NCBI RefSeq assembly: GCF_028898845.1
Contig: NZ_CP118574.1
Location: forward strand, 9,039,001 to 9,103,000
DNA: 64,000 nucleotides
DNA from: Streptomyces sp. WZ-12
GTDB taxonomy: Bacteria > Actinomycetota > Actinomycetes > Streptomycetales > Streptomycetaceae
Direction: 5' to 3'
The notes beneath the pieces were generated by a model, which was not told the origin of the DNA, searched no databases, and saw only the letters and a list, made by a program, of their open reading frames with translations. Below, piece by piece: positions 1-64,000 of this stretch. The position numbers and the translations under genes were made by a program. Numbering within the stretch: position 1 is the stretch's first letter; every line of letters begins with the position of its first letter.

Positions 1-21114
<21,114 letters not shown>

Positions 21115-21190
21115 ACCGGCCCGGGCCGGCGCGTCCGCCCGGCACCGGCGACGCGCTCGGCGCAGAGAGGACCTACGCGGAGGGCTTCAC

Positions 21191-21233
21191 GCTCTGCCCC
21201 TCGACCCGCACCCGTCGGGTCGAGGGGCAGAGC
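21191..21233 (+). terminator. Strong hairpin terminator after the NRPS operon
   Basis: A perfect 18-bp stem, gctctgcccctcgacccg with its reverse complement, encloses a 7-nt loop (cacccgt). It lies 77 bp after the NRPS stop and is not followed by a T run, as is usual for Streptomyces terminators. The rest of the 21115-21425 gap holds only AT-richer sequence just before tap, probably its promoter. Confidence 0.85.
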
Positions 21234-21425
21234 ACGTCCCCCACTCAAGCGCGGGCCCGCATCACGGTGTGTCGTTCGCCGCTCGCTAGCGGTGGACGCA
21301 AGCCGCGCCCCTGGCACGCTCGTTCAGGCCGCCCCGAAGCGATCCAAATCCAAGGTTAAGGCGGATGCGATTCCAAAGATAAAATGAGGGGTAAGCTTGG
21401 GATAGTGTGGGGGCGGAGGTGCATC

Positions 21426-23666
21426 ATGCCGACCGAAGACGAGCTGTTCGCGGCAGTGGATGAACTGCTGGAAGGCGAACCGGAGTTGCCACCCCCGGCA
21501 GAGCGGACGCGACTGCGCGAAGCGGCCCACATCTCGCAGGCCCGGCTCGCGCAGGCGCTGCGGACGTCCACGCAGACGGTGAAGAACTGGGAGGCCGGCC
21601 GCTCGGAGCCGCGGCCGCCGCGCCGTCAGGCGTACCAACGGCTGCTGGACGGGTGGGCGGAGAAGTACCCCAAGCCCGCCGACACCGAAGGCGCGCAGCC
21701 ACCGGAGACGCCCACCGACACGCCCGCCGCTGACGCGCCCGCCGAGGCCGAGAGGCGAACTCCGTCCCCCGCGGCGCCCGAAGCGGCGGCCGTGCCCGCC
21801 CAGGAGATCGCCGAGCCGAGCGCTGCCCCGGCAGCCCCGCAGCGCCCGATGCGCACCGCCCGTTCCTCATCGACACCGCGCCGACCAGGCGCGCAGAAGG
21901 CGGCATCGGCCAACACCCCGGCGGGGGGCGTCGACCCACGCTTCGAGAACGGGCCGCTCGCCGTCGTGGACGTCGACGACAACGGGCAGGTGTCGGCGTA
22001 CTGCCCCGGCGGCCTGGTCCTGGAGGTGCCCGCCAAGTCCGTCCCGTCCCTGGTGGATTGGACGCTGCGCGAAGCCAGGCTCGGGCAGCCGAAGCTGTCC
22101 GGCCCGGGCAAGGACGCCGATCCGTTGCTCGCGCTCACCGAAGCCGCACTGGAGCGCTACGGCCTGCCGGTTGCCCTCACGGATGAGGAGCGACTCGCCG
22201 GGCGGATCCCCGAAGGCCACAAGGTCATCAAGCAACTGGCGCGTGCGGAATGGAAGTTGACCAAGCGCGGGTTCGGTCCGTGGGCGCGGATCTACCGCCC
22301 GGCGCAGGGCTCGGAGCGGGCCTGCGTCCAGTTGTGCATCCCGTCCTGGCACGCGCTCGACTCCCGCCACTGGGCCGACGCCGCGCACCTCCCGCCGGCG
22401 GAACTGGCCCGGCTCCTGGGCGTGTACGCGTCCAGGGTGATGACGCCGCGCGGTTCCACGGCCGTGACCGGCCTGGAGCTGATGACCGCCCTGCACCCGC
22501 CGACCCGCGCCTCCGCGCCCGACGCCGACGGCAAGCGGCACTCCGAGCGCAACCCCGGCAGCCTGGGCAAGGACCCGGTGGACTGCGCACCCTGCGAAGC
22601 CCCCGACGGGCACCCGTTGCTCAAGGACCTGCCGCGCTTCCACGTCCGCGGCCCGGCCGAGAAGCTCTTCGAAGAGGCGTATGACTGGGCCCGGCCGCTC
22701 ACCGACACCGAGGCCACCATGCGGCAACACCTGGTCGGCATCGACGTCAACATGGCCTTCGCCGCCGGCGCGAACGGGCTGCCCGTCGGCCTCGGCGCGC
22801 CGACGCACGTCAACAACCCGGTGTTCGACCCGAAGTTGCCCGGCTCGTGGCTGGTCGACCTGTCTCACGTCGACCTGTCGAGGGTGAAGGTCGGCAAGGA
22901 GCGGGTGGAGTTGGACGGCAGTCTGCTGCCGAGTCCGTTCACGCCCAAGGGCGAGCGCCCCGAGGGCCCGGCCTGGTACGCCACGCCCACCGTGGCGTAC
23001 GCGGTGGAGCTCGGCTACGACGTCACGCCGATCGAGGCGTGGGTGCGCCACGACAACGGCCGTTACCTGGACGCCTGGTACAACCGCCTGCGCGACGCCT
23101 ACCTCGCCACCATGGCCGATCTCGGGGTGGCCGCGGACCTGGCGCCGGCGGACTTCCTGACGGCGATGGACGGCTACCGCCAGCGCGACCCCCACCTGGC
23201 AATCGTCGTCTCGGCGATCAAGGCGACGGTCAAGGGCGGCCTGGGCAAGCTGCGCGAGCGCCCGCGGGGGGAGGGCTGGCGGCCGGGGGAGCCCTGGCGT
23301 GCCCTGTCCCGGCCGACGTGGCGGCCGGACATCCGCGCGGCGGTCATCTCCCGCACGCGGATCAACATGCACCGAAAGATCGTCAAGCACGCGGCGTTCA
23401 CCGGCCAGTACCCGGTCGCGGTCCTCTCCGACTGCGCCGTCTACGCGACCGACGGGACCTCGCCGCTGGACTTCCTGCCCTACCGGGACGGCAAACCGCT
23501 GCCTGGTGGCTTCAAGTTGGGAGTGAACCCGGGCCTGGTCAAGCACGAGGGCACCCAGACCGTGTTGTGGGGCGAAGAGCTCCGCGACCGGTTTGCCGCC
23601 CCCGAGCTCAACCTCGCCCGGTACATCAAGGACGGCACCGTCACCGACGTCGACAACGGAGAGTAG
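21426..23666 (+). CDS. tap: Telomere-associated protein Tap
   Basis: 746 residues. ATG at 21426 is chosen over an in-frame upstream start at 21384 because ggaggt sits 5 nt before it. The N-terminus has a helix-turn-helix of the Xre/Cro type (residues about 30-55, SQARLAQALRTSTQTVKNWE). An Ala/Pro-rich linker follows (about 80-165), then a long conserved C-terminal region. In Streptomyces, Tap binds the 3' overhang of the telomere and recruits the terminal protein Tpg for end patching of linear replicons. Length and arrangement (tap followed 9 bp later by tpg, same strand) match known tap-tpg operons. A 32-nt stretch at 23516-23547 recurs at 24355-24386. The frame appears intact and functional. 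Confidence 0.93.
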   Translation: MPTEDELFAAVDELLEGEPELPPPAERTRLREAAHISQARLAQALRTSTQTVKNWEAGRSEPRPPRRQAYQRLLDGWAEKYPKPADTEGAQPPETPTDTPAADAPAEAERRTPSPAAPEAAAVPAQEIAEPSAAPAAPQRPMRTARSSSTPRRPGAQKAASANTPAGGVDPRFENGPLAVVDVDDNGQVSAYCPGGLVLEVPAKSVPSLVDWTLREARLGQPKLSGPGKDADPLLALTEAALERYGLPVALTDEERLAGRIPEGHKVIKQLARAEWKLTKRGFGPWARIYRPAQGSERACVQLCIPSWHALDSRHWADAAHLPPAELARLLGVYASRVMTPRGSTAVTGLELMTALHPPTRASAPDADGKRHSERNPGSLGKDPVDCAPCEAPDGHPLLKDLPRFHVRGPAEKLFEEAYDWARPLTDTEATMRQHLVGIDVNMAFAAGANGLPVGLGAPTHVNNPVFDPKLPGSWLVDLSHVDLSRVKVGKERVELDGSLLPSPFTPKGERPEGPAWYATPTVAYAVELGYDVTPIEAWVRHDNGRYLDAWYNRLRDAYLATMADLGVAADLAPADFLTAMDGYRQRDPHLAIVVSAIKATVKGGLGKLRERPRGEGWRPGEPWRALSRPTWRPDIRAAVISRTRINMHRKIVKHAAFTGQYPVAVLSDCAVYATDGTSPLDFLPYRDGKPLPGGFKLGVNPGLVKHEGTQTVLWGEELRDRFAAPELNLARYIKDGTVTDVDNGE

Positions 23667-23675
23667 GAGAGGGAC

Positions 23676-24233
23676 ATGGACATCTTCGGGGACGGCCTGG
23701 ACAAGGCGGTGCAGAAGTCGTTCACCCGCCCCGCGCCGAAGTCGGCCGGCGCGCAGATGCGGTACCTGGTCAAGCAGCTCAAGGGCACCAGGCGGGTCGC
23801 CGAGCTGTTGCGCGTCTCCCAACGCACCGTCGAACGGTACGTCAAGGACCAGCTCAAGAAGCCGCGACCGGACCTCGCCGCACGCCTGGAACACGAGGTG
23901 GTCAAGCGGTGGCAGCCGCAGATCCGGGCCAAGGCCCGGGAACAGGCGGCGACCACCGGTGGCATCGTCATCGACACCCGCGCCCGCCTCGGCTACACCG
24001 CGCCGATCGGCTCCACCGACCAGGACCGCATCCGCCACCTGACCGTCGCCCTGCCACCCCGCTACGCCGCCCGCCTCTTCGACGCCCAACAGACCGGCGC
24101 CGGCGACCAACAGCTCAAGCAGATCGCTGCCGAAGCGCTCAGGGAGGTCTACTTCCAAGACAACGGCCGCCGCGCCGGGAGCCTGGAGGAGGTGCGCTTC
24201 ACCGACATCGAACACGTGGAGTTCGACCTGTAG
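23676..24233 (+). CDS. tpg: Telomere terminal protein Tpg
   Basis: 185 residues, the usual Tpg length. It starts at an ATG 9 bp after the tap stop with ggagaggg upstream, so it is probably cotranscribed with tap. The N-terminus (FGDGLDKAVQKSFTRPAPK) and the helix-turn-helix near residues 45-65 (VSQRTVERYVKDQLKK) are typical. Tpg is the protein covalently joined to the 5' telomere end and primes DNA synthesis there. Residue 114 is Thr (in IGST), the position I recall as the reported deoxynucleotide attachment site in Tpg. Together with Tap this marks a linear replicon. It does not by itself tell chromosome from plasmid. Confidence 0.95.
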   Translation: MDIFGDGLDKAVQKSFTRPAPKSAGAQMRYLVKQLKGTRRVAELLRVSQRTVERYVKDQLKKPRPDLAARLEHEVVKRWQPQIRAKAREQAATTGGIVIDTRARLGYTAPIGSTDQDRIRHLTVALPPRYAARLFDAQQTGAGDQQLKQIAAEALREVYFQDNGRRAGSLEEVRFTDIEHVEFDL

Positions 24234-24354
24234 CGGTCGCGCGGCGCGAACGGCCCACGATCCAGGGCCAGTTGAGCGAGACCAGTTGAGCTGATGCACG
24301 AGGGGTGTCAGCAAGGCAGCGTTCCGTCGCGAGGACCGTCGGTGGGAGCACGCC

Positions 24355-24386
24355 GTTGGGAGTGAACCCGGGCCTGGCCAAGCACG
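24355..24386 (+). repeat. Stray 32-nt fragment of tap
   Basis: Matches 23516-23547 inside tap at 31 of 32 bases (one t/c difference). It lies 120 bp after the tpg stop, outside any gene. It is too long to be chance in unrelated intergenic DNA and looks like the remnant of a partial tap duplication or a recombination scar. The rest of 24234-24490 shows no gene. Confidence 0.75.
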
Positions 24387-24490
24387 CTGACCGGCGGCCC
24401 GGCCGGTCAGCCAGACAGTCGATACGGCGCCGGAGCCGATGACATCACCGTGGCGCCGTGCGATCGAGCCAGCGGGGCGCCGGTCAGCTG

Positions 24491-25456
24491 CTATGCCTGG
24501 TTCGCTGCCTTCTTGACGGTCCTGATCACGGGTGCCGTTTCGAGGTGTGTGACGGCGGGGAGCGTGGCGACCCGGGTGGTCAGGTACCGGTACAACTCCC
24601 GTTGGTTCGCGCACACCACGCTCGCGTACAGATTGGTCGGGCCGGTGGTGGCGGCGGCGAACGCGATCTCCGGATGCCCGGCCAGTGCCTGACCGACCTC
24701 CTCCAGGTATGCGGGGGCGACCGAGAGCCAGAGCAGCGTTCGGGCGTGCACGCCGAACATCCGCCAGTCGACGTCGATGTCGAGATAGAGCAGGCCGAGT
24801 TCGCGCAACTCCGTCATCCGGCGCCGGACCGTCGTCGGCGACCAGCCGGTCGCCGCGGCCAACTGCTCGAACCCGGCCCGGCCGTCAGCGGCGAGCAGGG
24901 CGAGGAGCTTGCGATCGCCGTCGTCGAGCCGCACCGGTCCCCGTCGATGCGGCACCGGAGGCGGGCGGAGCCGCTCGATCGCCGCCTCGTCCAACGATCC
25001 GAGTTTTCCCACCAGGTTGTCCGGGCCGCCGTAGAAGGCGTGCAACACGGAGTGCGCGGTCACGCCCTCCACGCGCGGGGTGTGGGGGAGTTTGGCCAGC
25101 AGCAGCGCCTCGCTGTCCGTCTCGTTCTCGGTTCGGACCACGCAGGTGATCTCGGTGCCGCCGGAACTGAGGCTCACCCAGGACGTGTCGGGGCGCCTGG
25201 CCAGCGCCTCGGCGACCGGAAGCGACGCCGCGGGCGCACATCGCACCCGCAGGAACCACTGGATGGCGCCCAGCGCGGTCGGGGCGACCCCGCCGAGCAC
25301 CCGTACCGCCCCGGCCGACCGCAACCGGGCGTAGCGGCGGGCGACGGTGCGATCCGATACGCCGAGAACCTCGGCGATGGTGCTGAACGGGGCGCGGCCG
25401 TCGATCTGCAGGGCATGCACGAGCCGTCGATCCAGCTCGTCGTAGTCGGATTCCAC
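24491..25456 (-). CDS. Lrp/AsnC-family transcriptional regulator (double-length)
   Basis: 321 residues. GTG at 25456 is preferred because the similarity begins at ESDYDELDRR; an ATG further upstream (25570) would overlap the divergent promoter region. The protein is two Lrp-like halves. The first winged helix-turn-helix is at about residues 5-50 (FSTIAEVLGVSDRTVARRY), followed by a RAM-like ligand-binding half. The second helix-turn-helix is at about 175-220 (FEQLAAATGWSPTTVRRRM), followed by a second RAM-like half. Tandem Lrp proteins of this size are common in actinomycetes and usually control a neighbouring gene in response to a small ligand. It is divergent from the FAD monooxygenase at 25588, its likely target. 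Confidence 0.85.
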   Translation of the reverse strand: MESDYDELDRRLVHALQIDGRAPFSTIAEVLGVSDRTVARRYARLRSAGAVRVLGGVAPTALGAIQWFLRVRCAPAASLPVAEALARRPDTSWVSLSSGGTEITCVVRTENETDSEALLLAKLPHTPRVEGVTAHSVLHAFYGGPDNLVGKLGSLDEAAIERLRPPPVPHRRGPVRLDDGDRKLLALLAADGRAGFEQLAAATGWSPTTVRRRMTELRELGLLYLDIDVDWRMFGVHARTLLWLSVAPAYLEEVGQALAGHPEIAFAAATTGPTNLYASVVCANQRELYRYLTTRVATLPAVTHLETAPVIRTVKKAANQA

Positions 25457-25493
25457 CGAGCCGAGGCTATACGGCGTCAGATACCGACGCAAT

Positions 25494-25512
25494 CGAGCCG
25501 GATTCTGGCTCG
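25494..25512. promoter_or_regulatory. Inverted repeat in the Lrp/monooxygenase divergent region
   Basis: cgagcc and ggctcg flank a 7-nt spacer. A direct repeat of gatcgacac follows at 25547-25555 and 25562-25570. Both lie in the 131-bp divergent region. They are candidate operators for the Lrp-type regulator, by position only. Confidence 0.35.
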
Positions 25513-25587
25513 GGCAGCCCGGCTGACGGACCGTTGCTCCTGCCCTGATCGACACAGACAGGATCGACACCGACCCAAGGAGAGTCC

Positions 25588-27024
25588 GTGGACACCGATG
25601 TGCTCATCGTCGGAGCCGGCCCGACCGGAATGACGCTGGCCAACGAACTGCTGATGGCGGGGGTTTCGACTGCGCTGGTCGACAAGCTGTCGCAGCGCAG
25701 TGACCTGTCCAAGGCGGGCGGCGTGCAGTCCCGCACGCTGGAGGCACTCGACCAACGAGGGCTGCTGGAACCCTTGTTGGCCACGGGAGACCACCCCGTC
25801 ACCACCGGCCACTTCGCCGGTATCCCCCTCCCACTCCACGCCAACCGACACCGCCTGCCCTGGCGGTCCGTGCCGCAGGTGGTGATCGAGGGGTTCTTCG
25901 AGAAGCATCTCGCCGCGCACGGCCTCCACCCCCGCAGGGACCACGAACTGGTCGGCCTGACCCAGGACGACAACGGGGTCACCGCGACCTTCGCCAACGG
26001 CACCACCCTCCGCTCCCGATACCTCGTGGCCGCCGACGGCGCTCACAGCACCGTACGGTCCCTGCTGCGGGCCGAATTCACCGGTCAACCGGGCACGTTG
26101 ACGATCGTCGCCGCCGACGTACGGCTGGGCGGCACCGATCCGTCCACGTCACACACCTGGAACGAGGACGGACACTGGGCGGCACTGTTCCCGCTCGGCA
26201 CCGATCCGCAGGGCAGGCAACTGCGCCGACTGGTCCTCGGCGGACCGGGCCAGTCACTGCCGAGGGAGACCCCGGTCACCGAGGACGAAATCCGCCACGG
26301 CCTGAGCACGGTGTTCGGAACACGGGTGCACCTGCGCGAACTGCGCTACGCCCGCCGTATCACCAACGCGTCGCGGCAGGTCGAGCAGTACCGGCACGGG
26401 CGGGTGTTCCTCGCGGGCGATGCCGCCCACGTCCACCTTCCGCTCGGCGCACAAGGCATGAACACCGGAATGCAGGACGCGCTCAACCTCGGTTGGAAGC
26501 TCGGCGCCGCCGTGCACGGTTGGGCACCGCAGAACCTGCTCGACACGTATCACGCGGAACGGCATCCGGCCGGGGCCGCCGTACTGCGCAACGTCCGGGC
26601 ACAGAGCCTGCTGATGGACTGGGCCGGCACCCGCGATCCGGACGTGCTGTCCGCCCGGGAGATCTTCACGGCGATGGCCCAACTGCCGGACGTCCAGCAC
26701 CATCTCGCCGACCTGATGTCCGGCATGGCCATCCGCTATCCGATGCCGGGCACCGAAACCCATCCGCTCGTCGGCCGACCCGCACCGGACCTGGACCTCG
26801 GCCCGGCCCGGATACACGAACTGCTGCGGTCCGGGCACGGCATCCTGCTCGACCCGGCCGACGCCTTCGCCAAGATCGCCGGCCCCTGGTCGGACCGGGT
26901 GGACCGGGTAGACCAGGGCACCGACACCGAACCGATGCTCATCCGGCCGGACGGCTACGTGTGTTGGGCCGGCGCGGACGCCCTGGAACCGGCGCTCCAC
27001 CGCTGGTTCGGCGAGCCCCGCTGA
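25588..27024 (+). CDS. FAD-dependent aromatic monooxygenase (PheA/TfdB type)
   Basis: 478 residues, GTG start with aaggag 5 nt upstream (25577-25582). It has all three class A flavoprotein hydroxylase motifs: N-terminal dinucleotide fold VGAGPTGMTLANELL, middle YLVAADGAHSTVR (DG motif), and GRVFLAGDAAHVHLP with GAQGMNTGMQDA (GD motif). The C-terminal third resembles the thioredoxin-like extension of this family, slightly short. Members hydroxylate phenols or polyketide aromatics with NADPH and O2. The substrate cannot be read from sequence. It stands alone, divergent from an Lrp regulator, and no aromatic polyketide genes are nearby, so a catabolic or detoxifying role is as likely as a biosynthetic one. 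Confidence 0.88.
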   Translation: MDTDVLIVGAGPTGMTLANELLMAGVSTALVDKLSQRSDLSKAGGVQSRTLEALDQRGLLEPLLATGDHPVTTGHFAGIPLPLHANRHRLPWRSVPQVVIEGFFEKHLAAHGLHPRRDHELVGLTQDDNGVTATFANGTTLRSRYLVAADGAHSTVRSLLRAEFTGQPGTLTIVAADVRLGGTDPSTSHTWNEDGHWAALFPLGTDPQGRQLRRLVLGGPGQSLPRETPVTEDEIRHGLSTVFGTRVHLRELRYARRITNASRQVEQYRHGRVFLAGDAAHVHLPLGAQGMNTGMQDALNLGWKLGAAVHGWAPQNLLDTYHAERHPAGAAVLRNVRAQSLLMDWAGTRDPDVLSAREIFTAMAQLPDVQHHLADLMSGMAIRYPMPGTETHPLVGRPAPDLDLGPARIHELLRSGHGILLDPADAFAKIAGPWSDRVDRVDQGTDTEPMLIRPDGYVCWAGADALEPALHRWFGEPR

Positions 27025-27060
27025 GCCGACGCCCACGATACTGGCCATCGCGGAACGGCC

Positions 27061-27090
27061 GGTGACCATCACCGAACACCGATGGTGACC
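27061..27090. terminator. Possible hairpin between convergent genes
   Basis: accatc and gatggt flank a 10-nt loop with partial extension of the stem. It lies between the convergent monooxygenase and MDR genes. It is weak, and the rest of this 286-bp gap shows nothing. Confidence 0.3.
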
Positions 27091-27310
27091 ACCGCCACAG
27101 CGCCAATCCCATCGGCGCCGAAGCCGTGGTCCGGTCGCTCAGGCGCTGGGACTATCCGGTGCGCCGGGCAGTGGCCTAGCCTGCGCGAGGTCCTGAGGAG
27201 GGTCGCCCCGGGACCTCGCCCGGTGGATGACCCGTCGCGTCGCGTCGCCCGTCTCGCCGGCCGCGTCGTCGGCGCGCAAGGCGTTCGCTTGAGCCGGGGT
27301 TGCCAGGTTG

Positions 27311-28261
27311 CTAGAGGGTGGTGAAGTCCAGTACGAGGCGGCCCCGCAGCCCGCCCTTGGCCAGTCGGCGGTGTGCCGAGGCCGCTTGGTCGGCGGGCAG
27401 TACGTCGGCCACGCGCAGGGTCAGTTCGCCTGCCTCGGCCTGGTCGCGCAGCCGGAGCAGTCGGGCGTGGTCGGTGGCCGCCTCGTTGACCCAGACCGGA
27501 TGGACCCGGATGCCGCGGTCCACCGGGCCCTCCCAGCCACGGATGACGGCGATACCACCGCCGTCCCGGATTGCCGGGAGGACCAACTCGTGCAGCATCG
27601 CGCCGTCGAGCACGCCGTCCACCCCGTCGGGCGCGAGCGCGCGGAACCGATCGGCGACGTCATCACCGCGCGGTACCACCTCGTCCGCGCCCAGGTCTGC
27701 CACCAACTGCGCGTCGGACGGAGAGGCGTCGGCCAGCACCCGCAGCCCTTGGCTCTTGGCCAGTTGCACCGCGTACCCGCCGAAGGCCCCGGCCGCCCCG
27801 GTCACCGCGACGGTGCCACCGGCCGGCACGTCGAGCAAGTCCAGCCCGACGCGGGCGGTGAGGGCGTTCATCAGCAGCGTCGAGGCGGCCGGGAAGTCCA
27901 CGTCGGAGAGCATCGGCACCACCGACTCCACGGGCACCACGACGAATTCGGCGTAGGCGCCGCCGCGCGGCTCGTAGGGGCGCACGATCGCGATCACTGC
28001 ATCCCCCTGCTGGAGCGGGGTGGAGGTGTCCGGCCCGATCGCATCGACCACGCCGGCCGCGTCCATACCCGGTACGTACGGCCCCGGGCGGCCGTTGAAC
28101 CGTCCGCGGGTGGTGCCGGAACGCAGCATGGTGTCGGTGGGGTTGACCGAGGCGGCGTGGATGCGGATGCGCACTTCACCGCGGCCAGGCACCGGATCCG
28201 GCAGCTCGATCACCCGCAGCACTTCGGGACCACCAAACTCCGTCAGACCGATCGCGCGCAT
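27311..28261 (-). CDS. MDR-family NADP-dependent oxidoreductase (quinone reductase type)
   Basis: 316 residues from ATG at 28261, chosen because aaagaggtgag lies just upstream; an in-frame start 8 codons earlier has no such site. The GroES-like N-terminal domain contains GPYVPGMDAAGVV. The Rossmann domain carries VAVTGAAGAFGGYAVQLAK, the zinc-free quinone reductase type. No structural or catalytic zinc cysteines are seen. Such enzymes reduce quinones or activated enones with NADPH. It is monocistronic. An AT-rich upstream stretch near 28280-28310 may hold the promoter. Confidence 0.87.
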   Translation of the reverse strand: MRAIGLTEFGGPEVLRVIELPDPVPGRGEVRIRIHAASVNPTDTMLRSGTTRGRFNGRPGPYVPGMDAAGVVDAIGPDTSTPLQQGDAVIAIVRPYEPRGGAYAEFVVVPVESVVPMLSDVDFPAASTLLMNALTARVGLDLLDVPAGGTVAVTGAAGAFGGYAVQLAKSQGLRVLADASPSDAQLVADLGADEVVPRGDDVADRFRALAPDGVDGVLDGAMLHELVLPAIRDGGGIAVIRGWEGPVDRGIRVHPVWVNEAATDHARLLRLRDQAEAGELTLRVADVLPADQAASAHRRLAKGGLRGRLVLDFTTL

Positions 28262-28783
28262 GGCTCTCACCTCTTTGTACGACAACTATCGAACTAACCT
28301 TAGAGGGTGAGTGCTTGACGTACAACCCCGGCTCGCGAGCGGCGGAGCCGTCACCGTGCGCCGGGTCTTCCGCGGCGTCATGTCTTGGTCGAGGGAGGTG
28401 TGCCGGTACTGCGCGGAGAGATTGTTCGACTGCGCCATTCCGGCCGTCCTCGGCTCGGATGGCGAGATCGGTGATCGGGGCCGTGGCCGGGCGTGGGCGC
28501 CAACTCGCCGTGCGTTCAGAGCGGGGCGCCGGGCTCTGGCGCTGGACCAGCTCGCCTACGCCGCCGCGTTGGCGGGGCCTGGCTGGTGGCGGATCGTCGG
28601 TGGTGACGGGAGGTTGACGCGGATGTCGACTCGGCGTCCGTGGGCCCGAGTTGATGGCTTTGCCCGGAGGTCTTCGGAGGTCTTCGTTCGAGGTCGCTGC
28701 GCTGGCGGCCGGCGCCAGGGCGCTCGCCCATCGGCCGGCCCTCTGCCGCAGCCGTCCCCTGCGGCAGGTGGGCTGATGGCCGG
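28262..28783. other. 522-bp gap without a recognisable gene
   Basis: It holds the promoter side of the MDR gene (28262-28320). An open plus-strand frame across 28311-28838 gives a low-complexity, Arg/Trp/Gly-rich protein without family features and runs antisense into snapalysin. I regard it as non-coding or decayed sequence. Confidence 0.5.
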
Positions 28784-29374
28784 TCAGCGCGCGCCGGCGG
28801 GAACCCGGTTGGACCAGATGTCGATCACCACCTGGTGACGATGCGGGCGAACCGCCGGTCCACCGGCGGCGTAGTTCTTGTCGACCTGCGCCGCCTCGGC
28901 CGCGTTCGGCTTGGCGTTGGTGCAGGACGTGCCGGGACCGTGGCCGGACATGAGCTCCGAGCAGGGGCCGCTGTAGTCGTCGGGCAGCCCGAGGATGTGC
29001 CCGGTTTCGTGCGCCGCGATCCGGGTCGTGTCGTAGCCCTCGTCCACCGCTTGCTGGCCCAACTGCACTTCACCGCTGCCGCCGGGGAAGATCGGCCCCA
29101 ACGTGGTCTGCGGCCAGCCGCTGGTCGCTGTGTAGACGTAGTCGGCCGAGGCGCCGGAGCTCGCCGGCTCCAAGCGCACGTTGTGCACCGCGGCGTTCCA
29201 GTTCTGTACGGCCTGCTTGATCGGGTCCGCCCACTGGCCGGCACCGCTGGCGTCATAGGTCAGGGTGACCACGGCCGAGGTCGCGTGCGGTGCGGAGTGC
29301 GCCGCGGCGACGCCGATCGTGGGGCTCAGCATGGCGGGGATGAGCGCCGTCAGGGCGGCTAGTTGCTTGATCAT
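28784..29374 (-). CDS. snpA: Snapalysin, secreted M7 metalloprotease
   Basis: 196 residues. A signal peptide is seen (MIKQLAALTALIPAML, likely cut after VAA near residue 25). The zinc motif AAHETGHILGLPDDYSGPC near residues 120-139 is the HExxHxxGxxD signature of family M7, followed by the SELMSGHGPG Met-turn. Snapalysin is a small extracellular neutral protease that hydrolyses milk proteins. aaggagg lies 12 nt before the ATG, somewhat far. In most Streptomyces snpA lies beside a divergent LysR activator. None is present here, though a gttcg-tcg-cgaac palindrome (29424-29436) in the upstream gap could be a regulator site. Confidence 0.93.
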   Translation of the reverse strand: MIKQLAALTALIPAMLSPTIGVAAAHSAPHATSAVVTLTYDASGAGQWADPIKQAVQNWNAAVHNVRLEPASSGASADYVYTATSGWPQTTLGPIFPGGSGEVQLGQQAVDEGYDTTRIAAHETGHILGLPDDYSGPCSELMSGHGPGTSCTNAKPNAAEAAQVDKNYAAGGPAVRPHRHQVVIDIWSNRVPAGAR

Positions 29375-29731
29375 GGGACGGGTGCGCCTCCTTGAGTCTC
29401 AACTGGTGTCCGCAGTAAACGGGGTTCGTCGCGAACACGACAACCTCTCGCCGGTAATCGAGCCTCGATGACTTCAAGTTGGCTCAAAGCGCACAGGAGT
29501 TGACGACGGGGTGGAGGGGGAGGATGGCAGGCGTGCGTCGGTTGTCGGTCGTGCCTCCGCGTAGATGGCGGACCCGTCGTGCGGCGGCCTCGCCTGCTCA
29601 TAACCCTGCACAGGAAGGGACATTGACTGTGCATCAGATGTTGGATCGCCGAGGCATTGACTGACCCGTGCCGGGGCCGCGACGTGGTCGTGGCGTTGGA
29701 GTGGATCGAGTGGTCCCGCCGTGGCGGGGAA
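29375..29731. other. 357-bp gap upstream of snpA
   Basis: It contains the snpA promoter region and the palindrome gttcg(tcg)cgaac at 29424-29436. No open frame with family features is visible on either strand. The LysR regulator gene that normally faces snpA is absent. Confidence 0.5.
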
Positions 29732-30637
29732 CTACGCGCCCTGAGCGGTGATTTTCTGGAGCTCCTTGATCAGGTCGACGGTGTCGTCGGCCGGCGGGGC
29801 CTTCACCGATGCCTTGGTCCCGTAGTCGGAGAAGTCCATGGTGGTGCTGATGGCGCCCTGCGGCGTCTTGACGTCCATGTCCATCTTCACCGGGTAGTCA
29901 TCACCGTTGACCCACACGTCGTAGGTGTAGCCCTTGACGCCCGCCTTCTTGGCGTTCGCGAGCAACTTCTCGCGTTCCTCGGGCGAGAGGGCCTGCGCGG
30001 TCTTGGCGCCCTTCAGCCCCTCCTCGATCGTCAACGAGCCCTTGTAGTGCTCGGCGCGCTCGCCGTTCACCTCACCAGACCCCAGGTGCTTGACGTCCGG
30101 CGAACCAAGCAACATCGCGAGCTGCTGCGCCGGGTCCTGCTTCATGTCGTCCAGGCCGGCGGTCATCTGCTTCACGAGCTTGGCGTTGTCGCTCTGCTTC
30201 AGCGCGGCCCCCAAGTCGAGCTTGCCCCACCGCTTGCCGTCGAACTCCTCGGGCCGCTCGTTCATGTCCACGTACATGGCGTCGTCGAGCCAGATCATGT
30301 GGGTCTTCTCGGCACCGTCGCCAGCTTTCGCCCCGAGCGGGCTTTCGGTCATGGTCACATCCATCACCATCGGGTCCCAGCCCATGACACCGGACATCTT
30401 CGTCACGCCGCTGTCCGGCATGCCCGCCGGCGTCGTCATGCTCATCGTGACCTTCGCGGACTTCGCCGCCGCGGTCTTCTTGTAGGCCGCCGAAAGCGCG
30501 TGTGTTACCGAGCCCTTGCCGGAGTCCCGCGGGCTACCCTCGGCCTTGTCCGAGCCGCCCTGGCAGCTCGTCACGCCCGCCAGCGCGGCCACCGCCGCCA
30601 CCGAGATCCCCGCACGTCGCGTGATGCTCTTGCGCAC
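29732..30637 (-). CDS. Secreted lipoprotein, LppX/LprG-like
   Basis: 301 residues from GTG at 30637 (ggggtag 5 nt upstream), chosen because it places Arg/Lys residues right before the hydrophobic segment of a lipoprotein signal. The signal runs to a lipobox VTSC near residue 25. The mature part is a hydrophilic beta-rich domain with many Met/Thr/Lys. Phrases such as HMIWLDDAMYVDM and YDVWVNGDDYPVKMDMD are typical of the actinobacterial LppX_LprAFG-like or DUF1396 lipoproteins, which bind lipids in mycobacteria. Streptomyces genomes carry several, and the role here is unknown. A palindrome cgctac-gcacc-gtagcg at 30670-30686 sits in its promoter region. Confidence 0.8.
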   Translation of the reverse strand: MRKSITRRAGISVAAVAALAGVTSCQGGSDKAEGSPRDSGKGSVTHALSAAYKKTAAAKSAKVTMSMTTPAGMPDSGVTKMSGVMGWDPMVMDVTMTESPLGAKAGDGAEKTHMIWLDDAMYVDMNERPEEFDGKRWGKLDLGAALKQSDNAKLVKQMTAGLDDMKQDPAQQLAMLLGSPDVKHLGSGEVNGERAEHYKGSLTIEEGLKGAKTAQALSPEEREKLLANAKKAGVKGYTYDVWVNGDDYPVKMDMDVKTPQGAISTTMDFSDYGTKASVKAPPADDTVDLIKELQKITAQGA

Positions 30638-31059
30638 GCCTACCCCTGTTTGTCCGTCTTCCTTACTTACGCTACGCACCGTAGCGCATTAGTCCGACAT
30701 GTCGCGAAGGGATAAGCCGGCCCCTCTCCTCCCGACGACTTGCGCGCGACCGGGACGTGCCTGGGCTCGGCGGCGTGGTGTTGTGGCCGCAGGTCGGGGG
30801 TTGGGCTGGGCACCTGCTCCGGCCGCATCGTCGGGCGAGGTATGGATCAGGAGGCGTCACGGGATCCGAACAAGTCCGTCGGGGACTTCAACCACGCCAT
30901 CTATTCGGTTTCCCACGCATAACTCGTGGCAGTCGAGCGGGCCGCCAAACGTTCCTACCCGCTGAGACACCCGCGCCGAAAAGGCTTCGCACATCTCCTT
31001 CAGGCGTCGCGATCAGCTCCCTCGTCGGTGCCGCGCTCCTCACGTTTGTTGAGGGCGGC
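30638..31059. other. 422-bp gap with candidate operator and weak hairpin
   Basis: The palindrome at 30670-30686 (cgctac/gtagcg, 5-nt spacer) lies in the lipoprotein promoter and is TetR-operator-like in shape. A 6-bp hairpin, aagtcc/ggactt at 30872-30888, could end the upstream DUF1963 transcript. No gene is seen. Confidence 0.4.
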
Positions 31060-31701
31060 TCAGCACTGCCACAGGAACTTCGCACGGCCGCACGGCTCAC
31101 AGGCGAACGCGTAGGCGCCGCCGCCACCGCCGAAGTTCATCGCGGTGCTGTGGTCAGGGCCTTCTTCGAGCTGGACGATCAGTGGCATGGGGGAGGCGCA
31201 TGAGGGACAGGACGGCGTCTCATCGCCCTGAAGCCAGGCGGGACTTCCGCCGAGCTGGCCGAGCACGGATGACGCGGGGCGGTCATTTCTCGCCGCCCAC
31301 TCTTCGCCGGCCTGGTCGTAATGGTGCTCGTCCGCGTGCACCAAGCTGACGCCCCGAACGGAACCGAGCGCGAGCAGGGCCTCATCGACACCGCCCTCGG
31401 GCCGAGGCAGCGGCTCAAGACCATCCGCGGGGAAGAGCAATGCCTGGTTCCCGCCGGAGTCCGGATCCCAGTCGTCACACATACCCGGGTCGTTCTGGCA
31501 CGCGAACAAGGCGAGGATTCCCCGGTTTCCCACCCCGCCTCCGAGGTCATCCAGGACCACCTGGGCGAGGAACTGCATCGGGCCCTCGCACGAAGCGCAG
31601 CAGGGCCACGGAGCAGCCGCCGGAGCCAGTGGCACTCCGCCGGTCCGGGTAACCAGAGCAGTCGGTGCAACCGGACCTGCATCAATCATGAGAGTCGTCA
31701 T
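31060..31701 (-). CDS. DUF1963 (YwqG-like) cysteine-rich protein
   Basis: 213 residues. It has a CxxC pair at the start (CCASC), a central acidic stretch (CQNDPGMCDDWDPDSGG) and two CxxC pairs near the end (CPSC and CEPC). These match the DUF1963 pattern in which pairs of cysteines resemble zinc-binding knuckles. The function of the family is unknown. The start could also be Met5 (31689); neither start has a strong ribosome binding site. It stands alone with no operon partners. Confidence 0.75.
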   Translation of the reverse strand: MTTLMIDAGPVAPTALVTRTGGVPLAPAAAPWPCCASCEGPMQFLAQVVLDDLGGGVGNRGILALFACQNDPGMCDDWDPDSGGNQALLFPADGLEPLPRPEGGVDEALLALGSVRGVSLVHADEHHYDQAGEEWAARNDRPASSVLGQLGGSPAWLQGDETPSCPSCASPMPLIVQLEEGPDHSTAMNFGGGGGAYAFACEPCGRAKFLWQC

Positions 31702-32022
31702 ATCCAGGACTCTAGGTCACCCCACTGACATCGCGCGGGCGAGCCGACCCCGACCTCCCTCCGGCACCGTGACCAACGCGCCCTGCTGCCGCACAAGCGC
31801 TTGACCTGCCGAAACGGTGCCCCTCTCGCGAGCGGACCCCTGAACGTCGCCTGCATCAGGGTCTAACCGCCCAACGGGCCTTCACAGCAAGCCCCCTCGC
31901 CCAGCCCGGCGCCGGCCAGCAACCCACCGTCACCTCACCATCGACCCAGCAATCACCTCCTGCACACTGCCCGCTGCGCTGTCGGGCACGGGATGTCAGT
32001 GGTGGGTGCGAGGATGTGATCC
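31702..32022. other. 321-bp gap, nothing recognised
   Basis: Divergent region between the DUF1963 gene (minus) and a membrane protein (plus). It presumably holds both promoters. No gene, repeat or convincing hairpin is seen. Confidence 0.5.
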
Positions 32023-32772
32023 ATGACGGAGATGGGGGACAGCACGTCGAACGGCCCGGGGCCGCAGGGGTGTGCTGGAACAGAAGAACAGCCCGGCAGC
32101 AAAGGGGAGTTGGGGAGCCCGCCGAGTTCTGTAAGGCCCCGCGGGCGGCACCGCGGACGCGCGGAACCGCTCCCCTGGTACCCGCGCCGTCCGTGGCTGC
32201 TCGCCGTCTCGATTCCGGTCTTCGTGACGCTGCACCTCCTCGGCGGTGCCCTGGGGGCGAACGACGGGATGCGGCTGCCGGGGATACTGCTCAGCGTCGT
32301 CAGCGGGGTGGGGCTGATGAAGGTGGTGTGGGTGTTGGCCACCCCACTGGTGCGCCCCCTGGCACACCCGTTGATGCTCGTACCACTGCTCGCGGTTCCG
32401 GTGCTGGCCTACGGATCGGCGGGAGCAATCGTCCTGCGGGAAAGGGGCGTGACGCACTCCGGAGTCGTCACCGCGGTCACGCCGTGGCGGGGAAAGGTCA
32501 CCGAGTACCTCTGTAGAGTCCGAGAGGACGGCTCGGGCGGGATAACGGACACCATCTTCTGCGAGCGCGACGACCGGCCCGGTGAACGCATGAACGTGGT
32601 CCGAGACCCAGGAGCATGGGTCCGTCCCCAACGCGCAGGATCGGTGGCGGACGATCAGATCCAGGCGGTGCTCGCCGTGGCGGGCAGCGTCTTTCTCCTG
32701 GTCGTCGCGGTATCGGCGACGGCGATGGGCGCCGCCGTGCGGCCGAAGCTGGTCCGTGCCTGGCAACAGTAG
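32023..32772 (+). CDS. Hypothetical membrane protein
   Basis: 249 residues (Met4 at 32032 is an equally good start). A hydrophilic Gly/Pro/Ser-rich N-terminus of about 50 residues is followed by three hydrophobic segments at about 57-75, 83-106 and 115-137. A soluble domain with two cysteines (LCRVRED and IFCERDD, about 140-205) follows, then a last segment at about 213-237. I do not recognise the family. It resembles small Streptomyces membrane proteins with an extracytoplasmic loop. No operon partner is seen. Confidence 0.65.
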   Translation: MTEMGDSTSNGPGPQGCAGTEEQPGSKGELGSPPSSVRPRGRHRGRAEPLPWYPRRPWLLAVSIPVFVTLHLLGGALGANDGMRLPGILLSVVSGVGLMKVVWVLATPLVRPLAHPLMLVPLLAVPVLAYGSAGAIVLRERGVTHSGVVTAVTPWRGKVTEYLCRVREDGSGGITDTIFCERDDRPGERMNVVRDPGAWVRPQRAGSVADDQIQAVLAVAGSVFLLVVAVSATAMGAAVRPKLVRAWQQ

Positions 32773-33319
32773 AGCGGTGGGGAGCCCTCAAGTGGGCCCG
32801 AATTCGGCCCGATTGGTGCGTACGGTGACCGGCACGGCCGACGCCTGTCGGGATGCCGCCCTGCTCCGCTCCGGTTCGGGAGCGGAGCACCAGGCCATGT
32901 GGCGTGCCACCGGCGGCTCGTGCTGCGGCAACAGCTCGGTGGCGGCCACGCGGTCGGGCTCGCAACCCCTGCCACCACGAACGTCAACGGCTGCCGGGAA
33001 GTTTGCTGGGGCGCCGACCTGGACCGCACGGCAACTGACCGCAGTTTGCTGTGATGAACGGGGCCCGGCAGGGGGCACGGCTGCCGGGTCACTCCTCGTC
33101 GCTACCACAGCGTTGCGCCCGAAGACCCCCGCAACGACCCGTATCGGCCGGAGTTTTGGGCCGTCCACCTTGCCATTCCGGCGCGTTCTCGGCTGCCGTC
33201 GCCGTGCACTCAGCCGCGGTGCTGTCAGCAGCGGTACCCCGTCGGCCTGGTGGTGCGGGGGCTTCGTATGCTCGCGGTGCGGGAACCGGAAGCCGAGCAT
33301 CTTCGAAAGGCGAACGACC
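32773..33319. other. 547-bp gap, no convincing gene
   Basis: Frames stay open on both strands because of high GC, but the translations are low-complexity and lack family motifs. A hairpin cccggcag/ctgccggg (33064-33088) is present. The region may contain decayed sequence. Confidence 0.45.
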
Positions 33320-34135
33320 ATGGCGGAGCAGCGTGTTGTCCTGGTGACGGGTGGGGGGACGGGAATCGGGGCCGCCACGGCCCGACTGCTGCGTACCGCC
33401 GGGCATCAGGTGGTGATCTCCGGGCGACGGCCTGAGCCACTGCGGCGGGTGGCTGAGGAGACCGGAGCGTTGGCTCACCCTTCCGACGTCGGTGACCCCG
33501 AGGCCGTCCGTGAGCTCGTCGAGGCGACGGTGGCGGCCTACGGGAGGCTCGACGGTGTGGTGCTCAACGCCGGAATCGGGCGGGCCGGCGCGGTCGGCGA
33601 CCTCGCGGTCGAGGACTGGGAGGAGCTGATACGAACCAATGTCACCGGACCGTTCCTGCTGCTGCGTGCCGCGCTGCCGCATCTGCTGGCGGCCCGCGGT
33701 GCGGTGGTCGCGGTCGCCTCGGTCGGCGCGCTGCGCAACAGCATTGGCAGCGCCGGCTATTCGACGTCCAAGGCGGCTTTGCTCCACCTGTGCCGTTCAA
33801 TGGCCGTTGACTACGGGCCGCAGGGGTTGCGGGCCAACGCGGTGTGCCCGGGCTGGGTGCGTACGGAGATGGCCGACCAGCGGATGACGCGGTTCGCGGC
33901 GGAGGCGGGGCTGGCGGGCGGTGCCGAGGCGGGGTACGAGGAGGCGAACCGGCTGAATCCCGCCCGGCGGCCGGGCGATCCGCAGGAGGTCGCCGAGGCG
34001 ATCGACTGGCTGCTCTCGCCCGCCGCTTCCTACGTCAACGGGGCCGCCCTGACCGTCGACGGCGGGGTGACCCAACTCGGCGTCGGCGGCGCCGCCTTCG
34101 ACTATCGGATCGAGGCACGCACCCCGCGCCCGTAG
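33320..34135 (+). CDS. Short-chain dehydrogenase/reductase
   Basis: 271 residues. ATG at 33320 was chosen because the fold begins immediately (RVVLVTGGGTGIGAATA) and gaaagg lies 9 nt upstream; a much longer open frame begins at 32756 but its extra part has no domain. Classical SDR marks: cofactor motif TGGGTGIG, LNAGIG, and the catalytic Ser plus YxxxK (SVGALRNSIGSAGYSTSK). The C-terminal end VNGAALTVDGG is also typical. Arg residues after the second strand (SGRRPEP) suggest NADP preference. The substrate is unknown. It stands alone and is followed by a strong terminator. Confidence 0.88.
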   Translation: MAEQRVVLVTGGGTGIGAATARLLRTAGHQVVISGRRPEPLRRVAEETGALAHPSDVGDPEAVRELVEATVAAYGRLDGVVLNAGIGRAGAVGDLAVEDWEELIRTNVTGPFLLLRAALPHLLAARGAVVAVASVGALRNSIGSAGYSTSKAALLHLCRSMAVDYGPQGLRANAVCPGWVRTEMADQRMTRFAAEAGLAGGAEAGYEEANRLNPARRPGDPQEVAEAIDWLLSPAASYVNGAALTVDGGVTQLGVGGAAFDYRIEARTPRP

Positions 34136-34144
34136 CGGGCTCCC

Positions 34145-34174
34145 GCCACAGGCCCGTTCCACAGGGCCTGTGGC
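34145..34174 (+). terminator. Hairpin terminator after the SDR gene
   Basis: An 11-bp perfect stem, gccacaggccc with its complement, has an 8-nt loop and begins 10 bp after the SDR stop. There is no T run. Confidence 0.75.
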
Positions 34175-34211
34175 AGAGCCGGGAACGGACGGGGCGACAG
34201 GACGACGGCAG

Positions 34212-34367
34212 TCAGCCGCCGTACCGCTCGATCAGTTTCGCCGGATCGTCCAGACGGGCAAGGGCGCGACCTTCGTCAAGCTCGTCGAGGAAGAGCGTCA
34301 GCGGTGTGACCCCGGCCGCCGCATGGGCGTCGACCAGGCGCGCATCCACACCTTGTCGTAGGGGCAC
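34212..34367 (-). pseudogene. Possible C-terminal gene remnant on the minus strand
   Basis: A 51-codon frame, GTG at 34367 to TGA at 34212, reads like the end of a normal soluble protein (DARLVDAHAAAGVTPLTLFL, then DDPAKLIERYGG). It has no upstream part and no recognised family. It could also be a short unrelated open frame. Confidence 0.25.
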
Positions 34368-34436
34368 GAGTCACGGGAACAGCCCGCTGCGGTGGGGCGT
34401 TGTCAGGGCAGACGACATCAGGGAGTGAGGTTGTCC

Positions 34437-34712
34437 ATGGCGAAGTGGCTGATCGTGGCCGAGGAGATGGTCGAGGTGGAGGGCGGACCGGCGCAACTCC
34501 AGGTGAAGACCCTCCAGTCATTGGGGGAGTTGGATCGGCCGTTCGCGCTGAAGCGGCTGCAGGATGAGGCGAAGAAGTACACCCCGCAGGCGCTGCAGGG
34601 CGCTTCCAAGGCCATCTGTCGCCGCCACGGCATCGACGATGAGTTTCTGATAGTCGCAAGGGACCGCAAGGGGTACGCGCCCTGCACGGTACGGCTCCTG
34701 GAAGACGTGTAG
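34437..34712 (+). CDS. Small hypothetical protein
   Basis: 91 residues. ATG at 34437 is preceded by gggagtgagg 6 nt upstream. The protein is mixed alpha/beta, charged, starts MAKWLIVAEEMVEVEGG and has a single pair of well-separated cysteines (CRRHG, PCTVR). I do not recognise it. Good codon usage and a clear ribosome binding site argue it is real. It is convergent with the FGGY kinase gene. Confidence 0.6.
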   Translation: MAKWLIVAEEMVEVEGGPAQLQVKTLQSLGELDRPFALKRLQDEAKKYTPQALQGASKAICRRHGIDDEFLIVARDRKGYAPCTVRLLEDV

Positions 34713-34837
34713 ACGCCGGGGTCAGGATGCCTTCGGTGCCCCGGGGTGCGGACACGCCGGGGCGTCGAAGGGGTCAGCGCAGTAGGTGCCGCCGGGGGAG
34801 GGCAAAGACGGCGCCGTCTAGCGGGACGAGCGCGCTC

Positions 34838-34858
34838 GCCGCCTCCGAGGTCGGCGGC
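34838..34858 (-). terminator. Possible terminator at the end of the ygc-like operon
   Basis: A 6-bp GC stem, gccgcc/ggcggc, lies just beyond the kinase stop on the minus strand. It is short and lacks a U tract. Confidence 0.3.
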
Positions 34859-34867
34859 GCTGTTGGT

Positions 34868-36301
34868 TCAGTTGAAGATGCCGTAGGTGTGTTGGTAGAT
34901 GGCGTCGGTGTGGTTGCGGATGTTTCGGTACACCTGGTTGAGGCGTTGGTAGGTCGCGTGGTTGGCCTCGTTTGGTTCGAACACCGTGCCCGGGTGGGTC
35001 ATGTGTGTGAGGGCCTCGTCGGTGTTCGGGTAGGTGCCGAGGGCGACGGCCGTGCAGATGGCTGCGCCGAGGCCGGCTGTGCTGGTGGCGGTGGCGCGGT
35101 GGGTGGGGAGGCCGTGGACGTCGGCGTGGATTTGCATCATGAGGTCTGAGTGGGAGCCGCCGCCGGTGAGGATGACTTCGTCGAAGGTGGTGCCCAGTTC
35201 GGTGGCCATGCGGGCGGAGGTGTCGTGGATGGTCAGGGCGAGCGCTTCGAGGATGGAGCGGTAGATGTGGAAGCGGCCTTGGCGGCCGTCGAAGCCCAGG
35301 AGGGTGCCTTTGCGGAAGGGCGCGGTGGGTGGGGCGAGCCAGTCCAGGACCGTCATGAGGCCGTCGCAGCCGGCGGGGACCTTCTCGGCCTGGGCGTTGA
35401 GGTAGTCCTCGACGCCGAGGCCGGCGGCTCGTGCGTGGAGGGCCGCTTCTTCGCCGAGGAGGTCGCGGTACCAGCTCACGGTCCACATGCCGCGCCGTAC
35501 GCCGGTGGATTCGTAGAGGTAACGGCCGGGCTCGCTCGCGTAGTTGGTCCAGAAGTCCCGGGCGGCCGGTACGTGGTGTGTTCCGGTGGTCATGCCGGCG
35601 ACGTAGGTGCCGAGTGAGATCAGGAGGGTGTGGGGATTGCGCAGTCCGCAACCGAGTGCTTCGACGGCTTTGTCGTTGGCGGTCGCCACGACGGGGATGC
35701 CCGCGGGGATGCCGGTGTGCGCGGCGGCCTGCGGTGTGACCTGGCCGAGGATCTCGCCGGGCTGGACGAGGTCGAACAGCATGGACCGCGTGACGCCGAA
35801 GGCCGCCAACTGCCCGTCATCTGTGGACCAGTTCCAGGTCTCGGGGTCGACGGGCCATCTGCCTGCGTAATTGGCGGCGGTGTCGCGGAAGGCGCCCGTC
35901 ATGCGGTGGGTGAGGTAGCCGGAGGACGTGGTCACATATGCCGCGTCCGGTACGGCGTGTGGTTGGGAGACACGTTGGTCCATCCAACTCATGACGGGTT
36001 GGGCCAGTGTGCCGTCCGCCTTGAGTACCGCGCGGCAAAAGCGGATTGTGCACAGGCCGACCCCGGCGATGTCCGCCGGGTCGCCGGGGAAGGCGGCGAG
36101 CGCCGCTCGGCTTGCCTGTCCGATGGTGGTCCACAGGTCGTCGTCGGGGTGCTCGACGATGCCGGGGCGTGGGGTGTGGTAGGGGCGTAGGGCGGCGCGA
36201 CCCTCGCTCACAGCCCGGCCGCGGGCGTCGAAGACGGTTACCTTCGAGGACTGTGAACCGTTGTCGATGCCGATGAAGTAGCGGGGACGGGTGCTGGTCA
36301 T
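34868..36301 (-). CDS. FGGY-family carbohydrate kinase (YgcE-like)
   Basis: 477 residues. ATG at 36301 (ggag 6 nt upstream) is preferred over GTG two codons earlier. The first lobe begins FIGIDNGSQSSKVTVFD, the ATP-binding phosphate-1 motif of the ASKHA fold. The second lobe has LLISLGTYVAGM and VILTGGGSHSDLMMQI, the adenosine motif region. FGGY kinases phosphorylate polyols or ketoses such as glycerol, xylulose or erythritol; the substrate here is unknown. It is the last gene of a five-gene minus-strand set whose members all resemble the E. coli ygc locus (ygcP, yqcE, ygcW, ygcU, ygcE). The kinase probably phosphorylates the compound taken up by the MFS carrier or made by the two oxidoreductases. 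Confidence 0.88.
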   Translation of the reverse strand: MTSTRPRYFIGIDNGSQSSKVTVFDARGRAVSEGRAALRPYHTPRPGIVEHPDDDLWTTIGQASRAALAAFPGDPADIAGVGLCTIRFCRAVLKADGTLAQPVMSWMDQRVSQPHAVPDAAYVTTSSGYLTHRMTGAFRDTAANYAGRWPVDPETWNWSTDDGQLAAFGVTRSMLFDLVQPGEILGQVTPQAAAHTGIPAGIPVVATANDKAVEALGCGLRNPHTLLISLGTYVAGMTTGTHHVPAARDFWTNYASEPGRYLYESTGVRRGMWTVSWYRDLLGEEAALHARAAGLGVEDYLNAQAEKVPAGCDGLMTVLDWLAPPTAPFRKGTLLGFDGRQGRFHIYRSILEALALTIHDTSARMATELGTTFDEVILTGGGSHSDLMMQIHADVHGLPTHRATATSTAGLGAAICTAVALGTYPNTDEALTHMTHPGTVFEPNEANHATYQRLNQVYRNIRNHTDAIYQHTYGIFN

Positions 36302-36431
36302 GCCCACTCCGGGGTGCGGGCCGGACGGCGCTGTCCGGCGGGGGAAGGGGAAGAGGTGGCCCGCCGCACACCCGGGCGCGGCGGGGCCGTGTGCACAGCG
36401 GCCGTGCGCCGTGCGGGAGGGGCCTCAAGCC

Positions 36432-37889
36432 CTAGATGGGGAAGATCGTCCCCTTGTTCATGATCCCGTTCGGGTCGAACGTCTCCTTGAGCTTGGCCAG
36501 CAGGTAGTAGGCACTGCCGTGCTCCTGCCGTGTCCACGGTGCCCGGTACTTGCCGATGCCGTGGTGGTGCACGATCGAGCCGCCGACCTTCAGGGCCTCT
36601 TCGACGATGATGGCGTTGAGCGGGATGTGGTACTTGTCGATCTCCTCACGCGGCGCGCAGTTGATCTTGTAGTCGTAGACGAAGTACAGGTTGGTGCCTG
36701 TTTGGTAGCTGTGCGAGGAGTGGGCGCCCAGCATCACCAGGTCGTCTGCCGCCGGAAAGTGGTTGCGGATGCGGTCCATGACGTTGTCGTAGAGCTCCAC
36801 GGTGCGTGACCAGTCCACGGACACCTCGGTGGTGTAGCCGAGTTCGGCCTCCTTGAGCATGTGCTGCTTCTCGGCCTCGATCTTCTCGACGCCCCAGTTG
36901 AGGTTCGCGAACCACTCCTCGATCAGCCCGGGGTCGACCGCGGTGTGCGGATACTGGGCCGCGACCCGCGTGATCTCCTCGCTCGTGGCGCGCACCAGGC
37001 CCTTGGGGCCTTCCGCGACGAACACCACGACAACCTTGCCCTGGTAGAAGTGGTCGAAGTGTTGGCGGGCGTCCTCGGGGGAGTAGACGCGCACCACCGA
37101 GGGACGGTAGCCGCCCGTGACCACCTCGCGGATCATCGCGACACCGGTGGCCATGTCATCGACGAGGAAGCCGTGGAACTCGTTGTTCTCCGGCTGGTAC
37201 TTGAAGACCTTGACCGTGACCTCGGTGAGGTAGCACAGCGCGCCTTCGTTGCCGATGACGATGTGTCGGATGTCGGGGCCGGCGGCGCGACGCGGGACGT
37301 TCTTGATGCGGGTGACGGTGCCGTCGGCGAAGACCGCCTCCAGGCCGACGACCATGTCCTCGATCGCGCCGTACAGCGTGGAGAGCTGGCCGATCGAGCG
37401 GGTGGCGACCAGGCCGCCGTACTGCGCCAGCGGCTTGGACTGGGGGGAGTGGCCGGTGGTCAGGCCCTGCTCGCGCAGGCGGTCCTCCAGGAGTTGGAGG
37501 GGCACACCGCACTCCACGGTGACCTGCATGTTGTCGGTGTCGATCGCGAGGATCCGGTCCAGGCCCGAGCCGTCGAGCACGATCGTGTCCTCCACGGCGG
37601 TCTCCAGCCCGCCCTCGGTGCCGGTGCGGCCGGTGCGGGCGACCACGTTAATGCCGTGGGCGTTGGCGAAGGCCAGGACGCGTGAAACGTCCTGGGTGGA
37701 ACGGGCGTTGACGATCGCCGCGGGCAGCGGGCCGTCGTAGATGCCGTGCACGGACTGGTACTTCTTGAAGCGGTCGACGCTCGCCTGCTGAAGCTGCTCC
37801 GGGTCGGTGACGATCTGCTCGGCGGCGACGAGGTCGGCGAGGCCGGTGAGGATGTCTGCGCGGGTGAGTGTCGAATGCGACTTGGCCAT
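36432..37889 (-). CDS. FAD-binding oxidase (YgcU-like, ADHAP-synthase/glycolate-oxidase fold)
   Basis: 485 residues from ATG at 37889 (gaaggtg upstream). The open frame continues upstream through the SDR region, but the family start is MAKSHSTLTR. The FAD_binding_4 (PCMH) domain shows VARTGRTGTEGGLETAVEDT and the TTGHSPQSKPLAQYGG stretch. The C-terminal FAD-oxidase domain ends with VHHHGIGKYR and FDPNGIMNKGTIFP. Long stretches agree with my memory of E. coli YgcU (for example LSTLYGAIEDMVVGLEAV). Such proteins oxidise alpha-hydroxy acids or polyol derivatives with FAD. Cytoplasmic, no signal. The 80-bp gap to the upstream SDR has no terminator. Confidence 0.9.
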   Translation of the reverse strand: MAKSHSTLTRADILTGLADLVAAEQIVTDPEQLQQASVDRFKKYQSVHGIYDGPLPAAIVNARSTQDVSRVLAFANAHGINVVARTGRTGTEGGLETAVEDTIVLDGSGLDRILAIDTDNMQVTVECGVPLQLLEDRLREQGLTTGHSPQSKPLAQYGGLVATRSIGQLSTLYGAIEDMVVGLEAVFADGTVTRIKNVPRRAAGPDIRHIVIGNEGALCYLTEVTVKVFKYQPENNEFHGFLVDDMATGVAMIREVVTGGYRPSVVRVYSPEDARQHFDHFYQGKVVVVFVAEGPKGLVRATSEEITRVAAQYPHTAVDPGLIEEWFANLNWGVEKIEAEKQHMLKEAELGYTTEVSVDWSRTVELYDNVMDRIRNHFPAADDLVMLGAHSSHSYQTGTNLYFVYDYKINCAPREEIDKYHIPLNAIIVEEALKVGGSIVHHHGIGKYRAPWTRQEHGSAYYLLAKLKETFDPNGIMNKGTIFPI

Positions 37890-37969
37890 GATGGTTTCAC
37901 CTTCGGGTGTTGCGATGTCAAAAGTGCGACGAGGGCAAGGAAAAGGGAGACGGTGCGCCGGGGGAGGGG

Positions 37970-38746
37970 TCAGCGGACCAGATAGCCTCCGTCCACCGGC
38001 AGCACATGGCCGTTGACGTAGTCCGAGGCGCGCGAGGCCAGGAACACCGTCGTCCCCATCAGGTCGGCCACGTCCCCCCAACGCCCGGCCGGGATATGGG
38101 AAAGGACGCGGCCGTTGCTCTCCGGGTCCGACCGCGTCTCTTCGGTGATCTTCGTGGCGAAGTAACCGGGCGCGATCGCATTGACCTGGATGTTGTACGG
38201 GGCGAGCTCGTCGCAGTACGCCTTGGTCAGTCCTGCGATGCCGTGCTTGGTTGCGGCGTAGGCGGGCGAGCGCTGACCGCCCAGGAACGAGAACATCGAC
38301 GCGATGTTGATGATCTTCCCCGAGCGCTGCGGAATCATGAACTGCGCCGCCTCGTGGCTGAGTTCGAAGGCCGCCGTCAGATTGACCGCGACCATGGGAT
38401 CCCATTCGGCACGGCCGAACTCCTCCACGGGGGCGAGGTTGCAGATGCCCGCCGAGTTCACCAGCACATCCACCGAACCGAATGCCTCCACACACCCCTG
38501 AACGATCCGCAGCGGAGCACCCGGCGCCGTGAGATCGGCCTCAAGGAACTCCATACGAGCCCCCGCGTCCTCGATGAGCCGACGCGTGGTGCCGTCGTCC
38601 TCGGCGACGGAGGGGATGAAGACGTTCGCGCCGGCCTTGGCGAGGGCCAGTGAGAACGCCTGGCCCAAACCGGTGTTGCCACCGGTGACGATGGCGTTCT
38701 TGCCCGCGAGGGAGAAGAAACCTGAGTGGAAGTCCGTGATGTCCAT
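37970..38746 (-). CDS. SDR oxidoreductase (YgcW/KduD-like)
   Basis: 258 residues. Motifs: cofactor site VTGGNTGLGQ, LVNSAGICNL, catalytic SMFSFLGGQRSPAYAATK (Tyr and Lys four apart) and the end SDYVNGHVLPVDGGYLVR. It closely resembles E. coli YgcW and 2-deoxy-gluconate or gluconate 5-dehydrogenase types, which interconvert keto and hydroxy groups of sugar acids with NAD(P). It starts 25 bp after the MFS gene on the same transcript and precedes the FAD oxidase. Two redox enzymes plus a kinase suggest oxidation or epimerization of a sugar acid or polyol before phosphorylation. Confidence 0.9.
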   Translation of the reverse strand: MDITDFHSGFFSLAGKNAIVTGGNTGLGQAFSLALAKAGANVFIPSVAEDDGTTRRLIEDAGARMEFLEADLTAPGAPLRIVQGCVEAFGSVDVLVNSAGICNLAPVEEFGRAEWDPMVAVNLTAAFELSHEAAQFMIPQRSGKIINIASMFSFLGGQRSPAYAATKHGIAGLTKAYCDELAPYNIQVNAIAPGYFATKITEETRSDPESNGRVLSHIPAGRWGDVADLMGTTVFLASRASDYVNGHVLPVDGGYLVR

Positions 38747-38771
38747 GGGGTTCTGCCTTCAGTAGTGCGGC

Positions 38772-40100
38772 TCAGGAAGAGGGGGGGGGGCGGCTCAGGC
38801 GGTCGCGGGGACCGTGGGAGGGGCCGGGGGGGGGGGGCGGGGCGGGAGGCCAGGTCCGGGCGCGGGCCCGCGTGGTCAGGGTCGTCACCAAGACCCCCAG
38901 CAGTGCCATCGCCAGCAGGAAGACGAACAGCGTCGTGTAGCCGCCGCCCTGCTCCGGCACGGCGGGCGTCGCGGTGGGGTCGCCGATCCACCAGGCGCAC
39001 AGCGAGGGCAGGAACGCATCGGGCAGGAACGCGATACCAGAGGCCAGTCCGATGACACCGCCCCGCTCGTTCTTGGGGATCTCCACCTCACCGACCGTCG
39101 CGAAGTAGACACCCCGGCTGGTGAACACGAACAGGCAGAGCAGGAACATCAACCCCAGCGCCCCCCACTTGTAGGCGGGCTGGTGCGGCAGCACCAAGAA
39201 GACCAGGGCAACGGCGGCGCTGCCGACGAACATCCAACGCAGAAGGCGCGGCGAGGACTTGGTGACCTTGTCGACGACGACACCACCCGCGGGGCCCGCG
39301 ACGAACTGGAAGACGTAGGTGCGGATCACGCCGATGACACCGATGAGCCCGGCGGCCATGCCGAAGCGGTTTTCCAGCAGCGGCGAGAAATAGCCGAGCG
39401 TCGTGTAGAAGCAGTACATCAGCATGGCGGTGATGCCGATGAGCCACGTGTACTTGTTCCGCACCGCCCGCCACAACTGACGCAACGTCACCGACGACGA
39501 GCCGAGTTCAGCGAGCCTCCCCGCGTCACTCTTCACAAAGAGCCACGTCAGCGCGGCGAAGACGAAACACAGCACACCGTAGAGCCGGATCAGCCAGATG
39601 ACGCCCGCCGACTGCGCCACAGCCATCGCGACGATAGCGGTTCCGGCGAACCCCACCACGGTGGAGGTGACGCCACGCGTCCCTTCCAAAAACCCGAAGA
39701 GACGCCCCTGCTCGGAAGAGCTCCCGAGCATTCCGATCGCCTTGACGAGCGCCGGCCAGTACAGACCCATCCCCATCACGGCCATCACCACATGGGCGGC
39801 CAGCGCACCCCAATATCCGGGTGCCTGCGCGAGGTACAGATCAGCGGCGCCGGTTCCGGCCAGCGCCACGGTGATCAGCGTTCGCGGCTCGAACCGGTCG
39901 GCGAACCAGCCGCCGAGAAAGTACATGAACACCGCAACGGCGCCGAACACCGAAATGATGTTGCCGTAGTCCTGCGCCGACAACCGTAGTGCCTCGGTAG
40001 TGGGCCCGAGGAACACAAAGCGAATGTAAGCGACCTGGAAGATGATCCCGCCGGACATCGAAAGGACCAGAAAGCTGACCCATCTTTGCAACGTGGACAA
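38772..40100 (-). CDS. MFS transporter (YqcE-like)
   Basis: 442 residues with about 12 hydrophobic helices. The start codon is TTG at 40100, with agaggtgg about 7 nt upstream. The N-terminus (WVSFLVLSMSGGIIFQVAYI, then DYGNIISVFGAVAVFMYFLGGWFADRF) resembles E. coli YqcE, a major facilitator thought to carry an organic anion or sugar. It is the first gene after the leader switch. The C-terminal tail beyond the last helix is Pro-rich (WPPAPPPPPGP) because of two long C tracts on the coding strand (10 and 12 nt). This makes the tail prone to slippage and its length uncertain. Confidence 0.9.
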   Translation of the reverse strand: MSTLQRWVSFLVLSMSGGIIFQVAYIRFVFLGPTTEALRLSAQDYGNIISVFGAVAVFMYFLGGWFADRFEPRTLITVALAGTGAADLYLAQAPGYWGALAAHVVMAVMGMGLYWPALVKAIGMLGSSSEQGRLFGFLEGTRGVTSTVVGFAGTAIVAMAVAQSAGVIWLIRLYGVLCFVFAALTWLFVKSDAGRLAELGSSSVTLRQLWRAVRNKYTWLIGITAMLMYCFYTTLGYFSPLLENRFGMAAGLIGVIGVIRTYVFQFVAGPAGGVVVDKVTKSSPRLLRWMFVGSAAVALVFLVLPHQPAYKWGALGLMFLLCLFVFTSRGVYFATVGEVEIPKNERGGVIGLASGIAFLPDAFLPSLCAWWIGDPTATPAVPEQGGGYTTLFVFLLAMALLGVLVTTLTTRARARTWPPAPPPPPGPSHGPRDRLSRPPPSS

Positions 40101-40148
40101 CGCACAACCACCTCTTCGTGGAAGCCCAGAATCCGAGAAACTGGATAC

Positions 40149-40191
40149 AAAAAAAGAACAGTAACCCTCTGTGGTGAGGAGTTACTGTTCT
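40149..40191 (-). terminator. Intrinsic terminator in the operon leader
   Basis: On the minus strand a perfect 11-bp stem (agaacagtaac with its complement, 15-nt loop, arms 40181-40191 and 40155-40165) is followed directly by seven T residues. A textbook U-tract terminator is rare in Streptomyces. It lies about 50 bp before the MFS start. Its ascending arm overlaps the alternative hairpin at 40180-40207. Confidence 0.88.
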
Positions 40192-40207
40192 CTGGTCTCT
40201 AGTAACT
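40180..40207 (-). promoter_or_regulatory. Alternative (antiterminator) hairpin of the leader
   Basis: On the minus strand agttact (40207-40201) can pair with agtaact (40186-40180), using bases that otherwise form the terminator stem. The two structures exclude each other. This is what is expected for a leader controlled by a GlpP-type RNA-binding antiterminator, whose gene lies immediately upstream. Confidence 0.7.
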
Positions 40208-40208
40208 G

Positions 40209-40227
40209 CTCCGGCGCAGAGCCGGAG
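40209..40227 (-). promoter_or_regulatory. First leader hairpin (possible antiterminator binding site)
   Basis: A stem ctccggc/gccggag with 5-nt loop is the first structure formed in the leader transcript, directly before the antiterminator element. It may be a loading site for the regulator. Confidence 0.5.
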
Positions 40228-40267
40228 CCGGTATGAAGTTATTCGGCCCTCATCGGTCCGTTCACGA

Positions 40268-40297
40268 ACAGTACGAGCGAACGTTTCCCGCTGTCAA
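40268..40297 (-). promoter_or_regulatory. Housekeeping-type promoter for the leader
   Basis: Minus strand TTGACA (40297-40292) and TACTGT (40273-40268) are separated by 18 nt, a near-consensus principal-sigma promoter. Transcription would start near 40261, so the leader is about 160 nt before the MFS start. The spacer contains gaaacgttcg, similar to half of LacI-family operators, and gttcgtgaac follows the -10 box. Confidence 0.7.
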
Positions 40298-40333
40298 CCA
40301 CCTGCTTACCCCCACGACCTGCGGGTACGAGGC

Positions 40334-40900
40334 TCACATGGCCCAGACGTCCCGATTCGACGAGGCGATCGCGCACGCACCCGCCTTCAGGGCCGCGAAC
40401 ACATCGTCGCGATCACAGACCAGCCCGCCGGCGATGAGCGGCACACCGATGTCCGCCACCACCCAGGAGATGACCCGCGGCATACAGCCGGGCAGGATCT
40501 CCACACAGTCCGGCTGCGACCTACGCACCTGCGGCGCGAGATTGTGGTACGAGAGCGAGTCGATGAGGAAGAAGCGGTGCACCGCGAACAATCCCAGCTC
40601 GCGAGCGGCCCGCACCATAAACGCCTTGGAGCTGAGGATCCCATCGGCGGCCGTCCGCTCCTTGACGTACCGCACGACCACCTCTTTCCCGGCGAAACCA
40701 TCGAGCAGATCGACGTTCACCAAGACGACGCGCCCATCGTCCTTGAGACGCTGCACGATGTCCGGGAGGTCGAGAACCGAGCCGTAGAGCAGGAACACGA
40801 TGCGGCAATCGGAACGCAGCACCGCCTGCAACCCGGACTCGTCCACCACGCTGGCGACGACCGGATGCTCTTCCAGTAGCTCTGCAAGGGCAGCAGCCAT
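40334..40900 (-). CDS. GlpP/YgcP-family RNA-binding antiterminator
   Basis: 188 residues from ATG at 40900 (ggag 6 nt upstream). An ATG two codons earlier overlaps that site. The sequence matches the glycerol-3-phosphate responsive antiterminator family: LLEEHPVVASVVDESGLQAV near the start, then VLVNVDLLDGFAGKEVVV, ADGILSSKAFMVRAARELGL and DCVEILPGCMPRVISWV, ending in IAGGLVCDRDDVFAALKAGA. In Bacillus, GlpP with bound glycerol-3-phosphate stabilises the glpD leader against termination; E. coli YgcP is a homologue. The terminator/antiterminator pair just downstream is the probable target. The ligand is inferred to be a phosphorylated polyol or sugar acid made by the FGGY kinase of the same set. 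Confidence 0.9.
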   Translation of the reverse strand: MAAALAELLEEHPVVASVVDESGLQAVLRSDCRIVFLLYGSVLDLPDIVQRLKDDGRVVLVNVDLLDGFAGKEVVVRYVKERTAADGILSSKAFMVRAARELGLFAVHRFFLIDSLSYHNLAPQVRRSQPDCVEILPGCMPRVISWVVADIGVPLIAGGLVCDRDDVFAALKAGACAIASSNRDVWAM

Positions 40901-41321
40901 ACTCATCTCCCAGGCACATAGCAGCGGCATGTGGCAGCAGGCTCCACCAACGCCCAAGAGCACGGAAGAGGCCGGCACTTCACCACCCCTGCCACCTGCC
41001 CCCAGTATGCGCGCCGCGGCCGGGAGGGCCCCCAGCCAGATCCACGGCGAACGCCCTCACCCACTCCACGACCAACCCATCACCGGGCCCCCAACCATCG
41101 CCAGGACCAGGCTCCACCGGCCCCGCCCTCCTCCCGGGCTCGCGCAGCCCCCAGACAACCGACGCACCGGACACCACCTGCGACGGAGCCCAAGACACCG
41201 CTCCCCGAACACCACCGCGCAGCGGGAAAGGACCAAAGACGCAAACCCAAGGTCCAGCGACCTGCGAGCGATGGACCTTAGTCCCTGTCGAGGGCTCCTC
41301 GCCCCCCGAGACACTTCCGAC
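40901..41321. other. Divergent promoter region between antiterminator and symporter genes
   Basis: No gene is seen; the symporter frame stays open upstream but the added residues are Pro/Arg-rich and lack similarity to carriers. The only clear element is the inverted repeat at 41249-41279. Confidence 0.5.
41249..41279 (+). promoter_or_regulatory. Inverted repeat upstream of the symporter gene
   Basis: aaggtcca (41249-41256) and tggacctt (41272-41279) flank a 15-nt spacer, ending 42 bp before the ATG. It could be an operator or a leader hairpin. It does not resemble a known riboswitch. Confidence 0.45.
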
Positions 41322-42803
41322 ATGGAGAACCTGGACACACTGATCGTTTCCGTGAGCGATCACCTATGGACCTGGCTGCTGATCCCCCTGGTGATCGGCG
41401 CCGGTCTGTACTTCACGATCCGATCCAAGGCCGTGCAGCTTCGCCTGCTGCCCGAGACCTTCCGGGTGCTCAGGGAGAAGACCTCCCCGCGCGCTGACGG
41501 CCGTAAGCAGGTGTCCGCCTTCGGCGCCTTCACCATCTCGGCGGCCGCCCGGGTCGGGACCGGCAACATCGCCGGTGTGGCCACCGCGATCACCCTCGGT
41601 GGAGCAGGGGCCGTCTTCTGGATGTGGGCGATGGCGATCATCGGCGCCGCCTCCGCCTTCGTGGAGTCGGCCCTCGCCCAGCTCTACAAGGTGCGCGGCG
41701 CCACCGGAACCTACCGGGGCGGCCCGGCCTACTACATGCAGCGGGCCCTCGGGAAGCGCTGGCTCGGCGTCCTGTTCGCCGTGGTCATCACCGCCACCTT
41801 CGGCTTCGTCTTCAACGCCGTCCAGGCCAACACCATCACCACCGTGGTCGGCGGCTCGCTGCCGGAAGCCGACGGTTCCTGGTTCGGCCCGGCCACCGGC
41901 CTCCTGCTGGCCGCCCTGCTGGGCCTGGCCGTCTTCGGCGGGGTCCGCCGACTCTCCTCCGTAACCAGCGTGCTCGTCCCAGTGATGGCCATCGTCTACC
42001 TGCTCCTCGGTCTGGCCGTGGTGCTGCTGAACATCACCGAGTTCCCCCGCGTCATCGCAGACATCGTCGGCGGCGCATTCGGCCTGCGCGAGCTCGCCGC
42101 CGGCGGGATCGGCGCGGCCATCCAACAGGGCATCCGGCGCGGCATGTTCTCCAACGAGGCCGGCCTGGGCTCGGCCCCCAACGCAGGCGCCGCCGCCGAG
42201 GTCTCCCACCCGGTCAAGCAGGGCCTCGTCCAGTCCCTGGGCGTCTTCTTCGACACCCTCCTGGTGTGCACGATGACCGCCTTCATCGTCCTGGTCACCA
42301 ACCCCGAACTCGCCGGCCGGCAGGGCGCCGACCTCACCCAGAACGCGCTGAGCGGCACCCTCGGCTCCTGGGCCGGCCACGTGCTCACCGCCGTGGTCTT
42401 CTTGCTCGCCTTCAGCTCGATGATCGGGAACTACTACTACGGCGAGACCAACATCCAATTCATCACCCGCAAGCGCTGGGTGCTCTCCTCCTACCGGACA
42501 CTGGTCCTGGCCGCAGTGGTGCTCGGCTCGCTGGGCTCCGTCTCGATCGTCTGGAACCTCGCCGACGTCTCCATGGGCATCATGGCCCTGATCAACCTGC
42601 TCGCCATCATTCCCCTCTCCGGCATCGCCTTCCGGCTCCTGGAGGACTACCTCGCCCAGCGCCGGGCCGGCCTGGACCCCCTCTTCACCCGGGACCGCCT
42701 GCCCGGCCTCAAGGGCATCCAGTGCTGGGACCCGCCCCGCACGCCGAGCAACCCCCAGCTCTCCTTGGTCGGCACGAGCCAGCCGAGCACCCAACAGCTC
42801 TGA
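41322..42803 (+). CDS. AGCS-family sodium:alanine/glycine symporter
   Basis: 493 residues; ATG at 41322 is where the family similarity begins. About 10-11 membrane helices. Family marks: GTGNIAGVATAITLGGAGAVFWMW after the first helices, FVESALAQLYKVRG, GGPAYYMQRALG, GIRRGMFSNEAGLGSAPNAGA and SSMIGNYYYGETN. The family imports alanine or glycine with Na+. It is monocistronic, followed by a possible terminator at 42824-42864. It has no evident link to the ygc-like operon or to the NRPS genes. Confidence 0.93.
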   Translation: MENLDTLIVSVSDHLWTWLLIPLVIGAGLYFTIRSKAVQLRLLPETFRVLREKTSPRADGRKQVSAFGAFTISAAARVGTGNIAGVATAITLGGAGAVFWMWAMAIIGAASAFVESALAQLYKVRGATGTYRGGPAYYMQRALGKRWLGVLFAVVITATFGFVFNAVQANTITTVVGGSLPEADGSWFGPATGLLLAALLGLAVFGGVRRLSSVTSVLVPVMAIVYLLLGLAVVLLNITEFPRVIADIVGGAFGLRELAAGGIGAAIQQGIRRGMFSNEAGLGSAPNAGAAAEVSHPVKQGLVQSLGVFFDTLLVCTMTAFIVLVTNPELAGRQGADLTQNALSGTLGSWAGHVLTAVVFLLAFSSMIGNYYYGETNIQFITRKRWVLSSYRTLVLAAVVLGSLGSVSIVWNLADVSMGIMALINLLAIIPLSGIAFRLLEDYLAQRRAGLDPLFTRDRLPGLKGIQCWDPPRTPSNPQLSLVGTSQPSTQQL

Positions 42804-42823
42804 CCCGACCTCCACGCCGAGAT

Positions 42824-42864
42824 CCCCGGCACGGCGGCGCGACGAGACCCTGGCCGCGCCGGGG
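42824..42864 (+). terminator. Possible terminator after the symporter
   Basis: ccccggc (42824-42830) pairs with gccgggg (42858-42864). An inner alternative stem, cggcgcg/cgcgccg, is also possible. Confidence 0.4.
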
Positions 42865-42942
42865 ACACGGAGCGCTGCACGGTCGCCACCGAACGGTGCC
42901 CGTGAACGGTGGGTACGGGGTGGCTTCGCCGGCGGCGACGGG

Positions 42943-43080
42943 ATGAGCGCCCGGCTTCAGGAACTGCGCCTGAGCCGGGCGCCGATCGTGGAGATCGCCG
43001 AAATCCTGGGTATCGAGGCCGAATTGAAGCGACGGATGCCCGAGGTCTTCCCGTCCGTCTCCCACAGTGAGACGCGGTGA
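42943..43080 (+). CDS. Small ORF or gene fragment, unknown
   Basis: 45 codons, MSARLQELRLSRAPIVEIAE then ILGIEAELKRRMPEVFP. It reads as an amphipathic, helix-turn-helix-like peptide with normal codon use. There is no convincing ribosome binding site. It may be the surviving C-terminus of a lost regulator or a real short protein. Confidence 0.3.
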   Translation: MSARLQELRLSRAPIVEIAEILGIEAELKRRMPEVFPSVSHSETR

Positions 43081-43677
43081 TCTCCGGGGTGCAGGGCTGG
43101 TCTGAAGGGAACGCCCGGCCGCTGCCAGATGGGCGCGCACCTCTCGGCGCGGGCGCCGGTGGGGTGTTGCCCGCCCCCGGTCAGCGAAATGGCTCAGATC
43201 AGGTGGAGTTCCCGAGCAGCGCGTGCATTGAGCAGCGCATGGGCGTGAGGGCTTGGCGGGTTTGTGTTTCTCAGCGGGGGGTCGGTGAGTCAGGAGTCAT
43301 CGGCAACGCCCCAGGGGTTTCAGCCAGTTCACATGGCCGTGCGGTCGCGGAGTCGGCGAGCGCGAGCGCGTCCCGTCTCAACTCTTCGTGGTGGCAATTC
43401 GTTTACTTTCTTCCCATCCAGCGCTACTTCCTCTGGAGCCCCAAAGCCCTGAGCGGGTAGGGGATTTGCGGCCGCGGATTCCGTTCACTTGTTCGGCGTG
43501 ACCGTTGGCTGTGCGGGCGGAATGGAGTCCGAAAGCCAGTCTTACCGTCCTCTTGTTTCTGCGGGCGGCGGTGTGTAGAAGTTTCTAGCAGTCCGAGTTG
43601 GGGTCGGGGGAATTCTGCTGTGGACTGAAAGTCTTTCGTGATTCCGGAACGGCTGTGCCTGTTGGAGGCGAGGAGTT
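43081..43677. other. About 600-bp region before the acylase, probably the cluster promoter
   Basis: Lower GC than the surroundings in places. A promoter-like pair TTGTTT (43553-43558), 17 nt, TAGAAG (43576-43581) lies about 100 bp before the acylase. A tagaa-gt-ttcta palindrome at 43576-43587 overlaps its -10. No gene is seen in 43081-43677. Confidence 0.4.
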
Positions 43678-43980
43678 CTGTCCACGATCCCTGACGCCCG
43701 GAGGCGTCGGCGCCGAGCCCCGCTGGTTTTACCGGCCGTGGCGTTCGTCGCCGCATGCCTGTTACCGGTGGCCTCGCCGGGGCCGGCGCTGGGGAGTGCG
43801 GTACCGACGCGTGAAGTTGGCCGACAGTTTGCGGTCGGCGGGGTGGGTTACCGCGCCGAGATATATCGAACGAGCTATGGAATTCCCCATATTCGGGCGG
43901 CGAATCTGGGCAGTGTGGCGTTCGGACAGGGCTGGGCCTATGCCCAGGACCGGCTGTGTGATCTCGCGGACCAGGTGGTC

Positions 43981-43983
43981 AAG
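43981..43983 (+). repeat. Target site duplication, left copy (AAG)
   Basis: AAG directly precedes the left IS end and is repeated at 44886-44888 after the right end. Removing one copy with the IS restores V-K-V-R reading. Confidence 0.8.
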
Positions 43984-43999
43984 GAGCCTTTGCCAACCT
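43984..43999 (+). repeat. IS left terminal inverted repeat
   Basis: gagcctttgccaacct, the exact reverse complement of 44870-44885. Confidence 0.93.
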
Positions 44000-44042
44000 G
44001 CTGGGCTTGATGGGGTGTTGGGGTGGGGCCCAGGTGCGTGAC

Positions 44043-44870
44043 ATGACGAAGCTCCTGGTAGACGAGTTCACGACCAAGATCGCTCGTCTGCTCCAGGAGC
44101 TTCGCGTGCTTGTCTACCCGTCCGCGCTCGACCTGTCCACTTCCCACCTGCGGTTTCTGACGGCTCAACTGGCTGCACACCGGGCCGGGCGGGGTACGCG
44201 CTGGCGCCGGCTGCCCGCTGGCCGACAGGCCCTGCTGGTGTTGGCGCACCTGCGCTGTGGGCACACGTATGCGCAGCTCGCAGCCGGGTTCAAGGTTGGT
44301 CTCAGCACCGTCTACCGATATGTCGCCGAAGCCGTGGAACTGCTGGCCGCCCTGGCGCCGGAGCTCGCGGCGGCGGTGAAGGCGGCACAGGGCAAGGCGT
44401 TCGTCATCTTGGACGGGACCCTGCTGCCGATCGACCGGATCGCCGCCGACCGACCCTTCTATTCGGGCAAGCATCGCAAGCACGGGATGAACGTGCAGGT
44501 CCTCACCGACCCGCACGGCCGACTGTTGTGGGCATCGCCCGCCCTGCCCGGCGCCGTCCACGACATCAAGGCCGCCCGCACTCACGGCATCATCAACGCC
44601 CTGTCTGATGCCGACCTGGCCTGCTGGGCGGACAAGGGATACCAGGGCGCCGGCGGGAGTGTCCGGGTGCCCTTCCGCGGCCGGCACAACAACCTCTCCG
44701 CAGGTCAGCAAGCTGTTAACGTCGCACATGCGCGCATTCGGGCTCTCGGAGAGCAGGCGATGGCCACGCTCAAAACGTGGCGCCTCCTGCGCAAACTCCG
44801 CTGCAGCACCACCCGCATCACCGGCGTCGTTCAAGCAGTGCTGACGCTTCACCTGAACTGCTCAAAGTGA
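44043..44870 (+). CDS. IS transposase, DDE_Tnp_4 family
   Basis: 275 residues from ATG 44043 (aggtg 6 nt before); ATG at 44010 in the same frame is an alternative. The N-terminal helix-turn-helix (GHTYAQLAAGFKVGLSTVYR) is followed by a DDE nuclease: first Asp in VILDGTLLPID, second in PGAVHDIKAAR, then ADKGYQGAG, and Glu in ALGEQAMATLK. The stop codon lies at the edge of the right inverted repeat. Full length, with no frameshift, so the element may still be active. Confidence 0.92.
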   Translation: MTKLLVDEFTTKIARLLQELRVLVYPSALDLSTSHLRFLTAQLAAHRAGRGTRWRRLPAGRQALLVLAHLRCGHTYAQLAAGFKVGLSTVYRYVAEAVELLAALAPELAAAVKAAQGKAFVILDGTLLPIDRIAADRPFYSGKHRKHGMNVQVLTDPHGRLLWASPALPGAVHDIKAARTHGIINALSDADLACWADKGYQGAGGSVRVPFRGRHNNLSAGQQAVNVAHARIRALGEQAMATLKTWRLLRKLRCSTTRITGVVQAVLTLHLNCSK

Positions 44871-44885
44871 GGTTGGCAAAGGCTC
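44870..44885 (-). repeat. IS right terminal inverted repeat
   Basis: aggttggcaaaggctc, the exact reverse complement of 43984-43999; the AAG duplication follows at 44886-44888. Confidence 0.93.
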
Positions 44886-47054
44886 AAGGTCCGCGGTGAA
44901 CGCGCGCGGTGGCTCGGCCGCGGACCGGGGGACCGGTACCTGGCGTCGGACTTGGGGTACCGGGCCCTGCGCCTGGTGGACCGGGCGAGGCGTTCGCTTC
45001 CGACCTTGTCGGGCCGCGCTCGGTCCATGATCGAGGGCTACGCCGCCGGATACAACCGGTACTTGGCCACCGTCGGGCCGCGCGGAGTCCACGGCTGGTG
45101 CGCGGGACGGCCGTGGGTGGGCCCCCTCACCGCGGTGGACCTCCTCGCCTACGAGCAGGATCTCGCGATCGTTTCCAGCGGTCGGGCCGTGCTGCCCGCC
45201 ATCGCCGTGGCGCAGCCACCGGCCGCCCGCCCCGCCGACCCACGGCACCCGCCCGACTTACGGGTGCCACTGGCTGCCGTCGCCGACTCGGTCCGGCAGG
45301 CGCTGCCGGGGGCCCATGGCGCGGCACCGGGCAGCAACGGCTGGGCGATCGGCGGCGAGCGGTCGACCACCGGCCGGGGGGCGCTGCTGGCCAACCCGCA
45401 CTTTCCCTGGCAGGGAGAGCTCCAGCTGTGGGAGTGCCAGCTCACGGTACCCGGCGAGTTGAACGTCTACGGTGCCGGCGTCGGCGGCCTGCCGGGAATC
45501 CAGCTCGGCTTCAACGAGAAGGTCGCCTGGACCCACACGGTCGCACAAGGGCCCCGTTACACCTTCGCCAAGCTCCAGTTGGTCGCGGGAGACCCGACGC
45601 GCTATCGCAGCGGTGACCGCCTCCGACGGCTGCGGCCGGCCACCGCGTCGGTCAAGGTCAGGCTGGCCGGCGGCCGACTCGGCACGGTCACCCGGACGTT
45701 GTGGTCGACCGACTACGGGCCGATCGTCGACCTCTCGGCGCTGGACCCGCGCTACGGGTGGAGCACCACCAGCGCCATCGCCTTCCGCGACGCGAACGCC
45801 GGCAACACCCGCCAACTCGACTTCTGGCTCGACCTGGCACGGTCCGGCAGCGTCGCCGAGGTCGCCGAGGCGAACGCGAGGTACGGCACGCCCTGGCTGA
45901 ACACCCTGGCCGCCGACCAAAAGGGGAACGCCTGGTACGGGGACGCGGCGAGCACTCCCTATCTCGGCCGCGCGGCGACCAAGGCGTGGCTGGCGAGCCC
46001 GATCGGCCTCCTGAACGGCAGCGACCCCCGGCAGGACTGGCTGGTGAGCCCCCGAGCGGCCGCGCCGGGGCTGCTGCCGCCGAGCCGCTGGCCGCAACTC
46101 ACCCGCCGGGACTATGTGTTCAACGCGAACAACAGCCCCTGGATCGCCAATCCGCACCACCCGCTCGAAGGGTTCCCCACCGTGCTGGGGGAGCAGCGGG
46201 CGGCGCTGAGCGCCAGGGCGCGGTTCAACGCCCTCCTGCTCGCCGACTCCGGGCGGGGACGCGAACACCGCCTCGGAGTACGGGAGTTGATGTCCGCGGT
46301 GCTGTCCAACAAGACGCTCAGTTCCCGGCTGCTGCTCGGCCCGGTGCGCGGGGTGTGCCGGGCGCAGGCCGAGGCGGCGAAAGCCTGCCACGTACTCGAC
46401 GACTGGGACGGCCGGTTCTCCGTCGGCAGCAGAGGGGCCGTGCTGTGGCGCGAGGTCATGTCGAACGTGCTGGCCGTCGCTCCCGACGCCCTGACGTCGG
46501 TGGGACCGCTGTTCGGCACGCCGTTCGACCCGCGCGACCCGGTGCACACCCCCGGCACCCCGAAGCCGGACCCCGCGGTGCTGGGACCGGCCATCCTGCG
46601 CGCGCAGCACACGATGGAGTCCTCCGGACTACCACTGGACGTCCCGCTCGGCGCCGTCCAGCAGGAGAACAAGGGCGGACGGCGGCTGCCCGTGCCGGGA
46701 ACCGCCGACGCACTCGGTGCGCTCGACGTCGTGGAGTACACCCCGGAGCCGGGCACCACCACCCAGCCGGTCCCGCCGCCCGACGGCTTCCAGGTCAACT
46801 CGGGCACCAGCATGCTGTTGGCCGTCCAGTTCACCGAGCACGGCCCGGTGGCCGAGGGACTGCTCACCTTCTCGGAGTCCATCGACCCGGACTCCCCGCA
46901 TTTCGCCGACCAGCAGGGGCTGTTCGCGCGGGGCAGGGCACATCACTGCCTGTTCACCTGGCCGGCGATCCTCGCGGATCCGGCAGTCAAAACCACCGTC
47001 GTCGCATGGCGGTAATCGGGCTTGCAGCGCACGCACATGTAGCGGAGGTGGCTG

Positions 47055-50000
47055 ATGTCAGTGACGCACACACCAGGGTTTGCGGTTTCCCCGCAGCAGC
47101 GCGAACTCTGGTCACGATCGCCCGCCGTCGGCCCGCACCGCGCGGTGCAGCTCCGGGTGGCACTGGACGGCGTGCTGGACCGGGGCAGGCTGCGCGCAGC
47201 GCTGTCCGCGGTGGTGCGTCGGCACGAGTCGCTGCGCACGCGTCTCGTCGTCAGCGAGGGCCGGGCGGAGCCCAGTCAGGTCATCGGTGACTCCGACGCC
47301 ATCGAGTTGCGCACCATCGAGGTGACTTCGGGCCCGGACGCGACGGCTCCCCCGGAACTGGAGGAACGGGCGGCCGTGGAGCGGGCGGCGGTCGACCCCA
47401 GGAACGGTCGGGGGTTCCGGGTGCTGCTCGCGGACATCGGAGCCGACCGGGCGATACTCCTGCTCACCGCGCACGTACTCATCGCCGACCGGTCCTCGTT
47501 GCGCCTGGTCGCCGAGGAACTGGCCGTCGCGTACGCGGGCGACGAGGTGCAGCCACCCGCAGCCGACCTCGTGCAGTACGCCGACTTCGCGACCTGGCAC
47601 AACGAACTGCTCACCGCCGAGGAGGGCACCGCCGAGCGCGCCGCCTGGTCCCACCGACTGGCCGAGGCGCAGGGCGGCGCCGCACTGGGCAACGCGGCCC
47701 CGGCGGACGGGCACCAGCCCGACCGGCGGACCTACCGCCCGGCGCCGGCCCCCGCCGCCGGCGCGCTCGACGCCTTCGCCGCGGCCAACGGGCTCGATGC
47801 CGCCGCCGTGTTGGACGCCGTGTTCCAGGTGGTCGTATGGCGGGTGGCGGGCGAGCGCGACTGCCTGGTCCTGCTGGCCTCGTCCGGCCGCAGCCACCCG
47901 GCGCTCGACCACACGGTCGGGGCGTTGGAACGCGAACTGCCGCTGCGCGCCGCCTTCGTGGCCGAGCAGGAATTCCTCTCCCTCGCACGGGATACCGCCG
48001 AGAGGCGTCGCGATGCCGAGCGGCGGATCGACCACCTGGACCCGGCCGCGCTGGCCGGCCACCGGGCCGCCGGACGCCCTGCCCTCGCCTGCTTCGCCTT
48101 CCGCGTCGCCGCCGCCCCCCTCCTCGCCGACGGCGTCCGCTGCACGATCACCGAGGAGAGGCGGGCGGACACCACCGATGTCGCGCTGAGCTGTGTGCGG
48201 ACCGACGACACCCTCGCCGTCGAAGTGCGCTACGACAGCGCCCTGGTCGACCCCGCCACCGCCAGGGCCCTCGCCGACGGCTTCACGGCCACGCTGCGCG
48301 CGGTGCTCGGGAACCCGGCGGTGCGCATCGGGGAGATCGAACTGCTCTTTGCCGAGGAGCGGGACCGGGTACGCGCCTCCGGCGCCGGGCCGGCCACCGA
48401 GGTTCCGGCGGCGGCCGTGCACGAGTTGTTCGCGGGGCAGGCCGCCCGGCACCCGGAGAAGACCGCCGTCGTCTGCGCGGGTACCGAACTCAGCTACGCC
48501 GAACTGGACGCACGGGCCAACCAGTTGGCGCGTCACCTGATCGCTTCGGGGGTGACGCGCGGGGACCGGGTGGTGGTGTCCATCGGGCGGTCCCCGGAGC
48601 TGATGGTCGCGCTGCTCGGCGTGCTCAAGGCCGGTGCCGCGTTCGTCCCCGTCGACATCGGCTATCCGCGGGCCCGGATGGACTTCGTGCTGGCGCACGC
48701 GGCCCCGAAGATGCTGCTGGCCACCGGGGAGGTGCTGGACCGGCTCGACGAACCCGGGCTGCCGACGCTGGCGATGGACGGACACCCCGCCGAGCTGGCC
48801 GCCCGGCCGCGGACCCCGGTCGACGTGCCGGTGACCGTGGCCGACCACGCCTACCTGCTCTACACCTCCGGCACCACCGGACGACCCAACGGCGTCGTCG
48901 TCCCGCACCGGGGCCTGACCAACTACCTCTCCTGGGCGGCCACCGCCTATGCCCTGCACGAGGGCAGCGGCGCGCTGGTGCACACCTCGATCAGTTTCGA
49001 TCTGACGCTCACCTGCCTGCTCGGCCCGCTGCTGGCCGGCCAGCGGGTCATCCTGCTGCCCGAATCGGCCGGGGTGACCGGGCTGGTGTCGGTACTGCGC
49101 GAGATGCGGGACCTCAGCCTGGTCAAGCTGACCCCGACGCATCTGGACATCGTCGGCCAACTGGTCACTCCCGAGGAGATCACCGGCAGCGTGCGCACGG
49201 TGGTGGTGGGCGGTGAGGCGCTGCGCGCCGAGGGCGCCGCGCTGTTCCACGCCGCCGGTGCCACGGTCGTCAACGAATACGGCCCGACCGAAACCGTGGT
49301 CGGCAGCACCGCCCATCGGCTCGATGCCGGCGGGCCGTGGCAGGGCGCGGTGCCGATCGGTTCGCCGATCGCCCATACCCGGGCCCACGTGATGGACGGG
49401 CGATGTCGCCTGGTTCCCGACGGCGCGGTCGGCGAGCTCTGCATCGGCGGCGCGGGCGTCGCCGACGGCTACCTCGACGAGCCGCACCTCACCGAACGGC
49501 GCTTCGTCCCCGACCCGTTCGCGACCGACGGTTCCCGGTTGTACCGGACCGGCGATCTGGCCCGCCGCCGCAGCGACGGCGTCCTCGAATTCCTCGGCCG
49601 CGCCGACGAACAGGTCAAGATCCGCGGCGTCCGGGTGGAGCCCGCCGAGATCGAGAGCGTGCTGCGCGCCCACCCCGGGGTCGAGCACGCGGTGGTCGTC
49701 GCGCGACGGGACGAGGACCCGGGCGGCTCCTCACCGCTGGCGGGGGAACTGCGGCTGGTGGCCTACGTGGTACCCGGCAAGGACACCGACGGCCCGGCCC
49801 CGAGCCCCCGCGCGCTGGCCGAACACTGCCGCACCCGGCTGCCGGAACTGCTGGTTCCCACCACCGTCATGGTGCTCGACGCGCTGCCCGTGACGGCCAA
49901 CGGAAAGCTCGACCGGGCCGCGCTACCGGTACCCGCGGCCGTGAGCCGGTCGGCGGCGGAACACGCCGCCTACGTCGTCCCGCGCACCGATACCGAGGAG

Positions 50001-53000
50001 ATCCTGGCCGGCGCGGTCGCCACGGTCCTCGGGGTGGACCGGGTCGGGGCGGCCGACAACTACTTCGTGCTGGGCGGCGATTCGATCCGCAGCGTGATGG
50101 TCGTGAGCCGGGCGCAGTCCCGGGGTCTGGACCTCACGGTCGCCGAGCTGCACCAGAACCCGATCATCGCGGACTGCGCGGCCGCCGTGGACCAACGGCG
50201 CCCGGAACCGGACGCGCCCACCACCGCCCCGTTCGCCCTGATCGACGCCGAGGACCGCGCGCGGCTCCCCGACGAAGCGCGGGACGCCTTCCCGCTGAGC
50301 CTGCTCCAGGAAGGGATGATCTTCCACCGCGACTTCGCCGCGAAGTCGGCCGTCTACCACGCGATCGCCTCCGTGCGACTGCGCGCACCGTTCGATCTCG
50401 ATGTGCTGCGCACCGTCGTCCGGCAACTCGTCGAACGCCACCCGATGTTGCGGACGTCGTTCGACATGACGACCTACAGCCGGCCGTTGCAGATCGTGCA
50501 CGGCAGCTTCGAGACGCCCCTGTACTTCGAGGATCTGCGCGGGCTGTCCGAGCCGGCACAGGACGACAGGGTCAGTGCGTGGATCGACCGGGAGAAGCTG
50601 CGCGGCTTCGAGCTCCACGACTACCCGCTGATCCGCTTCATGGTGCACCGCCGCAGCGACGCGGAGTTCCAGTTCACCTACGGCTTCCACCACGAGATCG
50701 TCGACGGCTGGAGCGAGGCCCTGATGATCACCGAGCTGTTCAGCCACTACTTCTCGCTCATGTTCGACGAGCCGCTCTCCATCCGCTCGCCCAAGACGGG
50801 CATGAGCGACGCCGTCGCCCTCGAACTGGAGGCGCTCAGGCGCAAGGAGAACTACGACTTCTGGAACGACTACCTCGCCGATGCGACGCTGATGCGGTTG
50901 CCGAGGACCGGGGCCGCCGCCGGCCCGCGGGCCGACAAGGGCGCCCGGGAGATCGTCCGGATCGTCGTCCCGGTGCCCCACGAACTGTCCGAGCGGCTCA
51001 AGCAGGTGGCCACCGCGCACGCGGTGCCGCTCAAGAGCGTGCTGCTCGCCGCGCATCTCGCCGTGATGTCGACCTACGGCGGCAACGTCGACACGCTGAC
51101 CTACACCGTGACCAACGGCCGCCCCGAAGTCGTCGACGGCAGCACCGCCATCGGGCTGTTCGTCAACAGCCTGGCGCTGCGGGCCAAGATGGCCGGCGGT
51201 AGCTGGCTGGAGCTGATCGAGGCCACCCTGCGGTCCGAGCGGCAGTCGATGCCCTACCGACGGCTGCCGATGGCCGAACTCAAGCGGCACCAGGGCAACG
51301 AGCCGCTGGCCGAGACGCTGTTCTTCTTCACCAACTACCACGTGTTCGACGTGCTGGACCGGTGGATCGAGGCCGGCGTCGAGCACGTGGCCAACGAGCT
51401 CTACGGCGAGTCGACCTTCCCGTTCTGCGGCATCTTCCGGCTCAACCGGACCACCGACCGGCTGGAGGTGCGGATCGAGTACGACAGCCTGCAGTTCTCC
51501 GCCGAGGTCATGGAAAGCGTCCGGGACTGCTATGTGCGGGTGCTGACGGCGATCGCGGCCGACCCGACCGCGGACTACGGGGTGGTCGACCAACTCCCGG
51601 CCCGGGACCGCGAACTGCTCGACCGGTTCACCGACGGCGGCCGCACCCCCGTGCCGCAGCGCTGTCTGCACGCGCTGGTGGAGGAACGCACGGCCGCGAC
51701 CCCGGACCGGATCGCGGTGGAGCTCGACGGGACGGCCGTCAGCTACCGGCTCCTCAACGAGCGCGCCAACCGGATCGCACACGGACTGCGCCGCAGGGGA
51801 GTCCGGCGCGAACACGTCGTCGGCGTGCTCGCCGAGCGCTCCATCGACCAGATCGTCCTCCTGCTCGGCGTGCTCAAGGCGGGGGCCGCCTACCTCCCGC
51901 TGGACCCGGCACAACCCGACGAGCGCACCGCGCTCCTCGTGACGGACAGCGCGGCGCGCGTCGTGCTCGCCCAGGAGCACCTGGCCGGCCGGGTTCCGCC
52001 GGCGGCCGAGCCGTTCGTGGTGGACCGCGGATTCCGGGCGGTCGACCGGGAACCCACGCACAACCCGGACGTCGGCACCGGCCCGGCCGACGCCGCGTAC
52101 GTCATCTACACCTCGGGCTCGACCGGCCGGCCCAAGGGGGTCGTCGTCGAGCACCGCAACGCGGTGGCCTCGGTCAGCGCAAGGTACGCCGCGTACGCGG
52201 AGCCGGTCGACCGGTTCCTGCTGCTGTCCTCCTTCGCGTTCGACAGCTCGGTGGCAGGCATCTTCTGGACGCTGTCGACCGGCGGCACCCTGGTGCTGCC
52301 GGGGGAGGGCACCCAGCTCGACCCGATGAGCACGGCCACCGCGATCGCCCGACGGCGTCCGACCCACACCCTGACCATTCCGTCCCTGCTGGGCCCGCTG
52401 TTGGAACAGTCCGGCCCGCGCGAACTGGAATCCCTGGTCCGGGTGATCACGGCGGGGGAGGCCGCCCCGTCGGCGCTGTACGAGGAGCTCGGTGCGAAGG
52501 TTCCCGGCGCCCGGCTCGCCAACGAGTACGGCCCCACCGAGGCGACGGTGTGGAGCACCGTGTGGACGGGGCCGGGGCCGGTGGTCCAGCCCCAACTGCC
52601 GATCGGCCGCCCGGTGGCCAACACCCGGGTACGGGCGTTGGACCAGCACGGCCGGCCGACGCCGGTCGCGGTGGCCGGGGAACTGCACATCGGCGGGGCC
52701 ACCGTGGCCCGCGGGTATCTGGGGCAACCGGCCGCCACCGCAGCGGTGTTCCGGCCCGACCCCCGCGGCGCGGTCCCCGGCGCCCGCCGCTATGCCACCG
52801 GCGATCTCGGCCGGTTCCTGCCCACCGGCGACCTGGAGTTCCTCGGCCGCAACGACCACCAGGTCAAGATCCGTGGCTTCAGGGTGGAGCCGATGGAGAT
52901 CGAGGCCGTGCTGGACGCCCACCCCTCGCTCCAGCGGTCGATCGTGATGGCCCGCGGGGCGGAGAGCGGCGAGCAGCAACTCGTCGCCTATGTACTGCCG

Positions 53001-53474
53001 GAACCGGGCGAGCGGCCGGACCGGGCGGAACTGCAGAAGTACGTCCGGGACCGGCTGCCGAGGTACATGGTGCCCAGCACCTTCACCGTGCTGGACGCGG
53101 TGCCGCTGACCCGCACCGGCAAGGTCGACCGGACACGGCTCCCCGATCCGGATCCGGTGGCCGAACTGCCGTATGTGGCACCGGGTACCGAGACCGAGCG
53201 CCTGCTCGTCGACATCTGGTCCACGGTGCTCAAGGTCGGCCGGGTCGGAGTGCACCACCACTTCTTCGACGTCGGTGGCGAGTCGTTGCGCGCGATGCAG
53301 GCGATCGCGGCGACGAACAAGCTGTTCCGGACCCGACTGTCGGTGCGCAGGCTGTTCGACGCGCCCACCATCGCCGAGTTCGCGACCGTGGTGGACGAAG
53401 CCAGGGCATCGGGGACGGGAGCGGCCCCCGACGGCGGGGTGTTCGCCGCGGCTCCCGAAAGTGACCAGGCATGA
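47055..53474 (+). CDS. NRPS, two modules: Asn and His (BlmX-like)
   Basis: 2,139 residues; ATG at 47055 with ggaggt 5 nt upstream. Domains by residue: condensation-like domain 8-440; A7 455-950; T7 (GGDSIRS, 1007); C8 1079-1500 (HHEIVDG, 1212); A8 1537-2022; T8 (GGESLRA, 2073). The first condensation-like domain has lost its active site: HVLIADR near residue 140 stands where HHxxxDG is expected, so the catalytic second His is Val. A7 code DLTKVGEVG(K) is Asn-type; its phosphate loop reads [11 protein letters not shown], Asn for Lys. A8 code DSATIAEVW(K) differs by one residue from the bleomycin His code as I remember it (DSALIAEVWK). Size and order match BlmX. The gene ends in an ATGA overlap with the next gene. 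No epimerization domain is present. Confidence 0.93.
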
Positions 53475-56400
53475 GCGTGCTGAGGACGGCCGGGGACGGG
53501 GCGCGGGGCAGCGGCCGCGGTGCCGGGCTGCCGCTCGCCGCCGCCCAGCAACGGCTGTGGCTGCTACAGCGGTTGGAGCCGGACAACCCGGCGTACACCA
53601 TCTGCACCGCGATCGAGCTGACCGGACCGCTCAACCCGCTCGCACTGCGCTCGACGGTCCACCAGCTCGGCAGCAGGCACGAGATGCTGCGCGCCGCCTT
53701 CACCGACGACGGCCCGGAGCCGGCCCAGTACATCACCGCGGCACCACCGCGCCTACGGCTGGTCGACCTGTCCGGTACCGGGGAGCGGACCGCGGAACAG
53801 GAGGCGCACCGGCTGCTCGCCGCGCTCGCGGCCCGGCCGTTCGAGCTCACCGCCGGGCCGCCGGTGAGCTGGCTGCTGCTGCGACTGGGAGCGCGGCGCC
53901 ACCTGCTCGTGCTGTCGGTCCACCACCTGGTGTTCGACGGCGGATCGCTCGCCGTGGTGCGCGAGGAGATCGAGACGCTGTACCGCCGCGCGGTCACCGG
54001 CAGCGCACCGCCCGCGCCCGCGCGGACCGCGAGCTACCCACAACTCGTCGACATGCAGCGGACGTTGACGCAGGATGCGGTCGGCTCGGTCGAGTTCTGG
54101 CGGGCGCAGCTCGGCGCGGCGCCACCGCGCAGCACACCGTTCGACGGTGGCCGGAGCGGGCGGCAGACCCGCCCGGTACGCCGCGTCGAACGGCTCGACC
54201 GAGCCGAACTCGCCGGCCTGGAAAGGCTGTGCCGACGGACCGGGAGCACCCTGTACATGGCGCTGCTCGCCCTACTCGGATGCCTGGTCGGCCGGCATTG
54301 CGGCCAGGAGGACGTGGTCATCGGGTCGCCGGTCGCGCTGCGCGACGGGGAACCGGCCGCCGGCACCGTCGGCCTGCTGATCAACACCCTGCCGCTGCGC
54401 CTGCGGTTGCACGGCGAGCCGGGTTTCGTCGAGGTCCTGCGCAGGACCAGGGACACCCTGCTCGACGCGCTCGAACATCGACTGCTGCCCTTCGAGCGGA
54501 TCGTCGACGAGCTCGCACCGCCCAGGGAACTGGGGACCTCCCCACTGTTCCAGGTGCTGTTCGCCTACCAGCAGCCGCCACGGCCCCCCAGCCTGCCTGG
54601 GGTCGGGGCGCGGCTCGTCGAGGTGCCCGCGGCGGCGGCGAAGTACGAGCTGACCGTCACCGCGGCGGACACCCCCGACGCCCTTGAGTTGATCTTCGAG
54701 GCGGACGGCGGGCGGTGCACCGCGGCGGAACTGGCCGACTGGTGCCGGCAGTTCCGGACGCTGCTCGCCGCCGTTCCGACCGCACCGGAACGGCCGGTGT
54801 CGCGCTGGTCGCTGCTGACCGCCCGGCAGTGGCGCGGTGTGCGCGCCCCGGCGGCCATCGACCCCGGCGCGGGAGAACTGGTGCACCGGCTGGTGGCCGC
54901 CACCGCGGCACGCCAACGGGACGCGGTGGCCGTGGTGCACGGCTCCCGTCAGGTGACCCACCGCGAACTGGACCGTTGGTCCGACCAGTTCGCCGCGGAG
55001 CTGCTCGCCCGGGGATGCGGCCCCGGCGACGTGGTCGGGGTCTGGCTGCCCAGGACGCCGGAACTGCTCGTGGCCCTGCTGGGAGTGCTCAAGACCGGAG
55101 CGGCCTACCTGCCCATCGGCACCGAACAGCCCGCCGCACGAGCCCTGCCGATGCTGGCCGAGACCGGCGCCCGGCTCCTGATCGGTGACGACGAGCTGCT
55201 GGCGTCCCGTGGCGCCCAGAGTGCCCAACTGCCGCCCACGGTACGCGTGTCCGCGCCGCGACCCGGCCGTTCGTCCCCACCGCGCCGGGTGTCGGTGCCG
55301 CCGACGGCGCTGGCCTATGTGCTCTACACGTCGGGGTCCACCGGCCGACCCAAGGGCGTGGCCATCGAACACCGCAGCGCCGCGGCGTTCCTGCGCTGGG
55401 CCGGTGAGGCATTCGACCCGGGCGAGCTGCACCGGGTCCTGGCCACCACGTCGGTCGGCTTCGACCTCGCCTTCTTCGAGCTGTTCGCACCGCTGGTCCA
55501 CGCGGGCACCGTGGTGCTGACCGAGGACGCCCTGCGGGTCCCGGAAACCCCCGCCGCGGCCGGGGCGAGCCTGCTCAACTCCGTTCCGTCCGCGGTGGCC
55601 GCCCTCCTGGACGCCGACGGGATTCCCGACGCGGTCACCTCGGTGAACCTCGCCGGAGAACCCCTGCCCAGGGAGCTGGCCGACCGACTGCACCGCCGCC
55701 GGGTCCGCACCGTGGTGCGCAACCTCTACGGGCCCAGCGAGGCAACCACCTACGCGACGGCCGCGGTGGTCGGTGCCAGCGGCGGCCCGCCCACCATCGG
55801 GACGCCGATCGGTAGCGCGCGAGCCTGGGTGGCCGACCACCACGGCCGGCCGGTCCCCGACGGCATGGCCGGGGAACTGCTCATCGGCGGACCGGCGTTG
55901 GCCCGGGGCTATCTGGGCCTCCCCGCCAGCACGGCGGCGGCGTTCCTCCCCGACCCGTACGACCGGCCCGGCAGCCGGATCTACCGCACCGGGGACCTGG
56001 TGCGCCGCCGCGCCGACGGTGAACTGCACTTCGTGGGACGCCGGGACACCCAGGTCAAGCTGCGAGGGGTGCGGATCGAACTGGGGGAGGTGGAGCACGC
56101 ACTGCGCGCGGTGGCGCCGGTGCGCGAGACCGCCGTCGTGCTCGACGGTGCAGCCGAACACCGGCGGCTGGTGGCGTTCGCCAGCCCGGAACCGGGCCGC
56201 AAGATCCCACCGGAGCGGGCCCTGGCCGCGCTGCGCGCCCTGTTGCCCGCCGTGATGATCCCCGCGGAGCTGGTGGTCCTGGCCGACCTGCCGCACAACG
56301 GCAACGGCAAGGTCGACCGGGCGGCGCTGGCCGCCCGCGCCGGAGCCGTCCGCCGGCAGCACCCGCGCGGCGCGGCCCCCGGAACCGAGCTGGAACGGGC

Positions 56401-59400
56401 CATCGCCCGGGAGTGGCAGCGGGTGTTGGGGATCGAGCGGGTCGGCGTGCACGACGCCTTCTTCGACGTCGGCGGTAACTCCCTCGGCCTGCTGCGGCTG
56501 CACGGCGCCCTCGTCCGCACCGTCCACCCGGGGCTGCGGCTGGTCGACCTGTTCCGGTTCCCCGACATCGCCGGGCTCGCCGATCACCTCGCCGGGGCCG
56601 GGGCCGGGGCCGGCGCGGCGCCGGCGGATTCCCCGGCGCTGGCGCCGGCGGGGGGGAGGGGCGCCCCGCCGGGCGGCCGGGCAGGAGGGCGGGCGATGAC
56701 CGAACAGGACGGCTGTGAGCCGATCGCGGTGATCTCGCTGAGCTGCCGCTTCCCCGGAGCGGAGAACGTCGACGAGTTCTGGGCCAACCTCCGTGCGGAG
56801 ACCGAGAGCATCAGCCGGTTCCCCGACCTGGGACCGGAACGCCGGCCGCGTTTCGTCGGCGCGGAGGGAACCGTGGGGGACCTGGCGCTGTTCGACGCGG
56901 AGTTCTTCGGCTACTCCGCGCGCGAAGCCGAGGTGATGGACCCGCAGCACCGGCTGTGCCTGGAGGCGGCCTGGACGGCATTCGACACCGTCGGATACGA
57001 CCCGGCGGCGCTGCCCTTCCCGGTCGGCGTCTTCCTCTCCTGCGGCCTCAGCTCCTACCTGGTGCGCAACCTCCTCCCCAACACCGAACTGCTCCGCACG
57101 CTCGGCGGCTTCCCCCTGCTGATCCACAACGACAAGGACTTCGCGGCGACCACGGTCTCCTACAAGCTCGGCCTCACCGGCCCCAGCATGTGCGTCGGCT
57201 CGGCCTGTTCCTCCTCGCTGGTCGCGGTCCACCTGGCCCTCCGCAGCCTCCAGTCCTTCGAGTGCGACATGGCCGTGGCGGGCGGCGTCTCGCTCCAGGT
57301 ACCCCAGGCACAGGGCTATGTGTACGCCGAGGACGCCATCTACTCGCCGGACGGGCGGTGCGCGGCCTTCGACGCCTCGGCCGATGGCACCGTCGGCGGC
57401 AGCGGCGTCGGGCTGGTCCTGCTCAAGCGGCTGTCGGACGCCCGCAGGGACGGCGACCCGGTGCACGCGGTGCTGCTCGGCTCGGCGGTGAACAACGACG
57501 GCCGCCGCAAGGCGGGTTACACCGCCCCGGGCGTCGACGGCCAACGGGACGTGATCATCGAGGCGCAGGCGGTGGCCGGGATCGACGCCGGCAGCGTCGG
57601 GTACGTCGAGGCACACGGCACCGGCACCCACCTCGGCGACCCGGTCGAAGTGGCGGCGCTGACCGCGGCGTTCCGCACCACCACCGACCGGGTCGGGTTC
57701 TGCGCCCTGGGCTCGGTGAAGACCAACATCGGCCACCTCGACGCGGCCGCCGGCATCGCCGGACTGATCAAGGCCGTCGGCGCGGTGCGCGACGGCGTGA
57801 TCCCGGCGAGCCTGCACTACCAACGGCCCAACCCGGCCATCGACTTGGCCGCCTCCCCGTTCTACGTCAACGCCTCCACCACGCCCTGGCCCGCAGCGGA
57901 CTCCCCGCGCCGCGCCGGGGTCAGCTCCTTCGGCATCGGCGGCACCAACGCCCACCTCGTGCTGGCACAACCGCCCGCCCCGACCGCGCCCGACCGCGAG
58001 CGCCGGGCATGCCAACTGCTCGTGCTCTCCGCGCGCTCCCCGTCGGCCCTGACCCGGGCCGGCCACGAACTGGCCGACCAGTTGCGCGGCAGACCGGACG
58101 CGGACCTCGGAGACGTGGCGGCCACACTGGGCGGCCGACGGACGCACCGCTACCGACGGGCCGTGGCGGCCACCACGGTCACGGCCGCGGCCACGGCCCT
58201 TTCCGGTCCGGCACCGGAGCGGGCGGTCCAGGGCACCGGGCGGCGGGCCGCCTTCCTCTTCCCCGGCCACGGCTACGGCTATCCGGCCATGGCGCTGGGA
58301 CTCCACGCGGGGGAGCCGGACTTCCGACGGCATCTCGACGACTGCGCGCGACTCCTCGCCCAACAGGGCGTGGACCTGTTCGCGATGCTCCGCGCCGAGC
58401 AGGCGGGACCCCAGGGGGCCGAGCCCGCGTTCCAGGTGGCCGAGTTCGCCGTGTCCCACTCCTTGGCCCGCACGCTGATCGACTGGGGCGTCGAACCGGT
58501 CGCGATGCTGGGGCACAGCCTCGGCGAATACGTCGCCGCAACCGTGGCCGGAGTGTTCCCGCTGCCCACCGCGCTGCGACTGGTCGCCGCCCGGGCCCGC
58601 GCACAGGCCACGCTTCCGGAAGGCCGGATGCTCGCCGTCGCGCTGGGCCCCGACGAGCTGACCCCGCTGCTCGACGGCGGCCTGACCCTGGCCGCGGTCA
58701 ACTCCTCGGACCGGTGCGTGGTCACCGGCGCCCCCGACGCGGTGACGGCACTCGCCGCCCACCTGGAGGAAGAAGGGGTGTGGACCAGGACGCTGGCCGT
58801 TCGGCACGCGTTCCACTCCAGGGCCGTCGACCCCATCACCGCCCGGTTCCGCACCGTCCTGGCCGAGGTCGAATTCGCCACCCCCCGGCTGCCGTTCCTC
58901 TCCAACGTCACCGGGGACTGGGCCGATCCCGCCGAGGTGACCCGCCCGGAATACTGGCTGGCGCACATGCGACGGCCGGTGCTCTTCGACGACTGCACCG
59001 GGCACCTCGCGGAGTTGGCACCCGCCGCGCTGCTGGAGCTCGGCCCCGACGCCGGGCTGGCCCGGTTGGCGGCCCGCAGGCTGGTGCCGGGCTCGGCGTC
59101 GACCCCGAGCTGTCTGCCGGCGGACGCCGGTGAACCGACGGCGGAGCGGGAAACCGCACACCTGGTGCGCGCGCTGGGGACGTTGTGGACCTCGGGTTGC
59201 CCCGTCGACTGGACCGCCTTCCACCGGCCGCAACGGCCGCGGCGCACCCCCGTCCCGGGGTACCCGTTCCAGCGCAGGCGCTACTGGTCCGACGCGCCGG
59301 GGGACACCGCCGGAGTCCAGCCGGCCGCTCCCACGGTCGCCGATCGACCGCCGGCCGTACCGCAGCTCCGCAACTGGGGCTATCTGCCCGGCTGGCGGCA

Positions 59401-61207
59401 CGCCGCCGCGGTGCGCGCACCGGCCCGGCAGGACGGCGCGACGTGTCTGCTGTTCGCCGACGGCCCGCTCGGCACGGCGGTCGCCGGACGGCTCACCGCG
59501 CTCGGCGTGCACCCGGTCGCCGTGCCGTCCGACCACGGGCGAGGGGACCAACCGCGCGACCCGCACGAGCTGTTGGCGGAACTCACCGCCCAGGACCGGA
59601 CCCCGCGCCTGGTCGTGCACCTGTGGCCCGTCACGGCGGCGGGCGGCGAGGCGCCGTTGGACGGGGCAGCGGTGCGACAGGGACAACGGGCCGGACTGCA
59701 CAGCCTGCTGGACCTGGCACGGGCCTTCGGCGCCCGCCCGGACGGTCAACCGGTCCGGCTGGTGGCCGTCACCCGTGGCGCCCAGTCCGTGCTCGGCGAC
59801 GACCTCGACCATCCCGAACACGCCACCGTGACCGCGGCGGTCAAGGTCATCCCCCGGGAACTGCCCGCGATGTCCTGCACGGCGCTGGACATCGGGCCGG
59901 CCGATGGCGACCTGGACCGGCTGGCGGACCGGATCGTGGCCGAGCTCCTGGCCCCGGACCCGGCCACCGAGATCGCCTACCGCGGACGACAGCGCTTCGA
60001 ACGGAGCCACACCCCACTGCGGTTGGACCCGGCCATCCCGCCGCGCGCCGCCGCGACCGGCGGGGTCCACCTGGTCTGCGGCGGCCTCGGTGGCATCGGG
60101 CTCAGCCTGGCGGAATCCCTCGCCGACCGTGCCACCGCGCTGGTGCTCACCCGGCGCACGCCGTTCCCCGCCGCCGAGGAGTGGAGCGGCTATCTGACCT
60201 CCCACCCGGAGGGGAACGACACCACGCGGTTGATCGACCGGCTGAACGCCCTCACCGCCAAGGGCACCGCGGTCCTGGTCCGACAGGCCGACGTCACCGA
60301 CGAGTCCCGGATGCGGGCGGTCGTCACCGAGGCCGAGGAGCTCTTCGGGCCGATCACCGGAGTCGTCCACGCCGCGGGCAGCCCCGACACCGCGGGCATG
60401 ATCCAGCGACGCGACCAGCGGGCCACCGACGAGGCGATCGCCTCGAAGGTGCTGGGCCCGATCGTGCTCGACAGGGTGCTGCACCACCGCGAACCGGACT
60501 TCTTCGTGCTGTGCTCGTCGATCGGAACCGTGCTGCACAAGCTGAAGTTCGGCGAAGTGGGCTATGTGGCCGCGAACGAGTTCCTCAACGCCTACGCCGC
60601 CCACCGCGCCCACCGTCGCCGCGGAACCACCGTGTCGATCGCCTGGACCGACTGGACCGACATCGGCATGCGCGCCTCGGCGCAGGAGGAGTTGGTCGCG
60701 CGCTACGGCCGCACCGCGGAGCGCACCGCGTCGGCCGGCGACCTGCTCGACGGGATCAGCCGGGCGGAGGGCGTCGAACTGTTCCACCGCATCCTGTCAA
60801 CCGGAGCCGCCCCGCAGGTGGTTGTCTGCCCCCAGGACCTCGAAGCGCTGCTGGCCAGGCACGCGGCCTTCAGCACGGAGGACCACCGCGCGGCCCTCGC
60901 CGACCTGCGGATCGCCCCGTTCCGGCGCGACCGGGCCGACCTGTCCACCGCGTATCGGGCGCCGGACACCCCGCTGGAGCACAGCCTCGCCGCCTGCTGG
61001 GCGAGCCTGTTGGGCGGCGACCCCGTCGGCGTGCACGACAGCCTCTTCGAGCTGGGCGGCGACTCGTTGATCGCGCTCCGGCTGCTGTCCCTGGTCCGCG
61101 AGCGGCACGGGGTCGAACTGTCGATGGCGGAGTTCTTCGACGCGCCGACCATCGCGGGCCAGGCCGCCGCGATCGAGCGGGCCACCGGGGACGAGGTGCT
61201 GCTGTGA
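53471..61207 (+). CDS. Hybrid NRPS-PKS: Ala module plus KS-AT-KR-T (BlmIX + BlmVIII-like)
   Basis: 2,578 residues as one frame, starting in an ATGA overlap. Domains by residue: C9 20-450 (HHLVFDG, 151); A9 472-945; T9 (GGNSLGL, 1000); Gly/Ala-rich linker 1035-1075; KS 1083-1500 (Cys in SACSSSLV, His in EAHGTG and NIGH); AT 1595-1880 (GHSLGEY, HAFHS, malonyl type); KR about 2190-2440 (GGLGGIG, catalytic Tyr and Asn in GYVAANEF); T10 (GGDSLIA, 2530). A9 reads DLFNNALTY(K), a known Ala code. Ala plus one malonyl unit with ketoreduction gives a 4-amino-3-hydroxypentanoyl unit. There is no methyltransferase between AT and KR, unlike BlmVIII. At 56696 an internal ATG with its own ribosome binding site suggests this may really be two coupled genes. 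The stop overlaps the next start as GTGA. Confidence 0.9.
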   Translation: MSVLRTAGDGARGSGRGAGLPLAAAQQRLWLLQRLEPDNPAYTICTAIELTGPLNPLALRSTVHQLGSRHEMLRAAFTDDGPEPAQYITAAPPRLRLVDLSGTGERTAEQEAHRLLAALAARPFELTAGPPVSWLLLRLGARRHLLVLSVHHLVFDGGSLAVVREEIETLYRRAVTGSAPPAPARTASYPQLVDMQRTLTQDAVGSVEFWRAQLGAAPPRSTPFDGGRSGRQTRPVRRVERLDRAELAGLERLCRRTGSTLYMALLALLGCLVGRHCGQEDVVIGSPVALRDGEPAAGTVGLLINTLPLRLRLHGEPGFVEVLRRTRDTLLDALEHRLLPFERIVDELAPPRELGTSPLFQVLFAYQQPPRPPSLPGVGARLVEVPAAAAKYELTVTAADTPDALELIFEADGGRCTAAELADWCRQFRTLLAAVPTAPERPVSRWSLLTARQWRGVRAPAAIDPGAGELVHRLVAATAARQRDAVAVVHGSRQVTHRELDRWSDQFAAELLARGCGPGDVVGVWLPRTPELLVALLGVLKTGAAYLPIGTEQPAARALPMLAETGARLLIGDDELLASRGAQSAQLPPTVRVSAPRPGRSSPPRRVSVPPTALAYVLYTSGSTGRPKGVAIEHRSAAAFLRWAGEAFDPGELHRVLATTSVGFDLAFFELFAPLVHAGTVVLTEDALRVPETPAAAGASLLNSVPSAVAALLDADGIPDAVTSVNLAGEPLPRELADRLHRRRVRTVVRNLYGPSEATTYATAAVVGASGGPPTIGTPIGSARAWVADHHGRPVPDGMAGELLIGGPALARGYLGLPASTAAAFLPDPYDRPGSRIYRTGDLVRRRADGELHFVGRRDTQVKLRGVRIELGEVEHALRAVAPVRETAVVLDGAAEHRRLVAFASPEPGRKIPPERALAALRALLPAVMIPAELVVLADLPHNGNGKVDRAALAARAGAVRRQHPRGAAPGTELERAIAREWQRVLGIERVGVHDAFFDVGGNSLGLLRLHGALVRTVHPGLRLVDLFRFPDIAGLADHLAGAGAGAGAAPADSPALAPAGGRGAPPGGRAGGRAMTEQDGCEPIAVISLSCRFPGAENVDEFWANLRAETESISRFPDLGPERRPRFVGAEGTVGDLALFDAEFFGYSAREAEVMDPQHRLCLEAAWTAFDTVGYDPAALPFPVGVFLSCGLSSYLVRNLLPNTELLRTLGGFPLLIHNDKDFAATTVSYKLGLTGPSMCVGSACSSSLVAVHLALRSLQSFECDMAVAGGVSLQVPQAQGYVYAEDAIYSPDGRCAAFDASADGTVGGSGVGLVLLKRLSDARRDGDPVHAVLLGSAVNNDGRRKAGYTAPGVDGQRDVIIEAQAVAGIDAGSVGYVEAHGTGTHLGDPVEVAALTAAFRTTTDRVGFCALGSVKTNIGHLDAAAGIAGLIKAVGAVRDGVIPASLHYQRPNPAIDLAASPFYVNASTTPWPAADSPRRAGVSSFGIGGTNAHLVLAQPPAPTAPDRERRACQLLVLSARSPSALTRAGHELADQLRGRPDADLGDVAATLGGRRTHRYRRAVAATTVTAAATALSGPAPERAVQGTGRRAAFLFPGHGYGYPAMALGLHAGEPDFRRHLDDCARLLAQQGVDLFAMLRAEQAGPQGAEPAFQVAEFAVSHSLARTLIDWGVEPVAMLGHSLGEYVAATVAGVFPLPTALRLVAARARAQATLPEGRMLAVALGPDELTPLLDGGLTLAAVNSSDRCVVTGAPDAVTALAAHLEEEGVWTRTLAVRHAFHSRAVDPITARFRTVLAEVEFATPRLPFLSNVTGDWADPAEVTRPEYWLAHMRRPVLFDDCTGHLAELAPAALLELGPDAGLARLAARRLVPGSASTPSCLPADAGEPTAERETAHLVRALGTLWTSGCPVDWTAFHRPQRPRRTPVPGYPFQRRRYWSDAPGDTAGVQPAAPTVADRPPAVPQLRNWGYLPGWRHAAAVRAPARQDGATCLLFADGPLGTAVAGRLTALGVHPVAVPSDHGRGDQPRDPHELLAELTAQDRTPRLVVHLWPVTAAGGEAPLDGAAVRQGQRAGLHSLLDLARAFGARPDGQPVRLVAVTRGAQSVLGDDLDHPEHATVTAAVKVIPRELPAMSCTALDIGPADGDLDRLADRIVAELLAPDPATEIAYRGRQRFERSHTPLRLDPAIPPRAAATGGVHLVCGGLGGIGLSLAESLADRATALVLTRRTPFPAAEEWSGYLTSHPEGNDTTRLIDRLNALTAKGTAVLVRQADVTDESRMRAVVTEAEELFGPITGVVHAAGSPDTAGMIQRRDQRATDEAIASKVLGPIVLDRVLHHREPDFFVLCSSIGTVLHKLKFGEVGYVAANEFLNAYAAHRAHRRRGTTVSIAWTDWTDIGMRASAQEELVARYGRTAERTASAGDLLDGISRAEGVELFHRILSTGAAPQVVVCPQDLEALLARHAAFSTEDHRAALADLRIAPFRRDRADLSTAYRAPDTPLEHSLAACWASLLGGDPVGVHDSLFELGGDSLIALRLLSLVRERHGVELSMAEFFDAPTIAGQAAAIERATGDEVLL
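56650..56698 (+). promoter_or_regulatory. Internal ribosome binding site and start at the NRPS/PKS junction
   Basis: aggagggc (56683-56690) lies 6-7 nt before an in-frame ATG at 56696 that begins MTEQDGCEPIAVISLS, a normal PKS N-terminus. ATGA at 56696-56699 places a TGA one frame over, exactly like the ATGA and GTGA overlaps between the other genes here. A run of seven G (56650-56656) just upstream is a natural spot for a one-base indel. Confidence 0.7.
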
Positions 61208-64000
61208 GCGCCCGGGCCCTTCTCGCGGAGCTGCGCCGGCGCGGGATCACCGTCACCGCCGACGGGGAACGGCTGCGGTGCGTGGCGCGGCGCGGCCTGC
61301 TCACGGCCGAGGTACAGGCGGAGATCGCCACCCACAAGGCCGAAATCCTCCGCGAGTTGCACGCCGACGACGGCATCCCGGTGGCCGACGGCGCACGGGT
61401 GCCGCTCTCCTTCGCGCAGGAACGCATGTGGCTGACCCACCGGTTCCACCCGACGGCCAGCTCCTACCACCTCCCGCTGCACCTCAGGCTCACCGGCCAA
61501 CTCGCCCTGCCCGCCCTGCGCACGGCACTGCAACAGGTGGTGCGCAGACACGCCGTGCTGCGCACCCGCTACCCGGTCGTCGACGGCAGCCCCCTGGTCG
61601 AGGTGCTGCCCGCCGCCGACCCGACGGCCCTGCCGCTGGTGGACCTCACCGGACTGCCGGCCCCGGCCCGGCGAGCGGCGGGGCGCACCCAGGCGGCCGC
61701 TCTGGCGGTCCGCCCGTTCGACCTGACGAGCGGCCCGGTGCTGCGGGCCGTGGTGTTCCGGCTCGACCGGGCCGAACACGAACTCGTCCTGATCCGGCAC
61801 CACATCGCCGGCGACGGGTGGTCGCTCGGGGTGCTGCTGGCCGACCTCGCCGCACTGTACCGGGCACACCTCGCCGGAACCCCCGCCGAGACGGCCGAAC
61901 TGCCGGTCCAGTACGGGGACTTCGCCGCCTGGCAGCGGCGCCGGGCGCGGGGGCCCGGCTTCGCCGAGCGACTGGCCCGGTGGACCGCGGCGCTCGACGG
62001 CGCCCCCGGACGGCTGGACCTGCTCGGCAGGACCTCCCACCCGCCCGCCGACCAGGTCGCCGGCGCCCTACGGACCCGGCTCGGCGACGCCGATGTGCAA
62101 CGGCTCAGGCACCTGGCCGGCCAACGACGGACCACCCTGTTCCCGGTGCTGCTCACCGGTTTCGCGCTGGCGGTCGCCGGCCTGTCCGGGCAGCGCGACC
62201 TGGTGATCGGCAGCCCGGTCGCCGGCCGCACCCGGGCGGAACTCGCCGGGCTGGTCGGCTGCTTCGTCAACCTGCTGCCGCTGCGCCTCGACCTGTCGGG
62301 CAACGCCGGCTTCGGCACGCTCCTCGGCCGGGTGCGTGAGGTCGTCCGACAGGGCCTCGACGACCAGGAGGTCCCGTTCGAGCGGATCGTCGAGGCCGTG
62401 CGCCCCGGGCGTTCGCTCGCCGAAACCCCGCTCGTCCAGGCCGCGTTCGCCTACCAGAACACCCCGGCGCCACGGGTGGAACTCCCCGGCCTGACCGCGA
62501 CCGCGCTGCGCTCGCCCCCGGTGGCCGCGAAGTTCCCGCTCACCATGACCGTGTCCCCGCTGCCCAACGGACTGGAGCTGGAGCTGGAGTTCGACCGGTC
62601 CCGGCTGCACGACGCCACGGCGGCCGAGATCCTGGCCAGGACGGTCGCCGTACTGCGCTCCGCGGCCGAGGCCCCGGACCCGCCCAGCGCGTCGACCCGG
62701 CCACTCGCACCCGCGCCGACCGCGACCGCTGCCCCGGCGGAGGGTACCGGCTGTCTGCACCACGAGGTCGAGCGGATCGCCGCCGGGCAGCCGGACGCCG
62801 TAGCGCTCAGCCACGGCCGTGACCAGCTCAGCTACCGGGAGCTCAACGCGCGGGCCGACCGGCTCGCCGCAGTGCTACGGGCCGGCGGCTGCGGACCGGA
62901 AGACCTGGTCGGGCTGTGCGCCGAACCCTCGATCGACCTGGTGGTCGGGATGCTCGGCATCCTCAAAGCGGGCGCGGCCTACGTGCCCATGGACCCGACC
63001 GATCCGCCCCGGCGCCGCGCGGAGCTGGCCTGTACCGCGGGTATCCGGCTGCTGCTCACCCGGTCCACCGTGCCGCACCCACCGGAACCCGGCGCGGACA
63101 CCCTGCTGTTGGACCGGCCCGGGAGCTGGCCCGCACCGGCGGCACCCGCCCGGGTGCGGGTGCACCCGGCCAACCTCGCCTACACCGTGTTCACTTCGGG
63201 ATCCACCGGCGGCCCCAAGGGCGTGCTGGTCAGCCATGCGCAGGTGACCGCGGTGCTGGCCGCGTGCCGGACCGCGCTCCCCGTGACACGCGAACGCCAG
63301 ACCTGGGCGCTGACCCACTCCCCGGCGTTCGACTTCTCCGTGTGGGAGATCTGGGGCGCGCTGACCAGCGGGGCGAGGCTGGTGCTCGTTCCCCCGGACG
63401 CGGTCCGCGCACCGGACGAGCTGTGGGCGACGCTGCTGGCCGAACGCGTCGGCGTGCTCGGCCAGACCCCGAGCGCCTTCCGGGCCCTGTTGACCACCGC
63501 GCTGCGGACCGGGCCGGGCGGCCCACCGCTCTCCCTCGTGGTCCTCGGCGGCGAGTCCTGCGAAGTGGCCAGGCTCGCCCCCTGGTTCGACCGGTTCGGT
63601 GAGCGCGGGCCGGAGTTGGTCAACATGTTCGGCGTCACCGAGACCACGGTGCACGTCACCAGCCGCCGGCTGCGGCCGGCCGACCGGCACGGCCCGGTGG
63701 CCAGCCCGCTGGGGCGGGCGATTCCCGGACAGCACGTCGAGGTGCTCGACGACGAGGGACGTCCGCTGCCGATCGGCGGCCGGGGCGAACTGGCCGTCAG
63801 CGGGGCCGGGGTGGCCCGGGGCTACCTCGGCCGCCCCGGACTGACCGCCGACCGCTTCCGACCCGCCCCCGGCAGCCCGGGCGGCCGGCGCTACCACACC
63901 GGTGACCTCGTCCGGCGGCTCCCCGACGAACTGGACTACCTCGGCCGGACCGACAAGCAACTCTCCCTGCGCGGCTACCGCATCGAACCCGGCGAGATCG
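61204..64000 (+). CDS. NRPS module with N-terminal docking domain, Thr-like (BlmVII-like), cut by window end
   Basis: Open from GTG 61204 (GTGA overlap with the upstream stop) to the window end, 932 codons. Residues 1-55 (SARALLAELRRRGITVTADG then VQAEIATHKAEILREL) form a TubC-type N-terminal docking domain, which binds the C-terminus of the upstream synthase. C10 starts VPLSFAQERMW (66) with HHIAGDG (199). A10 begins near residue 523, with TSGSTGGPKG, and is cut in the A8 motif region (LRGYRIEPGEI). Its code reads DFWGVGMVH(K); Thr codes are DFWNIGMVHK or DFWNVGMVHK, so Thr-like with Asn replaced by Gly at position 278. The order Ala, malonyl, Thr is the one used in bleomycin. The T domain and downstream modules lie outside the window. 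Confidence 0.9.
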   Translation, partial: MSARALLAELRRRGITVTADGERLRCVARRGLLTAEVQAEIATHKAEILRELHADDGIPVADGARVPLSFAQERMWLTHRFHPTASSYHLPLHLRLTGQLALPALRTALQQVVRRHAVLRTRYPVVDGSPLVEVLPAADPTALPLVDLTGLPAPARRAAGRTQAAALAVRPFDLTSGPVLRAVVFRLDRAEHELVLIRHHIAGDGWSLGVLLADLAALYRAHLAGTPAETAELPVQYGDFAAWQRRRARGPGFAERLARWTAALDGAPGRLDLLGRTSHPPADQVAGALRTRLGDADVQRLRHLAGQRRTTLFPVLLTGFALAVAGLSGQRDLVIGSPVAGRTRAELAGLVGCFVNLLPLRLDLSGNAGFGTLLGRVREVVRQGLDDQEVPFERIVEAVRPGRSLAETPLVQAAFAYQNTPAPRVELPGLTATALRSPPVAAKFPLTMTVSPLPNGLELELEFDRSRLHDATAAEILARTVAVLRSAAEAPDPPSASTRPLAPAPTATAAPAEGTGCLHHEVERIAAGQPDAVALSHGRDQLSYRELNARADRLAAVLRAGGCGPEDLVGLCAEPSIDLVVGMLGILKAGAAYVPMDPTDPPRRRAELACTAGIRLLLTRSTVPHPPEPGADTLLLDRPGSWPAPAAPARVRVHPANLAYTVFTSGSTGGPKGVLVSHAQVTAVLAACRTALPVTRERQTWALTHSPAFDFSVWEIWGALTSGARLVLVPPDAVRAPDELWATLLAERVGVLGQTPSAFRALLTTALRTGPGGPPLSLVVLGGESCEVARLAPWFDRFGERGPELVNMFGVTETTVHVTSRRLRPADRHGPVASPLGRAIPGQHVEVLDDEGRPLPIGGRGELAVSGAGVARGYLGRPGLTADRFRPAPGSPGGRRYHTGDLVRRLPDELDYLGRTDKQLSLRGYRIEPGEI

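Follow-up and report, generated by a model that had tools for sequence, protein, structure and literature searches.

The window analysed here is a stretch of 64,000 nucleotides of Streptomyces sp. WZ-12, corresponding to bases 9039001-9103000 of a contig that is 9.17 Mb long; the genome has two contigs. Its right-hand part carries homologues of blmX, blmIX, blmVIII and blmVII (Table 1). These core genes span 47055 to 64590 in window numbering, the blmVII homologue overrunning the window end by 590 bases. Further genes reach approximately G000:C1:9147414, and the cluster extends ~44 kb beyond the window. The C-A-PCP-C-A-PCP arrangement found by Pfam in the first gene agrees with the two-module BlmX layout described in the initial annotation. 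The blmX homologue was 59-82% identical to its counterparts in seven related clusters; for the remaining two the figure was 51%. The megasynthase frames from window position 47055 to genome position 9128670 were all open and of full length. The real start of the cluster lies further upstream than 47055, where it had been placed initially, at an interrupted acylase (deacylase) gene at ~43675.

A separate NRPS pair occupies window positions 1-21114, its first gene starting at genome position 9038216. The first protein has five C, four A and four PCP domains in the scanned part, and the second has the order C-A-PCP-C-A-PCP followed by a terminal NAD-binding reductase domain. This pair was rejected as part of the cluster: the second gene gave only 31-34% matches in the regions of seven relatives, and other genes intervene.

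Table 1. Features of the locus (window numbering unless marked as genome position)
Feature	Position	Strand	Description
5' acylase piece	43675-43983	+	Signal-peptide-like start, beginning of alpha chain; read in frame, start codon assumed
Insertion sequence	43984-44885	+	DDE transposase (DDE_Tnp_4), 16-base terminal inverted repeats, AAG target duplication
3' acylase piece	44886-47015	+	Remainder of the alpha chain and complete beta chain
blmX homologue	47055-53474	+	2139 aa, C-A(Asn)-PCP-C-A(His)-PCP; Pfam and codes
IX-VIII single frame	53471-61207	+	2578 aa, C-A-PCP-KS-AT-KR-ACP; Pfam
blmIX homologue part	53471-56694	+	C-A(Ala)-PCP; Pfam and code
IX/VIII junction	56640-56694	+	Seven consecutive G; IX of the relatives stops here in a different frame
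blmVIII homologue part	56695-61207	+	KS-AT(malonyl-type)-KR-ACP without methyltransferase domain; Pfam, in-frame ATG read
blmVII homologue	61204-64590 (genome equivalent)	+	1128 aa, TubC_N-C-A(Thr)-PCP
VI	genome 9103587-9111794	+	Acyl ligase-ACP-C-A-PCP-C-A
V	genome 9111781-9113565	+	PCP-C
NAD-epimerase	genome 9113562-9114551	+	
Protein with C-terminal Asp/Asn hydroxylase domain	ends genome 9116254	+	
Asparagine-synthase-type amidotransferase	ends genome 9118161	+	
IV	genome 9118178-9126037	+	C-A-PCP-C-A-PCP-C
III	ends genome 9128670	+	A-PCP-oxidase

Genes beyond the window

The initial annotation had pointed to the sequence past 64000 for beta-Ala and Cys/oxidase modules, sugar genes and resistance genes. 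Beta-Ala and Cys modules were present in IV, as judged from its A domains and codes, and the A-PCP-oxidase protein III provides the thiazole oxidase module. Its oxidase domain (residues 668-840) is of the nitroreductase type and matched BmdC in the PDB. Sugar genes were represented by a glycosyltransferase (GT9), the epimerase, an HldE-like protein and a carbamoyltransferase. After III, the genes encode, in order, a TauD dioxygenase, a C-like protein, an MbtH fusion, GT9, the carbamoyltransferase, an HldE-like kinase/nucleotidyltransferase, a second hydroxylase, an ABC exporter, a C-PCP protein, an ankyrin protein, a DUF5990 protein, a third hydroxylase, a DegT aminotransferase, a glyoxalase-fusion protein and a BlmB/TlmB-like acetyltransferase ending at genome position 9146341. 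A nucleotidyltransferase gene follows the acetyltransferase gene on the opposite strand. Neither the C-like protein nor the C-terminal portion of the glyoxalase-fusion protein matched a Pfam family, and no methyltransferase-family match was found in the 26 Pfam-scanned cluster proteins, one 94-aa ORF lying outside the scan.

As for resistance, the expected acetyltransferase was found, but a Ble/BLMA-type binding protein was absent from the genome at E <= 1e-6. The acetyltransferase matched the solved bleomycin N-acetyltransferase (PDB 2zw4) with E 1.1e-90 over 292 residues. Its NCBIfam scores were 341 bits for TlmB and 315 bits for BlmB, both well under the 625-bit cut-offs. A BlmB-type acetyltransferase was missing in 2 of the 10 clusters compared below and is therefore not universal in the family.

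Two fusion proteins were also observed. The glyoxalase-fusion protein (L016:13814-15391; genome 9143814-9145394), present in 7/10 clusters, combines a glyoxalase/bleomycin-resistance-like domain with ~380 residues without Pfam or PDB match; by eye, a DxD-like motif was seen, possibly that of a glycosyltransferase. The MbtH fusion (L015:18007-18579; genome 9131007-9131582), found in all ten clusters at identities of at least 48%, consists of an MbtH domain of ~50 residues and ~140 residues of no assigned family. A gene for a protein that by eye resembles seryl-tRNA synthetase adjoins the cluster (C1:9148175-9149446 of the genome), and no match to it was found in the regions of seven relatives.

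Substrate codes and module order

For each A domain, the code was re-read by placing residue 278 three positions ahead of the conserved Pro, a rule that we assume from GrsA. The codes were DLTKVGEVG (Asn) and DSALIAEVW (His) in X, DLFNNALTY (Ala) in IX, DFWGVGMVH (Thr) in VII, DVWHLSLVD (Ser) and DLTKVGEVG (Asn) in VI, and VDAVVSLAD (beta-Ala) and DLYNLSLIW (Cys) in IV. The AT carries the motifs GHSLGE and HAFH, which we take to be malonyl-type. The domain scan and the re-read codes bore out the order Asn-His-Ala-malonate-Thr proposed initially. The Asn, Ala and Thr codes and the malonyl AT with KR stood as first given, but one letter of the His code did not: the reading DSATIAEVW was rejected, the Pro-anchored position being L in the window and in 7/7 relatives read.

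The code comparison covered seven relatives of the ten-cluster set described below, all but G100 and G082. In five of the seven, all eight A domains were identically placed and each code was at most one letter off that of the window. Because these five share all eight domains with near-identical codes, the agreement is more than chance. In the beta-Ala code, the third letter differs from that of the five nearest relatives (VDA in the window strain, VDW in the relatives). The remaining two, S. pilosus (L126) and Streptomyces sp. E2N166 (L127), had no Thr module between VIII and VI and the code DVFSNGLTH at the Ala position; no BlmB-type acetyltransferase was found in either, and they perhaps represent another family subtype. 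The KR-ACP portion of the E2N166 PKS gene is divided over different frames, which probably reflects a frame shift or an error in sequencing. We take the module order of the locus and downstream genes to be that of bleomycin.

Related clusters and family membership

A scan with the epimerase gave 80 loci, 17 of which were compared. The top seven were from Lentzea xinjiangensis, S. pinistramenti, Amycolatopsis rubida, Streptosporangium violaceochromogenes, Streptoalloteichus hindustanus, E2N166 and S. pilosus, and these have the gene order VI-V-epimerase-hydroxylase-AsnB-IV in common. Among the 13 compared epimerase loci listed, seven were of the bleomycin type and six had an epimerase without the cluster. 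A genus search added G100 and G082, bringing the set to ten clusters including that of the window. At the set cut-off, the epimerase marker was detected in 4/392 genomes of the genus, the window strain included, in line with the initial remark that clusters of this family are few. A search with the V protein in 60 near relatives gave nothing above 40% identity.

The S. hindustanus cluster shared 46-75% protein identity with that of the window, and 21 of 23 query genes were in place, the exceptions being an ABC gene moved upstream and a missing C-PCP gene. It holds a protein with a Ble-Sh model score of 286.5 bits, the cut-off being 260, and a match to PDB 1byl at E 1.4e-81. Since this score is above the curated cut-off, the cluster is anchored to a known producer. 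The family link drawn in the initial annotation is thus upheld by syntenic homologues in S. hindustanus and other predicted producers, not in unrelated clusters, and its alternative of a related metallophore holds only insofar as bleomycins are metal binders. The Ser-Asn, Asn-His, Ala-malonate, Thr and beta-Ala-Cys order that marks the family was found throughout the locus, and we are virtually certain that this is a bleomycin-family cluster.

The gene arrangement varies in two relatives. In Lentzea and G100, the DegT, glyoxalase-fusion and acylase genes are upstream of X, not downstream or directly adjacent; the DegT and glyoxalase-fusion genes are inverted in Lentzea and not in G100.

A branch without the radical-SAM methyltransferase and Ble

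Trees were built from protein concatenations of 8681 columns (8 clusters) and 11199 columns (10 clusters). The window grouped with S. pinistramenti, and this pair with A. rubida and the pair of Lentzea and G100, all with support of 100. S. hindustanus and Sp. violaceochromogenes were paired (support 100), and the placement of G082 was weak (56). PKS trees gave the same pairs.

All five members of the window's branch lacked a class C radical-SAM methyltransferase and Ble, and the other five clusters had both, the Ble match of Sp. violaceochromogenes being partial. In these five, the radical-SAM gene lies beside the HldE gene, and the nearest PDB entry to its product is the methyltransferase NocN (E 3.4e-59). 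The enzyme was absent from genomes G000 (the window strain), G001, G062 and G063, where only 25-31% HemN/HemW-like matches were seen, and present at 65-100% in G064-G067. No Ble/BLMA binding protein was detected at E <= 1e-6 in the same four genomes (G000, G001, G062 and G063). In G100, both genes were absent within the fetched 80 kb, and both were read from the fetched region of G082. Because 5/10 syntenic clusters are without Ble, we count its absence as a branch difference.

No methyltransferase domain was found by Pfam between the AT and KR of the window PKS. The same scan detected it in four relatives serving as positive controls (A. rubida, Sp. violaceochromogenes, S. pilosus and E2N166), and tblastn detected it in G100 and G082. 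The possibility that a C-methylating PKS was hidden by a bad gene model was rejected, as the AT-KR stretch has no room for the domain. It was absent in 4/10 clusters, namely those of the window, S. pinistramenti, Lentzea and S. hindustanus. Since the S. hindustanus cluster is among them, a C-methylating PKS is not required of the family. By-eye parsimony, assuming losses only, suggests that the domain was lost three separate times on the tree. The two missing methyltransferases substantiate the earlier remark that this cluster differs in domain content. A DegT gene was present in 6/10 clusters, the five branch members and S. hindustanus.

Putative acyl-loading region and the split acylase

Residues 4-559 of the BlmVI homologue matched fatty-acid--AMP ligases (7r7f, E 2.2e-139; FadD23, E 3.4e-100; and FadD32); an ACP with the motif GLDSL and a C domain with HHLVLD come next. 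The AMP-binding motif, the ACP Ser and the HHxxxD motif of the C domain were kept in 10/10 clusters, E2N166 being matched from residue 151. The PF23024 match was below the cut-off. The nearest solved relatives of the C domain were Txo1/Txo2, with PvdL lower, and its starter type is putative.

The acylase gene directly upstream of X scored 333 bits as a penicillin amidase, and its best PDB match was PvdQ (E 3.5e-94). The PvdQ beta-chain residues Ser1, His23, Asn269 and Arg297, which we take by these numbers to be catalytic, align with the same residues in the acylase (positions counted by hand), and the nucleophile Ser is residue 128 of the listed ORF 44952-47015. The NCBIfam PvdQ score was 418 against a cut-off of 950, and PvdQ relatives cleave other acyl amides too. 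Acylase orthologues were found beside blmX or within ~10 kb of it in 6/9 relatives, hence in 7/10 clusters counting the window. Their identities were 80% (S. pinistramenti), 71% (A. rubida), 68% (Lentzea), 50% (E2N166) and 49% (S. pilosus), and that of G100 was 67% over the fetched part, as the gene runs off the fetched stretch. The acylase identities parallel those of the megasynthases, which is what a resident gene would show. The gene is inverted in Lentzea and G100. In five relatives the open frames were 816-870 aa, with N-termini that look by eye like signal peptides.

No linked acylase was seen in the fetched stretches of S. hindustanus, Sp. violaceochromogenes and G082, the search in both G100 and G082 covering such stretches. 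The whole genome of Sp. violaceochromogenes gave no acylase at E <= 1e-15. The acylases of S. hindustanus, weighed as possible replacements for the linked gene, are unlinked (36% and 34%) and no closer than a second E2N166 acylase (36%).

An insertion sequence interrupts the gene in the window strain, so that no intact PvdQ-family acylase is present in the cluster and the strain is a natural knockout. The left flank (43334-43985) was 74% identical in DNA to the S. pinistramenti locus and the right side 85%. The only other acylase-related gene in the genome was a 31% match over 282 residues. The insertion sequence looks active, with seven other copies in the genome at 99-100% identity; three of the eight near-identical copies are on the second contig.

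Predicted product and alternative explanations

With good confidence, we propose that the locus is a bleomycin/tallysomycin-family NRPS-PKS cluster making a tallysomycin-like glycopeptide without either C-methyl. Separate megasynthases would build Ser-Asn, Asn-His, Ala-malonate, Thr and beta-Ala-Cys-(Cys), and the thiazoles would be formed by the Cy/oxidase pair. The peptide would then be hydroxylated and glycosylated with two or three sugars, the BlmB/TlmB-type N-acetyltransferase acting as host protection. Because the PKS C-methyltransferase domain is absent, the 4-amino-3-hydroxypentanoate unit should be unmethylated, and the product has very probably lost this methyl. The radical-SAM enzyme presumably methylates the pyrimidine, a step that another enzyme elsewhere in the genome could perform. 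Since it is absent from the genome, a pyrimidine without the C5-methyl is somewhat favoured. The DegT aminotransferase, common with the tallysomycin cluster, likewise tips the balance towards an amino sugar in the product. In tallysomycin, the 4-amino-3-hydroxypentanoate unit is unmethylated and an amino sugar is present. The PKS of S. hindustanus, without methyltransferase, fits this structure and thus provides an independent check on reading the product from domains. The window's cluster has both features of the tallysomycin subtype, the DegT aminotransferase and a PKS without methyltransferase.

The change at the IX-VIII junction and the acylase insertion may mean a decaying cluster or assembly errors. 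A decaying relic with a real frame shift at the junction, making no drug, would fit the insertion sequence, the G-run, and the loss of the binding protein and both methyltransferases. We nevertheless regard it as quite improbable, because the megasynthase frames are open and of full length, the Ble and radical-SAM losses are common to four other clusters, and the junction change keeps an open frame. This single frame of 2578 aa could also represent a real new bimodular NRPS-PKS protein. However, IX and VIII are separate genes in 9/9 relatives (7/7 with different frames, and two more by frame offsets), and the alternative window frame past the G-run resembles the S. pinistramenti IX tail and shares its overlapping stop. 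A genuine fusion is therefore unlikely, and an indel or sequencing error appears likelier.

The predicted glycopeptide may in addition be made as an N-acyl prodrug, which would extend the above explanation rather than contradict it. In pyoverdine biosynthesis, a fatty-acyl-AMP ligase starts the assembly line and PvdQ removes the chain later; to our knowledge, the AL-ACP start of BlmVI is unexplained. The ligase-like domain of BlmVI would load an acyl chain on the ACP, and the C domain would transfer it to the Ser amine. The capped amine could not bind metal, and the secreted PvdQ-like Ntn-hydrolase would remove the cap outside the cell, a last step that would be broken in the window strain. 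BlmB inactivates the drug by acetylating the Ser-derived amine, which is free in the mature drug. As the C domain of VI should nevertheless acylate Ser, something must remove the cap. The conserved ligase-like region and motifs, the PvdQ match with its aligned residues, the linked orthologues with identities tracking the megasynthases and the signal-peptide-like N-termini all argue for such masking. Against it, three clusters are without a linked acylase, and two of these, Sp. violaceochromogenes with no acylase in the genome and S. hindustanus with unlinked ones, keep the ligase domain; in addition, the sub-threshold PvdQ and PF23024 scores, the broader range of PvdQ relatives and the closeness of the C domain to Txo1/Txo2 weaken the parallel. 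We consider the two sides evenly balanced for this cluster. That bleomycin-family drugs generally are N-acyl prodrugs unmasked after export by a co-inherited PvdQ-like acylase is a tentative proposal, which we hold slightly less probable still. If masking is true, the window strain, with its acylase gene split, should accumulate a capped inactive precursor without both C-methyls.

Comparison with known systems

Bleomycin is used in the clinic against cancer. If the prediction is right, a bleomycin scaffold lacking its two C-methyls occurs in nature, and the roles of these methyls in metal and DNA binding could be examined with natural compounds. The branch separates self-protection by a binding protein, which is absent, from acetylation and possible acyl masking, and for the masking idea a natural knockout is available in the split acylase. 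The three apparent deletions of the PKS methyltransferase are a guide to sites at which a domain can be lost without breaking the module. Masking, if true, would give the AL-ACP start of BlmVI a role.

The locus resembles the PvdL/PvdQ system in its fatty-acyl-AMP ligase start and PvdQ-family Ntn-hydrolase. It differs in that its predicted product is a glycopeptide, a linked acylase occurs in only 7/10 clusters, and its acylation, export and cleavage steps are predictions. With blm of S. verticillus, it shares the order of modules and the complement of tailoring genes, but blm has a PKS methyltransferase and a binding protein and is without the amino-sugar gene. G082 shows this pattern and is nearest to blm in content.

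The tlm cluster of S. hindustanus (G065) is like that of the window in gene order, codes, a PKS without methyltransferase, and the DegT, glyoxalase-fusion and N-acetyltransferase genes. Unlike the window, it has the radical-SAM methyltransferase and Ble and is without a linked acylase; further differences are the 46-75% identity, the ABC gene upstream of X and the missing C-PCP gene. It is not the nearest relative in the tree, in which S. pinistramenti is the partner of the window and Sp. violaceochromogenes that of tlm. S. pinistramenti, Lentzea xinjiangensis, A. rubida and G100 share with the window the absence of the radical-SAM enzyme and Ble and the presence of the acylase, DegT and acetyltransferase genes. 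Unlike the window, these four have an acylase gene uninterrupted as far as read and separate IX and VIII genes, and A. rubida and G100 have kept the PKS methyltransferase. Compared with tlm and blm, this branch appears to be new in detail.
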